A stretch of DNA of 64,000 nucleotides from Planctomycetota bacterium (GCA_029936315.1 JAPYTD010000014.1:1-64000), one strand, 5' to 3'. Positions 1 through 64,000 are shown, counted from the stretch's first letter. Made by a program: numbers and translations. The notes: a model not told the origin generated them from the letters alone.

Positions 1-220
1 AGCGAGGGGAGAGCGGGGGCTGCACAGTCTGCCCGCGACGTCGCATTTGCTGACGTATGTGGCTCGGTAGCGACTAGAGCGACGCTCCATTCAGATGGGC
101 CACGCTGACCTACTGGGCCAATCGGTCCACCGAGTTGCTGGTTGCGTTCTTGCGCCTAGCGACGCCGCAAAGTTCCGGATTCCCGTGACCCCGTTGGCTC
201 GCGTCAGGTGTTGTAGCACT

Positions 221-754
221 GTGTCGAGCGTGCACCTCTCCGTCCTGGCCGAATCACCTGTGGAACTAACCGAGGAGTTGATCCGTCGGCATCAACTCGG
301 CCTGTGGCGTTATGTCCGGTTTCTCGGCGCGGATCGCGAACTCGCTGACGATCTGGTGCAAGAGACGTTCTTGCAGGTCATGACGGCCAGGCCAGACGAT
401 CGAGGTGACCACGCAGTCGCCGGTTGGCTGCGCCGAACTGCACTGAACATGTACCGGAACACCCGGCGCCGACCGCGGAAGAATGTAGTGCTCGATGCGG
501 ACGCCCTCGAACAGTTCTGGCAAGAGGAAGTCGGAGACGACACCAACGCGTACATCGACGCGCTGCGAGGTTGTCTGGCCACGCTGGACGACAAGTCGAG
601 GGCGGCGGTCGTGTTGCGCTATTGCGAGGGGCACGATCGCAACACAGTCGCCCAAAAGCTGAAACTTCACCTCGAAGGCTGCCGCAGCGTGCTACGGCGT
701 GCTCGCGCGAGGCTGCACCTGTGCATCGAATCCAAACTGAGGAACGAACCGTGA
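221..754 (+). CDS. ECF-type RNA polymerase sigma-70 factor
   Basis: ORF 95..754; region-2-like LWRYVRFLGADRELADDLVQETFLQVM and region-4-like LDDKSRAAVVLRYCEGHDRNTVAQKLKL. The true start is uncertain; GTG codons at 221/230 are plausible. Confidence 0.75.
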   Translation: MSSVHLSVLAESPVELTEELIRRHQLGLWRYVRFLGADRELADDLVQETFLQVMTARPDDRGDHAVAGWLRRTALNMYRNTRRRPRKNVVLDADALEQFWQEEVGDDTNAYIDALRGCLATLDDKSRAAVVLRYCEGHDRNTVAQKLKLHLEGCRSVLRRARARLHLCIESKLRNEP

Positions 755-2160
755 CGCTAAGAGACGCATGGCTGAACACTGTGCTGCGTGAACTTGAGGA
801 CGGTCCACCGCTAGACCTGACGGCTCGTATCATGGCCGCTGCGCGATCGCCCCAACACACGTTGCGCCGACTACCCAGCCCCCCGCGACATAGTCATTCC
901 TGGTTGCGCCCAACGGTGGCACTGCTCGCAGCAACCGTCGTCGTGACGATCATGCTCGTCAATCTCGACGACTCCCCGCGACAAGATGCGGTCGCGATCG
1001 ACGGCCCGACGCAAGATCCGATCGCGCAAGAAAGCCCCCACTCAATGCGCGCAGCCGCGTTCTTTCCGCTGCGCCTCGGTACATGTTGGGTGTATGCGTT
1101 CTCGACGAATGACGAAGCCCGCGGCGACGCGGTGCAAACAATCACGGCGATCCATCCGAGCCGCAAGCGCAACGGCGAACGCATCGCTCAGATTGAGGCC
1201 ACCGGTGCCCTGAACGAACATCTCTATCTTTCAGCAGGCAAGGATCTGCGGCTCTTCACTGACACCGGCAATCCTGGGATCAACACCGAACGGTCGGTGA
1301 CTGTGCTAGCTGGACCAATCGGCGTCGAACACAAGTGGTCCTGGCAGTGGCAGGGCTACTTCCCAGCTCTGCTGCCAGCCGAAACGATCCGACTCGGGGA
1401 GCCAATCGCTTTCGTCAGCAACGCTACCCTGATGGATCCAAGTGACACGGTAGTCGTGCCAGCCGGGAAGTTCACGGCGGTGAAGATCAGCATCGATCAC
1501 ACAGGCCCAGACAATTGGCAGGTCGAAGAAGTCGTTTGGTACGCCCGCGACGTTGGCATCGTGCGACGCCAACTGTCGGGAGGTCCCGACGAGAGCACCG
1601 CGGTTTGGCAACTACGGAAGCACACCTTGGGTCGGCCACCGATCGATCCGGCACCGCCACTGCAACAATTGTTGAAGACCGACGGTAAGTTCGCGGCCCG
1701 CGGCGCACCCGACTCCGTCGAATGGCTTCATCCGTTGCTCGGGCGGTGGCTGTTCCGCAGCCACTTCGCCATCGTCGCGTGGGGCGGTGATCGCGAGTTC
1801 GTACGCGTCCTGGGCAATCAGGCAACGCGCTTCGACCTGGCTCAATTGGACCACCTCACGTCAATGCTGGCAGCGGAACGCGTTGCCGCTGTGAACACCG
1901 CGCAATCGCAGTTGACGCGACGAACCGTCGAAGCCGCAGGTCTCGCCGATGTCGCAGCGACACTGGTGGCCGCCAGGGAAGGATGGGTGTGTCTCGAGCC
2001 GTTCAAGACGCTGCACTTCGAGTACTCAGCGGCAAAGCGCACGGGCAGGATCCAAGGCACCGTCATAGCGGAAGACTCGGGCGGCAAGCGCCTCACGATG
2101 GCATGCAAAGTCACCATGAAGGCCGACGTGGTCTTGGCAGTTGATGTGATTGCTCAGTGA
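751..2160 (+). CDS. Single-pass membrane protein, putative anti-sigma partner with a large extracytoplasmic domain
   Basis: GTG start at 751 overlaps the sigma-factor stop (GTGA). Short N-terminal cytosolic segment, then TM LRPTVALLAATVVVTIMLVNL, then ~400 aa. Confidence 0.55.
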   Translation: MTLRDAWLNTVLRELEDGPPLDLTARIMAAARSPQHTLRRLPSPPRHSHSWLRPTVALLAATVVVTIMLVNLDDSPRQDAVAIDGPTQDPIAQESPHSMRAAAFFPLRLGTCWVYAFSTNDEARGDAVQTITAIHPSRKRNGERIAQIEATGALNEHLYLSAGKDLRLFTDTGNPGINTERSVTVLAGPIGVEHKWSWQWQGYFPALLPAETIRLGEPIAFVSNATLMDPSDTVVVPAGKFTAVKISIDHTGPDNWQVEEVVWYARDVGIVRRQLSGGPDESTAVWQLRKHTLGRPPIDPAPPLQQLLKTDGKFAARGAPDSVEWLHPLLGRWLFRSHFAIVAWGGDREFVRVLGNQATRFDLAQLDHLTSMLAAERVAAVNTAQSQLTRRTVEAAGLADVAATLVAAREGWVCLEPFKTLHFEYSAAKRTGRIQGTVIAEDSGGKRLTMACKVTMKADVVLAVDVIAQ

Positions 2161-2451
2161 TTCGGTCCGTGAAGGCGCGCGGCAACTACCTGACGTGCAC
2201 GCTCTCTACGCATCTCAACTAGCGGCGACCGATCAGTTGTTCAGTACCAACGACGCCGGCACGCCGTCGCATGCTTGGGGTAATGCGACCCAGCCGCCAA
2301 GTCTGCCGTCCCGCCCCGTTTGTGACGGTGAGAAACGGTCGAGCCCGCGCAGGATGCCCTGCCCCACCATGCAACTGGTGGTCCTGAGCGGCCCGAAGAA
2401 GAATGCGGACACCGCTTGCAGTGACCCCAAGAGTCATGGCTGCATGTAGCC

Positions 2452-3324
2452 ATGCAACTCCAAGACGCCCTCGCGGCATTCCAAGTCCAGCTCCGCGCCG
2501 ATGGCCGCAGTGAGCACACCCGCAAGCAGTACGAACGACACGCCCGGTCGATGATCGCCTGGCTTGAGTACTCCGGCCAGCCAACCGAGATCGACGACGT
2601 CACGACGGGAGTCATCGCCGAGTTCTTCGCGAGCGACACTGCTAGGCTCAGCGCCCGCGGCGGCGAGAAGCGAGCAAGCTCCGCCAACGCCCAACGAACG
2701 AGCATCCGCTGCTTCCTCCGGTGGGCGCACGAGTCCGGCCTAGTGGCCTCCAACGCGGCACGCCTACTCCGCCGTGCTCGCTGCGCACCAGCGCCACCAA
2801 AGGCCCTTCACGGCGACGAGCAGAAACGCCTGCTCAAGGTCCTCGACGAAGCAACTGGCACCGGAGCGCCGCGCGACCACATGCTGGTGCAGATGCTGCT
2901 TCGCACCGGTATTCGCATCGGCAGCGCCCTCGCCCTGGACATCGAAGACGTCGACCTAGCGCATAGCGAGCTGACGCTGCGATCCACCAAGAACGACAAC
3001 CCCGCGACCGCTGTCATGCCGACCTCCCTGATAGCGGCACTGCGCGAGTTCCTGGGCGACCGCACAACCGGGCCAGTGTTCCTGGCCGGCACGCGCAGGA
3101 TCTCGATGCGCCACGCCCAGCGACGGATCAGCCACTGGCTGAACATGGCAAAGGTCAACGGGCGAAGCGTGCACAGCCTGCGCCATACATTCGCCTCCGA
3201 CTTGCTCACACGAACCGGCAATCTGAGGCTCGTCCAAGCCGCAATGAACCACCGGTCGGTAGTTTCCACAACGGTCTACGCGCAGGTCAGCCGGGATCGC
3301 CTGCGCGCAGCGGTTGGCGCCTGA
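2452..3324 (+). CDS. Tyrosine recombinase / XerC-D-like integrase
   Basis: N-terminal SAM-like core-binding region; catalytic motifs LLRTGIRIGSALAL, HSLRHTFASDLL and VVSTTVYAQVS. Confidence 0.85.
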   Translation: MQLQDALAAFQVQLRADGRSEHTRKQYERHARSMIAWLEYSGQPTEIDDVTTGVIAEFFASDTARLSARGGEKRASSANAQRTSIRCFLRWAHESGLVASNAARLLRRARCAPAPPKALHGDEQKRLLKVLDEATGTGAPRDHMLVQMLLRTGIRIGSALALDIEDVDLAHSELTLRSTKNDNPATAVMPTSLIAALREFLGDRTTGPVFLAGTRRISMRHAQRRISHWLNMAKVNGRSVHSLRHTFASDLLTRTGNLRLVQAAMNHRSVVSTTVYAQVSRDRLRAAVGA

Positions 3325-5455
3325 GCACCGGACCGATTACGGTCGGTGTGCCAGAGCACGACACGCTTGGCACCAGGAACTCCAAGTGCAACATCCGAAT
3401 CCGTTAGAAGCCGCTGGGGGCTGCGGGAATCCTGCAATCCGAACGACCTTTGAGTCCATTCGCGATTGGAGGAAGGCGCTGACGCAATGGCAGCAACATG
3501 CGCACTTCGTGAAGTCGAAGCCCGGTCAACCCGATCGGGTCATGCTGACGATTCCGCGCACACCCACCGACGACAACAAGAGCACGGCCTTCGTTGTTTG
3601 CGCGGATCCCCTGCCAAAAGCACCACTAGTCAAAGATGTCACTGCACTGAGCGGATTCTCCGAGGTGAAAAGCCGAGCCACCAAACTCGCCGACGCAACT
3701 GACGCGCTCATCGAGTCACTCAAGCGACACAAACAGCCAACGAAGCACGCGACGGCACTGACCAAGGGGCTTCGTGAACGCACAGGTCGCCCTACGCTGC
3801 GCGACCACAAGACAACGCGCGACTTGGAACGGCAGGTCCTAGCGATTGAGCAGGAGATCGACCGAGGGGTTCTCACCGACGAGGAAGATAACCGCGAACG
3901 CATCGCTTACTGGTGGGACAAGTTGCGAGGCATCAGGACTCGCGAAGGACATGAGAGGCTCGCGGCGTGCGTTGAGGAGATCCTGTCGCGCCCCCGCAAG
4001 CCCGACCACGAACTCGCTCTCCTCAACCACTTCGCTGCCGAACGTCAGCGCGAGTTCCTGATCTTGCCGATGGAGGCGACCCGCCGAGCAACGGGAAGCG
4101 ACACCTTGTCCATGTGTCGTCGATGGCAAGACCTGACAGCCTTCGGAAGCCGCTTCTTCGTCCGCCACATCGACAACAAGTCGGGCATTTCTTTCCGTGA
4201 TGTAGTGAGAGCACACGCGTTCTACAAGGCATCAGGCGATAGCCCTCAACCACTTGAATTGGAATGGGCCGAACGACTGCGTGGGATAACCGAGAGCCTT
4301 CGCCCTCTTGCCGACGCTGCTGGATTCACCGCCGGTGAAAGGACCCCGATCACCAACTTGGTGCAGGCTCTCGGCAGGGTGATCGACGGCAAATCGATCG
4401 ACTTCGATTCGCTAGCGGTACCTGTGCAGGTTCTCGTCGACGAGATCGTCGCGCAGGCTAGTCAGTCGCGACACTCGATCATCAACCGCTTCAATCGGCT
4501 TGTGATCGACTTGCACGCCGACGTCACAAGAACTCTGAAGCTGATCAGAGAACACGCTGCGAATGCCGACCTGACGCTCCTGGATCACTACATCATCAAC
4601 GGCAAGTCCGACGAACGCGACCAAGGTCCCGGAGGGATGCACGACATCGAATGGCGCACCGTCGCGACCTCGCTGACTAGCAACCTCAAAGAGGCGTTGG
4701 ATCTCTGGACACAGGAGACCGGAAGCCCGGCACGAAGCCTGAAACACGATTTCGTGCTGGTGGGCAAGTCGCAGGCAAAGCTCAGGGGTATCCACGAGAA
4801 CAGCTTCCACGCACTTGTCCTTCGCGTTGCGCGAATCTTCATCACTCCCGAAGCCGAGGGCTCGGTCCCGCAAACTGTTCTCGACGACATCGGACTAGGC
4901 CCAAACAACAAACCATGCCACGGAGTCGCGAGGCTCCGCTTAGTGCGCGAGATGCTCAAGTCAAAGTGGCCAGCCGAAACTACACCCGAGCTTGAACGGG
5001 AACATGTGGCTGCACTCGACCTGAGCGGAGACTCGAAGACTATGCAGCAGTCGATGAACTCCGACTCATCGCATAGCCCGCAGACTGGCGACTACGGCGC
5101 ATCCTCCTCACGTCCCTCTCGGTCTCGGACCGGGCTGCAATCAAAAACCAACCAGGATAACCCGCAGGCAATTCCCAATCGAACTCGCGGCAGTGTCTCT
5201 AAAGAGCGAGATGCCAAGGCGGTAATAATGGCGAAGGACTGGGATGAGAAGGATGTGACCTGGACTCAGAAAGACCTAGCAAGAGCTCTCGATGTTGAAC
5301 GCAACCAGCTCTTCGGCAAGTCGCAGGATCTTTACCGGTGCCCAATGCTCATGTCCTACTGGAAGCAGCGACAAGGCGAGAAGGAGGCCCGCAAGATGAG
5401 TCTCCGCCAGCACAACAGGACGAGAATGGCAAGTGACGACCCGGACGACGTGTAA
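3314..5455 (+). CDS. Hypothetical 713-aa element-encoded protein with a C-terminal HTH-like segment
   Basis: Long ORF downstream of the integrase; C-terminal TWTQKDLARALDVERNQLFGKSQDLYRCPMLMSYWKQ resembles an HTH. Start uncertain. Confidence 0.55.
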   Translation: MAPEHRTDYGRCARARHAWHQELQVQHPNPLEAAGGCGNPAIRTTFESIRDWRKALTQWQQHAHFVKSKPGQPDRVMLTIPRTPTDDNKSTAFVVCADPLPKAPLVKDVTALSGFSEVKSRATKLADATDALIESLKRHKQPTKHATALTKGLRERTGRPTLRDHKTTRDLERQVLAIEQEIDRGVLTDEEDNRERIAYWWDKLRGIRTREGHERLAACVEEILSRPRKPDHELALLNHFAAERQREFLILPMEATRRATGSDTLSMCRRWQDLTAFGSRFFVRHIDNKSGISFRDVVRAHAFYKASGDSPQPLELEWAERLRGITESLRPLADAAGFTAGERTPITNLVQALGRVIDGKSIDFDSLAVPVQVLVDEIVAQASQSRHSIINRFNRLVIDLHADVTRTLKLIREHAANADLTLLDHYIINGKSDERDQGPGGMHDIEWRTVATSLTSNLKEALDLWTQETGSPARSLKHDFVLVGKSQAKLRGIHENSFHALVLRVARIFITPEAEGSVPQTVLDDIGLGPNNKPCHGVARLRLVREMLKSKWPAETTPELEREHVAALDLSGDSKTMQQSMNSDSSHSPQTGDYGASSSRPSRSRTGLQSKTNQDNPQAIPNRTRGSVSKERDAKAVIMAKDWDEKDVTWTQKDLARALDVERNQLFGKSQDLYRCPMLMSYWKQRQGEKEARKMSLRQHNRTRMASDDPDDV

Positions 5456-5608
5456 CAATGCGCGCAATTGTGGCAACACGAAAGACGCTCAAGATCCTCA
5501 ATCAACTGTCGGCAAGTCACTTGCGTCGTCGCACCCAGAATCCAATCAACGCTCCGTGATGCCACAACAGGACTGATGTAGGGCCGACATTCCGTCGGCC
5601 GACGCATC

Positions 5609-5836
5609 ATGTCAAATCCAACACCGCTGACAACGGGAACTGTCGCCAAGCTTCTCGAAACCACCGAACCTCGCGTCGCTGAGACAGTACGTCGCGGCAA
5701 GGTTGTTCCGCCGCCACCAGTGATCGCAGGACGCCGCCTCTGGTCTCCAAATCAGGTGCGCCAAGCAGCCGCAGCCCTCGGCCTACTCACTGAAGACCTC
5801 GACCAACTGCTCATCGGAGGACCAACCGATGAGTAA
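5609..5836 (+). CDS. Small MerR/excisionase-like HTH protein
   Basis: TTGTVAKLLETTEPRVAETVRRGKVVPPPPVIAGRRLWSPNQVRQAA; overlaps the start of the primase ORF. Confidence 0.6.
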   Translation: MSNPTPLTTGTVAKLLETTEPRVAETVRRGKVVPPPPVIAGRRLWSPNQVRQAAAALGLLTEDLDQLLIGGPTDE

Positions 5837-8234
5837 GCCATCACCGAAAGACGCGCCCTTCCCTGACCGGATCGAAGAGGCTCGCCGAGCAATCGACCGG
5901 CGGTGGGCATTGGCCAAGTTGACCGGCAAGAAGCCTGTCCACAAGGGCTGGCAGAAACGCGAAATTGACGACTTCAAGACGGTCACCAGCTGGATCAAGG
6001 CTGGCCACAACATTGGTCTCAGAACAGGTCAGGTTTCCGGGGTTGTCGTTGTCGACGACGACTCACACGACGGCGCAGCCGGCCAGGCGCTCAACCTGCC
6101 GCAGACCGTCACCGTCATCACTGGCAGCGGCAAGCGTCACTACTACTTCGCAGCCCCGCCGTTCAAGGTCGGCAACTCGGTGAAGACGCTGGCGGACGAT
6201 ATTGACATCCGGGGCGATGGCGGCCAAGTGGTGTTCGTTGGCTCGCTCCACTCCGACACCAAACAGCCTTATCGCTGGGCGCCCGGTTGTTCGCCAGACG
6301 AAGTCGAGTTAGCGCAGCTACCAGCATCGATCCTCGACGAGCTGCGACCGCCCGACAAGACCAAGCCAAGCCTGCGCTTGGTCGATCCGACGCGCACATC
6401 CAAGCGAACGGAGTCGCGCACCAAGTCGTATGCAGACGCTGCACTCGCCAACGAACTCGCAGAAGTGCACGGCAGTGCCGAAGGCAGCCGCAACGACACC
6501 TTGAACAAGAGTGCCTTCGCTTTGGGCCAACTCGTAGCAAGCGGTCACCTCGATCGAGACCACGTGGCAAATGAGCTACGCCAGGCCGCGGTGGTATCTG
6601 GGCTGAAGGACGCGGAAGCCAGCGCGACCATTGCTAGCGGCATGGCTGCTGGGGCCGAGTCGCCGCGAGACCTTTCGGGACTCGAAGAAGATCCTGACGA
6701 TCCTGACACCGACCCAGCTGGCCTCAACGAAGACAATCGACCAGTCATCAAGATATACGGCGGTTGGCTGCATCGCATCACATCCAAGGCGGAACGGATC
6801 CTGGCGCGACAGCGGCCACCAGTGCTCTACCAGCGTGGCACGGTGCTCGTGAAGCTATCGATGATCCAAGAGCCCGGGTTGGGTCTCACTATTCGACTAC
6901 GGCCCATGATCGTGGAGGTGACAATCCCGGGTGTCGTCGACAAGCTCACCGAGCTGATCCGATGGATTCGAATCGACGGCAGAAGCGGTGATGAAGTAAC
7001 GATCGACTGCCCTGAGCGAATCGCCAAGACGCTTCTCAGCCGAGCAGGATCTTGTCGACTCCCCCCGTTAGCCGGCGTCATTGATGCACCGACCCTTCGA
7101 AGTGACGGAGGTCTTCTGGACAAGGAAGGCTACGACGCATCCACGGGCCTTTTCCTAGCTCGCAGTAATGACAAGTTTCCTCAGCTACCTGAGTCGCCGA
7201 CGAAGCAACAGGTCCAGGACGCACTGGCGAAGATTCAGTGGATCCTGAAGGAGTTCCCGTTCGTCGCTGAGGAAGACCAGAGCGTCGCCATCGCAGCCAT
7301 CCTGACGGCTTTGATTCGACCATCGCTTCGGACCGCGCCGCTTATTGCGTTTCGGGCAGCCAAGATGGGTAGTGGCAAGTCGCTGCTCGCCGACGTCGTT
7401 GCACTCATAGCCACCGGCAGGCCGGCGGCCGTCATGTCGCAGGGCGCTGATGAGAACGAAGACAAGAAGCGCATGCTGCCCATCCTCGGCGAGGGCGAGC
7501 CCGTTGCTGTCATCGACAACATTGAACGTCCGTTTGGCAGTGCCGCGCTGTGCTCAATCCTGACGCAGCCGACGTGGCGCGACCGAGTGCTTGGCAAGTC
7601 GCAGACCATCAGCCTGCCAACAACTCAAACGACCTGGCTCGCGACTGGGAACAACATCCAGTTTGTCGGAGACATCACAACGCGAACGCTCGTGTGCGAC
7701 CTGGACCCGCGCGTCGAGCGACCCGAAGAGCGCCGGTTCGAAGTCAACCTGCACCACTACATCCCAGCCCACCGTGGGGAACTGGTTGTTGCCGGACTGA
7801 CTCTGTTACGCGCCTACCACGTCGCCGGCCGCCCAGACATGAAGCTCTCCGTGTTCGGCAGGTTCGAAGAATGGTCCAACTGGATCAGATCGACAATCGT
7901 CTGGTTGCGACTAGCAGATCCGTGCCAGACCCGGCACCGAGTCGAAGCGACGGATCCGATTCGCACACAGCTCACGGAGCTACTGACAGCACTGCAAAGC
8001 CACTTTGGCGAAGCTCGCTTCCCCGTGTCCAAGGTGATCACGGCGATGGCATCCAACACGACCTTGCAGGACGCCGTGAAGCCCATCATGGCGGTAACAT
8101 CCACCGGCCAGAGCCACGCACAGTGCCTCGGGCTGTTCTTCCAACGCGTCGATCGCAGGCCTGAGGGCGGGATCAGGCTAATTCGGTGCCAAAAGGCTGG
8201 CGGCGTCGCCACATGGAGGATCGAACGTGTCTAA
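5829..8234 (+). CDS. Bifunctional DNA primase/polymerase (prim-pol) N-terminal domain fused to an ATPase/helicase-like region
   Basis: Prim-pol-like GKKPVHKGWQ...NIGLRTGQVSGVVVVDDDSHDG...GSGKRHYYF...DIRGDGGQVVFVGS; downstream Walker A-like FRAAKMGSGKSLLADVV. Confidence 0.8.
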   Translation: MSKPSPKDAPFPDRIEEARRAIDRRWALAKLTGKKPVHKGWQKREIDDFKTVTSWIKAGHNIGLRTGQVSGVVVVDDDSHDGAAGQALNLPQTVTVITGSGKRHYYFAAPPFKVGNSVKTLADDIDIRGDGGQVVFVGSLHSDTKQPYRWAPGCSPDEVELAQLPASILDELRPPDKTKPSLRLVDPTRTSKRTESRTKSYADAALANELAEVHGSAEGSRNDTLNKSAFALGQLVASGHLDRDHVANELRQAAVVSGLKDAEASATIASGMAAGAESPRDLSGLEEDPDDPDTDPAGLNEDNRPVIKIYGGWLHRITSKAERILARQRPPVLYQRGTVLVKLSMIQEPGLGLTIRLRPMIVEVTIPGVVDKLTELIRWIRIDGRSGDEVTIDCPERIAKTLLSRAGSCRLPPLAGVIDAPTLRSDGGLLDKEGYDASTGLFLARSNDKFPQLPESPTKQQVQDALAKIQWILKEFPFVAEEDQSVAIAAILTALIRPSLRTAPLIAFRAAKMGSGKSLLADVVALIATGRPAAVMSQGADENEDKKRMLPILGEGEPVAVIDNIERPFGSAALCSILTQPTWRDRVLGKSQTISLPTTQTTWLATGNNIQFVGDITTRTLVCDLDPRVERPEERRFEVNLHHYIPAHRGELVVAGLTLLRAYHVAGRPDMKLSVFGRFEEWSNWIRSTIVWLRLADPCQTRHRVEATDPIRTQLTELLTALQSHFGEARFPVSKVITAMASNTTLQDAVKPIMAVTSTGQSHAQCLGLFFQRVDRRPEGGIRLIRCQKAGGVATWRIERV

Positions 8235-8589
8235 GCCACGCGCACAACAGGGGGACTTGGGGGACTTGGTGGACTTGGGGGACCCGATCGCGGACCAATT
8301 GTCAAACACGCGCAGTGTCGGAGAGTTGTTCGCCGAGATCGTTGCCGACTATTTCAGCGGTCGACACCTACCTGCAGCACTAAAATCGAAGCAGGACCAG
8401 CCATCCACCATTGGTTGCTGCCAAACAGTCGACGATCGGCACGTCAAAGTCCCCCAAGTCCACCAAGTCCCCCTACTGCGCCTTCGGTGGGACCGTACTC
8501 ACACATCGGAGACCGCTGAAGGCCGTGTCCGGCTGGGAGCTGAATCGGCTGAGCCAGAGCGTCAAAGCGACGGGACAGGGAGAAGCTGA
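8227..8589 (+). CDS. Hypothetical protein encoding a GDLGDLVDLGDP repeat segment
   Basis: ORF overlaps the primase 3' end; tandem 9-bp repeat translates to DLGDLVDLGD. It could be non-coding origin/regulatory DNA instead. Confidence 0.4.
   Translation: MSKPRAQQGDLGDLVDLGDPIADQLSNTRSVGELFAEIVADYFSGRHLPAALKSKQDQPSTIGCCQTVDDRHVKVPQVHQVPLLRLRWDRTHTSETAEGRVRLGAESAEPERQSDGTGRS
8250..8285 (+). repeat. 9-bp tandem repeat GGGGGACTT/GGTGGACTT (~4 units), left arm of a 25-bp inverted repeat
   Basis: GGGGGACTT GGGGGACTT GGTGGACTT GGGGGACCC read directly. Confidence 0.9.
8447..8473 (-). repeat. Inverted copy of the 9-bp tandem repeat (3 units)
   Basis: AAGTCCCCC AAGTCCACC AAGTCCCCC; reverse complement matches 8259-8283 over 25 bp. 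Confidence 0.9.
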
Positions 8590-8870
8590 TGGGCAATGAC
8601 ATTCGGTTGCGCTCCTGGGTGCGCGGCAACGACGGCGACGTGCGCTCCGGCCTGCTCGGCTTCGTGAGCGTCTTCTACGGCGACCTCGTCTTGGATGGCC
8701 TCACCGTGCGGCGAACGGCTGAGGGGCACCTGACGCTGTCCTACCCGCAAAGGCGCGACAACCAAGGCCGACGGCATCCGCTGATCCGCCCCGTTGACGA
8801 AACTGCTCGGTTGCGAATCGAGAGGGCCATCTTCGATGCGGCGACGGTGGCAGATGAGGTGCAACTATGA
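8589..8870 (+). CDS. Hypothetical 93-aa element protein
   Basis: Start overlaps the upstream stop (TGATG); 3' end overlaps the next ORF (ATGA). Confidence 0.5.
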   Translation: MGNDIRLRSWVRGNDGDVRSGLLGFVSVFYGDLVLDGLTVRRTAEGHLTLSYPQRRDNQGRRHPLIRPVDETARLRIERAIFDAATVADEVQL

Positions 8871-9127
8871 GTTCCCTCCCGGCCATCAATGCCGCGCAGC
8901 TCACATCAACCCACAAAGTTGCACTGTTCGATGCCGATGTGCTGGCTGGCAGACTGTTCTGGTCCGTGCCCGAAACGGCGTTCATGTGCCGCCTAGGTGT
9001 TCGCACTGTGTGGCGGATGCTGGCAAACCCACGATCCGGCTTCCCCGAGCCTCGCAAGGTCGGCGGACGCACGCTCCTCGCTTCGGCAGAGGTCATGGCG
9101 TTCATGGAGGAAGACCTGGCGAAATGA
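8867..9127 (+). CDS. Small HTH / AlpA-like excisionase protein
   Basis: SVPETAFMCRLGVRTVWRMLANPRSGFPEPRKVGGRTLLASAEVMAFME; ATGA overlap with the integrase. Confidence 0.6.
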   Translation: MSSLPAINAAQLTSTHKVALFDADVLAGRLFWSVPETAFMCRLGVRTVWRMLANPRSGFPEPRKVGGRTLLASAEVMAFMEEDLAK

Positions 9128-10344
9128 AGAAGAGCGCGGACAACTCGTGGGTCGGCAACCCCTACAAGCGGCCGAACTCGCCCTACTGGCACATCGTGTT
9201 CGAGGACGCCAGCGGCATCGTGCGGCGCAAGTCGACCAAGACGAAGGACAAGAGGGTCGCGCAGGAACGGTTAGCTGAGACGCTCCACAACGTCGTGAAG
9301 ACCAAGCTCGGTCACGTCGATCGCTACGCCGAAGTCCGCAAAGTGCCAGTCGCTCGGTTGATCGAAGACCACCGCGACCACCTGGAGACCGAAGAGCGCG
9401 CACCGCGATACGTGAAGGGCACGATCCGCCAGCTACGTGACTTCGTTGCGTTCGCCAAGGTGACGACTCTGCCGTCCATCCAACGTCCTGACGTAGAACG
9501 CTTCCTGAGCGACGTGAGGCGCTGTAGAAGCGCCAAGACTCGCGACCACTACGCGGGCGCCCTTCGCAGCTTTGGGCGCTGGTTGGAGCGCACGGGCCGC
9601 TGGGAGCGCGACCCGTTCCATGGTGTCCGAGTGCGCACGCCAAAGCGCGACAAGCATCGCATCTTCAAGCGCGTCAGCTTCAGGTTCGAGGAAGCCGAAG
9701 AACTCGTCGAAGCAGCATGGGCGCGCCACGAGGCCGAGAAGCACCTCGCCGGCACTCCGAGGCAACAGTGCTACGCCAACGGCGAAGTCGTGCGCGATCG
9801 TCAGGTGCTCTACTGGTTCGTCCTGACTACGGCCTTCCGCGCCAACGAGTGCGGATCGATCCGTTGGGAAGACGTGACGCTTACCGGTGACAAACCATGC
9901 ATCCGCCTGGCCGGTCAGTTCACGAAGAACGGCGACGACGCGATGATCCCGTTGCAGGGCTTCGTGATCGAGGCACTGCGGGCCATGCGCACGCGGCGCA
10001 GCAAGACCCAGATGCTGCGCGACCAAGGGCCGGTGCTGGAGACTGACCACGTCTTCAAGATGCCGGACAAGGTGGCCAGGCTCGTTCGCAAGGACGCGGC
10101 GTTCGCTGGGCTGATCCCGCAGCGCAGCCCAACGAGCAGGCGAGTCGACTTCCATGCGTTGCGCAAGAGCTGCGCCCGCATCCTGATCGAGCTGAAGATC
10201 CATCCGAAGGTCATCCAACAGGTGCTGCGGCACTCGGATATCCGGCTGACGATGGATTTGTACGGCGAGCTGGGCGAGGACGACCTCTTCCGCGAGCTGC
10301 CGGGGACGTTCCCGGTGCCGAGGATGTTTGGCGAGACGGCTTAG
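9124..10344 (+). CDS. Tyrosine recombinase / phage-type integrase
   Basis: Within ORF 8794..10344; LTTAFRANECGSIRWEDV, FHALRKSCARILIE, VLRHSDIRLTMDLYGEL catalytic motifs. Confidence 0.85.
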   Translation: MKKSADNSWVGNPYKRPNSPYWHIVFEDASGIVRRKSTKTKDKRVAQERLAETLHNVVKTKLGHVDRYAEVRKVPVARLIEDHRDHLETEERAPRYVKGTIRQLRDFVAFAKVTTLPSIQRPDVERFLSDVRRCRSAKTRDHYAGALRSFGRWLERTGRWERDPFHGVRVRTPKRDKHRIFKRVSFRFEEAEELVEAAWARHEAEKHLAGTPRQQCYANGEVVRDRQVLYWFVLTTAFRANECGSIRWEDVTLTGDKPCIRLAGQFTKNGDDAMIPLQGFVIEALRAMRTRRSKTQMLRDQGPVLETDHVFKMPDKVARLVRKDAAFAGLIPQRSPTSRRVDFHALRKSCARILIELKIHPKVIQQVLRHSDIRLTMDLYGELGEDDLFRELPGTFPVPRMFGETA

Positions 10345-10426
10345 AGCGCAGGCTGTGACCCGCTGATCGGCTGCGTTACCAGCCGGCATGCCCGCGCTAT
10401 GCTCCGAGTACTGAGAGTCCCCTTAG

Positions 10427-12586
10427 ATGCGCGTAAACCTCACCTTGCTTGCCCTGCTGTTTCCGCTCAGCCAAATGACCGATGTGGTTGCGCAATCACG
10501 AGCGGTGGGATGGGAGTGGTACGGTTTCGACTCCGACGTTTCGAGGCACGATGCAGTTGCAGTTAGCGCGGGTGACCGGGTAACGACGGTGCTGACTCTG
10601 GATGGGCGGGTCTTTTCTCGCGGCCAGAACACGCAGGGTGAGTCTTCTGCGATCCCTCTACTCCCTCCGGGTAGGCGTTTCACTCAAGTCGCATCGAACT
10701 ATGTGTCTGTTGCGATCGTGGATGACGGGTCGATTCGTCAATGGGGCTCCTACCCGCCGTCGAACGCAACGTATCCCCTCCCCATTTTGAGCGGAGGTGT
10801 GTCTGCTATCAAGGTCACTGCTGGAATCACATTCGCGGCGGCATTGTTGTCGGATGGCACTGTGGTCGCGTGGGGGCAAGATCATCCCATATACATGCAG
10901 CTTGCGATTCCGGCCTTGCCGGCCAATGTGACGTACGTCGACATTGCTACTGGTGCGCTTCACGGCTACGCCAAGAGATCAGACGGTGCTTGGGTGTCAT
11001 GGGGGGCCAACAATTGGGGCCAACGAAACACCCCGGTGATTCCGGCCGGAGTTGCCATAGCTAAGGTTGCGGCGCGCTATCAAACGACTGCAGCTTTGCT
11101 TAGCGATGGTTCGATCCAGGTTTGGGGCTACGTGTCGAGCGGTGTGGGCAACGTGCCTCCACCACCGCAAGGACTTGGATATGTCGATGTCTCTGTCGGC
11201 GGCAGCCACTGCCTTGGCTTGTTGTCCGATGGGTCGCTAGTTGGATGGGGTGACAATGCGTGGGGGCAATTGAATGTTCCACCGCTGCCGACGGGATTGA
11301 GCTATGTGTCATTCTCGGCCGGCCGTGTTCACTCGGTTGCGCTGCGGTCGGTTCGAAAGGTTGTGCCTTTTGGACACCTCGGCTTCGAGGGGGACGCAAT
11401 GTACGTTCCGAAGGGGCAGCGCCTGCGAACGATCAAATCGAGCGGATTTCACTGCCTCGTTGTGACCTATGGCGGCGATCTTCTTGCCGCAGGATTGAAC
11501 CAAAGTGGGCAGTGCAACGTGCCTCTCTTGCCTGCTGGAACGACCTGGGTCGACTGCGGGGCCGGTGCCTACTTCAGTGTGGGGCTTGACTCCAACGGCA
11601 ATCTTCATGCGTTCGGCGACAACTCCGCAGGCCAGCTGAATGTGCCTTCGTTGCCTGCGTCTGTGACGTACACACAGATCGCGTGCGGGTTCGGCTCCGT
11701 GGTGGCTCTACGTTCAGATGGGAGTGCCGTTACGTGGGGGAATACTCCAATAGGGCCTGTAGTTGTGCCACCGCTGCCTCCTGGCCTTGTGTATCGGGCG
11801 GTCGGTTCTGGATGGGACTTTGCTTTGTTGATCAGGTCGGATGGAAGCTTGGTCCTTGCCAATGCTCCCTGGTTACCGAGCCCGCCACCGCTGCCGCCTG
11901 GTGTTGAATACGTGCAGGCTTCCGGCGGTCAAGGCATGGCGTCTGCTCTGCGCAGCGACGGAAAGATCGAGATGTGGGACCAGTGGGGGAATTGGTGGCA
12001 GGACCATCCACCTGATGGCGAACACTACGTTGAGATCGCGTCTAGGCGCCTTCGAACCTACGCTCGCTTGTCTGGCGGGGGCGTGGTCCCCGCAGGCGGC
12101 AGCGACGGGGTTCCCTTACTAGAGCCCGGAACCTCCTTCCACGCGATCGATGCGGGGTGGGACTATCTTGTCGTCGCGACAGTCGGTAGTCGGAGCAGCT
12201 ATGTTGTTGTCGGGGATGGATGTGATCCAACTGGCGAAGCTGCGCGCATCATCTCTAGTGATACCCCGAAGCTCGGCGAATCAATGACTCTGCGCATCGA
12301 TCGCATGTCGGCGAATGTAGGGTGGATGATCTTCGGCTGGAATCGGCTACAGCCAGGTCTCGATCTCGGCATCGTTGGAATGCCTGGTTGTGTGCTGGGC
12401 GTGAATCCGGACTCGACCGTGCCATTCGTTGGCACGCTTGGATGGGGCGCGATCGATGTGCCAGTGCCCCATCACTTGGCGTTGCTTGGTGCTACTTGGT
12501 TCAATCAAGCCGTGTTGCTCGACGCCGGGGCGAACTTGTTGGGCGCGAAGCTCTCGGTTGTCGCGGAAGCTGTGGTTGGTGGCTAG
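10427..12586 (+). CDS. Secreted RCC1-like repeat protein
   Basis: Signal peptide plus many repeats of the type VALRSDGSxxxWGxNxxGQxNVPxLP; C-terminal GWN...GMPGC...VVAEAVVGG domain. Confidence 0.8.
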   Translation: MRVNLTLLALLFPLSQMTDVVAQSRAVGWEWYGFDSDVSRHDAVAVSAGDRVTTVLTLDGRVFSRGQNTQGESSAIPLLPPGRRFTQVASNYVSVAIVDDGSIRQWGSYPPSNATYPLPILSGGVSAIKVTAGITFAAALLSDGTVVAWGQDHPIYMQLAIPALPANVTYVDIATGALHGYAKRSDGAWVSWGANNWGQRNTPVIPAGVAIAKVAARYQTTAALLSDGSIQVWGYVSSGVGNVPPPPQGLGYVDVSVGGSHCLGLLSDGSLVGWGDNAWGQLNVPPLPTGLSYVSFSAGRVHSVALRSVRKVVPFGHLGFEGDAMYVPKGQRLRTIKSSGFHCLVVTYGGDLLAAGLNQSGQCNVPLLPAGTTWVDCGAGAYFSVGLDSNGNLHAFGDNSAGQLNVPSLPASVTYTQIACGFGSVVALRSDGSAVTWGNTPIGPVVVPPLPPGLVYRAVGSGWDFALLIRSDGSLVLANAPWLPSPPPLPPGVEYVQASGGQGMASALRSDGKIEMWDQWGNWWQDHPPDGEHYVEIASRRLRTYARLSGGGVVPAGGSDGVPLLEPGTSFHAIDAGWDYLVVATVGSRSSYVVVGDGCDPTGEAARIISSDTPKLGESMTLRIDRMSANVGWMIFGWNRLQPGLDLGIVGMPGCVLGVNPDSTVPFVGTLGWGAIDVPVPHHLALLGATWFNQAVLLDAGANLLGAKLSVVAEAVVGG

Positions 12587-12655
12587 CATTCGATGGGCGA
12601 AGGCAGTTTTGCCGAAGAGTAGTTGGGCGGACAAGATCGCCGTCAAGTCGTGTTG

Positions 12656-13228
12656 ATGAATCGAACTTCGTGCTCTTACGGGATTCTGTTGTTTGCCGCG
12701 TGCGTCGGCCTCCTGGGTTGTCGTGCCGCACCGCAGGAAGCAACGCCTCAGCGGCAAGCGGCCAGCAATCACTCGGCGGTCCCCGGGCAACTCACGTTCG
12801 CGGATGTGCGCAGTGGACATGTCGAAGAATGGCGTTCAACGCCGGGCACGCTTGGCTCCCGTTTCGCCGTCCCGCTGTCACCGTCGGACATCCGTGAGTT
12901 TCGAGATCTGGTCAAGCGTGCCACTGTCCTTGCCGGCGCGTCGCAGCGGTCGTTCATTAGCGGCAGGCTCGGCGTCTTGCACACGGCTGTCGGAGAGTTC
13001 GGGTTCTGCGTTGGTAAGGAGAAGATCGGGAGTCGCACGTATCGTGCATCGCTTCGTCCATTCGGGCCTCCAGACGGGCGCGATGAGGTTCACTTGCGCT
13101 GGTCTCGTAAGGACGGGCGTGAGCTCATGGCGGCTCTGACGCGCATGCTGGATGCCAATGCAGGTCAAGCGAAGCCAGTCAGCTACGTCTTCTTCACCGG
13201 ACACCTTCCTTGGTGGCACTCCAGGTAG
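12656..13228 (+). CDS. Hypothetical lipoprotein
   Basis: Lipobox-like MNRTSCSYGILLFAACVGLLGC within ORF 12623..13228. Confidence 0.55.
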   Translation: MNRTSCSYGILLFAACVGLLGCRAAPQEATPQRQAASNHSAVPGQLTFADVRSGHVEEWRSTPGTLGSRFAVPLSPSDIREFRDLVKRATVLAGASQRSFISGRLGVLHTAVGEFGFCVGKEKIGSRTYRASLRPFGPPDGRDEVHLRWSRKDGRELMAALTRMLDANAGQAKPVSYVFFTGHLPWWHSR

Positions 13229-13485
13229 AGTGGCGCCCAACTCTCATCAGGCGGTTGGTTGTCAAGAGAGAGCGGCGTCGCTCGCGTGACGTCGCATTCC
13301 CTGTAGCATGTGACGCCACGCGCCAACAGTCCGCGAATTCGGCCGAAACCAGCAAACGCTCATTTGTCCCTGACGAACTCGAAGCGAGCGACTCGGCGCC
13401 AAACAGCCTCGGCTTAGTTTCCGGACACTGCGCAGTCGGCGTATCCGCAAAGTCACGCTGTGGACTTCATTGGCGGACTGCGGGA

Positions 13486-15654
13486 TTAACCACCAACGAC
13501 CGCTTCGGCAACATCCGACACGACGGCACCGAATGCGTTGCCAGCCGCTGGGTCCAATACCAAGGCCTGATTGTAGAAGCGCACACCAAGCAACACTGGC
13601 TGATACGGGATGGGTAGCGACCAAGTCGCATGCCCGCCCGAGCCAGCCAAAACCATGAGCCCGTCAAGCGAGGTGTGTAGCGAGCAGCCGGGCATACCGA
13701 CGCCGCTCAGTGAAGCACCCGCAATGATCGGGTTCCACCCCATCGCCATGATCGCAACGTTCGCCGGAACGGAGTCGAGATACACTTCGAGCGTCTTGCC
13801 TATTTGCGGCGTGTCTCGAGGGATCAGTTGGCACGTCGCCTGGCTACCACTGCAGCCCGATGCAAAGGTGACAAATGCACTCTCGCTTCCGATCAGCGCT
13901 GAGCTGTGAAACCAATCAGCGTCGATAGCCAAGTATGATGTCCCGGGGTCTAGTGCCGGCACTTGGCAGAGAGACCACGAAGTTGTTATCCCCCAGCAGA
14001 CAACCTCGCCGTCAGAGCGACGACCAAGTACGTGATAATCACCCGCCGCTACGTCGACATACACCACACCCCAAGGGAGCGCCGGAGGTTGCGGGTAGGT
14101 TGGTCCCCACGTCATGATCTGACCGTTGGTGAGAATGCCGGCGCCAATTGCTATTGCCGCATCTCCGTGGGCAAACTTCACGAACTTCTCACCAGGAGGC
14201 GGCAAGGGAATCACAACGTATGGTGACGATGTCACCGGCACCAAGACGCCATCCGACCGAAGCAACACGGTGACATACTCATCAGCATCCGCTGCCTCAT
14301 AGGTCGTATTTGGCGGAAGGGTCGGGATGTTGAGCACGTTTCCGAGTGGGTTCCCCCAAGTAACCGCTTGCCCATCCGAGCGGATGGCAACCGCATGTTG
14401 GAAGCCGGCAACAGCCGACTCATAGGTGAGCCCGCTGGGCAAAGCCGGCACGTTCAACTGCCCGTGCGAATTGTCGCCCCAAGCACGAATGGTCCCGTTG
14501 GAACAAGTGGCCACTGAGAACGTGAAGCCCGCCGATACACCCGTGTAGGTCACCCCTGTCGGTAGTGCTGGCACGTTCAACAATCCAAGTGCCTTGGATC
14601 CGAACGCCTGGATCGTTCCATCGTCGAGTAGACCGACGCAGTGAAACCATCCACAGTCGAAGTCAACATAGGTCCGCCCGCTCGGGAGGGGTGGCAGCTC
14701 ACCCTGGTAGGCGCCGTCGTCCCCCCAAGCCACGACCACGCCATCAGACCGAAGGGCTACGGAATGGATCCTGCCAGCCGCAAACTGGACATAGCTGGTC
14801 GTCGGAGGCAGAACAGGGACGTTGCACTGGCCTAAGCTGTTGTCGCCCCACGCCACCAACACCCCATCTGAACGGAGAGCCAGTGTGTGCTCACCGCACG
14901 CGATCTCGACATACGTTACTCCGGCCGGCAGCGGCAGAGCGTTGCATTGGCCGACGTTGTTGGCCCCCCAGCACACTAGCTGACCATCCGATCTGAGCCC
15001 CACCGTGTGCGCAAAGCCAGCCTTGAGATGGATCCACTGCACACCGGCTGGCAGCGCCGGGATGTTGGTCTGCCCATAGTTGTTGACCCCCCAGACACGC
15101 GCCGACCCATCAGAGACAAGCGCGACTCCGTGACCACTACCGACCGAAACGGATACGTAGGTCACTCCCCCCGTCAACACAGGCACGTTCGTGCTAATCG
15201 GCCAGCCCCAGGCCTGGATCGTTCCATCGGACAACAACACGGCGGCGAAAACCTGACCACACGAAACATCAACAGGCTGCACGCCTGCTGGGATGTTTGG
15301 CAATGGGAACATCGTTGTCGCGCCGGGGTAATCTCCCCACTGCACCAACGAGCCATCCGAGACTATGCCCACCGAAACATCACCAAGATCGGCCTTCACG
15401 AAGAACAGTCCCGGAGCAAGCACGGGTGGATCCAGGTGCACCGGTGATGATTTCCCCCGTAGGAATACGCGACCATCCACGCGCCGAACCAAGGTGATAT
15501 CATCATGAGCATCAACCTGCACAATCGGCGCCAGCATGGCTGCGGTGTCGAATGTTCCGACACCCCAACCTCGAATGGTTGATGGTGGCGCCTGGGCTAG
15601 AACGGAATTGGCAACTAGAAGGACTCCCAAGCCAAATCGATGTGAAGGACTCAT
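13486..15654 (-). CDS. Secreted RCC1-like repeat protein (paralog of 10427..12586)
   Basis: ORF 13486..16053; signal peptide MSPSHRFGLGVLLVANSVLAQA places the start at 15654. RCC1-like repeats and the same C-terminal domain ending VVSDVAEAVVGG. Confidence 0.8.
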   Translation of the reverse strand: MSPSHRFGLGVLLVANSVLAQAPPSTIRGWGVGTFDTAAMLAPIVQVDAHDDITLVRRVDGRVFLRGKSSPVHLDPPVLAPGLFFVKADLGDVSVGIVSDGSLVQWGDYPGATTMFPLPNIPAGVQPVDVSCGQVFAAVLLSDGTIQAWGWPISTNVPVLTGGVTYVSVSVGSGHGVALVSDGSARVWGVNNYGQTNIPALPAGVQWIHLKAGFAHTVGLRSDGQLVCWGANNVGQCNALPLPAGVTYVEIACGEHTLALRSDGVLVAWGDNSLGQCNVPVLPPTTSYVQFAAGRIHSVALRSDGVVVAWGDDGAYQGELPPLPSGRTYVDFDCGWFHCVGLLDDGTIQAFGSKALGLLNVPALPTGVTYTGVSAGFTFSVATCSNGTIRAWGDNSHGQLNVPALPSGLTYESAVAGFQHAVAIRSDGQAVTWGNPLGNVLNIPTLPPNTTYEAADADEYVTVLLRSDGVLVPVTSSPYVVIPLPPPGEKFVKFAHGDAAIAIGAGILTNGQIMTWGPTYPQPPALPWGVVYVDVAAGDYHVLGRRSDGEVVCWGITTSWSLCQVPALDPGTSYLAIDADWFHSSALIGSESAFVTFASGCSGSQATCQLIPRDTPQIGKTLEVYLDSVPANVAIMAMGWNPIIAGASLSGVGMPGCSLHTSLDGLMVLAGSGGHATWSLPIPYQPVLLGVRFYNQALVLDPAAGNAFGAVVSDVAEAVVGG

Positions 15655-15710
15655 TAGCAAACTCAATGGCCGACCATCATGGCCGGCTACCAGCCCAATT
15701 GACGTTACCG

Positions 15711-15850
15711 CACAGGTTTTCGCCCTGCAACCACCCCGAATCGCTGTGCCAGATCGTGCCACGTTGTGCCCGAACCCATTGCACACTCGCACCCCCCCAA
15801 CTCTCAAAACCGCCCCTAGACCCCTAGAACCGCGTCCAAAGGCGACGCCT
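15711..15850. repeat. Dispersed intergenic repeat family, copy A
   Basis: CAGGTTTTCGCCCTGCAACCACCCCGAATCGCTGTGCCAGATCGTGCCACGTTGTGCCCGAACCCATTGCACACTCGCAC...CTCAAAACCGCCCCTAGACCCCTAGAA; 3 phased GTGCC units. Confidence 0.85.
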
Positions 15851-15919
15851 TTGCCCGACAACATACTGCGGGCCAGAGTGCGTGCCGAATGTTGAAGCAA
15901 GCGTTGTAGGATTAGGCAT

Positions 15920-17701
15920 ATGCACAGGATATCAGTCGTGGGGTGGTGCGTGGTCGCGATGCTGCAGATCTCTGCCGTTGGCCGTGCGCAGCAAGAGGGC
16001 GAAGTCAAGCTGGAGCTGCTGCGTACGCTCTCGGTCGATGGCGGTGCGATCACGGCGGCAGCGTTTGCTCACGATGGCAAGGCATTGGCTACGGCGAACT
16101 TCCTCGGCGAACTTCGCGTTCTCGACATGCCGGTGCAAACCGTGCGCTGGCGCGCGCAGCCGAGTGACCATTGGGTTGGCTACCTCGAGTTCTCAGCCGA
16201 TGGCACGCGATTGGCGTGCTGCGGCCGTCACCTGACCGTTCACGATGCACTCACCGGCAAGGTGCTGTTTCGAAGCGAGCATGCGGGGCCGTCCGGCTTT
16301 GCATGGCATCCGGATGGCAAGCGCTTTGCCTATGCGAATGGCACGGCGGTGTACTTGTCTGGCAACAAGATGGACGTGCCGTGGGCATCGTTCGAATACC
16401 CAGCCCGTCATTTGAGTTTCGCGGACGATGAGTCGCTATTTGTCGGCGACAACGTCGGCCGTCTTTGGCACGTGGCGGTCGGGAGTCGGATCACGGAGTT
16501 GCGGCATGACCCTCGCGAGCATGGCTACCGAGGTGCCAGTTCGCTTGCAGTTGTGTGTGCTGGCGGCAAGGTCTTCGATCTCGCATCGAAGTGCGCGCTG
16601 CGCTGCGATGACGCGGTGATCGACTATCCCGGAGAATACGGCCCGTTGGCGGTGACTAAGGACGCGCGTAGCTTTGCCGCCGGAAGCAGCAACAAGCTCG
16701 TTCGATGGTGGACGGAATCTGGCGACACGTTTCGCGACGTTAAATTGGATGATCATGTGCGCGCACTCGCGTTCCATCCCGATGGCGAGACGCTCTTCAT
16801 CTCGACGCGCGCGGGTAGCCCCGCGCTCTATGCAGCAGACAAGCAACCGATCGCCGTGGCCACAATGCATGCGCGACTCAAGGAGCTGAGGATGAGCCCG
16901 GATGGAACGATCTTGGCATTGAAGACCAGCGGCTGGGCGTTGTACGCAACTGCAGGCGGTGCACCGAAGCAGCTTCCGAATGCACAGTACGTGACGCCCG
17001 GAAGGCGCGGTTCTGAACTACTCGTGCAAGAGCGGGAGCGGCTGGTCGTTCTCGAGGCGCGGAGCAACACCGAATTGGCCGTGCTCCCGTCGAAGTCTTA
17101 CCTCAATGAGAACGGTGGCACTGGGCCGGGTGACCTACTGCTGGTCGGCGACGCACTCGTCGACATCAAGGGCGAGAAGGTCACGGAAATGCCCGACGAC
17201 GTGTTGATGCACCTCTACGCGACGGTTGCACATGCCAGCGATGGTAGCTGGGCGGTCGGTGGTGGTTCCGGCTTCGAAGGCGATCTCGGCGGTCTCGTGG
17301 TGACCGACAAGCACGGCAAACTTCGCGGCTTCCTCGATGATGGCCCGGTCTACACGCTGGCGTTCTCACCGGACAGCACCCGCATATACTACGGTTGCGG
17401 CACCGGTACTTCGTCAGGCATGGGCCCGACGGGAAGCTCGTTCCGCGTGATCGATGCGCGCACCCTCAAGCGCATCGACGAGAAGAACGCCAATGTGTCG
17501 CAATGGACGTTCTTGGATGAGAAACGCGCACTCGTCTGCTCGGAAGGCAAGCTGCAAGTCTGGGACGTCGGGACCCTGCAGGTTGTGCAGACAGTGCCGC
17601 TCGATGTGCCATGCCATGGCTTCGAACTGTCAGAGGATCGACGGACGTTTGTGTTGGGGCGGCGGGATGGGGTTCGGGTGTATCGGTTGCACAGCAACTA
17701 G
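15920..17701 (+). CDS. Secreted WD40-like beta-propeller protein
   Basis: Signal peptide; repeated AAFAHDGKALATA / LEFSADGTRLACC / LAFHPDGETLFIS blocks. Confidence 0.7.
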   Translation: MHRISVVGWCVVAMLQISAVGRAQQEGEVKLELLRTLSVDGGAITAAAFAHDGKALATANFLGELRVLDMPVQTVRWRAQPSDHWVGYLEFSADGTRLACCGRHLTVHDALTGKVLFRSEHAGPSGFAWHPDGKRFAYANGTAVYLSGNKMDVPWASFEYPARHLSFADDESLFVGDNVGRLWHVAVGSRITELRHDPREHGYRGASSLAVVCAGGKVFDLASKCALRCDDAVIDYPGEYGPLAVTKDARSFAAGSSNKLVRWWTESGDTFRDVKLDDHVRALAFHPDGETLFISTRAGSPALYAADKQPIAVATMHARLKELRMSPDGTILALKTSGWALYATAGGAPKQLPNAQYVTPGRRGSELLVQERERLVVLEARSNTELAVLPSKSYLNENGGTGPGDLLLVGDALVDIKGEKVTEMPDDVLMHLYATVAHASDGSWAVGGGSGFEGDLGGLVVTDKHGKLRGFLDDGPVYTLAFSPDSTRIYYGCGTGTSSGMGPTGSSFRVIDARTLKRIDEKNANVSQWTFLDEKRALVCSEGKLQVWDVGTLQVVQTVPLDVPCHGFELSEDRRTFVLGRRDGVRVYRLHSN

Positions 17702-17751
17702 ACGCCGCAAACGGCCAGTCGATGCCAATGGTCGCGATGGGCTGTAGCGCG

Positions 17752-17885
17752 TCACGCCGAGGCCGAGCTTTCTGCGGATTGCAAGAGGTAGCAGCCTGGC
17801 ATGCCGACGCCTCCGGGTGAGACAGGCCGCGAGAAGGGGCCGAAGAAGTCGTCATTCCAGCCGAGTGCGACGCCGTATCCACGCG
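17752..17885 (-). pseudogene. Remnant of the C-terminal GWN/GMPGC domain seen in the RCC1-like proteins
   Basis: Minus-strand translation GYGVALGWNDDFFGPFSRPVSPGGVGMPGCYLLQ matches the IMAMGWNPIIAGASLSGVGMPGCSL block of 13486..15654; no intact gene around it. Confidence 0.55.
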
Positions 17886-17899
17886 CTCGGCGGCGGCAC

Positions 17900-18111
17900 T
17901 GCGCAGCCAGAATCACAATGGGTATTGAGCTAGGACCTGCACGCTTTTCCTGTGGCAGGCCCACTCTTGTGCCACTCCAGTGCCCTCCCAACCGTGCCAG
18001 ACAGTGCCAGATCGTGCCACGTTGTGCCCGAACCCATTGCACACTCCATTGCACACTCGCACCGCCTGACTCTCAAAACCGCCCCTAGACCCCTAGAAAC
18101 GCCTCTAAAGG
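17900..18111. repeat. Dispersed intergenic repeat family, copy B
   Basis: GTGCC starts at 17994, 18004, 18014, 18024 (10-bp steps); two ATTGCACACT; CTCAAAACCGCCCCTAGACCCCTAGAAACGCCTCTAAAGG tail. Confidence 0.85.
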
Positions 18112-18187
18112 TGGTATGTCTGCGCTCGAATCGCCTCCATTCGGGGCCGGACACTGGGCGACTCGGTGGTGCGAACGATTGAGGTGT

Positions 18188-19906
18188 TCAGTTCAGCACA
18201 ATGTCACGGGTAGTTCCCGCTCGCAGTTGGAACGGCTCACTGCTCCGGTCCGCCAGCCAGACTGTGCCCTTTGCGCTAACGGGTGGCCTGAGAAATACCG
18301 GCACTTCGATGCGGCCGTCGCCATCGCTGCGCACCAATCGCAAGAAGTGCCCCAGCATCGTGCTCGACTGCCGCGCCCATTGGGTATCTAGATCCTTGCC
18401 GTCCACCCCCGGAAGGACGGTGCTGTGCGCCTTGATGCGCGCACCAACGACCGGCTTGCCGTCTTGGTCAACCACCCGAATCGCCATCGTCTCAACAGGT
18501 TCTAGGCACAGCTTGACGGGTCCCACCGTGTCCTTGTCGATCATCGCCAACGCATGACTTTGCCCGGCAACGGCGTAGACGAAGAAGGACCCCACGCCGA
18601 GATACAAATACGCATGGCCCGACAAGTCCGTGGCCAATGTTGCTTCACAGCTCACGGGGACACCCCTTCTTGGACGACCGACCAACAAGGTCGACGGTGC
18701 CGGGCTACCATCGACACTGGTAACGGCAATGACGACGCGAGGCATCGCGTCGAGATCGACAACAACCGGCGAAGTCGGCGCTATGATATTCGCAGTCAGA
18801 ACCGCAGTCGGCCACTTCGCTGCCATCCGCACACACGGCTTGAGGTTGCTACGCAGGCCATGCACCACCCAGTTGTTCTTGTACTTTCGGGTAGTGACTA
18901 GCGCGCGCGGAACATGCCTGAACGAACCGACCCCCGCTACGTACGCGTCGTCGGCGCCGTCTCCCCGCACAGTAACCTGCAGTAGTTCATCCTTGTCGAG
19001 GAGAACTTCGCTTGTTGCAGCCGCTCCCAAGACCCCTGCGCCTTGCTGGAAGCCCTCTGCGTCGACACAAACCAACAGCGTTTGCTGGTAGTCGCCAAAC
19101 CGTCGCTTGACGACATGCTGTTCGGGTGCATGGAAACGGACCTCGCCTGCTTCATTGGTCTTGCCTACTGCACGAAGGTGTGGCAACGGTATCGTCGTGG
19201 GGCTGACAAGAAGGCGCGACCGGCCGAGCGTGCTTATGCCATAGGACACAGTCGCATTGGCCACCGCCTTGCGATCCATGCCTCGAACTGTGACGGTCCT
19301 CGATGTAGGTTTCGGCAGCGCCCGTACGTCAGTGGATCCTGGCAACAAGGTCGCGCACACCATCACTTCGCCATTTGCATCCGTAACCGCTATGGTGCCA
19401 AGACACCAAGGCGTCGCCGGGACGGCGACGCGATTGCCATCATCGGGCATGACGGAGTCGACGCCAACGCATTCACCCAGGTCAGGATACCAGCGCACTC
19501 CAGTCGCCCCGACCTCACGCCATGCTACGAGCCCAGGCACTTCGACGACGCGCGGCCCATGCTTGTCAAGCGCCTGCATCTCAACGACACGACCAGCCGC
19601 TACATAGTTATGCGATGCAGTCACCCAATGCTCGCCAGCCTGCGTAGCACTACTGACGGCCCATGCGACATACACGCGCCCGACGGCCAGGTTGCATTGT
19701 GCCCGCCCTCGCGCGTCGGTCCGTGCAACGACGACATCTTCCGACCACGGGGCAATCGGAGTCGGTGGCGAACTGCAGGTCACTTCGGCGTTGGCCAATG
19801 GCTTTCCGTCAGGCCCCGTCACGGTCGCAAACAACGGGCTTCGCTGCTGTGCCGTGCCGAGACCAGCCAGCAATAGAACCCCTAGCAGGATGTGTCGATG
19901 CCCCAT
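18188..19906 (-). CDS. Secreted protein with carboxypeptidase-regulatory-like / Ig-like modules
   Basis: Signal peptide MGHRHILLGVLLLAGLGTAQQ; VTGPDGKPLANAEVTC and VDQDGKPVVGARIKA motifs. Confidence 0.65.
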   Translation of the reverse strand: MGHRHILLGVLLLAGLGTAQQRSPLFATVTGPDGKPLANAEVTCSSPPTPIAPWSEDVVVARTDARGRAQCNLAVGRVYVAWAVSSATQAGEHWVTASHNYVAAGRVVEMQALDKHGPRVVEVPGLVAWREVGATGVRWYPDLGECVGVDSVMPDDGNRVAVPATPWCLGTIAVTDANGEVMVCATLLPGSTDVRALPKPTSRTVTVRGMDRKAVANATVSYGISTLGRSRLLVSPTTIPLPHLRAVGKTNEAGEVRFHAPEQHVVKRRFGDYQQTLLVCVDAEGFQQGAGVLGAAATSEVLLDKDELLQVTVRGDGADDAYVAGVGSFRHVPRALVTTRKYKNNWVVHGLRSNLKPCVRMAAKWPTAVLTANIIAPTSPVVVDLDAMPRVVIAVTSVDGSPAPSTLLVGRPRRGVPVSCEATLATDLSGHAYLYLGVGSFFVYAVAGQSHALAMIDKDTVGPVKLCLEPVETMAIRVVDQDGKPVVGARIKAHSTVLPGVDGKDLDTQWARQSSTMLGHFLRLVRSDGDGRIEVPVFLRPPVSAKGTVWLADRSSEPFQLRAGTTRDIVLN

Positions 19907-20046
19907 GCTCAGATGCTAGCAGCCGATAAGCGAGCCACAGTAGGGCGATCATCAGGACAAGCCGGGCAGTGCCTGGCAGGAGCGGGGCGACGGGGTAACC
20001 GCCCAACACGAGCAACCTCGTGTCCGCGCATCGTCCGACCGCATCC

Positions 20047-20110
20047 GCCAACCCCCCGAGTGCAGGTTTTCGCCCTGCAACCACCCCTTCTCGCTGTGCC
20101 AGTGCCTGGC
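20047..20110. repeat. Dispersed repeat family, partial copy D (hairpin module)
   Basis: TGCAGGTTTTCGCCCTGCAACCACCCCTTCTCGCTGTGCCAG. Confidence 0.7.
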
Positions 20111-20154
20111 GCCTGCGACTAGGGCTGCCTTGACGATCGCTTCGAGAACCAGCT

Positions 20155-21312
20155 TTGGAGGATCGAAGCCTAGCGCCGATGATGTGCTCGATGACCGCCC
20201 GACCTCGGCAAAGATGGATCGCGACGCTTCTGTGGACCGTTTCGATCACTTTGGCCGTTGTCGCCATCCAGTGGTCACCGACTCAAGGCCCCACGCGATT
20301 CGACGCGGTCGTGGTGGCTGCAAAAACTCGCGCCAAGACGCAAGCCGGCAACCGAGCCGCGGCCTGGGGCGAGACTCGCGAGGGATCCGCGTTTGCGTGC
20401 TACCTGGCCGCCACGGCTGCATTGCCGGAGGATCTCTACGCAATAGGTTTGACGCGCGAGCAACTGACGGACATGAGCTGGGCGCTGAGAGACGGCAGAA
20501 TCTGCAAACTCCGATTGTCATGGCAAACCGCGCTACAACTCGTGGGCGACGGTGCACACAGCCTCGATGCGATGCCACATTCGCAAAGGGCCATCCGATG
20601 GACCGATCTATCGTCAGTCCTCCGATACGAGGTCGCATTGCGACTGCACGAACAGCGATGGGACGAAGCGGTTGAGCTGTGGATCGACTCCTGCACTTTT
20701 CAACTCGATCACGGACGTTGGATCGACTTCGACGCCTGGCCCGACGACCACCTCCGCGGACTCGATCGCGGAGCCTACCAGAAGCTCGCCACTGGACTGA
20801 GCAGGCTGGATATTCGGCTTCGACTCCCAACTGACTTCAGAGGGTTGCTCGCTGTGAACGCACTCGAAATGCTCGAAGGTCGCCTACCGACCGAGTGGGA
20901 TTGGGGCCAAATAGTCGAAGCGTGGGAGTGGGGGTTCGACCCGGCGGCAAGGCACCTGGCAGATTTCGACGAGTTACTTGAGCAAGCCGCTGCTCTTGAG
21001 CCAACCGCAGCAACCGGCTTGGCACGCGAGGCTCAGTGGCGATCATTTTCCCGCGCGACCTCTTTCTGCGCTGGCGGCTACGCGGGCATTGTTGGGCGAC
21101 TGGCGAGGAGGAAGGAGAAGACCACGCGACAGACCCTGACTGGGGTGCGGCTTATTCAGTTAGCACTCGCGTTCCATCAGAGGGTGACACTCCCAAATCT
21201 GATCGACCCATTTACTGGCGACCCCATCCGAATCATGCTCGATGGAGACTCAGCGAGTTTCTGCGGCACAGAAGGTAATCCGCCGCTAATGCGGAGCGCG
21301 GAACGCCAGTAG
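20155..21312 (+). CDS. Hypothetical membrane-anchored protein
   Basis: 385-aa ORF with N-terminal TM RWIATLLWTVSITLAVVAIQW; start uncertain. Confidence 0.5.
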   Translation: MEDRSLAPMMCSMTARPRQRWIATLLWTVSITLAVVAIQWSPTQGPTRFDAVVVAAKTRAKTQAGNRAAAWGETREGSAFACYLAATAALPEDLYAIGLTREQLTDMSWALRDGRICKLRLSWQTALQLVGDGAHSLDAMPHSQRAIRWTDLSSVLRYEVALRLHEQRWDEAVELWIDSCTFQLDHGRWIDFDAWPDDHLRGLDRGAYQKLATGLSRLDIRLRLPTDFRGLLAVNALEMLEGRLPTEWDWGQIVEAWEWGFDPAARHLADFDELLEQAAALEPTAATGLAREAQWRSFSRATSFCAGGYAGIVGRLARRKEKTTRQTLTGVRLIQLALAFHQRVTLPNLIDPFTGDPIRIMLDGDSASFCGTEGNPPLMRSAERQ

Positions 21313-21491
21313 CTCCGACAGGCGGCAACGGCTGCTAGAGCGCAAGCGCGGACTCAACGAGAACTAGCCAGCGCACTGTCACTGCGCGGCACCTCGCAGT
21401 TCGGACGGCTTAGGCTCCAAACTGGCCCACACACGCCAACGTCGGCGGCCACGTTGCCCGCCAAATCGCCACACCCGAGTACACCAGACCG

Positions 21492-21550
21492 CCAACACCC
21501 CGATTGCAGGTTTACCCCCTGTAACCACCCCGAATCGCTGTGCCAGGCCG
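21492..21550. repeat. Dispersed repeat family, partial copy E (hairpin module)
   Basis: TTGCAGGTTTACCCCCTGTAACCACCCCGAATCGCTGTGCCAG. Confidence 0.7.
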
Positions 21551-21806
21551 CATGGGCGTGGATGAACACAAGAGACTCCCTCCGTTGTTGCGATTCGGCT
21601 GCACTCCCAACGACAAACGCCACGGACCCGGTGCCCGCCGAGCCCACCGACATCCATGGCGACGTCAATCGGATTGGCCAGAAACGGGGGTGGCAACGTA
21701 GGCGACGACGTTGCGCAGTAACGCTTGCCCGTGCAACGATCTGGCTCGCGACACGGCGTTCGGCGCAATCCAGCGAGACGTGCTGCAAGTGACTGCGCAC
21801 CTGGCG

Positions 21807-22721
21807 CTACTTACTCGATTCCAGCTTCGGGGTTGGTAGCTTTATCTTGACCACCTCAGCGAAGCGAAGCCAAACCACGACCACCGCTTCGTTCTTTGGC
21901 GCATCCTTCATAACCCGCGCGCGCACGAGCACGCCAGAACCTGCAACGAGAGGCATCGTGCACGAAAGCAACGGGTTGGTTGGCAGAAGGGTGAGGTCTT
22001 TAGGCAGCTCGGCGGCGAGTTGCACGGCAAAGATGGCTTGGTCGTCCTCCAGCAATGCGGCCTCACCCCGCAGCCGCACCGGCTGAGCAGTTGGCGTGCC
22101 AACCGGCTTCTTGTCGTCTGACTTGTCGCTCCCCGACGTTCGGCCAGCCGAGGCGCGCTCGATGCGAAACGGCACAAGCGGAACAGCCAGGACCTCGGGG
22201 AGGTTGTGCAGAGTGCCCTTCGCAGCGACGGCTGCCTTGATCACCTTGCCCGCGCGCACTTGATTGGCTGGCAGCGCGCGGCCGACGAGCAATCCGTGGT
22301 CGTTGGCGACCGCCTTGGACATGCGCACCAGGGTGCACTGCAAACGAAGTTGGCGTGCTGCCGGTTTGCGGAGTTGCTCCACCATCGAATCCATCAAATC
22401 AAGGTGTTCCCTATCGCCGGATACCAACATGGAGTCCGTCGGTTCGTGGTGCTTGAACACGGCCTTGCGGCGACGGCCCCGCTGATTGGGCAACGGATTG
22501 ACAAGGCGCTGCTGCCGAAGCAATTCCCGGCTGTGCGCAGTTACCAGGCGTGCCAGCCGAGCGATCGGGCCGACATTCCCTGCCACATCGGTGCCCGCCT
22601 GATCCATGGCATCCGCGATGTCTCGCAGTTTGATCACGGCAGTCCTCTGCGCGCTAGCCCCAGCACTCAGGTACAGACTGGCTAGCAGCAACAGACACCT
22701 CATTGGCTTCACGTTTTGCAT
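21807..22721 (-). CDS. Hypothetical secreted protein
   Basis: 304-aa ORF with signal peptide MRCLLLLASLYLSAGASAQ. Confidence 0.55.
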   Translation of the reverse strand: MQNVKPMRCLLLLASLYLSAGASAQRTAVIKLRDIADAMDQAGTDVAGNVGPIARLARLVTAHSRELLRQQRLVNPLPNQRGRRRKAVFKHHEPTDSMLVSGDREHLDLMDSMVEQLRKPAARQLRLQCTLVRMSKAVANDHGLLVGRALPANQVRAGKVIKAAVAAKGTLHNLPEVLAVPLVPFRIERASAGRTSGSDKSDDKKPVGTPTAQPVRLRGEAALLEDDQAIFAVQLAAELPKDLTLLPTNPLLSCTMPLVAGSGVLVRARVMKDAPKNEAVVVVWLRFAEVVKIKLPTPKLESSK

Positions 22722-22939
22722 GACGAACTGACCCTCGATGGACGTCGCGAGTTCGACTTGGCGTCGAGCTTACTATTCCCTATCGCCAGAACTATCGCGC
22801 TCATGACGGCTCCTAGAATCACGGGCTCGCATCAGGACGACAAGTCGAATGAACCACGTGAAACTGGCGGCAGAGGGCACCGCTCTAAGAGCTGAGCCAC
22901 CACCGGCCACGCCAGACGCGCCAACACCGCCCGCCTCAG

Positions 22940-23136
22940 CGCGGCCAGAATCATGACCGGCGATGAGTCGGACCTGCAGTTTTCGCCCTGCAACCACGCC
23001 GAATCGCTGTGCCAGGTTGTGCCACCTAGTGCCAGGCTGTGCCACGTTGTGCCCGAACCCATTGCACACTCCATTGCACACTCGCACCCCCCAACTCTCA
23101 AAACCGCCCCTAGACCCCTAGAAACGCCTCTAAAGG
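22940..23136. repeat. Dispersed intergenic repeat family, copy C, abutting the tRNA 3' end
   Basis: GTGCC starts at 23009, 23019, 23029, 23039, 23049; two ATTGCACACT; same tail as copy B ending CTCTAAAGG. Confidence 0.85.
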
Positions 23137-23139
23137 GAA

Positions 23140-23213
23140 TAGGCCCTGCAGGACTCGAACCTGCAACCGAGTGTGTATGAGACACCAGCTCTAACCAATT
23201 GAGCTAAAGGCCC
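23140..23213 (-). tRNA. tRNA with CAT anticodon, probably tRNA-Ile2 (lysidine type)
   Basis: GGGCCTT TA GCTC AATTGGTTA GAGC T GGTGT CTCATAC ACACT CGGTT GCAGG TTCGAGT CCTGC AGGGCCT A; overall pattern resembles bacterial Ile2(CAU) tRNAs. No encoded CCA. Confidence 0.85.
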
Positions 23214-23234
23214 GGGTGGGTCGATCGGTATACC

Positions 23235-24251
23235 ATGCCAGCGGCGGAAAGTATGACCAAGCTCGACCATCGGATTCTTGTTCCTCGACTGCGGGCACTT
23301 CAGGTTGAGATTCGCACGGCCTTGCGCGGGCATATGCAGACGCAGGCGGTCGAGGCCCTGGCGCGGGCGGTGCGGGACGATGAGGGGGATACGATCTTTG
23401 GGATCGATGTCGAAGTGGAGGAGATGCTGCTTCGCTACTGCGAACGGTGGGGGGAGGAACAGCACTTCACCTTGGTTGGCGAAGGGTTACCGACGGCTGG
23501 CGTGGAATTTGGGCGGGCGGGGCTCGGGGGGCCGCCGTTTCGGTTGCTGGTGGATCCGATCGATGGCACGCGCGGGCTGATGTTCGATAAGCGCAGTGGC
23601 TGGTGCTTGATGGGGTGTGCGCCGGATCGTGGTGACGATACCAAGCTGCAGGATGTTGAGGTGGCGGTGATGACGGAGCTGCCTACGACTCGGCAGAACA
23701 TCAGTGATGTGGTCTGGGCGGTGGCGGGACAACCGGCACAGGCAGAACGGCACGACGTGGTTCGCGATACGCAGACGCCGTTGCCGATCGTTCCGAGCAC
23801 GGCGAAGGACTTGAAGCATGGCTTTGCTTCGGTGGCGAACTTCTTTCCCGGTGGCAAGACGCTGATTGCCGAACTCGATGAAGCGATCCTGAATCGGGCG
23901 ATGGGCGGTTGGAATCCGGAGAAGGCTGAGGTCTATAGCGATCAATACATCAGCACGGGCGGGCAACTTGCTGAGGTGATGCTGGGGCGCGATCGCTTTG
24001 TGCTCGATGTGCGGCCGATCGTCTACCAGAAGATGGGGGTCAAGTCGGCGTTGGCTTGTCGACCGTACGACCTGTCGACGTGGCTGGTTGGACAACAAGC
24101 TGGTTGCGTGGTCTGCGATCCGTTTGGACAACCGCTTGATGCGCCGCTCGATGTCACCACGAACATGTCGTTCGCTTTCTATGCGAACCAAGAACTTGCG
24201 GATCTGCTGATCCCGATCGTGCGGGAAGAAGTAACGCGGATTCTCTGCTAG
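23235..24251 (+). CDS. Inositol monophosphatase-family protein
   Basis: LLVDPIDGTRGLM metal-binding motif and upstream FGIDVEVEEMLLRY. Confidence 0.75.
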   Translation: MPAAESMTKLDHRILVPRLRALQVEIRTALRGHMQTQAVEALARAVRDDEGDTIFGIDVEVEEMLLRYCERWGEEQHFTLVGEGLPTAGVEFGRAGLGGPPFRLLVDPIDGTRGLMFDKRSGWCLMGCAPDRGDDTKLQDVEVAVMTELPTTRQNISDVVWAVAGQPAQAERHDVVRDTQTPLPIVPSTAKDLKHGFASVANFFPGGKTLIAELDEAILNRAMGGWNPEKAEVYSDQYISTGGQLAEVMLGRDRFVLDVRPIVYQKMGVKSALACRPYDLSTWLVGQQAGCVVCDPFGQPLDAPLDVTTNMSFAFYANQELADLLIPIVREEVTRILC

Positions 24252-24868
24252 GACTGTTGCCAGCCGGGGACCTGCACGATGCGGTCTTCTTCGGCGATCC
24301 ACGCAGTGAGCTCGCCGCCGTAGACACAACCGGTGTCGAGGCCGATGCAGTTGGGGCGTTGCACCAAGCGACGACGGGCCCAGTGGCCGAAGACGACACG
24401 CTTTGCACCCTTATAGAACTCGTCCCAGGGCTGAAACGGCGGGCCCGGTGGCGGCCAATCCGACTTGGGTTGCTTGCCGGTCGCATCGCAGTAGCGAACG
24501 TTGACGGCGTAGTGGATCTCTTCTTCGGTCAGGTTGCCCAGCTTGGCCTCGTCCCAGGTCGGATGCAGGCCCGCGTGCACGGCAATCAAGTCGTCGAAGA
24601 CTCGCACGATGGGCTGGGCGCGCAACCACGACTCGTGACGTTTGGAGGCGCGGCCCTTGGCAAGCCAACTCAGGTCGTGGTTGCCGAGAACGGGCTCGGC
24701 GTTGAGCTTGATGGCGAGATCGAGAACGCCTTCGGAGTCGGGGCCCTTGTTGACCAAATCCCCAACCGGGATCAAGCGATCCGTACCGGCAACGAAGCCG
24801 ACGGCCGACAACAGCTGTTCGAGCTGTTCGCGGCATCCCTGAATGTCACCAACGAAGATTCTGCGCAT
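24248..24868 (-). CDS. apaH: Bis(5'-nucleosyl)-tetraphosphatase ApaH-like metallophosphatase
   Basis: VGDIQGC, PVGDLVNKGPDS, LGNHD and VFGHWA motifs. Confidence 0.75.
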   Translation of the reverse strand: MRRIFVGDIQGCREQLEQLLSAVGFVAGTDRLIPVGDLVNKGPDSEGVLDLAIKLNAEPVLGNHDLSWLAKGRASKRHESWLRAQPIVRVFDDLIAVHAGLHPTWDEAKLGNLTEEEIHYAVNVRYCDATGKQPKSDWPPPGPPFQPWDEFYKGAKRVVFGHWARRRLVQRPNCIGLDTGCVYGGELTAWIAEEDRIVQVPGWQQS

Positions 24869-24925
24869 GTCGCGAGAAAGAGGGCGTGTGCTTCGCGCAG
24901 GTTAAGCCAATAGCATCGCCATGGC

Positions 24926-26485
24926 ATGTCTCGTCTTGTCCGTGCCGCCGCTTCGATCTCAGCCATCACGCTGGTATCGCGGATACTCGGATTGATTCGC
25001 GACCGGTTGATGGCGCAGACACTCGGCGCCGGCTGGGTGCAAGGAACGTTCTTGCTGGCATGGACACTGCCGAACCTGATGCGGCGGCTGCTGGGTGAAG
25101 GTGCCTTGTCCGCTTCGCTGGTGCCATCGTATGCCAGGCTGCGCAAATCGGATCCAGAAGCGGCAAAGCAGCTTCTGCAGGATGTCACGGGCACGGTCAT
25201 CACGATCCTGACACCGATCTGCTTGTTCGTCGCAACGGCCAGTCTGGTCGTGCCGGCGGAGTGGTTGCCGGCGCCTGACGAAGGCGGTGTCGAGGCGATG
25301 CGGTTGCTGCTCGCGCTCAACGCGGTGCTGTTCGTCTACGCGCTGCCGATCTGCCTGACGGCAGTCGCGGCCGGCGCCCTCAATACGCTCGGCATGTTTG
25401 CGTTGCCGGCGACGGTCCCGATCGCGCTCAACCTGGTCTGGATCTCGGCGCTCGTTTTGGCCAAACCGCTCGGCTTTGAAGTCGACTCCGAAGTCGCGAC
25501 GTTTGCCGCGTGGAGCCTGATGGTTGGCGGGTTCTTGCAGTTGCTGATTGTGCTGACGCCACTCGTGCGCAAGAAGGCTCTCGGTAGGCCGAAGCTCGGT
25601 CTGCCCAAACGCGGCACCGCGGCGTTCGCAGTGTTCGTCGCGATGGGGCCAACGGTGCTCGGCATGTCGCTCAATCAGATCAGCAGCCTGATCGACCATC
25701 TGCTCGCCTACTACATGATCGCGCCTGGCGCGGTTACCTACGTTTATCTTGCCAATCGCCTGCTGCTGTTTCCGCACGCCTTGACGGCGATGGCGGTCGC
25801 GGTCGCAGTGTTTCCAAAGCTCGCCAGCGAAGCGGAAGACGAAGGTCGCACCAAGATGCGGCAGACGCTCGACAAGTCGGCGGCGGCAACGATATTGGTG
25901 ACGGTGCCGGCGGCAGCGGGAATGATCCTGTTGTCCAACGAAGTCGTGCACGTGTTGTTTGTCGGCGGCAAGTTTGGCGGCGACGACATCGCGGCTACGG
26001 TGCTGACGGCGGCATGCCTCGTCGCAGGATTGCCGTTCGTCGGACTCGCGCAACTGTATGCGCGCGCGTTCTATGCAGTTGGTGACACTTCGACGCCGGC
26101 GCGAACGGCGGGGATCTTGGTCGTGTTCAATATCGTCATCAGTGTCGTGCTGTTGACGACGACTGGCATGGGTACGGCGGCACTGACTCTGTCGAGCAGC
26201 ATCACGTCAGTGGGTAACGCAGTGATCCTATCGCGCAAGTTCCGCAGACATGCGGCGCCGGCAAACAATCTTGGCATGGTGTGGGTGCGATCTCTGATTG
26301 CAACGGGTGCGATGTGTGCGGTGGTTCCGTTTGTTCGGATCGCCGCCGATGACGCGCCGCTATTGATACGCGCAACCGGCAACCTCCTGCTGCCGATCGG
26401 CGCGGGCATGCTCGTCTATGTGATTGCGCACCTGCTGATGCGATCTCCTGAGCTGCGCGAACTGCGGCGCGCGCCCAAGAAGTAG
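24926..26485 (+). CDS. murJ: Lipid II flippase MurJ/MviN
   Basis: ISAITLVSRILGLIRDRLMAQTLGAG and multiple TM segments; 519 aa. Confidence 0.9.
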   Translation: MSRLVRAAASISAITLVSRILGLIRDRLMAQTLGAGWVQGTFLLAWTLPNLMRRLLGEGALSASLVPSYARLRKSDPEAAKQLLQDVTGTVITILTPICLFVATASLVVPAEWLPAPDEGGVEAMRLLLALNAVLFVYALPICLTAVAAGALNTLGMFALPATVPIALNLVWISALVLAKPLGFEVDSEVATFAAWSLMVGGFLQLLIVLTPLVRKKALGRPKLGLPKRGTAAFAVFVAMGPTVLGMSLNQISSLIDHLLAYYMIAPGAVTYVYLANRLLLFPHALTAMAVAVAVFPKLASEAEDEGRTKMRQTLDKSAAATILVTVPAAAGMILLSNEVVHVLFVGGKFGGDDIAATVLTAACLVAGLPFVGLAQLYARAFYAVGDTSTPARTAGILVVFNIVISVVLLTTTGMGTAALTLSSSITSVGNAVILSRKFRRHAAPANNLGMVWVRSLIATGAMCAVVPFVRIAADDAPLLIRATGNLLLPIGAGMLVYVIAHLLMRSPELRELRRAPKK

Positions 26486-26487
26486 CG

Positions 26488-26997
26488 CTACTCGACGCGC
26501 TCGAACTCAAGCCAGGTCTGCTCGCCCTGGATCACGCGCACGCCGCCGCGAACGATCTGAATGCGGCGCACGTCCTGCTTGCCTTCAGCCGTCATCGTGA
26601 TGACTCCGCTCTCGCTGGAAAAGTAGTCCAGCTTGCTCGTCATGCGCACGCCATCGTCAGTCATGCGCCATTCGCGAACGGCCGCGTGCACCAACGGATG
26701 CTCATCACTCGTTCCTGGTGATGCCAGGCTCAAGAACATGTGGCGACTGGTGATGACCAGGTAGCCGCGACTCGATCGGTTGCCCGCCAAACCTTGCACG
26801 ACTCGCGATCGCAGCTTGTAGACGCCTTCGAGAGGGTGGCGTTTGGGCTTACCGATAACCTTGCCCAGGGTCGTGGCCGGCTTGGCCGCCGGCTGTTGCG
26901 TTGCAGGTTTCTGGATCGTCGGCTTTGGGTCTTGCCATTGCAGCAACACAGCAGAAACCAACACCAACAGCGAAGTCATCTTGCGCATGGATTGCAC
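26488..26997 (-). CDS. Hypothetical secreted protein
   Basis: 169-aa ORF with signal-peptide-like N-terminus. Confidence 0.5.
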   Translation of the reverse strand: MQSMRKMTSLLVLVSAVLLQWQDPKPTIQKPATQQPAAKPATTLGKVIGKPKRHPLEGVYKLRSRVVQGLAGNRSSRGYLVITSRHMFLSLASPGTSDEHPLVHAAVREWRMTDDGVRMTSKLDYFSSESGVITMTAEGKQDVRRIQIVRGGVRVIQGEQTWLEFERVE

Positions 26998-28236
26998 CTA
27001 TCGGTCCAGGGTGATGTCGATATCGACGTGTCGGCCATTGGGATCAAGCCGAACCGTGCGCGCGCCGAGCAACGTGCGCGCCTTGCGACCTTTGCCAACT
27101 TGAATCTGTGCCATCACGGTGCAATTGCCGGGCAATGCTCGTGTGATGCGGTAGTTGCCGTGTGAATCGGCATTGATCGCCGTCTCCTCGCCAATCCACA
27201 CCAAGGCGCCCGCAACCGGTTGCCGTTGGTGATCCAGGACGCAACCACTGACGATCGCGCCTGGCCCGACCACAACCAGCGCGACGCCGTCGATGCTCGT
27301 GCGTGTTCGTGACTGGGAGCAGGTCTCCGGAAGTCCGTGCACGATGATTCGCGCTTCGAGATCGGCCGGCATGTGGTCGAACACAAACGTGCCATCAGCT
27401 TTTGGTACCGCATCGATGCCGGGCAAGCCGCGCGCGAGCAATCGCAAGGAAGTTGGATCGAGGTCGACGTTGAGCTCCAACTTGCCGCGACGAATCGGTG
27501 CGGGAGTAACAGCGATGATTGCGCGCCCGCCTTCGGCCTCTTGGCTGCCTATCAAACTCTCGTGCACGATGGCGTAGCCAGGCGCGCGTACGCGCAAACC
27601 GAGTGCGTCGAGTTCGCCATCGAAGCCCGTAACTGTAAATCGACCGTTCTCATCCGTGCGCGCCGTCGCCAGATCAATGCCATGTTCTCCGCCGCCCATG
27701 ACGATCACTTCGGCATTGGCGACGGGGCGAATGCCGGCACAACGCCAACCCATGCACCAAAACCCGATCGGTTCGCCAACGCGACCCGTCAGCGTTTGGG
27801 GCGGCCGCAGCTGGATCGTCGGGTGTTTCTCACCCAACCGAACGTAGGCGAAGCCCGCACCGACGCCTTCGCCGCGATAGCGTACGATCCCGTGACCAGG
27901 CACGAGGTTGTCGCCGATGACGACATCGCTCTGACTTTCCATGCGATGCTCACCGATCGCCGGTGGTGGCGAAGGAGAATGGAACGCGAGCTGTTCGGGA
28001 TAGAACGTCAGCTCGAGTGGTGGCACCGGCTGCGATCCGTTCGCAAACACGAGGGTGACGTGTCGGTCGGCATACGCGTCGTAGGCAACAAACGAGCCGG
28101 CCGCGACGGCCGCAACCAACATCGTGACCAGAAACGCGCGCCCTTTGGGCGCGGGCGAACGCCGCCCGGTGGTTCTGGATGACTCTGCAGAGCGAGTGGT
28201 TGCCACGCGCTCCACGATAGCGTTCGCTGGGAACAT
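26998..28236 (-). CDS. Membrane-anchored carboxypeptidase-regulatory-like domain protein
   Basis: TM RAFLVTMLVAAVAAGSFVAYD; CVLDHQRQPVAGALVWIGEETAINADSHGNYRI motif. Confidence 0.65.
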   Translation of the reverse strand: MFPANAIVERVATTRSAESSRTTGRRSPAPKGRAFLVTMLVAAVAAGSFVAYDAYADRHVTLVFANGSQPVPPLELTFYPEQLAFHSPSPPPAIGEHRMESQSDVVIGDNLVPGHGIVRYRGEGVGAGFAYVRLGEKHPTIQLRPPQTLTGRVGEPIGFWCMGWRCAGIRPVANAEVIVMGGGEHGIDLATARTDENGRFTVTGFDGELDALGLRVRAPGYAIVHESLIGSQEAEGGRAIIAVTPAPIRRGKLELNVDLDPTSLRLLARGLPGIDAVPKADGTFVFDHMPADLEARIIVHGLPETCSQSRTRTSIDGVALVVVGPGAIVSGCVLDHQRQPVAGALVWIGEETAINADSHGNYRITRALPGNCTVMAQIQVGKGRKARTLLGARTVRLDPNGRHVDIDITLDR

Positions 28237-28732
28237 GTGGATCTACCTGCTGCGCCACGGCATCGCGGAAGACTCGAGATCGGGGCAACCTGACGAACAA
28301 CGGGCGCTTACGCAAGAAGGTTGGGATCGACTCGAAATAGCGGCCAAGACCTGGCAGAAGCTAGTTCCGACCCCAGAGTTGGTCCTGACCAGCCCGCTCT
28401 TGCGGGCCCGCGAGACGGCGCAGGTGCTGGCGAAGGCCGTGGGGTTTGCGGGCGAACTGCGCCACGAAGACACCTTGGTGCCGCACGTGAGGCCCGAGCA
28501 GACCATCACCGTTCTCGAAGCAGAACTGCTGAGCCAAACCGCCTCGTTGGCCGTCGTTGGCCACGAACCACATCTCGGCTACCTACTCGGCTCGCTGCTC
28601 ACCGGACATCCGCACATCTCGATCCCGTTCCAACGCGGTTCGTTGGTCGGGGTCGAGACCGAGTCGACCAGCAATCTGATCGCGGGCCTGCGCTTCTCGC
28701 TCGGGCAGAAACTCTGCGCCAAGCTCACCTGA
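28235..28732 (+). CDS. sixA: Phosphohistidine phosphatase SixA-like
   Basis: MWIYLLRHGIAED, LTSPLLRARETAQVL, LAVVGHEPHLGYLL. Confidence 0.85.
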   Translation: MWIYLLRHGIAEDSRSGQPDEQRALTQEGWDRLEIAAKTWQKLVPTPELVLTSPLLRARETAQVLAKAVGFAGELRHEDTLVPHVRPEQTITVLEAELLSQTASLAVVGHEPHLGYLLGSLLTGHPHISIPFQRGSLVGVETESTSNLIAGLRFSLGQKLCAKLT

Positions 28733-31694
28733 TCTGCGGCACCAACTTCACTCCGGTGAGCCCCGCAGCCGGCACATGCAGCATGCCGCACTCATATTCG
28801 GTCTGCTCCTTGCCCTGCGTGTGCAAGACAACGCGGTAACGACCCACTTCCAGATCGTCGGATACAAACGAGCCGTCCCGGTCATAGCCGAAGCCTGACT
28901 GGTAGTTGCCCTTCGCACCCGGGCCGTCATTCGGCCCAAGCCTGTGGAAGGCGAGCCAACCCCAGCGCGGCTTCTCCTTCAACACGGATAGGTCCACCGT
29001 GCCCTTGACGACCATTGCGGCGACCAGATAGATGCGCAGCGAATCGGTTGAACCGCCGGCCAATACCTCGATGTTCTCCAACTTGCCGCGCCAACGATCG
29101 TCACCGCTGTTCGACTCAAACTCGAGAGACCACGTGCCTTCGACGACATCCTTGAAGCGGAATGTACCGTCGTCCTTGGTCATCGTGTTTTGCCGCGAAC
29201 TGCCGCGATTCTTGTCGGGGCCCTTGATCTGACCGCGCGCGCGCACGAACACCTTGCCAGTGGGGCTGCCATCTGGCAGATAGCACTGGCCCGCGATCAC
29301 CGACGTCGCAATGTCGATCGTCAGATCACGCTGCTCGCCTTCGGTCAGCTTGACGGAGCTGGACCACATGCTGTTGCCGCGACCAGCAAACATGCCGGCG
29401 TCAGCGCCCATGACCGAGATGCGCAGATCGCCTGCGGACACGATGCCAAGATCGAAGCGGCCTCGTTCATCGACCGTGGCCCCGAAGCGACCACCCTGGC
29501 CGCGAGCAACAATCGAATAGCCAACTGCCATGCGGCTGTTGACCATGACGGTGCCGGTCAGTTGTGCCGTCGGCCCTTCGAGCGGCTTCTTGCCGACTTC
29601 GAGCCGCATCTCCGTGGTCTGACCCGATTTGATCTCCACGCCCTGATTCTGCATGTTGGAGTTGGCGGACATCGACTGCGCAAACCCAAAGACCGACCCC
29701 GGGGAACGCAACGAATCGAGCGAGTTCATCGCCATGCACCAGTAGCTACCGGGCTGCAGCCCAGTCACCGTGAACGTGCCGTCGAGGCCGGCAGTGATCA
29801 TTTGCGGCGTGCTCTCCAGCGGCCCGCGGGCACCACCGTTGCGGCGCCACATCACGGCAACCGTGAACTTGCCGGGCAATGGTGGCTTGCCGTTTTCGCT
29901 CAGCACACCTTGCAATGTGCCCGGCGCCAGCAAGCGCAAGACCAACTCCTCGTCGGGCTTGGTCTCGCCGTGCACAATGCCATACAAGGGATGGTCGGCG
30001 CTAACGCGCAACGAATCGGCTTGCAGCTTGTTGATCCGCAAGCGGCCATCCTTGCCCGTGCGACCGCAATTGACCGGCATCTCCACCACCCGCCGCGAGC
30101 CACGGGCTTCGGCAAAGATCGCCGCGTTGCGAATCGGCACGTCGTCCTGATTGACGACCAGCACGTTGAACAACGTCGGCGGCAAAAGCTTGATCAGGCA
30201 ATGTCCGTCTTTGTCCTCGAGATCAATGACCTCAGAACCGGTCGACAGTCCTTCGACTTCGGCGAGCAGCGTGTAGGTGCCCTTGTTGAGTCCAATGATG
30301 CTCCAGCCACCTTCCTCAAGCTTGGTCATGCGACCCTTGAGTCTGACGGGTTCCGCGAGCCCCATCATGAATAGCTCAGCGGCGCCATCGCCCTTCTTGC
30401 CACGCAACAGACGGAATCGCGCATCCTTGACGGGTGCTCCGTCGGCGTTTTGCAAGGCAACCGTGAAGCCGAACTGCGACGGCAGAGTGACAATGACGTC
30501 AGAGATGATCGACTGTGGCTCGGCCAACACCCACGCGTGGTTCTTCGAACGCCGCGCAGCAACCGTGACCTTGCCTGGCGAGAAACCAAAGCCGTCGATC
30601 TCACCCTTGGCGTTGGTTTTCCCGAGGTAGCTTGCCAGGTCGACCGGCGCGATCGACAGCGTCGAACCCGCAACCACTTCGGCCCCGGCAACAGGCTTGC
30701 CCTTTTCATCGAGTACCTTGGCGTAGAGTTCCTCGCCTTCGCGCAGACGGATGCGACCGACGTCCTTCTCGGTGCCGGCGCGCACCATTACACTCGCTTT
30801 GACATTCGACAAGAACCCGCGCATCGTCGTCGCGAGCATGTTGCTGCCGGGCATCACGCCAACCAGGCGGAACTTGCCGTCAGGTCCGGAATGAGTGGTC
30901 GGAATCGGCAGGTGTTCAAACGCGTTCTTTACCCACGGCGGCATGCGCAACACTTGCACCGGCGCGCGCTTTTCACGAATCAGCACCGCTCCCTCCGGAT
31001 CGAATCGTTCGACGGGGAAGAACGCAGCCAACGCGCCGGGGACATCCGCGGCACGAACCAGGGCTCCCGCCACCGGGTTACCGTCCGAGTCGTAGACTTC
31101 GCCGATAATGACGCCGGCATCGTTGAGCACGACATCCCCGAGGTCGATGATCTGGCCAGGCGATGGAGTCTTGGTGATGACCTGGTGTGTCGGGGCGTCG
31201 GTGTCGAGTCCAGCGAACATCATGAAGACGCCGCGCGGCCAGACGCCAGTCATCTCGAACGTGCCGTCTTCAGCAGTTCTTACTTCGCCGGCGATGAACT
31301 GTGGATCAAACTGCTCGGCTTCGGCAAAGAGGTCGACGGTTGTGTTCAGGATGACGTCCATCGCACCGCGATAGATTCGCACGCCGCAGTCCGCGACCGG
31401 GGCTTTCAGGTGGGTGACGACGCGCCCCTTGAAGCCACACAAGCCGGCGCGGATGTCTGGGTCGTCGTAGAGGGGCCCGCGACTAAAGGCCACGGCCTCG
31501 CGCGCGATCCCGTTGAGGCCGCTCAATTCGACGTGGCCCTCGACGGGCACGATCTCCGGGCCGCCAGTCTCGTTCGCTTCGTGGTTGCTCGACGGGATCG
31601 GTAGCGGTGCAGCGGTATCGCTGCAAGCCCACCAGATACCACCGATTACGGCAGCCACTAGTAGGATGATGGCGGGGATGTGTTGGCGTTGCAT
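28725..31694 (-). CDS. Large multi-module carboxypeptidase-regulatory-like protein
   Basis: Within ORF 28725..31748; N-terminal TM and repeated DSDGNPVAGALVRA / DEKGKPVAGAEVVA modules. Confidence 0.7.
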   Translation of the reverse strand: MQRQHIPAIILLVAAVIGGIWWACSDTAAPLPIPSSNHEANETGGPEIVPVEGHVELSGLNGIAREAVAFSRGPLYDDPDIRAGLCGFKGRVVTHLKAPVADCGVRIYRGAMDVILNTTVDLFAEAEQFDPQFIAGEVRTAEDGTFEMTGVWPRGVFMMFAGLDTDAPTHQVITKTPSPGQIIDLGDVVLNDAGVIIGEVYDSDGNPVAGALVRAADVPGALAAFFPVERFDPEGAVLIREKRAPVQVLRMPPWVKNAFEHLPIPTTHSGPDGKFRLVGVMPGSNMLATTMRGFLSNVKASVMVRAGTEKDVGRIRLREGEELYAKVLDEKGKPVAGAEVVAGSTLSIAPVDLASYLGKTNAKGEIDGFGFSPGKVTVAARRSKNHAWVLAEPQSIISDVIVTLPSQFGFTVALQNADGAPVKDARFRLLRGKKGDGAAELFMMGLAEPVRLKGRMTKLEEGGWSIIGLNKGTYTLLAEVEGLSTGSEVIDLEDKDGHCLIKLLPPTLFNVLVVNQDDVPIRNAAIFAEARGSRRVVEMPVNCGRTGKDGRLRINKLQADSLRVSADHPLYGIVHGETKPDEELVLRLLAPGTLQGVLSENGKPPLPGKFTVAVMWRRNGGARGPLESTPQMITAGLDGTFTVTGLQPGSYWCMAMNSLDSLRSPGSVFGFAQSMSANSNMQNQGVEIKSGQTTEMRLEVGKKPLEGPTAQLTGTVMVNSRMAVGYSIVARGQGGRFGATVDERGRFDLGIVSAGDLRISVMGADAGMFAGRGNSMWSSSVKLTEGEQRDLTIDIATSVIAGQCYLPDGSPTGKVFVRARGQIKGPDKNRGSSRQNTMTKDDGTFRFKDVVEGTWSLEFESNSGDDRWRGKLENIEVLAGGSTDSLRIYLVAAMVVKGTVDLSVLKEKPRWGWLAFHRLGPNDGPGAKGNYQSGFGYDRDGSFVSDDLEVGRYRVVLHTQGKEQTEYECGMLHVPAAGLTGVKLVPQIR

Positions 31695-31786
31695 GGGGTC
31701 TCCGGTGGACCGACGTATGTGGCCGACGAAGCGGTGATTATGCCGCAATTCGCTGCCTAACTGGGGGATGCGAAGCTGCTATCGGA

Positions 31787-32335
31787 CTATTCGGCCGTAT
31801 GCGCGCGCCACAATGCGATTGTCGCCAAGACAATCGCGTGATCGACGCCACCGTCGCGCAGCAGCTGGTCGAGCTCTGCCTCCGGCACCTTCACCACCTC
31901 AAGGTCTTCGCCGAGGTCCTGTTGCAGGTCGCCAACGGGGCGGCAGCCGGTCGCCAGGTAGGTGTGGCACCGGTTGCTCATGATGGCCGGGTTGGGATTG
32001 CAGGAGCCGAGCGCCACCCAGTCCTTGCCCTCGTGGCCGGTCTCTTCGCGCAGCTCGCGCCTCGCGGCTTGGAGTGGGTCGTGTTCGCCGGGATCAATCA
32101 GACCGCCGGGCAGTTCGAGCGAGATGCGTTCGCTGCCTTGTCGCCACTGCCGCACGAACACGATCTCGCCGTCGGTAGTGATCGGCAGGATGTTGACCCA
32201 GTTGGCGGTATCGATCAGAAAGAACGGAATCTCGACGCCGGTGCGAGGCGAACGTTGCCTGGAACGGCGCACGTGGAAGACGAGGTGGCGCGCGAGGGTC
32301 TCGTCGCCGAGTTTTTCCCATGGTTGTAGGGTCAT
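31787..32335 (-). CDS. NUDIX hydrolase, ADP-ribose pyrophosphatase-like
   Basis: Nudix box GGLIDPGEHDPLQAARRELREETGHEG. Confidence 0.85.
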   Translation of the reverse strand: MTLQPWEKLGDETLARHLVFHVRRSRQRSPRTGVEIPFFLIDTANWVNILPITTDGEIVFVRQWRQGSERISLELPGGLIDPGEHDPLQAARRELREETGHEGKDWVALGSCNPNPAIMSNRCHTYLATGCRPVGDLQQDLGEDLEVVKVPEAELDQLLRDGGVDHAIVLATIALWRAHTAE

Positions 32336-34053
32336 TGACGTAGCTCCAAGCCGTTCTTGCTTTGCCCGGCGATGGCCGTGGCATTCACGGTCTTCGATGC
32401 GTCGCGCTGAAGCGAGACGACGCCGCTGCCAAACTGGTTGGTCTCAAGCACGAAGGCACCACTCGAATCGCTTGTCGCAACACCCGGCAAGTACAGCGTC
32501 GCGCCCGCCAAGATGCGGCGCCCGGGAATGCCGATGTGGTTGGTGCGCACCTGGGGCGTCCAACGAACCGATGCGTTGGCGATTGGGAAACCGTTCTTGC
32601 CAAAGACGACGCCCTCGAGGGTTGCAGTGACACCTTTGTTGAGACGTGCCGCGGTCGTCGCCGGCCAGACATCGTAGTTGGCAAAGGCAGCGCCTGGGTC
32701 GACCAGCTCGGCGTAGGTCGTGTAGCCGGGAGCCTGTACGAGCAGTTTGGCGGCAACGTCGCCAGCAGCCCGCAGCTCAAACGTGCCATCCGCGGCCGTC
32801 TTTGCGGTGATGGCGGCCCCGTTCGGGACTTGCCAGATGATGGTGGCCAACGCGATCGGTTGGTGGTCCGGCCGCGATCGCACGCGACCTCGCAGCGGTG
32901 TGCGTTGCAAGGCGCGCAGTTTGATCTGCACGTCTTGGGCTGGCGCTAGAACCGGCCCGAACGCGATCGGTGCATGCAGGCCGTGGCGCGCGAGCAACGT
33001 AATCGCACCGTTGAGTAGTGGACCAATCGTGAACGTTCCGTCTTGGCCGGTCGTCGAACGCAAACCCAACGGCTCGCTGCCCTGCACGGAGACTTGCGCA
33101 TCGGCCAGTGCTTTGCCAGCCAGGTCGGTCACGCGACCGCCGATCCAAGCGCCGCCAATCATCATGATGCGCTGCGCTGGCGGCTCCGAACCGGGGATTA
33201 CCGAGATCTCATTGCGGGCTACAAGTCCGCTGGTGGTCGCAGCTTCCATGACGTAGTCACCTGGGGCGACGAATCGGATCACCGCGACCTTGCCGGTCAG
33301 ATGATGCACACGATCCGTGCTGTACTTGCCAAGTTGCACCGCGACATCGCGACTGACCGCGCGCGTCGCCAACATGGTGTGTTCGGTCCACGCGCGCCGC
33401 AGCACAGCGTCACCAGCCGGGACGGGCAGTCGCGTCGCTTGTGCTTTGTTGGCGGGGCGCAGACGAACCAGCACGTCCGTCACAGCCTTGCCGTCAGGAT
33501 CGACGAACGCAAAACCGCGCCGCAACGACCAACGATCTGGGACCAACTGCACAACTTGGGGCTCTTGTTCGGTCGAACCCAATTGCACCGGCGCGAGCCG
33601 CAACAGGTAGTTCTCATAGACCACCGCCAACTGCGCCGGCTCCGCCAGTGCGACGCTAGCGAGGCCACGTTCATCGGTGAAGGCCAGGTCAGCACCGTTG
33701 TGCATGCTGCGCACGATGGCGGACGCGATTGGCTGTTGGGTCCGGTAGTCGAGCACCTGTAGGCACGCAGTGACCTCGTCCGCAAGGCCCTCGGCCTCGA
33801 TGTCTGGCGACTCCGTTCGGGTCGCGATCACACCAGAGGGCAACTGCATGCGGCGCGGGCCGTTGTCTTGCGCCGTCGTGTTGCCAGATTCGGGGTCGCC
33901 ACCCTCGGGGTCGTATTGGCCGCCGGGGTTCTCTCCACGCGGGTTCCCTGTCCCTGGGGGCAGCGGCACTCCGCCGCCGCCGCCCCAAGTCAAGAATACG
34001 GCGACGCCGATCCCGAGAAGCAGCAGCACAATCACTGGCAAGAAACGCATCAC
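32332..34053 (-). CDS. Membrane-anchored carboxypeptidase-regulatory-like protein
   Basis: N-terminal TM; VTDLAGKALADAQVSVQG and VVFGKNGFPIANASVRW motifs. Confidence 0.65.
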   Translation of the reverse strand: MMRFLPVIVLLLLGIGVAVFLTWGGGGGVPLPPGTGNPRGENPGGQYDPEGGDPESGNTTAQDNGPRRMQLPSGVIATRTESPDIEAEGLADEVTACLQVLDYRTQQPIASAIVRSMHNGADLAFTDERGLASVALAEPAQLAVVYENYLLRLAPVQLGSTEQEPQVVQLVPDRWSLRRGFAFVDPDGKAVTDVLVRLRPANKAQATRLPVPAGDAVLRRAWTEHTMLATRAVSRDVAVQLGKYSTDRVHHLTGKVAVIRFVAPGDYVMEAATTSGLVARNEISVIPGSEPPAQRIMMIGGAWIGGRVTDLAGKALADAQVSVQGSEPLGLRSTTGQDGTFTIGPLLNGAITLLARHGLHAPIAFGPVLAPAQDVQIKLRALQRTPLRGRVRSRPDHQPIALATIIWQVPNGAAITAKTAADGTFELRAAGDVAAKLLVQAPGYTTYAELVDPGAAFANYDVWPATTAARLNKGVTATLEGVVFGKNGFPIANASVRWTPQVRTNHIGIPGRRILAGATLYLPGVATSDSSGAFVLETNQFGSGVVSLQRDASKTVNATAIAGQSKNGLELRQ

Positions 34054-34091
34054 AGGCGTGAAAGCATAACGCGGTCTATGCTGCCTGCTGC

Positions 34092-35693
34092 ATGCCCTCG
34101 CCTACCGAGCCCCCACCAACATCCTGGACACACCGACTGTGGTGGCTGTTGTTGCTACTCGCAGCCATTGCAACGCTCGGCTTCTTCTATGCCGTCAGCC
34201 AGCGGTTGCTCTATCCGCACGAGCTCGAATGGATGGAGGGCGCGCTCGCCGATCACGCCTCGCGGGTCGCCGACGGACTGCCGCTCTACTGCGAACCGCA
34301 GGCGGAGCACGTGCCGTTTCTCTATGCACCGCTGCTGTTCTGGCTCGGCGGTCTCGGCATGAAGTTTGGTCTCGACGGCATCGTGGCGCTGCGATTGATC
34401 GCAGTCGCGTTCTCGGTCGGCAGCGCGATGCTGATCGGACACTGGGTGCGCAAGGAAACCGGCAAAATGCTGCCGGGCCTGGTGGCGACTGGTTTGTTCT
34501 TCGCTGGCTATGGCTGGCTCGCGTGGTGGTACGACTTGGCGCGCAACGACTCGTTGTTCGTATTCTTGTGCCTGGCGACGACCTACCAACTGCGCCATGG
34601 CGGCCGCAAGAACTGGCTGTGGGCCGGCCTGCTCGCCGCGCTGGCTCTGCTCGCCAAGCAATCGACACTGATGTGGCTGCCAGCCGTCGGTGTCGGTGCG
34701 CTGTTTTGGAACTGGCGGGTCGCGGTTCGCTTCGGCCTGGTTTCGGTTGTGGCCATGGGTGCCTCGATTGGCTTGCTGCATCTGTTCACCGATGGCTGGT
34801 CGACGTTGTATCTGTTCGAGATGCCGCAGCACCACGGTTGGGTTGGGGACCGCAAGCTCGGTTTCTGGACGCAGGACATCGTGCCAATGCTGCCGTTGGT
34901 TGTGCTTGGGCTCCTCGGCTTCATGACCGGTGTACGCAGCAAGACGATCTCATGGCCGTACCTGGCCGCGTTTGGCAGTGGTGGCATCGCGTGCTCGTGG
35001 GTGTCACGCATGCATGTTGGCGGGTTTGACAACGTAATGATGTATGGCTTCGCCAGCGCGTGTGTGTTGGGCCCCATCGCTGCCGCAAACGCATCGAAGT
35101 TCTGGCGGATCGCGGGACCGGTCGTGTTGGTGGTGCAGTTCGCCTGGCTCGGCTATGAAGCGTGGCAACGCAGTCCGAGTGTGACGCTGTTCCCGAGTGA
35201 CGCGCATCGCAAGGCGTACGACGAGTTGCGCCAAGTGGTCGCCGCACAGGACGGTCCGGTCTGGATTCCGGGCCACGGCCATATCGCGTATCGCGAAGGC
35301 AAAGGCACTGGCGCGCACGGGCAGGCGATCTTCGACATCATGCAGATGCTGCCCAGACTGCCGAGTGGCGACTTTGACCTCAGCGCCCTCGCAGACCCCA
35401 CCAAGCTCGCTCACCTGCCAGAACGCGGACGCGTTGCGCTCGCGGCCATCATGACCAATACCGTCAAAGCACTCGCCGAGAAGCGCTTTGCGGCGCTGGT
35501 CATCGATGAGATCGGCACCGGCATGTTTCCAATACTGTTCCACGCGGGCATCGCTGGCGACGACGGCAAGGCTGAAACGCCCGACGATCCTTATGTTCGT
35601 CTACCGGGTTACGCGGTCAGCAATCCGGAGGCGGTCAAACCGTTGCTCGGCTATGTTGTGCATACGCCGTACATCTACGCACGGCGCAAGTAG
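34092..35693 (+). CDS. Multi-pass membrane protein, ArnT/GT39-like glycosyltransferase
   Basis: LYPHELEWMEGALADHASRVADGLPLYCEPQ N-terminal segment and multiple TM helices. Confidence 0.6.
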   Translation: MPSPTEPPPTSWTHRLWWLLLLLAAIATLGFFYAVSQRLLYPHELEWMEGALADHASRVADGLPLYCEPQAEHVPFLYAPLLFWLGGLGMKFGLDGIVALRLIAVAFSVGSAMLIGHWVRKETGKMLPGLVATGLFFAGYGWLAWWYDLARNDSLFVFLCLATTYQLRHGGRKNWLWAGLLAALALLAKQSTLMWLPAVGVGALFWNWRVAVRFGLVSVVAMGASIGLLHLFTDGWSTLYLFEMPQHHGWVGDRKLGFWTQDIVPMLPLVVLGLLGFMTGVRSKTISWPYLAAFGSGGIACSWVSRMHVGGFDNVMMYGFASACVLGPIAAANASKFWRIAGPVVLVVQFAWLGYEAWQRSPSVTLFPSDAHRKAYDELRQVVAAQDGPVWIPGHGHIAYREGKGTGAHGQAIFDIMQMLPRLPSGDFDLSALADPTKLAHLPERGRVALAAIMTNTVKALAEKRFAALVIDEIGTGMFPILFHAGIAGDDGKAETPDDPYVRLPGYAVSNPEAVKPLLGYVVHTPYIYARRK

Positions 35694-35733
35694 GCGACTT
35701 CGATCAACGGCATCCGGCGGCTACACTTCGGCG

Positions 35734-36648
35734 ATGCTCGCATGCACGCAACGCGCCTTCGGCATACTTCTGCTTGGCCTGCTGGCCAGCGCATGCACAG
35801 CACCGCCTGCTGGCAAGCGATTGCCAACCTCCAGGCAAGCGCCGTATGCATTCGACAAGGATCGCACCATCGAGATCCTGCCATCGTCGACGGCCGCGAT
35901 CCTCGAAGTCACCTACCACCAACGCAACGTCGAGTACCTGCTCGAAGGCACCGAACACGCGCTGCTGCTCGACTCCGGTCCGGGCAAGCACAAGATGGCG
36001 CCAGTCGTAGCGTCGCTGACGAACTTGCCCGTGACGGTCGTGCCATCACACCTTCACTACGATCACGTTGGCGGCCTCGCGGAGTTTTCTGACGTCGCAC
36101 TTCCCGATGCCGAAGACCTGCGCGAACGCACCGTCGATGGCGTGTTTGTGCCGCGTGCCAACGAGAACCTCGGCCATCTGGAGAACGAGCCACGGAACTC
36201 CATTCGCGTGACGCGCTGGCTGCAGCACGGCGAGCAGATCGAGCTCGGCGGCCGCATCATCGAAATCCTCGTAACTCCTGGTCACACGAAGACATCGGTG
36301 ATGTTCTTCGACCCGAAGATGCCGGCATTGTTCACCGGAGACTTCATGTATCCCGGCGGTCTGTTCGTCGAGTCGCTCGAGGACTACCGCAACTCACTGA
36401 CGATGCTGCTCAAGCATGTGCCAAAGAACGTGACGATCTACCCGGCACACAACACCCGCGCCCGCACGGTGCCAACTCTCAGCTACGAGGATCTCGCGGA
36501 CCTTCACAAGGCCGTCAGCGCCGCGCTCGACGGCACCCTGATAGGCAAGCCAGCGAGGGCGTTCGGAATCTCATCGATGGGCTACCCCGTGAACCAACGC
36601 ATGCACATGTTCGTAATGGGGCCGAATCTCTCCGGCTTGAAGATGTAA
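35734..36648 (+). CDS. MBL-fold metallo-hydrolase lipoprotein
   Basis: MLACTQRAFGILLLGLLASAC lipobox; PSHLHYDHVGG, TPGHTKTSVMFFD, LFTGDFMYPGG. Confidence 0.8.
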   Translation: MLACTQRAFGILLLGLLASACTAPPAGKRLPTSRQAPYAFDKDRTIEILPSSTAAILEVTYHQRNVEYLLEGTEHALLLDSGPGKHKMAPVVASLTNLPVTVVPSHLHYDHVGGLAEFSDVALPDAEDLRERTVDGVFVPRANENLGHLENEPRNSIRVTRWLQHGEQIELGGRIIEILVTPGHTKTSVMFFDPKMPALFTGDFMYPGGLFVESLEDYRNSLTMLLKHVPKNVTIYPAHNTRARTVPTLSYEDLADLHKAVSAALDGTLIGKPARAFGISSMGYPVNQRMHMFVMGPNLSGLKM

Positions 36649-36795
36649 GGGAGCCGCGCTAGCTAGTAGTCGCAAGGAGTGTCAGCTTGCTCGTTGCGTG
36701 CTCGCGATGGGCGCGTGCCGCCAGGAGAACGTCGCGTTCTTCACGGTGCGGTTGGCGCTCTTTGTGGAGTGACCTTTGATCAACCACCGGCGAGA

Positions 36796-37215
36796 TCAAC
36801 GCCCATCACTCAGGGCTTGCACCAGGCTCGAAGTCATGTCGCCGACGGTCATGCCACGTGCATCGACGATGTCGCCATGCCGAACGACAAGATCGAAGCC
36901 CGCATCACGCGCCGTAGCAGCACATGCTGTGACCACGCGCCTGTGCATCGCGGCCTGCAACAAGCGATAGCGAGCAGAGCCAGGCGGCACCCCATCGCTC
37001 ACAATCGAGCGGCCCTCTGGTGTTGCCGCCTGCACCTTGACCAAATCCACCGTCGCCGGCTGCGAGCAATAGGCTGCGCTGCCAAACAGGATCTGCGCAT
37101 CCTTCTTCAATTGGAGGCGAAGGGACTTGCCCTCAGTCCGCACTTCAGAAGGCCCAGCACATGCGGCAAGCATGGTCAGTAGAGACACGCTGACCCAAAG
37201 AGCTACCACTCGCAT
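36796..37215 (-). CDS. Hypothetical lipoprotein
   Basis: MRVVALWVSVSLLTMLAACAG within ORF 36796..37416. Confidence 0.6.
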   Translation of the reverse strand: MRVVALWVSVSLLTMLAACAGPSEVRTEGKSLRLQLKKDAQILFGSAAYCSQPATVDLVKVQAATPEGRSIVSDGVPPGSARYRLLQAAMHRRVVTACAATARDAGFDLVVRHGDIVDARGMTVGDMTSSLVQALSDGR

Positions 37216-37226
37216 CGACTTACCCC

Positions 37227-37667
37227 CTACCCGAGTCCACGGAGTGCCTGCTGCACCAACTTGCCGTCGGCGAGGCCCTTGTATTTGGACATCCACTCCT
37301 TCATGAAGCGGCCGATGTCCTTGCCACCCTGGAAGTCGATCGCAGCGGCGATCTCCTTGACCTTGGCTTCGACCTCTTCGGCCGTCATCTGCTGCGGCAG
37401 GTAGGCCTTGACCCACTCGATCTCGACCTGCTCCGTCTGCACGATCTCGTCGCGACCGGCGGCTTTCGCCTGGTCGATGGTGTCGGAGCGCATCTTGACG
37501 GACCTGTGCAGGATTGCGGCCTCAGCATCGTCGGACAGCTCGCCTTCGGCCTCGGCCTTCTTCTTGATGTCGCTGATCAGCATGCGCACGACGGTGAGCT
37601 TGTCCTTCTCACCGGCGCGCATCGCAGCCTTCATGTCGGCCGTCAATTTTTCGAGGTAGGCCGCCAC
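37227..37667 (-). CDS. GatB/YqeY domain protein
   Basis: MKAAMRAGEKDKLTVVRMLISDIKKK...EVEWVKAYLPQQMTAEEVEAKVKE...DIGRFMKEWMSKYKGLADGKLVQQ. Confidence 0.85.
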   Translation of the reverse strand: MAAYLEKLTADMKAAMRAGEKDKLTVVRMLISDIKKKAEAEGELSDDAEAAILHRSVKMRSDTIDQAKAAGRDEIVQTEQVEIEWVKAYLPQQMTAEEVEAKVKEIAAAIDFQGGKDIGRFMKEWMSKYKGLADGKLVQQALRGLG

Positions 37668-40261
37668 TAATCTTCACCCTTCGAGCTCGATTCCGGCCCG
37701 GGGGCTGCATCGCCGCCAGAATCCCCGCCGCCGCCGGAATCTTCGCCACCACCGGAATCTTCGCCGCCGCCGGAATCCCCGTCGCCACCGGAATCCCCGT
37801 CGCCAGCATCCTCATCAGGCTCTTCCTGCGGGATGCGCGAGGCGCTGACCAGCTTGTCTTCCTTGCGCAGCGAGATGCAGCGCACACCTTGCGTGTTGCG
37901 GCCGATGACGCTGATGCCGCTCACTGCGGTGCGAACGATTTGGCCGTCCTTGGTGATCATCATCACTTCGTCGTCGTCGGTGACGGAGAGCAGGTTGACG
38001 ACCTTGCCGTTTCGCTCGGTGGTTCGGATATCGATGATGCCCTTGCCGCCTCGAGTCTGAGAACGGTATTCCTCGACGACGGTGCGCTTGCCGTAGCCGT
38101 TTTCGCAAACGGTCAGTAGCGTGCCCGAGCCATCGGTGACGACCATGTCACAGACTTCGTCACCTTCGACGAGTCGGATGCCGCGCACCCCGACCGCACT
38201 GCGCCCCATCGCGCGCGCTCCCGACTCGTCAAAGCGAATCGACATGCCGTTCTTGGAGCCAAGCACGATGCTGTCACCGGCTTTGCAGATGTTGACACCA
38301 ACGAGCGAGTCGCCTTCGTCGAGGCCGAGCGCGATGATGCCACCGGCGCGCGGACGACTGTAGGCCAGCAACGGCGTCTTCTTGACGAGCCCCTTGCGGG
38401 TCGCACTGATCAAGAAGCGATCTTCGTCGAACGAATCGACGCGCAGGATCATCGTGATCTGCTCGTCTTCCTGGGTCTCAACAACGTTGATCAACGCGCG
38501 GCCCTTGGCAGTTCTGCCGTAGCTCGGCAGCGCGTAGACCTTTTTCCAATGCACGCGACCGCGATCGGTGAAGAACAGTAGGTAGTCGTGCGTCGAGGCG
38601 ACGAACAGGTTGCGCAGGAAGTCGCCTTCCTTGAAGTCGGCGCCGCTGACACCCTTGCCACCACGCCCTTGCGTCCGGTACTGATCGAGTGCGGTGCGCT
38701 TGATGTAGCCCTGATGCGTGACGGTCACGACCATCATCTCTTCGGGGATCAGGTCTTCGGCGATGAAGTTGCCGACCTCTTCGTCACTGATGACCGTGCG
38801 GCGATCGTCGCCGTACTGCTCGACCATCTCACGCAGGTCTTGGCGCATCAGGCCGTAGAGCACGGTATCATCACCAAGAATCGTCTTGTAGTAGGAGATC
38901 TTGTCGGACACTTCCTTGTATTCGCTCTCCAGCTTGTCGATCTCGAGACCGGTCAGCGCCGACAAGCGCATGCTCAGAATCGACCGCGATTGGATGTCTG
39001 AGAGCTCAAAACGCGCCGTCAGGCGCTGGCGCGCTTCGTCCGCATTTGCCGACGAACGGATGATTTTGATGACCTCGTCGATGTTCTGCAGCGCCAGGCG
39101 CAAACCATCAAGAATGTGCAGCCGCTCTTCGGCCTTGCGCAGCAAGTAGCTCGTGCGGCGCCGAATCACGTCGACGCGGTGATCGCGGTAGCACTCAAGC
39201 ATTCGCTTGAAGCCAAGCGTGCGCGGACGGCCATCGACGATCGCCAAGTTGATGATCGAGAAGGTGCTCTGCAGCGGCGACAGCTTGAACAGCTGGTTGA
39301 CCGTGACGATCTCGTCTTCGACCGCCCTCTTCAGTTCGATCACGAGCCGCAGACCAACGCGATCGTTGGTCTCATCGTTGGCGTCCGAAATGGTGTCGAT
39401 CTGGCCGTTCTTGACGAGGTATTTGATGCGCTCGAGAATCGTTGTCGTCTTGACCTGGAACGGCACCTCGGTGAACACGAGTTGCTTGCGGCCCTTTTTC
39501 TCTTCGACGTGGTACTTCGCGCGGCAGATGACCTGACCACGACCACTTGCATACGAATTGCGAATGCCCGTGCGGCCCATGACCGTGCCGCCGGTCGGGA
39601 AGTCCGGGCCTTGCACTACCTGCAGGATCTCATCAAGCGTGACCTCCGGGTTGTCGTAGAGCATGTTGAGTGCCCGTGCGACTTCCTTGAGGTTGTGCGG
39701 CGCGAGACTCGCAGCCATGCCGACCGCGATGCCCGTCGAACCATTGCAGATGAGGTTCGGGAAACGCGCCGGCAACACGACTGGCTGCATGCGCGTGCCA
39801 TCGTAGTTCTCCATGAGGTCGACAGTTTCTTTGTCGAGATCCTCAAGAAGGTGCGTCGCCGGATGGGCGAGCCGCGCTTCCGTGTATCGCATCGCGGCCG
39901 GCGGGCTGCCGTCGATCGCGCCGAAGTTGCCTTGGCTGTCGACTTGCGGGTAGCGAGTTGAGAACGGCTGCGCCATGCCGACCAACGTCGGGTAGACAAC
40001 TGACTCACCGTGCGGGTGGTAGTTACCCGACGTGTCGCCACAGATTTTGGCACACTTACGATGCTTGCTGCGCGGCCCGAGGTTGAGGTCGTTCATCGCG
40101 ACCAAGACTCGTCGCTGACTTGGCTTGAGGCCGTCGCGCGCATCGGGCAAGGCGCGACTCAAGATCACGCTCATCGAGTAGTTGAGGTAACTCTCGCGCA
40201 TCTCCCGTTCGAGCAGGAGGTCGGTGATGCGTCCGCCTTTGGGCGGGGTCGTGTCGGTCAT
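37667..40261 (-). CDS. gyrA: DNA gyrase subunit A
   Basis: LNYSMSVILSRALPDARDGLKPSQRR, catalytic-Tyr region MRYTEARL, gyrase-box-like QTRGGKGI. Confidence 0.95.
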   Translation of the reverse strand: MTDTTPPKGGRITDLLLEREMRESYLNYSMSVILSRALPDARDGLKPSQRRVLVAMNDLNLGPRSKHRKCAKICGDTSGNYHPHGESVVYPTLVGMAQPFSTRYPQVDSQGNFGAIDGSPPAAMRYTEARLAHPATHLLEDLDKETVDLMENYDGTRMQPVVLPARFPNLICNGSTGIAVGMAASLAPHNLKEVARALNMLYDNPEVTLDEILQVVQGPDFPTGGTVMGRTGIRNSYASGRGQVICRAKYHVEEKKGRKQLVFTEVPFQVKTTTILERIKYLVKNGQIDTISDANDETNDRVGLRLVIELKRAVEDEIVTVNQLFKLSPLQSTFSIINLAIVDGRPRTLGFKRMLECYRDHRVDVIRRRTSYLLRKAEERLHILDGLRLALQNIDEVIKIIRSSANADEARQRLTARFELSDIQSRSILSMRLSALTGLEIDKLESEYKEVSDKISYYKTILGDDTVLYGLMRQDLREMVEQYGDDRRTVISDEEVGNFIAEDLIPEEMMVVTVTHQGYIKRTALDQYRTQGRGGKGVSGADFKEGDFLRNLFVASTHDYLLFFTDRGRVHWKKVYALPSYGRTAKGRALINVVETQEDEQITMILRVDSFDEDRFLISATRKGLVKKTPLLAYSRPRAGGIIALGLDEGDSLVGVNICKAGDSIVLGSKNGMSIRFDESGARAMGRSAVGVRGIRLVEGDEVCDMVVTDGSGTLLTVCENGYGKRTVVEEYRSQTRGGKGIIDIRTTERNGKVVNLLSVTDDDEVMMITKDGQIVRTAVSGISVIGRNTQGVRCISLRKEDKLVSASRIPQEEPDEDAGDGDSGGDGDSGGGEDSGGGEDSGGGGDSGGDAAPGPESSSKGED
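37713..37802 (-). repeat. Five 18-bp tandem units encoding the gyrA C-terminal GG(D/E/G)DS tail
   Basis: 18-bp units CCGCCGGAATCTTCGCCA etc. read directly. Confidence 0.85.
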
Positions 40262-40352
40262 GTGCGGGCGGTAGTCGGACTTGGAACAGCTGGAGAACGA
40301 CCATTGTTCCGCCCACAGGCAGTCGCTTCAACATTGCTGCCGTTCCTATACT

Positions 40353-41255
40353 ATGGTTGCGGCGACTTGGTCTGATTCGCCCGCCGCAGACGCCCCCAAA
40401 CCAGCCCTTCGGAGCCAGCTTTTGTTCGATAAGAGTGTCATCATCCTGGTCGTTTCGCGCGAGATCCTCGAGGGATCGGTCGTGGACCGCAACGCAGCTT
40501 TCATCGCCAACCGCATCGACGACATTGGCTACCGGGTCCGCACGATCCAGGTTGTGGACCGAGTGGAGGCCGAAATGGTGGCGACGATGGCCTGGGCCAT
40601 CGGGCAAAAGCCGACCTTTGTGCTCGTGACCGGCGGAATGGGGCCCAACTGGGATGACAATACGCGTGGTTGCCTGGCGCAGGCGGCTGGCGTCGAGCTC
40701 GAAGAAAACACCCAGGCGAGGGAGTTCGTGCAGAACGCCTATCGCCGTCTGTTCGCCAAGAAGGTCGTCTCCCGCCCGGATATGACCGATTCTCGCCAGG
40801 GCATGGCGCGGCTGCCCAAGGGCGCCAAGTGCTACGAAAACACGGTTGGCACGGCTCCGGCGGTGCAGCTCGAGCACGGCCCGACGACGGTGTTCTTGCT
40901 GCCGGGTGTGCCGGCCGAGATGCAGCGCTTCTTCACGTCCCAGGTCATGCCGGTCATGGCCGCCGCCGGACCGGACACTGTTCGCGGCGAGCGCGCCGTC
41001 GACTACCACGGCCACGACGAGTCGCAGATCAGCCGCGTGCTCTCCGACATCTCGGCCAAGCACCCGCAGATCAGCCTGCGCACCCGCGTGCAAGGCACGA
41101 TGATGGCCCGCACGATCCGCATTGTGCTGGTGGCCGAGCAGGACGATGCGGTGCAGCTCAACAATCTGCTCGAACAGGCCGAACAGGACCTGCGCGACCG
41201 CTTGGGCCTCGAGTTCGACACGCCACCGACAGACGCGTCCCGCCTCGGGGACTAG
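40353..41255 (+). CDS. Molybdopterin-binding / CinA-like domain protein
   Basis: ILVVSREILEGSVVDRNAAFIANRIDDIGYRV...LVTGGMGPNWDDNTR; CinA/MoaB-type pattern. Start uncertain. Confidence 0.65.
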   Translation: MVAATWSDSPAADAPKPALRSQLLFDKSVIILVVSREILEGSVVDRNAAFIANRIDDIGYRVRTIQVVDRVEAEMVATMAWAIGQKPTFVLVTGGMGPNWDDNTRGCLAQAAGVELEENTQAREFVQNAYRRLFAKKVVSRPDMTDSRQGMARLPKGAKCYENTVGTAPAVQLEHGPTTVFLLPGVPAEMQRFFTSQVMPVMAAAGPDTVRGERAVDYHGHDESQISRVLSDISAKHPQISLRTRVQGTMMARTIRIVLVAEQDDAVQLNNLLEQAEQDLRDRLGLEFDTPPTDASRLGD

Positions 41256-41277
41256 TTTGGCCTCGGGGACTAGCTTG
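41242..41277 (+). repeat. Two 18-bp tandem repeats at the cinA-like/mutY junction
   Basis: GCCTCGGGGACTAGTTTG followed by GCCTCGGGGACTAGCTTG. Confidence 0.9.
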
Positions 41278-42324
41278 GCCAAGCGAGACCACGCTGACCG
41301 CCTGCTGCGCTGGTTTGACCAGGCCCAACGTGACCTGCCGTGGCGACGGAGCCGCGATCCGTGGGCCATTTGGGTTAGCGAGATCATGCTGCAGCAGACG
41401 CGCGTCGAGGCGGTTTGCGAACCGTTCGAGCGCTTCTTGACGCAGTATCCAAGCCCCTCGGCCTTTGCCGAAGCGAGTGACGACGAGGTTCTGGTCGCGT
41501 GGCGCGGACTCGGCTACTACCGGCGCGCGCGGCTGCTTCGCGACGGGGCGCGGCGTGTGGTCGAAGCTCACGGCGGCACGGTCCCGTCGTCGCTTGAGGA
41601 CTTGCGTGACCTGCCAGGCATCGGGCCATACACATTGGGAGCCGTTGCCTCGATTGCGTTCGGACATCCCGAACCCGCCGTGGACGGCAACGTCGAACGG
41701 GTTGTGTCGCGCCATCGTGGCTTTGAGGAGCCGATTGGCACTGGGCCGGCGCGACGCCAGATTCGTCAGGTGATCGAGGGCTGGATGTCGGCGGATCGCG
41801 CCGGGGACTTCAATCAGGCACTGATGGAGCTGGGCGCCGTGGTCTGCACGCCAACCTCGCCGAATTGTGAAGCGTGCCCCATTGCCGCGCCATGCGTCGC
41901 ACGCCGCACGGACCGCACCGGCCAGCTGCCGGTCAAGAAGGCCCCAAAGAAGGCCATCGTGGTCACTTCCCGGGCCATCGTCGTCGTGCGCGGTGAGCGG
42001 GCCCTCGGCTACAGGGTTCCTGACGATCAGCCAAACGCCGGCCAAATCGAGCTGCCGGGCCCCGGCATACTGGTCGACTGCGACCCGGACGACCTGCGGG
42101 CGGCGATCCGGTCACGGTTTGATGCCGTGGTGGCGGCTGGCCAGGAGGTTGCGAGCATCCAGCACGCGATCACCCACCACCGCATCACCCTGCATTGCCA
42201 CGCCGCCACGGTGCAAAGAAAGGGCCAGCTCGATTGGTTCTCCTTGGCTGCCGAGACGCCGTGGACTACCCCCTCGCGCAAGGTATTCGGCCGGGTCGAC
42301 AAGTCCGGTAGGCTCGAAGCGTGA
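41257..42324 (+). CDS. mutY: A/G-specific adenine glycosylase MutY
   Basis: LPWRRSRDPWAIWVSEIMLQQTRVEAV, LPGIGPYTLGAVASIAF, Fe-S motif CTPTSPNCEACPIAAPC; TTG start inferred. Confidence 0.85.
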   Translation: MASGTSLAKRDHADRLLRWFDQAQRDLPWRRSRDPWAIWVSEIMLQQTRVEAVCEPFERFLTQYPSPSAFAEASDDEVLVAWRGLGYYRRARLLRDGARRVVEAHGGTVPSSLEDLRDLPGIGPYTLGAVASIAFGHPEPAVDGNVERVVSRHRGFEEPIGTGPARRQIRQVIEGWMSADRAGDFNQALMELGAVVCTPTSPNCEACPIAAPCVARRTDRTGQLPVKKAPKKAIVVTSRAIVVVRGERALGYRVPDDQPNAGQIELPGPGILVDCDPDDLRAAIRSRFDAVVAAGQEVASIQHAITHHRITLHCHAATVQRKGQLDWFSLAAETPWTTPSRKVFGRVDKSGRLEA

Positions 42325-42393
42325 CCCAGCCGGGCTGCGCGCTATCGTGGCCGCCCTTCTTTTGCACCCCGACGTAGACACTAGGAACGAACT

Positions 42394-43167
42394 ATGGGCC
42401 TGATGACTGGAAAGAACGTCGTGATCTTCGGCGTCGCAAACAAGCGCTCGATCGCTTGGGGCATCGCCAAGGCGCTGCACCGTGAAGGCGCGAAGCTCGC
42501 CTTCGCCTACCAAAACGACCGCATGGGCGAGTCGGTCAAGAAGCTCGCCACCGAGTTTGAAGAGCCACCGTTCATGGCGCCGTGCGACGTCGCCGTCGAA
42601 GGTGATATCGATCGCTTCTATGAAACACTCGGCAAGCAGTGGGATGCCATCGACGGCATCGTGCACTCGATTGCGTTCGCCAAGCGCGAAGAGCTCGGTG
42701 GCAACTTCGTTGACACTTCGTGGGAAGGCTACGCCTTGGCCCAGCAAGTCAGCGCATGGTCGCTGATTGGTCTGGTCAAGGGTGCTCTGCCGATGATGGA
42801 AGGACGCGACGCGAGCGTCGTCTGCCTCAGCTACTACGGCGCAGAGAAGGTCGTGACGAACTACAACGTCATGGGTGTGGCGAAGGCCGCGCTCGAAGCG
42901 AGCACGCGCTACCTCGCCAACGACGTCGGTCCGAAGGGTGTGCGCGTCAACGCGATCTCGGCTGGCCCGATCAAGACGGTGTCGGCGATGGGTGTCGGCG
43001 ACTTTGGCACGCTGCTCGCTGCCATGGCTGACAAGGCGCCGCTGCGTCGCAACGTCAACCAGGGCGATGTTGGTAACACTGCGGCGTTCTTGATGTCGCC
43101 GCTGTCAGCCGGCATCACCGGCCAGGTGATCTACGTCGACGCCGGCTACAGCATCCTCGGGATCTGA
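42394..43167 (+). CDS. fabI: Enoyl-[acyl-carrier-protein] reductase FabI
   Basis: GKNVVIFGVANKRSIAWGIAKALHREGAKLAFAYQ; YYGAEKVVTNYNVMGVAKAALEASTRYLA; SAGPIKT. Confidence 0.95.
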   Translation: MGLMTGKNVVIFGVANKRSIAWGIAKALHREGAKLAFAYQNDRMGESVKKLATEFEEPPFMAPCDVAVEGDIDRFYETLGKQWDAIDGIVHSIAFAKREELGGNFVDTSWEGYALAQQVSAWSLIGLVKGALPMMEGRDASVVCLSYYGAEKVVTNYNVMGVAKAALEASTRYLANDVGPKGVRVNAISAGPIKTVSAMGVGDFGTLLAAMADKAPLRRNVNQGDVGNTAAFLMSPLSAGITGQVIYVDAGYSILGI

Positions 43168-43219
43168 AGCCCGGCATCCGAAAGCTGGCATCTGAAACCC
43201 GGGAATGGAAGCCCGGGGA

Positions 43220-44392
43220 TTATCGCCCGTCGGATTCGGCCTTTGGCGGTTTGGCTGCATCGAGCAACCAACGCTCGATGCGCTGCCGCTCGCTGCGTGA
43301 AAGCTCCGTCTGCGCACCCGGCGCTGCAAGCAAGCGAGCGAACAACTTCTTGGCCCTGTCGATCTCGCCGTCAGCAACCACTAGCGCGGCGAGATTCATC
43401 AAGCTGCCCATGTGGTGTTCGTGACGGGCGAGCGCCGCCTCGTAGCCATCCTTCGCCGCCTTCGAATCGTTCTGCAGCGCCGCCAGCACACCGAGTCGGA
43501 AGTGCACTTCGGCGTTGGCCGGAAACTTCGTAGCCAACCCACCGAGGTGCTCGACGGCCATTCGGTGCAAGGTATCGCGTTCCTCTGGCTTGTCTTGTAG
43601 ATCGGCCAGTTCTGCGGCACGCACCCAAGCAGCCGACATCGCCAACGCCGCGTCTTCGTCACCCGGAGCCAGCTCAAAGCATCGGCCGAACGCCTTGGCG
43701 GCTTCTTCGGCGTCGCGTTGCGACGTCACGTACGGTGGCGGGCTGCCTTGCGGAGTCTTGGCGATGCTCAGCAAGATCGAGCCCAGTCGGAAGTGCGCCG
43801 CCGAATCGTCGGGGCGCAGTGCAACGTAAGCTTCGAGGTGAGGCCTGGCCGCGCGCTCCTCGCCAAGTTCGTAGCGATAGGTGCCGGCGGTGCCGAGCAA
43901 CGCAGCCCGCTCGGTGGCCGGCGCCGCGGCCGAACGCACCAGCGCTTCCTCGGCCGACGCCGCTGCGGCACTCATGTGGCCGGATTCCGCCAGGAACACA
44001 GCGTGCATCCAACCGACGAAGGTACTGTTCGGATCCAACTGGCGCGCCAGCTCCATCTCAACTTCACCGGCCCGCGCGCCAAACCAGTCCGTCGGCTCGA
44101 TGCGAGCCGCGATCTGCAGCCGCACCATGCCGAGCACCGCCCGGGCCCTGGCCGAGCGCGGGTTCTTGGCCAAGACGCGATTTGCCGCGACCTCGGCCTG
44201 CTCGTAGCGCCGACCGACGACGGCATCAATCGCGTCCTGCTCGAGTGCCTCGCACTCGGCCCGCTCTGCGTCACTCAGGGTGACGTCAGGCAAATCGTCG
44301 ATCGAGGCCTGCGACGGATCGGGCGCTGTGCCCGCGCACGCAACCAGGAACGGAACCAGGAGCCAACTAGAGAAACTGCGCCCAAACGCCAT
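43220..44392 (-). CDS. TPR-repeat lipoprotein
   Basis: Lipobox SSWLLVPFLVACAG; repeated TPR-like helical pairs. Confidence 0.6.
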   Translation of the reverse strand: MAFGRSFSSWLLVPFLVACAGTAPDPSQASIDDLPDVTLSDAERAECEALEQDAIDAVVGRRYEQAEVAANRVLAKNPRSARARAVLGMVRLQIAARIEPTDWFGARAGEVEMELARQLDPNSTFVGWMHAVFLAESGHMSAAAASAEEALVRSAAAPATERAALLGTAGTYRYELGEERAARPHLEAYVALRPDDSAAHFRLGSILLSIAKTPQGSPPPYVTSQRDAEEAAKAFGRCFELAPGDEDAALAMSAAWVRAAELADLQDKPEERDTLHRMAVEHLGGLATKFPANAEVHFRLGVLAALQNDSKAAKDGYEAALARHEHHMGSLMNLAALVVADGEIDRAKKLFARLLAAPGAQTELSRSERQRIERWLLDAAKPPKAESDGR

Positions 44393-44442
44393 CGGGACAT
44401 CATCGTCTGGCCTGACCCCCACTCCAAGCTACGCTTCGAGAC

Positions 44443-45363
44443 ATGGTGCGCATTGCAGCGGACATATCCTGGCTCGTCGGACACACGCCATTGGTCGATC
44501 TTGCCCGACTGTCGCCTTCGGGCACACGCCTTGTCGGCAAGCTCGAGGCGTGGAGCCCATCCGGCAGCAACAAAGACCGCGCGGCGCTCGGCATGATCCG
44601 GCACGCCGAGCAGAGTGGTTTCCTCAAGCCAGGCGGCGTAATTGTAGAGTGCAGTAGTGGCGACCTCGGCTTGGCGATCGCGGCAATTGGTCGGCGCCTG
44701 GGCTACCGGGTGATGCTGACGATGCCCGATAGCGTCACGTCGGATCGGCGCAGCCTGTTGATGGCGCTCGGGGCAGAAGTCGTAACCACGAGCAGCGACC
44801 AGGGCATGAAAGGCGCGATGGCGCGCGCAGAACAGCTAACCAAGGCGACCGACGGGGCAATCTGCCTGCAGGCGTTTACCAACCGTGCGAATGCGCGCGC
44901 ACACGCTGAGACCACGGCTCGCGAGATCTGGGAGGACACCGACGGGCAGGTCGACGCCGTAGTCGTTCCGGTCGGCACAGGTGGCACCGCGGCGGGTTGC
45001 GCTGAGTTCTTTGCCTCGCGCGGCGTCAAGGTTGTCGCCGTGCAACCAGCCGGCAGTGCGGTTCTGACTGGTGGCACAGCGGGCCCCCACAACATCCCGG
45101 GCCTTGGCGCTGGCTTCATCCCTGACATCTTGTCGCCGTCAAAGCTCGACGAAGTGGTTAGCGTTACCGACGATGAGGCTCGCCGATGCAATCAACGTTT
45201 GATGCGCGAAGAATCGCTGCTGCTCGGACCGGCGAGCGGCGCAGTTGTGAGTGCCGCAATCTCGTTGGCGGAACGCGATGAGTTTGACGGCAAGATGATC
45301 GTTGCTGTGCTGCCCGATGCAGCAGAACGCAACCTCGACCACTGGATGCAAGAGACGCTGTGA
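44443..45363 (+). CDS. PLP-dependent cysteine-synthase-family protein
   Basis: HTPLVDLARLSPSG...KLEAWSPSGSNKDRAALGMI; CVVVPVGTGGTAAG-like PVGTGGTAAG; variant PLP motif ECSSGDLG. Confidence 0.8.
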   Translation: MVRIAADISWLVGHTPLVDLARLSPSGTRLVGKLEAWSPSGSNKDRAALGMIRHAEQSGFLKPGGVIVECSSGDLGLAIAAIGRRLGYRVMLTMPDSVTSDRRSLLMALGAEVVTTSSDQGMKGAMARAEQLTKATDGAICLQAFTNRANARAHAETTAREIWEDTDGQVDAVVVPVGTGGTAAGCAEFFASRGVKVVAVQPAGSAVLTGGTAGPHNIPGLGAGFIPDILSPSKLDEVVSVTDDEARRCNQRLMREESLLLGPASGAVVSAAISLAERDEFDGKMIVAVLPDAAERNLDHWMQETL

Positions 45364-46388
45364 TGAGTAACACCGACACCAACCAAACGGACATCCAACA
45401 GCGCGCCAAACAACTGCTTGGCAAGGTCGAAGCCCTACGCGAACAGATCCAAGAGCAGATCATCGGTCAGGAGCAACTCGTCGACGATCTGATCGTCGCG
45501 TTGATGGCCGGGGGCCACGTCTTACTTGAGGGCCTGCCAGGTCTCGGCAAGACGATGCTGGTGAAGGCGCTGGCCAACGGACTTGGCCTCGACTACTCGC
45601 GCATCCAGTTCACGCCCGACCTGATGCCGAGCGACGTGACTGGCACGCAAGTGATCGATGAAGATGACGGCAAACGGCACTTCCGCTTTCAGCAGGGGCC
45701 CATCTTTGCGGGTCTGGTGTTGGCGGACGAGATCAACCGAGCGACGCCAAAGACCCAATCCGCGTTGTTGGAGGCCATGCAGGAGCGATGCGTCACGGTC
45801 GCCGGCACGACGCATGTGCTACCGCAACCGTTTCACGTCGTCGCGACCCAAAACCCGATCGAACTCGAAGGCACGTTTCCGCTGCCCGAGGCTCAGCTCG
45901 ATCGCTTCCTGTTTCGGCTAGATGTCAGCCCACCATCAGCAGAGGATCTGGCTCGTATTCTCACGAGCACAACAGGCGCTACGGCAGCCACGCCGACTGC
46001 GCGAGTTTCCGCGGAAGAACTCCATCAACTGCAACTGCTCGTGCGCGAAGTGCTGTGCGGTTCGCACCTGACGCGCTTTGTCGCCGACCTCATCGTCTCG
46101 ACGCATCCTTCGTCCGCTTCCAGTAAGGACGCAGCCCGAAGCGACGCGACACAGCGATTTGTTCGCTACGGCGCGAGTGCTCGCGCGGGCCAAGCGATTC
46201 TGCTCGGTGCGAAAGCGCGCGCCCTGCTTGCAGGCCGTCCTGCCGTCGTGCAGGAGGACATCGACACGTGTCTGTTACCTGCGCTGCGTCACCGGGTGCT
46301 GCTTGGTTTCGAGGCCGACGCGGAGCAGGTCGGGGTCAGCGACCTGCTACCTGAGTGGCAATCCCGCGCCCAACGTATGGCGCGGTAA
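45360..46388 (+). CDS. MoxR-family AAA+ ATPase
   Basis: LLEGLPGLGKTMLVKALA, FAGLVLADEINRATPKTQSALLEAMQE. Confidence 0.9.
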   Translation: MMSNTDTNQTDIQQRAKQLLGKVEALREQIQEQIIGQEQLVDDLIVALMAGGHVLLEGLPGLGKTMLVKALANGLGLDYSRIQFTPDLMPSDVTGTQVIDEDDGKRHFRFQQGPIFAGLVLADEINRATPKTQSALLEAMQERCVTVAGTTHVLPQPFHVVATQNPIELEGTFPLPEAQLDRFLFRLDVSPPSAEDLARILTSTTGATAATPTARVSAEELHQLQLLVREVLCGSHLTRFVADLIVSTHPSSASSKDAARSDATQRFVRYGASARAGQAILLGAKARALLAGRPAVVQEDIDTCLLPALRHRVLLGFEADAEQVGVSDLLPEWQSRAQRMAR

Positions 46389-46389
46389 G

Positions 46390-46649
46390 AGGTTTCAGTC
46401 GAACCGGTTCTTTTCTGAGACCTGACATCGTTCGGACAACTGGGGTCCGAACGATGCCAGCACCAGAAAAAACTGAAGGCGTTTGGAAAGTTATCGCCTC
46501 TCGTTCGTCTACTAAGACTGCATGGGACGAGTGGTCCCGACCGCCCGGCGCTGTTACAGCAGCGCTGATTCGAGAGGGCAAACTTGAGCGGTCGAGACGA
46601 CTTCGTGGTCGGCGATTCTGGGAGAGAATCGCCGGCCACTCTTTTTTTT
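46390..46649 (+). ncRNA. Candidate structured RNA (or long structured leader/trailer); alternative is a short ORF
   Basis: Perfect 12-bp stem 46426-46437/46445-46456, further small stems, then a strong intrinsic terminator. Confidence 0.35.
46605..46649 (+). terminator. Strong intrinsic (Rho-independent) terminator
   Basis: GTGGTCGGCGATTCT-GGGAG-AGAATCGCCGGCCAC (15-bp stem, one G-U) followed by TCTTTTTTTT. Confidence 0.9.
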
Positions 46650-46751
46650 CAAGCCCCTGCCGCAATCTCACCTCATGCGATTCGCCCGACCCCCAAACAC
46701 CCTACGCGCCAATTCCTTGGCGAGTAGCTTGGTAGGCCCCATCATCCAGCC

Positions 46752-47081
46752 ATGAGCAGCGATGGTGACCAAGAGTTCCTCCGGCGGGCAGAGAGCCTGA
46801 TGGCGGCCCTGCTAGCGAAACTGGACGAAATCGACCCAGACGAACTGGAGGCCGACTCCGCCGCCGGGGTCATCAAGATGGTTTTTGCTGATCGGGGTGT
46901 CTGCGTGCTCAATCGTCAAACCGCCGCACATCAAATCTGGTTGGCCGAAGGTGCAACGGCCTGGCACTTCGAACGCGACACCGAAACGGACACGTGGATG
47001 GACACCAAGGGACGTGGCTCCCTGAATCGTGTGCTAAACGAAGTGCTCAGCAAGCGCCTGGGCAGGGCCATCGAGCTGTAG
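46752..47081 (+). CDS. cyaY: Frataxin-like iron donor protein CyaY
   Basis: VCVLNRQTAAHQIWLAEGATAWHFE closely resembles the CyaY/frataxin INRQxxxHQVWLAxxxGGYHF core. Confidence 0.8.
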   Translation: MSSDGDQEFLRRAESLMAALLAKLDEIDPDELEADSAAGVIKMVFADRGVCVLNRQTAAHQIWLAEGATAWHFERDTETDTWMDTKGRGSLNRVLNEVLSKRLGRAIEL

Positions 47082-47135
47082 ATAGGTCCAAGTGCGTAGC
47101 CGATTGACGGCCGACCGTGTCCGTCGTGATGCCGT

Positions 47136-48494
47136 CTAGCTGGCGAGGTCGTCCGCAGAGCGAACACCCACCGCGCGTGGGAACCTCATGCGGAACGTCG
47201 TGCCGCGACCGGCCTCGCTGTCGACCTGTACGATGCCATTGCTGCCGCGTACAAAACGAGCGACCGCGGTCAGTCCAAGCCCGGTGCCCTGTCCGATCGG
47301 CTTGGTGGTGAAGTACGGATCGAAGATACGCTCCTGAACTTCCTTGGGCATGCCGGCGCCAGTGTCGGCGACTTCGATCCACACCTGGTGGCGATCGCTG
47401 CCACAGCGCAGCGTGATTGCACCATCGCCATCAATCGCCTGCTTGGCATTGATGACGAGGTTCCACAGCGCGTGCACGATGCCGTGAGGGTTGAGCGACA
47501 CCGGCGGCGTTTCGCTCGGTGTCTCACAGGTCAGCTGCACACTGCTAGGCAAGACGAGCCTCGCCTGCGCGTGGAATTGCCGCAAAACCTCGGAAAGGTC
47601 GCATTGCATGGCCGTGCCCTCGTCGGGATGAGCCATGCGCATCAGCTGGTCGAGCAGCGGTTGTGACTGCTGCAGCGTCTCTTCGATCAACAGCAGACGG
47701 CGCTTGCGCTCTTCGTCATCCGACATCGATCCGAGCGTGACGTGCCCGAGCAAGACTTGGAACGTGTTGCGCAACTGATGGCAAACCAAGCCAGCCAAGT
47801 CGCCGACGGTCTCCACTCTTAGGGCATGCCGAAGCAGCTTCTCGCGGTGACGAAGCGCCCGGCTGGCGTCGAAATTCTTGCGTCGCTGACGTTCGGCAGT
47901 CATCAGTGCCATGAACACGAGCCGGTTCACGATTGCACCTGCCAATGCTGAGGCAAGGGTCACGGCCGTGAGGCTGATCGCGTGCAACCACACGTCGTCC
48001 ATCGCGACCGAGCCGATACCGCCACCGGGATGCGTCCACGTCGCCAGCAGCAACGCAATCGCCGCGAACATCGTCATCGTCAGGCCCGCAACGACGCCGA
48101 GGCATGTCGTCGCAAGCAACCCGAGCACGGGATGCACATACCACGCCGGACTAAACGCACCGCGCGGCCAGTTGGCCAAGATGGTCAGCGTGAACAACGC
48201 GAGGAACAACAACGTCGCCGCGTACTGCAGACGTTGGTTGCGCCAACCCAACCATGCGGCGAAGAACACCGGTGCCGATGCGAGCGCTGGTAGCGCGCCA
48301 CACCAAGGCAGGTTGACCGTCCAGAAACCACTCTCGACGAAGATGAGACACGCGACTCCATAAGTCGTCGCAGTAATAGCCAACGCCAACGACACCCATC
48401 GGATCAGCAAGGACAAGCTCGATACGACGGGTAGTCGGGTGCTGGTTAGGAAGCCGAATAACGACTCCTCGGACAGGTGAACCGGTACGCGCAA
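47136..48494 (-). CDS. Membrane sensor histidine kinase
   Basis: Several TM helices; H-box-like VCHQLRNTFQVLLGH; N-box LWNLVINAKQAI; DTGAGMPKEVQERIFDPYFTTK; GTGLGLTAV. Confidence 0.85.
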   Translation of the reverse strand: MRVPVHLSEESLFGFLTSTRLPVVSSLSLLIRWVSLALAITATTYGVACLIFVESGFWTVNLPWCGALPALASAPVFFAAWLGWRNQRLQYAATLLFLALFTLTILANWPRGAFSPAWYVHPVLGLLATTCLGVVAGLTMTMFAAIALLLATWTHPGGGIGSVAMDDVWLHAISLTAVTLASALAGAIVNRLVFMALMTAERQRRKNFDASRALRHREKLLRHALRVETVGDLAGLVCHQLRNTFQVLLGHVTLGSMSDDEERKRRLLLIEETLQQSQPLLDQLMRMAHPDEGTAMQCDLSEVLRQFHAQARLVLPSSVQLTCETPSETPPVSLNPHGIVHALWNLVINAKQAIDGDGAITLRCGSDRHQVWIEVADTGAGMPKEVQERIFDPYFTTKPIGQGTGLGLTAVARFVRGSNGIVQVDSEAGRGTTFRMRFPRAVGVRSADDLAS

Positions 48495-48541
48495 GGCGAG
48501 CGCACTGTACTTAACTAGACCCCTCCGTGGCTACTCTTCCC

Positions 48542-49219
48542 CTACGGGTGAAGTTCTTGCTCGGGTGCGTCGCAGACAACTGCGATGTGATGGCGATGGA
48601 CTGGATGCGCCAGCTTCAGACTCCACGAGTGCAACATGACCCGTGAATAACTCTCACCGGGTCGGGCGCGATAGCCGTACTTGCGATCACCGGCGACGGG
48701 ACAGCCCAGCGCAGCGAGATGCACGCGGATCTGATTGCGTCTACCAGTTTCGAGGCGACAACGAACAAGACTCCCTCGTCCGCGCCGTTCGAGCGTTTGG
48801 TAATGGGTCACCGCCCGCCGCCCGCCACGGCGGACTACCCGAACAATGCCATCTTTGCCTTGCTCCAAGCTGCTCTCGATACGACCGGCCTCAGGGGAAG
48901 GCACAGCCGTCGTCAATGCCAGATAGTCCCGCTCGGCTGAGTGGTCGCGGAACGTGGCGTCGAGCGCAAGTCGCGCCTCTTCATCGCAGGCAAACGCCAG
49001 GCAGCCCGTAGTGTCCTCATCCAGGCGATGCACCGCGAACACGCGTCGGCCCAACTGTTTGTGGAGAACATCCACCATCGTTAGCGCCGAGCGACCGGGA
49101 GCCGGGACCACCAAGATCCCCTTGGGCTTGTTGACGATCAGCAGGTGCTCATCGTCGTGTAGAACGGTCACAGGCGGCATGGCGGACACCTTACCAGTCC
49201 CGCCAGCGCTAGCTCGCAA
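48542..49219 (-). CDS. RluA-family pseudouridine synthase
   Basis: LLIVNKPKGILVVP, VFAVHRLDEDTTGCLAFA, RRNQIRVHLAALGCPVAGDRKYG. Confidence 0.85.
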   Translation of the reverse strand: MRASAGGTGKVSAMPPVTVLHDDEHLLIVNKPKGILVVPAPGRSALTMVDVLHKQLGRRVFAVHRLDEDTTGCLAFACDEEARLALDATFRDHSAERDYLALTTAVPSPEAGRIESSLEQGKDGIVRVVRRGGRRAVTHYQTLERRGRGSLVRCRLETGRRNQIRVHLAALGCPVAGDRKYGYRARPGESYSRVMLHSWSLKLAHPVHRHHIAVVCDAPEQELHP

Positions 49220-49222
49220 GCT

Positions 49223-50491
49223 CTAGTGAAGGCGAAGCTGATACTGCTGGATCTTGCGATACAGCGTCGCGCGGCCGATGCCGAGCAGTTGCGCGGCACG
49301 GCGCACGTTGCCATTCGTGGCCTGCAGGGCGCGGCCGAGCAAGAACTTCTCTTCTTCCTCGAACGGGCGGATCGCAGCTTCGGTCAGTACGACTTCTTCG
49401 GCAACAGCGTTGCCAGTCACCGACTGAGGCGCAACGTTGGCTACACCAGACGCCGCTTCGGCGATCAGGTGCTCGCGATCAATCGCCGCCCCACCGGCCA
49501 GCATCTGACCGCGGCGAATCGTGGCCTCGAGTTGGGCGACGTGGCCTGGCCACTGCACGCTCTCGAGCAGGATGCGTGCGGCGGGCGTGAAGCCTTGGTG
49601 GTTGCGGCCGGAAGCCGACACGCCAGAGTCCAGGATCGCGTCCGCGAGCGACGGGATGTCGTCGACGCGTTCGTGCAGGCCCGGCACCATCACCGGGAAC
49701 GCATGCAACCGGTAGTAGAGGTCTTCGCGGAACGCACCGCGCGCAACCATCTCCGGAATGTGCGCGGATGTTGTCGCGATCAAACGCGGCATCGAAGGTG
49801 CGCGCGACGTCGTGCGTTCCTTCAGGTGCTTGACCAGAACGGACTGTGCCGCCGCCGACAGTTGGTCGACGTCCTCAAGAACGATTGTTGTCTTGGTGTG
49901 CTCTGCAATCGCCGTGCTCAGGCCTTCGGCGCTCACCGAGCCACAGTCCTTGACGACCAGAACATCGCCGCAGCGGCGGCTCTTGAGGTGGATGGCGCGT
50001 GCGGCCAACGACTTGCCCGAGCCAGTCGGACCTTCGATCAGAACCGTCGCGTCACAATCGGCGGCGCGTGACACCGCGCCTTGCAGGCGACGCATCGGCG
50101 GCGTGTTGCCAACCATTGCCGAACCGGAGCGGATGCCGCCAACCAGGTCCTCGAGTTCACTCAGGCGAGTGGTCTTTATCGCAACTTCGACGGCGAGCGA
50201 AAGCAGAGCCGGCAGCGCCTGCTCGTTCACGGTGCCGTCGGTCTCCATGCGGATAACCGGCACACTCCACTCAGCCGGCATCGACTCGATACATGACTCG
50301 TGACAGAACACGAGGTCCAACGATTCGCTCTGCGCCCGTTCTTCTAGTTCATTCCAGTCCGTGCACGAGATCGTCTCGTGGCCGACGTGCGTGATACTTA
50401 CCGCAAGCTCTTCATTCGCTTGCGGAGAAACCAACCCTACCCGCGCAGTTGCGCGGACCGAGTCCTCTGTCCCAATGAGTGCAATGGTCAT
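49223..50491 (-). CDS. NtrC-like AAA+ regulator with Fis-type HTH, lacking GAFTGA
   Basis: Walker A EGPTGSGKS; FREDLYYRLHAFPV; C-terminal LLGRALQATNGNVRRAAQLLGIGRATLYRKIQQY. Confidence 0.8.
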   Translation of the reverse strand: MTIALIGTEDSVRATARVGLVSPQANEELAVSITHVGHETISCTDWNELEERAQSESLDLVFCHESCIESMPAEWSVPVIRMETDGTVNEQALPALLSLAVEVAIKTTRLSELEDLVGGIRSGSAMVGNTPPMRRLQGAVSRAADCDATVLIEGPTGSGKSLAARAIHLKSRRCGDVLVVKDCGSVSAEGLSTAIAEHTKTTIVLEDVDQLSAAAQSVLVKHLKERTTSRAPSMPRLIATTSAHIPEMVARGAFREDLYYRLHAFPVMVPGLHERVDDIPSLADAILDSGVSASGRNHQGFTPAARILLESVQWPGHVAQLEATIRRGQMLAGGAAIDREHLIAEAASGVANVAPQSVTGNAVAEEVVLTEAAIRPFEEEEKFLLGRALQATNGNVRRAAQLLGIGRATLYRKIQQYQLRLH

Positions 50492-50614
50492 GCTTTATCC
50501 CAAGTAGAGATCGGCATTCCGAGCAGTCGCAGTGAAGACGGGGTTGGTCTTTCAGGGGGCATCCCGAGGTCCCGCATGCTTGCATTGGTGCTGTTGGCCA
50601 ATGCTATGGGCGAA

Positions 50615-51034
50615 TTAGCCGTCGCTGAGTTGGCGGGACAGCTCGTCGAAATCGATCGCCTTGAGCTCGTCCTCGGTGATGGGCACCATGTTGCGAGACT
50701 TGCGGTGCTCATCGATGCTCGTCAGTTCGACGTAGTCGCAGCTCGCCTTGTCAGTGCCCTGGGCATCGGGGCTGGTCGCGTGCTTGTTGGCCGGCGTGCC
50801 GTGGAGGTTTCCCTTGGCTCGCTGGCAGGTCGAGAGCGTGCTCTCGAGGTTACGACGAATCTTGGTCAGCCGATCCTGGTTGGCCCCAGGCGTTTGCATG
50901 CTCTTGGAGAGCTTGGTCATGGCGACTTCCAAAACTGCAATCAAGCAGTTGAGCTTGGCGGCCAACCGCGTGCGGTGTTCGGTCGAGCCAAGGGAGTTGG
51001 GAAGCTTGGGAGTGTTGTTCTGGTCGGCGTCCAT
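50615..51034 (-). CDS. Hypothetical 139-aa protein, paralog 1
   Basis: High similarity to 51423..51842 (KLNCLIAVLEVA, TPGAN-DRLTKIR-NLE, DYVELTSI-E-RK, IDFDELSR-L). Confidence 0.75.
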   Translation of the reverse strand: MDADQNNTPKLPNSLGSTEHRTRLAAKLNCLIAVLEVAMTKLSKSMQTPGANQDRLTKIRRNLESTLSTCQRAKGNLHGTPANKHATSPDAQGTDKASCDYVELTSIDEHRKSRNMVPITEDELKAIDFDELSRQLSDG

Positions 51035-51422
51035 TGTTTACCTTTCTGTGTTGAGAGAAGCACCGGTAGTGCCAAGTGGTGTTGCAAACCTAAACACTCG
51101 ATGACAACGAGGGCGGTCAGGTGAACGCGTTCGTATGCTCGCGAACGTCGTGCGTATGCGACGGTTCCCCGTCGCAACGAACAGACTTCCGCCGCAAAGT
51201 CGCGACGGTTGCCAGTGTGTGATTTGGCCCAATGCGACGATTGGCCCAGGGGGTGACTTGCTCGTGGCACGCTCAGTGGTGCGCGATTAGTAGCGACGCA
51301 ATGGTCGCCGACAATGCGTTCACTCTGCGATTGGCCACAAGCTAGCGCAGTAGGCGGCGCTCGCTTTGGTCACCTTTGGGAGATCAACACGATCCCCCGT
51401 GCTCGCTTTGGTAACTGGAGGA

Positions 51423-51842
51423 CTAGTTGTCCCTGAGGCGGCGCGACAGCTCGTCGAAGTCGATTGTCTTGAGCTCTTTCTTGGTGATCGGCAACATCTT
51501 ACGGAACTTCCGGTACTCCTCGATGCTCGTCAATTCCACGTAGTCGCGAGCTGTCATGTCCTTTCCGTTGACGCGACGGCGGGCAGCCTGCTTGTTGGAC
51601 TGCGTGCGATCGAGGGTTTGCTTGGCGCGATGACAAATCGAGAGTGTGTTCTCGAGGTTGCCACGAATCTTGGTCAACCGATCTTCGTTGGCTCCAGGAG
51701 TATCCATGCTCTTGGTGATCTTGGCGATGGCGACCTCCAAGACAGCAATCAGGCAGTTGAGCTTGGTCGTCAACCGGTTGCGGTACTCGGTAGAACTGAG
51801 GGCCTCGGGGAGCTTGGGAGTCTCGTTATGTTCGGCGTCCAT
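51423..51842 (-). CDS. Hypothetical 139-aa protein, paralog 2
   Basis: Within ORF 51423..51923; start aligned with paralog 1 (MDAEHNETPKLP). Confidence 0.75.
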   Translation of the reverse strand: MDAEHNETPKLPEALSSTEYRNRLTTKLNCLIAVLEVAIAKITKSMDTPGANEDRLTKIRGNLENTLSICHRAKQTLDRTQSNKQAARRRVNGKDMTARDYVELTSIEEYRKFRKMLPITKKELKTIDFDELSRRLRDN

Positions 51843-52068
51843 GTTTGTTACCTCTCTTGATCTGTGTCGAGAGAAGCACCGGTGGTGCCAAGTGGTGTTG
51901 CAAACGCAAACACCCGATGGCAACGCACGGCAACATGGGAGTCACCTCCGCCAAGTCGCGATAGTCCTACGGAAGCGACCCGTCAAAGTCGCAGGAACTA
52001 GACGCTCGCGGCAAAACGCGACGGTCGCTGCCTGCCTGGTCGACAGTGGCAGCGGGTCGATGGCGGCT

Positions 52069-53139
52069 CTACTGCGAGAGCGCTTGCAGGTAGACCCTGC
52101 GCGCAACTTCGTCGAGGCGCTTCAGGAGGCCCCGGCCAGCAACATGGAACGCAACCTGGTCGTCCCAGAAGACGAGCGCGCTGATCGCCGGGTCGCGGAA
52201 GCGACCGATCGTGTGGGCGCCACTGGCACTGCTGGGCAAGTTTGCAAACGGATCGACCGTGTTCACCGTCTGCACGATCATGAACTGATCGATGCCATCG
52301 GTGTAGCTCATCACAAGCTTCTTGCGGCCGTTGATTGGGTCGTCGTGCACCTCGAGGTTGTCGAGGGTGTAGTCGATCGCAACCATCACGTTCGGGTTGA
52401 GCAATCCTGCTGGCGAGTTCAGGAACGTCTGCGCTGACGCGAAGTCAGGCATGGCGGTTACGTTCGAGGTCGGCAGCGTCGGCGTGATCGGCTGCACCGT
52501 CGAAGTGAACGTGACTGCTTCGATGTTGGCGAACAGGTTAAGCGAGTGATCGAACTCGGCAATGAACAGCGGAACACTCGTGAGGCTGTCTACGTCGATG
52601 AGCCAAATGGCCTTGTCGATTGCGTTCGGGAACACAACCACTCGCCGCGCGAGGCGTCCGGCGCGAATGACGATGCCGAAGTCATGTAGTGAGTAGTTCG
52701 TCGAAGCCTTGACCAGATCGCGCACATTGAACGCGCCCTGACGAAAGAACAACGTGCCGTACCGGTTGTAGGTCTGCTGCCAGTCCTGCGTCAGCTGGGA
52801 ACCGGGCGGCTCACCAACGACCTCCAAGAACGTGAGCTCGAAGTCGGGGCGAAGTGTTCCGTTGGCGTCGACCTCAAGGAGTTCGCGCACCGTCACGATG
52901 TTGCCGTTCTCTTCTTTGAAGCGACGTAGTTGCTCGATCGTGTAGTCCTGGTTGAGCACCGCTTGCTGCATGGAGGCGAGCGTCGGGATGGACGATGTGC
53001 TTACTGCCTTGGTCTTCGCTGCGGGAGCGTTCGTGACACCCTGGCCGAGCACTGGTGCCATCAACCCCAAGCACACGGCAACACACGAGAGCCATTGACT
53101 CAATCGTGGAGCATGAGGAGTTGGGATGAGGAAGTACAC
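52069..53139 (-). CDS. Secreted protein, possibly RseB/MucB-like sigma regulator
   Basis: Signal peptide; third gene of the sigma/anti-sigma operon; AIWLIDVDSLTSVPLFIAEFD segment. Confidence 0.5.
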   Translation of the reverse strand: MYFLIPTPHAPRLSQWLSCVAVCLGLMAPVLGQGVTNAPAAKTKAVSTSSIPTLASMQQAVLNQDYTIEQLRRFKEENGNIVTVRELLEVDANGTLRPDFELTFLEVVGEPPGSQLTQDWQQTYNRYGTLFFRQGAFNVRDLVKASTNYSLHDFGIVIRAGRLARRVVVFPNAIDKAIWLIDVDSLTSVPLFIAEFDHSLNLFANIEAVTFTSTVQPITPTLPTSNVTAMPDFASAQTFLNSPAGLLNPNVMVAIDYTLDNLEVHDDPINGRKKLVMSYTDGIDQFMIVQTVNTVDPFANLPSSASGAHTIGRFRDPAISALVFWDDQVAFHVAGRGLLKRLDEVARRVYLQALSQ

Positions 53140-53205
53140 GAGGCTGAAGAGGTTAATGAGGCGAAGGAACGAAGATAGTGGCTACAAATGAACTGGCAGA
53201 ACAAA

Positions 53206-53889
53206 TCAATGACGCGATCCGTATCGAACAGTTGCAAACTCGACGTCAGGAGCACGATCGAGGTCTGTGAAGACAATCGTTGGATGCACCGGCGCGGGAT
53301 CCGAAACGGCTAGCAGAGCAATGACTGCTGATGCAGCGGCGCCCGCGAGCAGCACGCGCCAATTCATCAGTCTGAGCTTTGCCGGTGCGGCAATCTCGTG
53401 AGCCACATCCGCGAGGATCGAGCGACGGACGCCGAACCACACACGAACATCGGGCAGCTCCGGACCGCGTAAGAACTCGCCGATGAGATCTCCGGTCGCA
53501 CACTCGACACCACTCGTGGCATCGGCCCACGGCGAAGCCTCCGCGGAGACCTCGGGAGCATGCTCATCGGGAACAGGCACATCGGATTGCTGCAACCATT
53601 CGCCAAGCGAAACCTGTTGGGCTGACTCGACAACGCGATCGTAGATGCCTTCCAGCATCGAGGCGGCACTCAGCGCCGCAGGAACCTCAGGACGTTGCGA
53701 AGCAAACTTGGCGATGCGGTTCGCGGCTTTGGTGCGCGCAGTGCAGAACGAGCACTTGGCAATGTGTTCGCTGGACTCATCACTGCCAACATCACGCAGC
53801 GCGAATCGGCAACGAGCAGCAAGTGCGGAACGCAAACCGCGATGCTCGCCGCCATCACCCAAAGGACCTGTCGAGTGGTTTGAGCTCAT
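53206..53889 (-). CDS. Zinc-finger (ZAS-type) anti-sigma factor
   Basis: HIAKCSFC (HxxxCxxC); TM MNWRVLLAGAAASAVIALLAV; 4-bp overlap with the sigma gene. Confidence 0.7.
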   Translation of the reverse strand: MSSNHSTGPLGDGGEHRGLRSALAARCRFALRDVGSDESSEHIAKCSFCTARTKAANRIAKFASQRPEVPAALSAASMLEGIYDRVVESAQQVSLGEWLQQSDVPVPDEHAPEVSAEASPWADATSGVECATGDLIGEFLRGPELPDVRVWFGVRRSILADVAHEIAAPAKLRLMNWRVLLAGAAASAVIALLAVSDPAPVHPTIVFTDLDRAPDVEFATVRYGSRH

Positions 53890-54542
53890 CCGACTACTCC
53901 AAATGAATCGCTGGCCGCGCCACCCGCGTCATCCTCGGCATCAAGCTTCCTACTGATGTCGAGGTGCGGGAACCTAGAACGAACGACGTGTTCGAGAGCG
54001 AGGTGGGCACGCGCAAGGCGTGATTTGACAGTCCCCATCGACAATTCAAGCGTCGCGGCCAACTCTTCGTATGACATCTCTTCCAGGTATCGCAGTGCCA
54101 GGATGGCACGCAGCTTCGCACTAAGCTGCGAGATTGCCTCCTGAACCTGGTCCCCAACTTCGTGCACCGATGCGTTGTCTCGCGGTCCCGGAGTTTGGTC
54201 TACCAAGTCTGGTGCGACCTTTTGGTCAGCTAGCAGCGCCGGTGCACGTCCACCCTTATTGCGACGGCGGTGATCGATGCTGCAGTTGACGACAATGCGG
54301 AACAACCACGTGCTAAAGAGCGAAGTCCCGCGAAAACTCGCAAGCTTGCGAAACAGCAGCGCGAAGCTCTCCTGCACAATGTCCATCGCATCCGCCTGGT
54401 TGCCGGCGACTCGGAACGCAATGGCATAGACGCGTTCGCGATAGCGATGGAACAGGACCTCAAACGCCTCTTCGAAACCCTCGCCGTTGGGGTTTCGACA
54501 TGCTGCAATCAGCTGGGCGTCAGGGTCGCGCAAGAGTTCCAC
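53886..54542 (-). CDS. ECF RNA polymerase sigma factor, RpoE-like
   Basis: AIAFRVAGNQADAMDIVQESFALLFRKL; LRAILALRYLEEMSYEELAATLELSMGTVKSRLARAHLAL. Confidence 0.9.
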   Translation of the reverse strand: MELLRDPDAQLIAACRNPNGEGFEEAFEVLFHRYRERVYAIAFRVAGNQADAMDIVQESFALLFRKLASFRGTSLFSTWLFRIVVNCSIDHRRRNKGGRAPALLADQKVAPDLVDQTPGPRDNASVHEVGDQVQEAISQLSAKLRAILALRYLEEMSYEELAATLELSMGTVKSRLARAHLALEHVVRSRFPHLDISRKLDAEDDAGGAASDSFGVVG

Positions 54543-54728
54543 GGTATAGAGACGGTACGGCGGGGGTTTCAGGTTCCGTTGGAGTCCGCCTTTTCTACGT
54601 AAACCCCTAAGATAACATTGCTTTGTGTCGGTTCACTGGCGATTGACCTCGAACCGTGCTTATGAGCAACCATGGAGCGAATCCAGTGCTGCTCATTCGG
54701 CTCCACATTGACTGGTGTAACCACCTAT

Positions 54729-54776
54729 CTGGCGGAGCTGCGGTCTGGCGGAGCTACAGCCTGGCAGAGCTACTGC
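54729..54776. repeat. Three 16-bp tandem units (CTGGCGGAGCT...)
   Basis: CTGGCGGAGCTGCGGT CTGGCGGAGCTACAGC CTGGCAGAGCTACTGC. Confidence 0.8.
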
Positions 54777-55717
54777 CCGCCGATCAGCTCAGTGCCACCA
54801 GGAATCGTTACGGTCCACCCAATAGAGTTCGGACAGGAAACGCTGCACTCCAACTCGTTTGCGTCTTCGCAGTCGGCATCGACAACCTGATACGTCGTGC
54901 CTGCAGGCCCGCTCGTCTGCTCCGTAAGCTCAAGAACGCAGACCTGGTTGGACCCGGCAAACGGCAATGGCACCGCAATTGGCTTGAGTGTCTGGAACAC
55001 GTAGCGACCCGGCGTGTACGGCACTAGCGAAGCAATGCCACTCGGCGTGTTGGTCAGGTTCACGCCGCTCATCAGCGACTCCCCATCAACGGTGGTTTCT
55101 GCCCAGATCGTGCAAGGCAAGACGGCCGCGAGGATCGCTTCCGACACGAGCGGAATGGACAGTTGCACCCAGACGCCTTCCTTCACGGTGATTCTCTCAC
55201 GATAGACGGCTCCCGCGCCAACAAACGCATTCAAGGGGAACCGAACGCCTGGCCACGCAGGGCTTTCGAGCCAAGTCTCAAACGACTGAATCGCACTCGC
55301 ACCTTCTCCCTGGGCCATTCCCGGGGTCATGACACGATGGAACACATGCATCCATGTGCGTGGATCCGGCGATGCTGGCGACGGCCCCGTGACGATAAGG
55401 CGCATCTGCTGATCGCGCGGCAATGGCCAGCTTTCGTGCCGCGGTTGACCTGCCTCTACGACTTCGACGAAGTCAGGGATCTGATCTCCGTCGGTGTCTG
55501 GGTTGTTCGAGTTCGTCAAGACAACCCATTCGACTGCGTCGGGCAGGAAGTCATCGTCCGTATCGACTGTGGCAGCGCTCGGGGTGCCGTTTCCACCAAC
55601 GGCCGCTACGGCCTTCGATGGCACAAACCACGCGACGAAACTCGCCGCGAATCCTGCTGCGATCAGGGGAACGATGTGCTTGCGATGCATCAAGTGGACG
55701 CTCGAGTTACCTGGCAA
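54770..55717 (-). CDS. Secreted protein with calcium-binding thrombospondin type 3-like motif
   Basis: Signal sequence; DTDDDFLPDAVEWVVLTNSNNPDTDGDQIPDFVEVVE. Confidence 0.6.
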   Translation of the reverse strand: MPGNSSVHLMHRKHIVPLIAAGFAASFVAWFVPSKAVAAVGGNGTPSAATVDTDDDFLPDAVEWVVLTNSNNPDTDGDQIPDFVEVVEAGQPRHESWPLPRDQQMRLIVTGPSPASPDPRTWMHVFHRVMTPGMAQGEGASAIQSFETWLESPAWPGVRFPLNAFVGAGAVYRERITVKEGVWVQLSIPLVSEAILAAVLPCTIWAETTVDGESLMSGVNLTNTPSGIASLVPYTPGRYVFQTLKPIAVPLPFAGSNQVCVLELTEQTSGPAGTTYQVVDADCEDANELECSVSCPNSIGWTVTIPGGTELIGGQ

Positions 55718-55906
55718 TTAGAACCAGAGGGGCTGGCAGTTTCAGGCAACCGTACAGAGCATTGAACCACCTGCGCAGTGTGTAGGCAAGCGGTCAAGGG
55801 CCATCGGAGCCCTAGAATAGCTCCCTACTATCATTCTTCGCGCCCGGCCACAGGTCCCAGCAGCGTTGTGTTCCCGGTGTTGCCCCGATATGACCGACCC
55901 GAACGC

Positions 55907-55983
55907 GCGCCCGTAGCTCAGCTGGATAGAGCGACGGCCTCCGAAGCCGTAGGTCAGAGGTTCGACTCCTCTCGGGCGCGCCA
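55907..55983 (+). tRNA. tRNA-Arg (CCG), CCA encoded
   Basis: GCGCCCG TA GCTC AGCTGGATA GAGC G ACGGC CTCCGAA GCCGT AGGTC AGAGG TTCGACT CCTCT CGGGCGC G CCA. Confidence 0.97.
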
Positions 55984-56013
55984 CTCCCTGCGTCCATATC
56001 TACTGTGGCGTAA

Positions 56014-57807
56014 ATGCCACAGACGGACCTACCACGGTCAGGCCCATTGCAGACCCTTGAGTTTCGCATCGACGCCACCCAGCCCGCGACACGCGAGCTC
56101 CGGGTGTGCGCAATAATTACCTCTCCAGAAGATGGTGACGTCGAGTTGTTCCTACCGACGTGGACCCCCGGCAGCTACCTGATCCGGGAGTACTCGCGTC
56201 ACTTGTCACGCGTCGAGGCTTTCGAGGCTGGCACCGAGCAGCCGCTGCCGTGCCTGAAGGTCGGCAAGAACCGTTTCCGCGTCGAAGCTCCGGGCGATAC
56301 CCGGATCGAGTTGCGCTACCGCGTTTACGCCCACGAACTCAGCGTTCGCACTGCCGATGTGGACTCGTGCCACGCCTATTGGAACCACTGCTGCGTGCTG
56401 CTGTGGCCCATCGAGCAAACGGATCTACCGGCAGACATCACGATCGAGCATTTGAAGGATTGGTCGTTGTCGTGCAGCCTGGCTGCGACGCCAGCCAGGG
56501 CCAACGCCTTGGGCTGCGTGGCATCGACGTTGCGCGCCAGGGACCTTGCCGAAGCGTTGGACTCGCCCGTGCTGATCGGCTCGACAAAGCGGCTCGAATG
56601 GCAAGTCCATGGCGTGCCACATGCAATCGTTCTCGACGGGCTCGGCACCGTGGCACCACCACCATCCCTGACCACCGACCTGACGAAGATCGTCGAGCAG
56701 GCCGCATCGGTCTTCGGTGACTCACTGCCATATGAGCAGTACGTGTTCCTCGCTCTGTTCGCGGATGAGGGTTACGGCGGGCTCGAGCATAGCGACTCGT
56801 CGACGCTCTTGATGCCGCGCACAGCGCTGACAAGCAAGGCCAAGTATCGCGACTTTCTCACGCTTGCGGCGCACGAGTTGTTCCACGCTTGGAATGTCAA
56901 GCGCATGCGACCAGTCGAGTTTTGGAACTACGACTACGAGCAAGAGAACTACACGAAGCTGCTGTGGTTGATGGAGGGATGGACGGCTTACTACGACGAT
57001 CTGCTGGTCACGCGCGCCGGTCTGATGTCCCCCACCGACTACCTCGCAACGATGGCGAAGAACGTGCAGAACATGTTGTCTGCGCCCGGCCGCTTTGCGC
57101 TCAGCCTCGAAGAATCGAGCTTCGATGCGTGGATCCGGCTGTACCGTCCCGACGAGAACACTCGCAATTCCTCGCAGAACTATTACGGCAACGGCGCGGT
57201 CGCCGCGATGTGCCTAGACCTTACGATTCGGCGCACAACTGGAGGCAAGTACTCCATCGATGACGCGTTGCATTCGCTCTATCGCTCGACGTTTGATGCC
57301 GGCCGCGGCTACGAACTCGCGGACGTGCATGCAGCGATCGAGGCGATCGCCGGTGCCGAAGTCGTCGAGAAGCTGACGGAGTTCGTAATGGGACCGCTCG
57401 ACCCACAACTCGCGGAGTTGCTAGCAGATGTCGGCGTGAAACTGACCTTTCGCGACGCTGGCAAGCCGTTCCTTGGCGTGGCGTTCCGCGCCAACACCAC
57501 CACGATCGCATCGGTCACCAAGGGAAGCCCCGCCGACGACGCTGGCATTGCGCCGGACGATGAGGTCATCGCCGCCAACAACTTGCGCGTTAAGCCGGGC
57601 AACTGGCAAACCTTGCTTGCTGCTGTTGGCGAAGTTGCCGAGCCGATGCAACTGCTGGTCGCGCGCCGCGGCATCATGCAAACACTGACGGTGATTCCGA
57701 CTTCCGGGATGGGCACGGCCAAGCTGGTCGTAGATGCGGAGGCAAGTGACGAGCAGTGCGCAGCTCGCAACGCCTGGCTCGGCGAGCCATCCGAGTCCCA
57801 GGGATGA
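56014..57807 (+). CDS. M61-family peptidase with C-terminal PDZ domain
   Basis: LAAHELFHAWNVKRMRP zinc motif; PDZ-like KPFLGVAFRANTTTIASVTKGSPADDAGIAPDDEVIAANNLRV. Confidence 0.85.
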   Translation: MPQTDLPRSGPLQTLEFRIDATQPATRELRVCAIITSPEDGDVELFLPTWTPGSYLIREYSRHLSRVEAFEAGTEQPLPCLKVGKNRFRVEAPGDTRIELRYRVYAHELSVRTADVDSCHAYWNHCCVLLWPIEQTDLPADITIEHLKDWSLSCSLAATPARANALGCVASTLRARDLAEALDSPVLIGSTKRLEWQVHGVPHAIVLDGLGTVAPPPSLTTDLTKIVEQAASVFGDSLPYEQYVFLALFADEGYGGLEHSDSSTLLMPRTALTSKAKYRDFLTLAAHELFHAWNVKRMRPVEFWNYDYEQENYTKLLWLMEGWTAYYDDLLVTRAGLMSPTDYLATMAKNVQNMLSAPGRFALSLEESSFDAWIRLYRPDENTRNSSQNYYGNGAVAAMCLDLTIRRTTGGKYSIDDALHSLYRSTFDAGRGYELADVHAAIEAIAGAEVVEKLTEFVMGPLDPQLAELLADVGVKLTFRDAGKPFLGVAFRANTTTIASVTKGSPADDAGIAPDDEVIAANNLRVKPGNWQTLLAAVGEVAEPMQLLVARRGIMQTLTVIPTSGMGTAKLVVDAEASDEQCAARNAWLGEPSESQG

Positions 57808-57823
57808 CTTCCCAGTGATGACT

Positions 57824-58075
57824 TCACAGGGATGAGTGCGTGCCGTCGCAATACGGCGCATTGCCAGTTTTGCCACATGCACACCAAACAACGGTGCGCG
57901 GTTCGTCGAACGTCACTTTGAGTGGCGTAACTTCTGAACCACGATGGGTGCCATCGCAGTACGGAAAGTCGGCGCTCTTCTGGCAACGGCACCACGCGTA
58001 TTTGCGCGCTTCGCACTCGTCAACAAAGGGCCCCTTGATGACGCGTCCGGGAGGTTGTGCGCGAGAGTCGGTCAC
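57824..58075 (-). CDS. Double CDGSH iron-sulfur domain protein
   Basis: CRCQKSADFPYCDGTH and CACGKTGNAPYCDGTH. Confidence 0.9.
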   Translation of the reverse strand: MTDSRAQPPGRVIKGPFVDECEARKYAWCRCQKSADFPYCDGTHRGSEVTPLKVTFDEPRTVVWCACGKTGNAPYCDGTHSSL

Positions 58076-58235
58076 CCACTCGTTCTACAACCTCCCGGCG
58101 GTCTGAGTAACCAGGAAGCAAAAGCTGTGACCAGCAACTGCGGCTAGCGAATGAGAACAGAGCAGCAGTTGGCGACTGCCCCCACGACAGCTACCCCCAC
58201 GCCAACTCCAGGCCCCCACTCCGTCCTGCTAGGAA

Positions 58236-58856
58236 CTAGCGGAACTTGCGAATCACGCCGCGAACCACACCGCGTAACTGCACTCGATTCGTGAATAGCG
58301 GTTCCATCTCGGAGTTCGCCGGCTGCAGGCGAATCATCCCGTTGGATTCGCGATAGAAGCGCTTCAACGTCGCCTCCTCGTCCTCGAGAATCGCGACCAC
58401 GATGTCACCATCGTTAGCCGTCTCACGACGCTCGACGACAACCAAGTCGCCGTCGTCGATGTGATCCTCGATCATCGACTTGCCACGTACGCGCAGCAGA
58501 TAGATGCGCTCGCCAGTCGGCACGAGATCGGTCAAAGGGATCTCCTCGCGGTGTTCCAAAGCATCGATCGGCTGACCCGCGGCAATCGTGCCGACGAGCG
58601 GCAGTGTTGGAATCGCATCCTTTGGCGGGCTCGTCTCGTCCGGATCGAACAGGATCGCTACGGCCCGAGCCTTGGCCCGGTCGCGATGGATCGCACCCTT
58701 CTTGGCCAGCTGGTTGAGATGCTCGTGGATGGTGATCTTGCTGACTCCAAGCGCCTGCGCGGCCTCTTCGAGAGTCGGCGCAATGCTGTGCTCCTGCCGG
58801 TAGTCACGGAAGTAGCGCAGCACTCGGATCTGCTTCTCGGTGAGCATCATCGTCAT
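58236..58856 (-). CDS. lexA: LexA repressor
   Basis: N-terminal wHTH, AG cleavage site GTIAAGQPI, LRVRGKSMIEDHIDDGD, EATLKRF catalytic Lys. Confidence 0.9.
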   Translation of the reverse strand: MTMMLTEKQIRVLRYFRDYRQEHSIAPTLEEAAQALGVSKITIHEHLNQLAKKGAIHRDRAKARAVAILFDPDETSPPKDAIPTLPLVGTIAAGQPIDALEHREEIPLTDLVPTGERIYLLRVRGKSMIEDHIDDGDLVVVERRETANDGDIVVAILEDEEATLKRFYRESNGMIRLQPANSEMEPLFTNRVQLRGVVRGVIRKFR

Positions 58857-58903
58857 CTCAAAGTCCTCGAATAGGTTGTCGTTGACGGTCGCCCTTCAGG
58901 GGG

Positions 58904-58991
58904 GGCCACTCGGTTCAGGCCTACTGGGTTCAGGGTCACTGTGTTCAAGGCCACTGTGTTCAGGGCCACTGTGTTCAGGGCCTAACCTCAG
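58904..58991. repeat. 15-bp tandem array, five full units plus a partial, upstream of lexA
   Basis: GGCCACTCGGTTCAG GCCTACTGGGTTCAG GGTCACTGTGTTCAA GGCCACTGTGTTCAG GGCCACTGTGTTCAG. Confidence 0.9.
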
Positions 58992-58999
58992 GCGAACAT

Positions 59000-59386
59000 T
59001 CAGACGAATATTGCCATGGCCAGGAAGGTCACGATCATCATACAAGCACCGAACAACTCTAACGCATGCCGAATCCGGTTTTGGGTAAAGGAACTGGCCT
59101 CAGCGGGTGCCGCGGATGCCTGAGTTGCCGTCGCCACCTTGCAAGCCTCATCGAGGCTAACAGGTACTCGCCGGACAGTCGGTCGACACGCGGCCATCTC
59201 ACTGCCCGCCGCACGGATGGCGTTAACTGCTGAACAACAGTTGGTTACAGAACTCCTCGCGGGCTCAGCTACGGCCGCTCCCCAGCGAACCGTGTGAGCC
59301 GCGCGCGTCTTGGTAGCAGCGACAGAAGCGCTGGCGAGGCGAGAGGAAGAGGCGAGTGAGATGTCTTTCAGGCTGCTGGCTACCAT
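59000..59386 (-). CDS. Small protein with C-terminal TM helix, upstream of lexA
   Basis: Within ORF 59000..59449; MVASSLKDIS start; TM ALELFGACMMIVTFLAMAIFV. Confidence 0.5.
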   Translation of the reverse strand: MVASSLKDISLASSSRLASASVAATKTRAAHTVRWGAAVAEPARSSVTNCCSAVNAIRAAGSEMAACRPTVRRVPVSLDEACKVATATQASAAPAEASSFTQNRIRHALELFGACMMIVTFLAMAIFV

Positions 59387-59584
59387 GTTCGGGTCCTGGT
59401 GTTCGGTGTGTGTTTGTCTATAGGTTAGCCATATGTTTAGATCTGTCAACAGGGTGTTCGGTGTATTTTTGGGTGGCAGAACAGGGAACGATCAGGCCAA
59501 AGGAGACGCAGGGCGAAATACGGCCGCCCACGGGCAGTTGCATCGCCCATCATGCAGCGCCGCGCTGTTCGCAAATGGAACCGA

Positions 59585-60133
59585 ATGCACCGCCCCACCG
59601 ACAACTTGCGGGCCGATCACGAGCTGACAACTCGCGGCGTACGCGTGTTGGCAGCGATCGCGGACTGGGTTGCGGCTGGCGATGAGTTCCCCACAGCGGA
59701 CTGTGCCTCCGTGCTCAGGTTCTTGCGCGAATGGGTGCTTGCGGTGCACATGCGCAAGGAAGACGAGGTGATGGCCCCGGCGGTCGCCATGCTCGCCGAC
59801 GACGATACAGCCGCGGTCGTGGGGGAGCTGTTGCGCCTGCACGAGGAGATCACCGAGCTGGCGCACTCGCTGGTGCTGTTCTGGGAGCCGATTGGCGACT
59901 TGACGAGCAGTGAGCGCAGTGGCTTCACCGAGACGGTGAGGGCCCTCGTGGCGCGCCTGGAGCGGCGCCAGCAGCTCGAAGAGGATTCCCTGTTCCCGGC
60001 TTGCGACGCTAACGTGCCTGGCGACGATCAGTTGGAGTGGTTGGAGAGTTTCGCGCAGCTCGAGGCCGAACGCGGCAGCCGCGCCGTCTGGGTTGCGCGC
60101 ATCGACGCACTCGTGACGCGCTGGCCCATCTGA
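59585..60133 (+). CDS. Hemerythrin HHE-domain protein
   Basis: RADHELTTRG, VHMRKEDEVMAPAV, LLRLHEEITELAH, QLEEDSLFPAC. Confidence 0.75.
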   Translation: MHRPTDNLRADHELTTRGVRVLAAIADWVAAGDEFPTADCASVLRFLREWVLAVHMRKEDEVMAPAVAMLADDDTAAVVGELLRLHEEITELAHSLVLFWEPIGDLTSSERSGFTETVRALVARLERRQQLEEDSLFPACDANVPGDDQLEWLESFAQLEAERGSRAVWVARIDALVTRWPI

Positions 60134-60263
60134 CGACAAGCATCCGTCGGTTCGGGCTCGCCGGACTTGTTACGTCGCGCATCGCGCGCAGAATGAGACC
60201 TCGAACCAAACGCCGCACGAAACCGGGCCGGTCAGCCCAGGCGGCAACCACAGGTCACGCTGC

Positions 60264-60923
60264 ATGCTCCTCAAGCTAGAACGTCCGATTGTCTTTCTCG
60301 ACTTCGAAACTACCGGTCTGGACACCCAGAACGACCGGATCCTCGAACTCGCGTTCATCCGTTTGCTGCCCGACGGCACGCGCGAGGAGTTGGTGCAACG
60401 CATCAACCCCGGCAAGGAAGTCAGCAAGGGGGCAGCAAAGGTCACCGGCGTGCATACGTCGGATGCAACCGGGCTCTTCTGGGGGCCGCCGCTGAAGAGG
60501 GTCGGCCAGAAGCTGGTCGACTTCCTCGCCGACAGCGACATCGGTGGCTTCAACCAGATCAACTACGACATGCCACTGTGGCTCGCCGAGTGCAAGCGAC
60601 ACGACATCCGATTCGAGATGGGGGACCGCCAGCAAGTCGATGCGAAGGTGATCTTCAACGTTTGCGAAAAGACGTGGGACCGCTTCCTGATGGGGCCGCG
60701 CAACTTGTCCGCCGCGGTGCGTCACTATTGCGGTCGCGAACTCGAAGGTGCTCACGGGGCCGAAGCCGACACCCTGGCAACGATCGATGTGCTACTCGCA
60801 CAGATTGAGCGCCATCCCGATCTGCCGCGCGACGTGAAGGGTCTCGATCAGTTTTGCTCGCGCAACAGTGACAGGACGCGTGAAGACGAACCCGCCGAGC
60901 GGTCTGGCGGCGCCGACGCATGA
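60264..60923 (+). CDS. DnaQ-like 3'-5' exonuclease (DNA polymerase III epsilon family)
   Basis: IVFLDFETTGLDTQNDRILELAFI; GFNQINYDMPLW; HGAEADTLATIDVL. Confidence 0.85.
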   Translation: MLLKLERPIVFLDFETTGLDTQNDRILELAFIRLLPDGTREELVQRINPGKEVSKGAAKVTGVHTSDATGLFWGPPLKRVGQKLVDFLADSDIGGFNQINYDMPLWLAECKRHDIRFEMGDRQQVDAKVIFNVCEKTWDRFLMGPRNLSAAVRHYCGRELEGAHGAEADTLATIDVLLAQIERHPDLPRDVKGLDQFCSRNSDRTREDEPAERSGGADA

Positions 60924-61360
60924 GCTTTCGCACGCGGGTCCGGTATCGCTTCGGCGACATCGACGACGCGGGCATCGCCTACTACCCGAAGCTGCTGCAC
61001 TACTTCCACTGCGCCTTCGAGGACTGGTGGAGCGACGGCCTCGGGCGCAACTACGCGAAGCTGATGCACGAAGACAAGCTCGGCTTTCCCGCGGTGAAGA
61101 TCGACGCGGAGTTCTTCGCGCCGATTTCCTACGGCGACGAACCGACCGTGCATCTCGGTGTGCTTCGTATCGGTGGGGCATCACTGACCCTTGGCTTTTG
61201 GATGACTAAGGACGGCAGCGATGCACCGCTTTGTCGCGCCCGCATCGTCACCGCGTCGATGCACATGGGCACGCGCAAGAAGCTTGAGTTGCCCGCAGAG
61301 TGGCGCGAGAAGTTCGCTGCGTTCCAAATCGACGAAGGCGACTTTCCCAGCGGCAGATGA
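60920..61360 (+). CDS. 4HBT-family acyl-CoA thioesterase
   Basis: VRYRFGDIDDAGIAYYPKLLHYFHCAFEDWW. Confidence 0.8.
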   Translation: MSFRTRVRYRFGDIDDAGIAYYPKLLHYFHCAFEDWWSDGLGRNYAKLMHEDKLGFPAVKIDAEFFAPISYGDEPTVHLGVLRIGGASLTLGFWMTKDGSDAPLCRARIVTASMHMGTRKKLELPAEWREKFAAFQIDEGDFPSGR

Positions 61361-61586
61361 ACGTGATGGGGGAGTCCAGCCCCCGACTTAGACTGCTTGC
61401 ATGATGAGGTAGGGCGCATGGCGAGAAGGCATCGCCACTGCGAACGGGCTTCTGCAGCGGAAGGGCCTGTCGACGACGCACCAAGCCCTTGAACGCCGAC
61501 CGCCTCTACGAAATCCTAAGCCGTTAGTACGGTGCCGGGGCAAGAACGAACCCCTTCGACAGTGCTCGCCGCAACGCGCCCTTGGC

Positions 61587-62342
61587 CTACAACCGGAACT
61601 CGCGCGGGAAGAACTTGGTGGGTTGATGCGACCGCACGCCAAACACCCGCTCGACGTTCTGCCGTGACAGTGCTTCTTCGGGAGGTTGGTCGACGTCGGC
61701 GCGACCGTTGTGCAGCAACACGACGCGGTCGCAGTGAGGTGCGAACAGGTTGAGGTCATGGGACGCGACGAGCACACCATGACCTTCGTCGGCAAGACGT
61801 CGCAATAGCACAACCAACTGCAGCGCGTGCTCCAGGTCGAGGTTGTTGGTCGGTTCGTCGAGCAACAACAGACGCGCTTCGGTAGCGAGGGCACGCGCCA
61901 CTGCGATGCGTCGTTGCTCACCGCCAGACAACGTGATTACCGAACGTTCGGAAAACGCTTCGGCATCTAGCAACTGCAATGCACGAGCCACAGCGGCCAC
62001 ATCCTCGGCACGCAGAGTTTCGCTGCGGCCGCGATGAGGGTGTCGACCCATGGTCACCAACTCCCGCCCGGTGAACTCGAACGGCACTTCGGTGTCCTGT
62101 GGCACAAACGCCACTTCGCGCGCGCGTGCCTTGGGTTGCCACGACAGGATCGGTTTGCCGTCCAGTTGCACACCGCCCGCATCGGGTTCGATGGCACCAA
62201 TCAAGCAGCGCAGCAGCGTGCTCTTGCCGGCTCCATTGCGACCCGCAAGCAGGACAAGTTCGCCCGGCGCGACCTGCATCGTCACACCATGCAGAACGGT
62301 CTTTTGGCCAAGTTGCTTTGACAGCATGTTGGCGGCGAGCAC
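61587..62342 (-). CDS. Iron-siderophore/cobalamin-type ABC transporter ATP-binding protein
   Basis: Within ORF 61587..62630; LLAGRNGAGKSTLLRCL, TLSGGEQRRIAVARALA, LLLLDEPTNNLD. GTG start overlapping the permease stop is inferred. Confidence 0.85.
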   Translation of the reverse strand: MLAANMLSKQLGQKTVLHGVTMQVAPGELVLLAGRNGAGKSTLLRCLIGAIEPDAGGVQLDGKPILSWQPKARAREVAFVPQDTEVPFEFTGRELVTMGRHPHRGRSETLRAEDVAAVARALQLLDAEAFSERSVITLSGGEQRRIAVARALATEARLLLLDEPTNNLDLEHALQLVVLLRRLADEGHGVLVASHDLNLFAPHCDRVVLLHNGRADVDQPPEEALSRQNVERVFGVRSHQPTKFFPREFRL

Positions 62343-62344
62343 GC

Positions 62345-63373
62345 TCAAAGCTGCTCTCCTCGCCGCTGGCGCGCGAGCAAGTAGAGGAAGTATGGAGCGC
62401 CGGCGATGGCGGTGACGACACCGAGGCGCAGATTCCAATGCGCGGGGGCAACGCGACAGCCGAGGTCGCTGACGACCATGAGGATCGCACCCAGCAACGC
62501 TGCTGTCGGCAACAACAGGCGGTGTGCAGGACCAACCATGAGGCGAGCGAGGTGCGGCACGATCAGTCCAACGAACGCGATGCCACCGCTGTTGGCTACG
62601 GTCGTCGCCGTCAAACCACACGCACACCACACGAGATAGCGCCTGGCCTTTGCCGCATCGACACCCAGGCTATGGGCACTGTCATCGCGCAAGGTGAGCA
62701 AGTCGAGTTCACGAACGCGCGGCAAGACCATCATCGTGAACAGCACAAAGCCACCTGCGGTGATCAATGCATGGTCCCAGGTGCGATTGTCGAGACCACC
62801 CATCAACCAGAACAACACCTCCGAACTCGCGAGGTAGTTGCTGAGTGCCATCGTCACAACAAACGACGTCAATGCTCCGAACAGCGTGTTGAGCGCGACG
62901 CCGGCCAAGAGCAGGTTGGTCACCGAGAATCGCCCATGCGACCCCGCGAGCACAAATACCAGCGACGTTACGCCGACGGCACCGACTAGAGCTGCCAACG
63001 GAGTGAAGAGCACAGAGACTTGTGACCAGTCGTTCACGATCGCAACCGCGCCACCAAACGCAGCACCCGCAGCTGTGCCGATGATGTCCGGCGATGCCAG
63101 CGGGTTGCGAAAGCTTGCCTGCATCACCGTTCCGGCAAGCGCCAGGGCGGCGCCGCCAAACACGGCGACGAGCATGCGCGGCGTGCGGATCGACGCGAAC
63201 ACGAATTGGTCCGGCTCGGTCACCGCGTCCGTCGCACCGGTCCAAGCGAACATCCACTCTAGCAATGTACTGAAGCCGGGGCTGACGCGTGAAAACGACA
63301 GGTGCAAGACCGCAACGCCGACGAGCACCGCAACCAAGAAGAATGGCAGCTTGCGCTTCACGGCTTGCCCCAC
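62345..63373 (-). CDS. FecCD/BtuC-family ABC transporter permease
   Basis: Multi-TM; RTPRMLVAVFGGAALALAGTVMQASFRNPLASPDIIGTAAGAAFGG. Confidence 0.9.
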   Translation of the reverse strand: MGQAVKRKLPFFLVAVLVGVAVLHLSFSRVSPGFSTLLEWMFAWTGATDAVTEPDQFVFASIRTPRMLVAVFGGAALALAGTVMQASFRNPLASPDIIGTAAGAAFGGAVAIVNDWSQVSVLFTPLAALVGAVGVTSLVFVLAGSHGRFSVTNLLLAGVALNTLFGALTSFVVTMALSNYLASSEVLFWLMGGLDNRTWDHALITAGGFVLFTMMVLPRVRELDLLTLRDDSAHSLGVDAAKARRYLVWCACGLTATTVANSGGIAFVGLIVPHLARLMVGPAHRLLLPTAALLGAILMVVSDLGCRVAPAHWNLRLGVVTAIAGAPYFLYLLARQRRGEQL

Positions 63374-64000
63374 TGCATCAGTCTGCGCTGCACATACTCA
63401 GCCGAGTCGACGAGGCGATGGGACGTTGTCGTCAACAAACGACGCGGCACATACAGGACACGGCCCTTCTTGATGCAGGTCAGCAAAGAAAGGCCAGGAC
63501 ACTGGTCGGCCCATTTCGGCAAGCCACCTCCTTCTGGTGGGCTTCCCAACAAGACGATCGCGTCCGGCCTCCAGGCGAGCACTTCTTCGATGTCAAGTTT
63601 GCGGAACGCGCCAACGCCATTCTCAGTCGCAAGGTTGCGGGCCCCCGCAGTCTTGACAATAACGTCGAACAACGAGCCTTTGCCCAAGGTATGCATCGCA
63701 CCATCGAGGCTCAGTAAGCGCCATTCACTCAACGGCTTGCCGGCAGCACGCAGGCGCGTGAGCTTCTTCTGCGTGACAGCGATGATCTCTGCAACCGCTT
63801 CTTCGAGATGCGTTACTCGGCCGAGCGTGCGTAGGTTGGCTTCGATGTCGGCGAAGCTCTGGGGATCAAGCGTTCGAATGACCGGCACGTTTGCGGCGCT
63901 CAACACGGCCAGCGTCTCAGCCTGGGTGTAGGCATCGACGAGCACGAGGTCCGGCCGAACGGAAAGAAGTTGCTCCGGTGTCGCGCCAACCTGCTTCAGG
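63358..64000 (-). CDS. Periplasmic metal/cobalamin-type substrate-binding protein (runs off window)
   Basis: VGATPEQLLSVRPDLVLVDAYTQAETLAVL...ADIEANLRTLGRVT...VLAWRPDAIVLLG; the frame continues past 64000. Confidence 0.8.
   Translation of the reverse strand, partial: LKQVGATPEQLLSVRPDLVLVDAYTQAETLAVLSAANVPVIRTLDPQSFADIEANLRTLGRVTHLEEAVAEIIAVTQKKLTRLRAAGKPLSEWRLLSLDGAMHTLGKGSLFDVIVKTAGARNLATENGVGAFRKLDIEEVLAWRPDAIVLLGSPPEGGGLPKWADQCPGLSLLTCIKKGRVLYVPRRLLTTTSHRLVDSAEYVQRRLMQWGKP

What the first reader, a model, noticed from the sequence alone, without database searches (positions are those of the whole stretch)
15711..23136. Dispersed intergenic repeat with helically phased GTGCCA iterons in variable number
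Copies A (15711), B (17900) and C (22940) share a ~140-200-bp body. Within it GTGCC(A/C) recurs every exactly 10 bp: 3 units in A (15746/56/66), 4 in B (17994/18004/14/24) and 5 in C (23009/19/29/39/49). A second module ATTGCACACT occurs once in A and twice, 12 bp apart, in B and C. One-helical-turn phasing with varying copy number suggests a protein-binding array. All three end with CTCAAAACCGCCCCTAGACCCCTAGAA. No known family is recognised.
Basis: partly seen in the sequence, partly recalled or inferred. Interest (0 to 1): 0.75.

Follow-up and report, generated by a model that had tools for sequence, protein, structure and literature searches.

The report
Mobile-island attachment arms beside a tRNA
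The repeated 10-base-phased sequence is best read as the docking site for a DNA-cutting-and-joining enzyme (integrase) that lets mobile gene cassettes insert next to one particular tRNA gene in a family of Planctomycetota bacteria; the principle is known, but I found no description of this family of sites, its varied repeat 'words' or its integrase-less cassettes.

Summary
In detail: copies A, B and C, with 3, 4 and 5 GTGCC units exactly 10 bp apart and an ATTGCACACT element (once in A, as a 12-bp-spaced pair in B and C), are real and far beyond chance.

Other contigs show the whole site: iteron arm, a 20-bp copy of the tRNA 3' end, second iteron arm, i.e. a complete attP. The core copies the host's own tRNA variant. 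A tyrosine integrase in the window (about 9124-10344) has 62-72% identical relatives placed in the order integrase, arm, tRNA. I conclude that the repeats are attachment-site arms (arm-type integrase-binding sites) of tRNA-targeted genomic islands; A and B are probably older arms displaced by accretion of small cassettes. The CTCAAAACC...CTAGAA block is probably the tRNA terminator hairpin. Integrase-less cassettes with a predicted ShosTA defence system lie between such arms in two genomes. Binding and recombination were not tested. New variant of a known kind.

The parts
15711..15842 (+). Copy A: arm with 3 iterons (15746/56/66), one TTGCACACT, and an altered hairpin block; displaced arm without a core
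17898..18115 (+). Copy B: arm with 4 phased iterons (17994-18028), TTGCACACT pair (18037, 18049), hairpin block to GGTGGTA; core lost
20061..20112 (+). Partial copy: T-arm-like box plus first GTGCC only
21431..21547 (+). Partial copy: extended left flank, box and first GTGCC only
22972..23139 (+). Copy C: arm in place at the tRNA: core-like box, 5 iterons (23009-23053), TTGCACACT pair (23062, 23074), hairpin block
23097..23136 (-). Hairpin block CTCAAAACC...CTAAAGG; folds on the tRNA strand as a stem-loop (z -2.65, 2 of 200 shuffles as good); probable tRNA terminator
   Evidence: function inferred
23139..23158 (.). Core: TAGGCCCTGCAGGACTCGAA = 3' end of the tRNA (plus its last base), from the T-loop to the end; the same 20 bp recur between two arms in contigs C112 and C99
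23140..23213 (-). tRNA with anticodon CAT (ARAGORN: tRNA-Met; could be tRNA-Ile2), the integration target
9124..10344 (+). Tyrosine integrase (open frame from 8794); relatives adjoin the arm and tRNA in other genomes; R-K-HxxR-H-Y motif present; N-terminal beta-beta-alpha domain in the model
2452..3324 (+). Second tyrosine recombinase; relatives lie about 5-6 kb upstream of the integrase in G015, G018 and G025
5829..8234 (+). Prim-Pol protein, probable replication/mobility gene of the same island module (inferred from position)
15920..17701 (+). Cargo between A and B: WD40-repeat protein
18188..19906 (-). Cargo after B: weak carboxypeptidase-regulatory/Ig-like match
20155..21312 (+). Cargo between the partial copies: no Pfam match
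21807..22721 (-). Cargo next to copy C: no Pfam match
23235..24251 (+). Conserved flank gene (338 aa, inositol-phosphatase-like by eye), found in 33 of 34 family genomes and next to tRNA(CAT) in most; marks the non-island side

Best explanation
The repeats are arms of attachment sites. A tyrosine integrase recombines a 20-bp core identical to the 3' end of a tRNA(CAT) gene. Beside that core the element carries an array of 3-5 GTGCC units, one per helical turn, and usually a 12-bp-spaced TTGCACACT pair. The integrase's N-terminal domain (or the integrase plus a directionality factor) binds these on one face of the DNA and builds the recombination complex. The block nearest the tRNA is a terminator the element brings along, so the tRNA stays functional after integration. 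Copy C is the arm now joined to the tRNA. A, B and the partial copies are arms of earlier insertions, pushed outward as further cassettes entered at the same tRNA and then decayed. Shown: the sequence architecture, its conservation at the orthologous tRNA, complete arm-core-arm sites, core co-variation with the host tRNA, integrase adjacency, and a conserved versus a variable flank. Inferred: which protein binds the iterons, recombination activity, terminator function, and the accretion history of A and B.
For: (1) Copy C ends at the tRNA 3' end. The module also abuts this tRNA in G001, G007, G015, G018, G021, G024 and G009, and a different tRNA, Arg(CCT), in G026. (2) Complete arm-core-arm sites occur in own contigs C112 and C99, in G015 and, with a decayed arm, in G012. 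(3) The core follows the host tRNA: CTGAGGGACTCGA in both G007's tRNA and its three distant half-sites, TGGGTCCTGCAGG in G015. (4) Relatives of the window integrase (62-72% identity) lie in the order integrase, arm, tRNA in G015 and G007, and integrase, arm, core in G012. More distant relatives end at tRNA(CAT), tRNA-Gly or a tmRNA-like 3' end (the tmRNA reading is by eye). (5) At the same tRNA, genomes without GTGCC carry other words in the same layout: 10-bp GGCCG arrays beside integrase relatives in G025 and G026, and GTTCGTCACC x4 in G013. (6) The flank on one side of the tRNA is syntenic; on the other only repeats are shared. (7) The integrase model matches full-length lambda integrase best (1z1b, E 4e-9) and has a beta-beta-alpha N-terminus.
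Against: No binding or recombination data exist. In the window itself there is no distal tRNA fragment and no second-type arm, so no intact island can be delimited there. A and B lack a core, so their origin by accretion is inferred. The integrase lies 5.4 kb from the nearest arm in the window, not beside it. G001 has five arms but no relative of this integrase above the threshold; its assembly is fragmented and it has nine integrase-family matches. The structure model has low pTM (0.54) and TM-scores to solved structures are only about 0.3.
Confidence: 0.88

Rival explanations
1. The iterons are bound mainly by an oligomerising recombination directionality factor or other accessory protein, not by the integrase; they are still part of att sites.
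For: One-turn phasing suits head-to-tail winged-helix filaments; RdfS and BldC behave in this way (PMC11963761). Two unlike repeat types (GTGCC and TTGCACACT) suggest two binding proteins.
Against: No directionality factor gene was identified here. Integrase arm sites are commonly about 10-bp repeats on both arms (five IntS arm sites TGKTGGTATC in ICEMlSymR7A), which fits the arrays on both sides of the core.
Confidence: 0.25
2. The arms in the window are relics or a repeat family spread by homologous recombination and duplication, no longer used for integration.
For: A and B lack cores, partial copies are truncated, and several half-sites elsewhere are degraded (C71, C95, C112 9614).
Against: Copy C keeps an intact 5-unit array, pair and core; C112 and C99 are intact on both sides; the flank beside C differs completely between two species of one genus.
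Confidence: 0.3
3. The repeat is a transcribed regulatory RNA or a transcription-factor array controlling the neighbouring genes.
For: Copies A and B precede genes, and part of the unit folds.
Against: Neighbouring genes are on either strand; the constant neighbour is the tRNA 3' end; no Rfam match; iterons lie on both sides of a tRNA fragment elsewhere.
Confidence: 0.04
4. The array is a plasmid- or phage-type replication origin (Rep iterons).
For: Phased direct repeats in variable number; a Prim-Pol gene in the island.
Against: Up to five copies in one stretch, several lying between cargo genes; consistent tie to tRNA 3' ends; no Rep gene recognised beside them.
Confidence: 0.02

Closest known systems
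attP arm-type sites of lambda-type tyrosine integrases (lambda, ICEMlSymR7A IntS; PMC11963761)
   Same: About 10-bp repeats on both sides of a core, beside the integrase gene; an integrase with an N-terminal beta-beta-alpha domain ahead of core-binding and catalytic domains.
   Different: Longer and strictly 10-bp phased arrays (up to 5+4 units on one arm), repeated many times in one genome, plus a second 12-bp pair; the sequences are unrelated.
tRNA/tmRNA genomic islands as mapped by Islander (PMC4383910)
   Same: Target is the tRNA 3' end from the T-loop; displaced 3' fragments; integrase next to the regenerated gene (met in G015).
   Different: Islander resolves tandems only where each island has its own integrase and fragment (4 arrays of three or more). 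Here several att-bounded segments lack an integrase.
CIMEs and accretion of integrative elements (PMC5704250)
   Same: Segments bounded by att sites without integration genes, stacked beside an integrase-bearing element.
   Different: Segments hold one or two genes (ShosTA cassette about 1.8 kb), recur in several genera with the same cargo, and form arrays of up to five arms.
Integron gene cassettes (own knowledge)
   Same: Single-gene units in tandem, one orientation of sites, integrase possibly in trans.
   Different: No attC-like sites noticed; target is a tRNA; sites are arm arrays with a tRNA core; a lambda-like recombinase by fold.

Membership tests
Lambda-type tyrosine-integrase attachment sites | Core shared with the bacterial target | tested here: met
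   20-bp core equals the tRNA 3' end and co-varies with the host tRNA
Lambda-type tyrosine-integrase attachment sites | Arm repeats on both sides of the core in attP | tested here: met
   C112, C99 and G015 C84
Lambda-type tyrosine-integrase attachment sites | Integrase gene adjacent to attP | tested here: met
   G015, G012, G007; not adjacent in the window
Lambda-type tyrosine-integrase attachment sites | Integrase binds the arm repeats | not testable with these tools
   Model supports a possible arm-binding domain only
tRNA genomic island (Islander definition), the window stretch itself | Intact tRNA plus displaced fragment marking both ends, with an integrase between | tested here: not met
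   No distal fragment in the window. Met in G015: fragment C84 about 5250, integrase 44461-45657, tRNA 46085
CIME (cis-mobilizable element) | att sites at both ends, no integration or transfer genes | tested here: inconclusive
   Met for ShosTA cassettes in G015 and G021; window segments have arms of one type only and no cores
CIME (cis-mobilizable element) | Mobilised together with an integrase-bearing neighbour | not testable with these tools
   Needs excision or transfer assays
Integron cassette array | attC sites and IntI integrase | not tested
   No specific attC or IntI search was run; the integrase's best fold match is lambda integrase and the sites carry a tRNA core
Known structured RNA family | Rfam match at gathering score | tested here: not met
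   Only tRNAs in the window

The most novel reading that the evidence does not exclude
A tRNA-anchored cassette system: many one- or two-gene cassettes without an integrase, each bounded by these arms, are inserted and shuffled at one tRNA by an integrase acting in trans, with the iteron 'word' switching between lineages (GTGCC, GGCCG, GTTCGTCACC) while the 10-bp layout is kept, so that arm and integrase co-evolve as matched codes.
Probability: 0.3. Interest if true: 0.72.

Novelty: new variant of a known kind. Interest (0 to 1): 0.5.

Why it matters
It turns an anonymous repeat into a marker for the mobile gene pool of a little-studied Planctomycetota lineage, and gives a natural series of integrases with different arm words at one orthologous target, useful for asking how integrases choose their arm sites. 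It also shows small integrase-less defence cassettes (predicted ShosTA) sharing att sites with larger islands.

Tried and rejected
Rfam search: only tRNAs. Pattern scan of viral contigs: one locus, low module score, no iterons. Non-Planctomycetota hits of the genome scan scored low and lacked the iterons, except L167 and L151, short contigs ending at a tRNA and probably mis-binned. The integrase has no relative in phage records and only distant ones in plasmid records. The second-type arm (P') was looked for in the window and not found. PADLOC on window cargo: nothing. Higher ShosA than flank-gene identity between genera (83% vs 58%) suggests transfer but may reflect stronger conservation, so I did not lean on it. 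The idea that the box left of the iterons is a working second core is kept only as a note. Translated searches gave many weak, composition-driven hits in these GC-rich genomes and were ignored. Literature searches found no description of this site family, but only open-licence papers are searchable.

Full report
Observation. Three GTGCC units in 10-bp phase occur six times in the window and never in 100 shuffles. Two further partial copies lie at 20061 and 21505. Copy C runs directly into the 3' end of a tRNA gene with anticodon CAT, 23140-23213 on the minus strand. ARAGORN calls it tRNA-Met; by its sequence it could also be tRNA-Ile2 (own knowledge).

Spread. An 80-position sequence model of the module finds 13 copies in this genome and matches in 10 of the other 33 family genomes searched. 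Across 30 modules, 105 of 125 GTGYC spacings are exactly 10 bp, the TTGCAC pair is always 12 bp apart when both are present, and the distance from the last unit to the pair is 13, 23 or 33 bp in nearly all copies, again steps of one turn. A scan of 84,980 species genomes for the TTGCACACT pair returns Planctomycetota bins; hits elsewhere lack the iterons, apart from two short contigs ending at a tRNA that are probably mis-binned.

What it is attached to. In G001, G007, G015, G018, G021, G024 and G009 the module abuts the same tRNA(CAT), in G026 a tRNA-Arg. A conserved gene on the other side of the tRNA marks the locus as orthologous in most of these (G007 is rearranged). Between this genome and G001 the sequence from copy C through the tRNA and beyond is 79% identical over 3.2 kb, whereas on the island side only the repeats themselves are shared. 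Two genomes of the same genus, G002 and G003, have the tRNA and gene but no module there.

The complete site. Contigs C112 and C99 carry arm, core, arm: five GTGCC units, the TTGCACACT pair, the hairpin block, then TAGGCCCTGCAGGACTCGAA (the tRNA 3' end from the T-loop), then 5 + 4 units and another pair. The same arrangement exists in G015 and in part in G012. The core copies each host's own tRNA: G007 has CTGAGGG in its tRNA and in three remote half-sites; G015 has TGGGTCC in both. A 20-bp match of this kind beside matched arrays on both sides is the hallmark of attP.

The enzyme. The genome has four tyrosine recombinases; two score as Xer-type proteins would and the other two are in the window. 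Relatives of the integrase at 9124-10344 are found in G012, G015, G007 and G018 (62-72% identity). In G015 the order is integrase 44461-45657, five units, pair, tRNA 46085; the far end of that island is the arm-core-arm site near 5250, giving an island of about 40 kb. G007 has the same order and G012 shows integrase, arm, core. The window integrase keeps the catalytic residues (alignment; reading from knowledge of the family). Its model has a beta-beta-alpha N-terminus followed by helical core-binding and catalytic domains, and its best fold match is full-length lambda integrase (low pTM, so support only). A second recombinase about 5-6 kb upstream of the integrase recurs in G015, G018 and G025.

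Different words, same layout. At the same tRNA, other genomes carry 10-bp GGCCG arrays with a CAGTAC pair, with distant integrase relatives beside them in G025 and G026, or GTTCGTCACC x4 with a TTGCGCAC-like pair in G013. More distant integrase relatives end at a tRNA-Gly or at what reads as a tmRNA 3' end. This supports binding-site arrays that diverge with their integrase; the sample is small.

Cassettes. G001 has five arms in one orientation over 12 kb from the tRNA, with one or two genes between them. In G015 and G021 a segment of about 1.8 kb holding predicted ShosA and ShosT genes (PADLOC, G015 copy; relatives by tblastn) lies between two arms without an integrase (the outer arm in G015 is weak, 17.8 bits); in G007 and G001 the same genes start about 100 bp after a second-type arm. 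In the window, single genes lie between A, B, the partial copies and C. The simplest history is repeated insertion at the tRNA, each event pushing older arms outward, followed by decay; this resembles accretion and CIMEs (PMC5704250). For A and B this is inference, since they have no core.

The conserved end block. CTCAAAACC...CTAAAGG folds as a hairpin on the tRNA strand in C and B (z about -2.7), and other genera have different hairpins in the same place, the strongest in G007 (z -3.4). I read it as the tRNA terminator carried by the element.

Limits. No binding, excision or transcription data. No intact island can be delimited in the window. Genome handles are draft assemblies, and contig ends hide the tRNA context of C112 and C99. 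Whether the iterons bind the integrase or a directionality factor is open.

Noticed in passing
window 8242-8304 and 8419-8483: Another 10-bp phased repeat (GGGGACTTGG) with an inverted copy about 115-165 bp away, between the Prim-Pol and integrase genes; possible origin or regulatory site of the island.
   Followed up: partly
window 10427-12586 and 13486-15655: Two RCC1-repeat genes in opposite orientation that contain imperfect inverted repeats of each other.
   Followed up: no
L107 about 7472-7502; L110 about 5790-5830; L065 about 9900-9930: A second core-like box (for example GTAGGCTCTGCAGGATTC) lies just outside the iterons, so the arm is flanked by two tRNA-like cores; it resembles the host core in G012, G015 and G024.
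   Followed up: partly
L061 9030 and 12548; L148 2670; L167 1437; L028 7556: Variant arms share a different right half (GGTCATCGACGAGTTCGCAGCGACCAATTCGC) instead of the hairpin block; target unknown.
   Followed up: no
L141 5480-6000 (G007 C63): In G007 the conserved flank gene is next to a second-type arm and core instead of the tRNA, as if site-specific recombination had rearranged the locus.
   Followed up: partly
L067 9018-10241: The G007 integrase is cut at its N-terminus, followed by a transposase-like frame, probably an insertion sequence.
   Followed up: no
L206 12020-12250 (G013): A minisatellite of about 10-bp GCAGTTCGGC units, 5 kb from the tRNA.
   Followed up: no
window 50609-50908 and 51417-51716: Direct repeat of 300 bp at 76% identity, 808 bp apart.
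   Followed up: no
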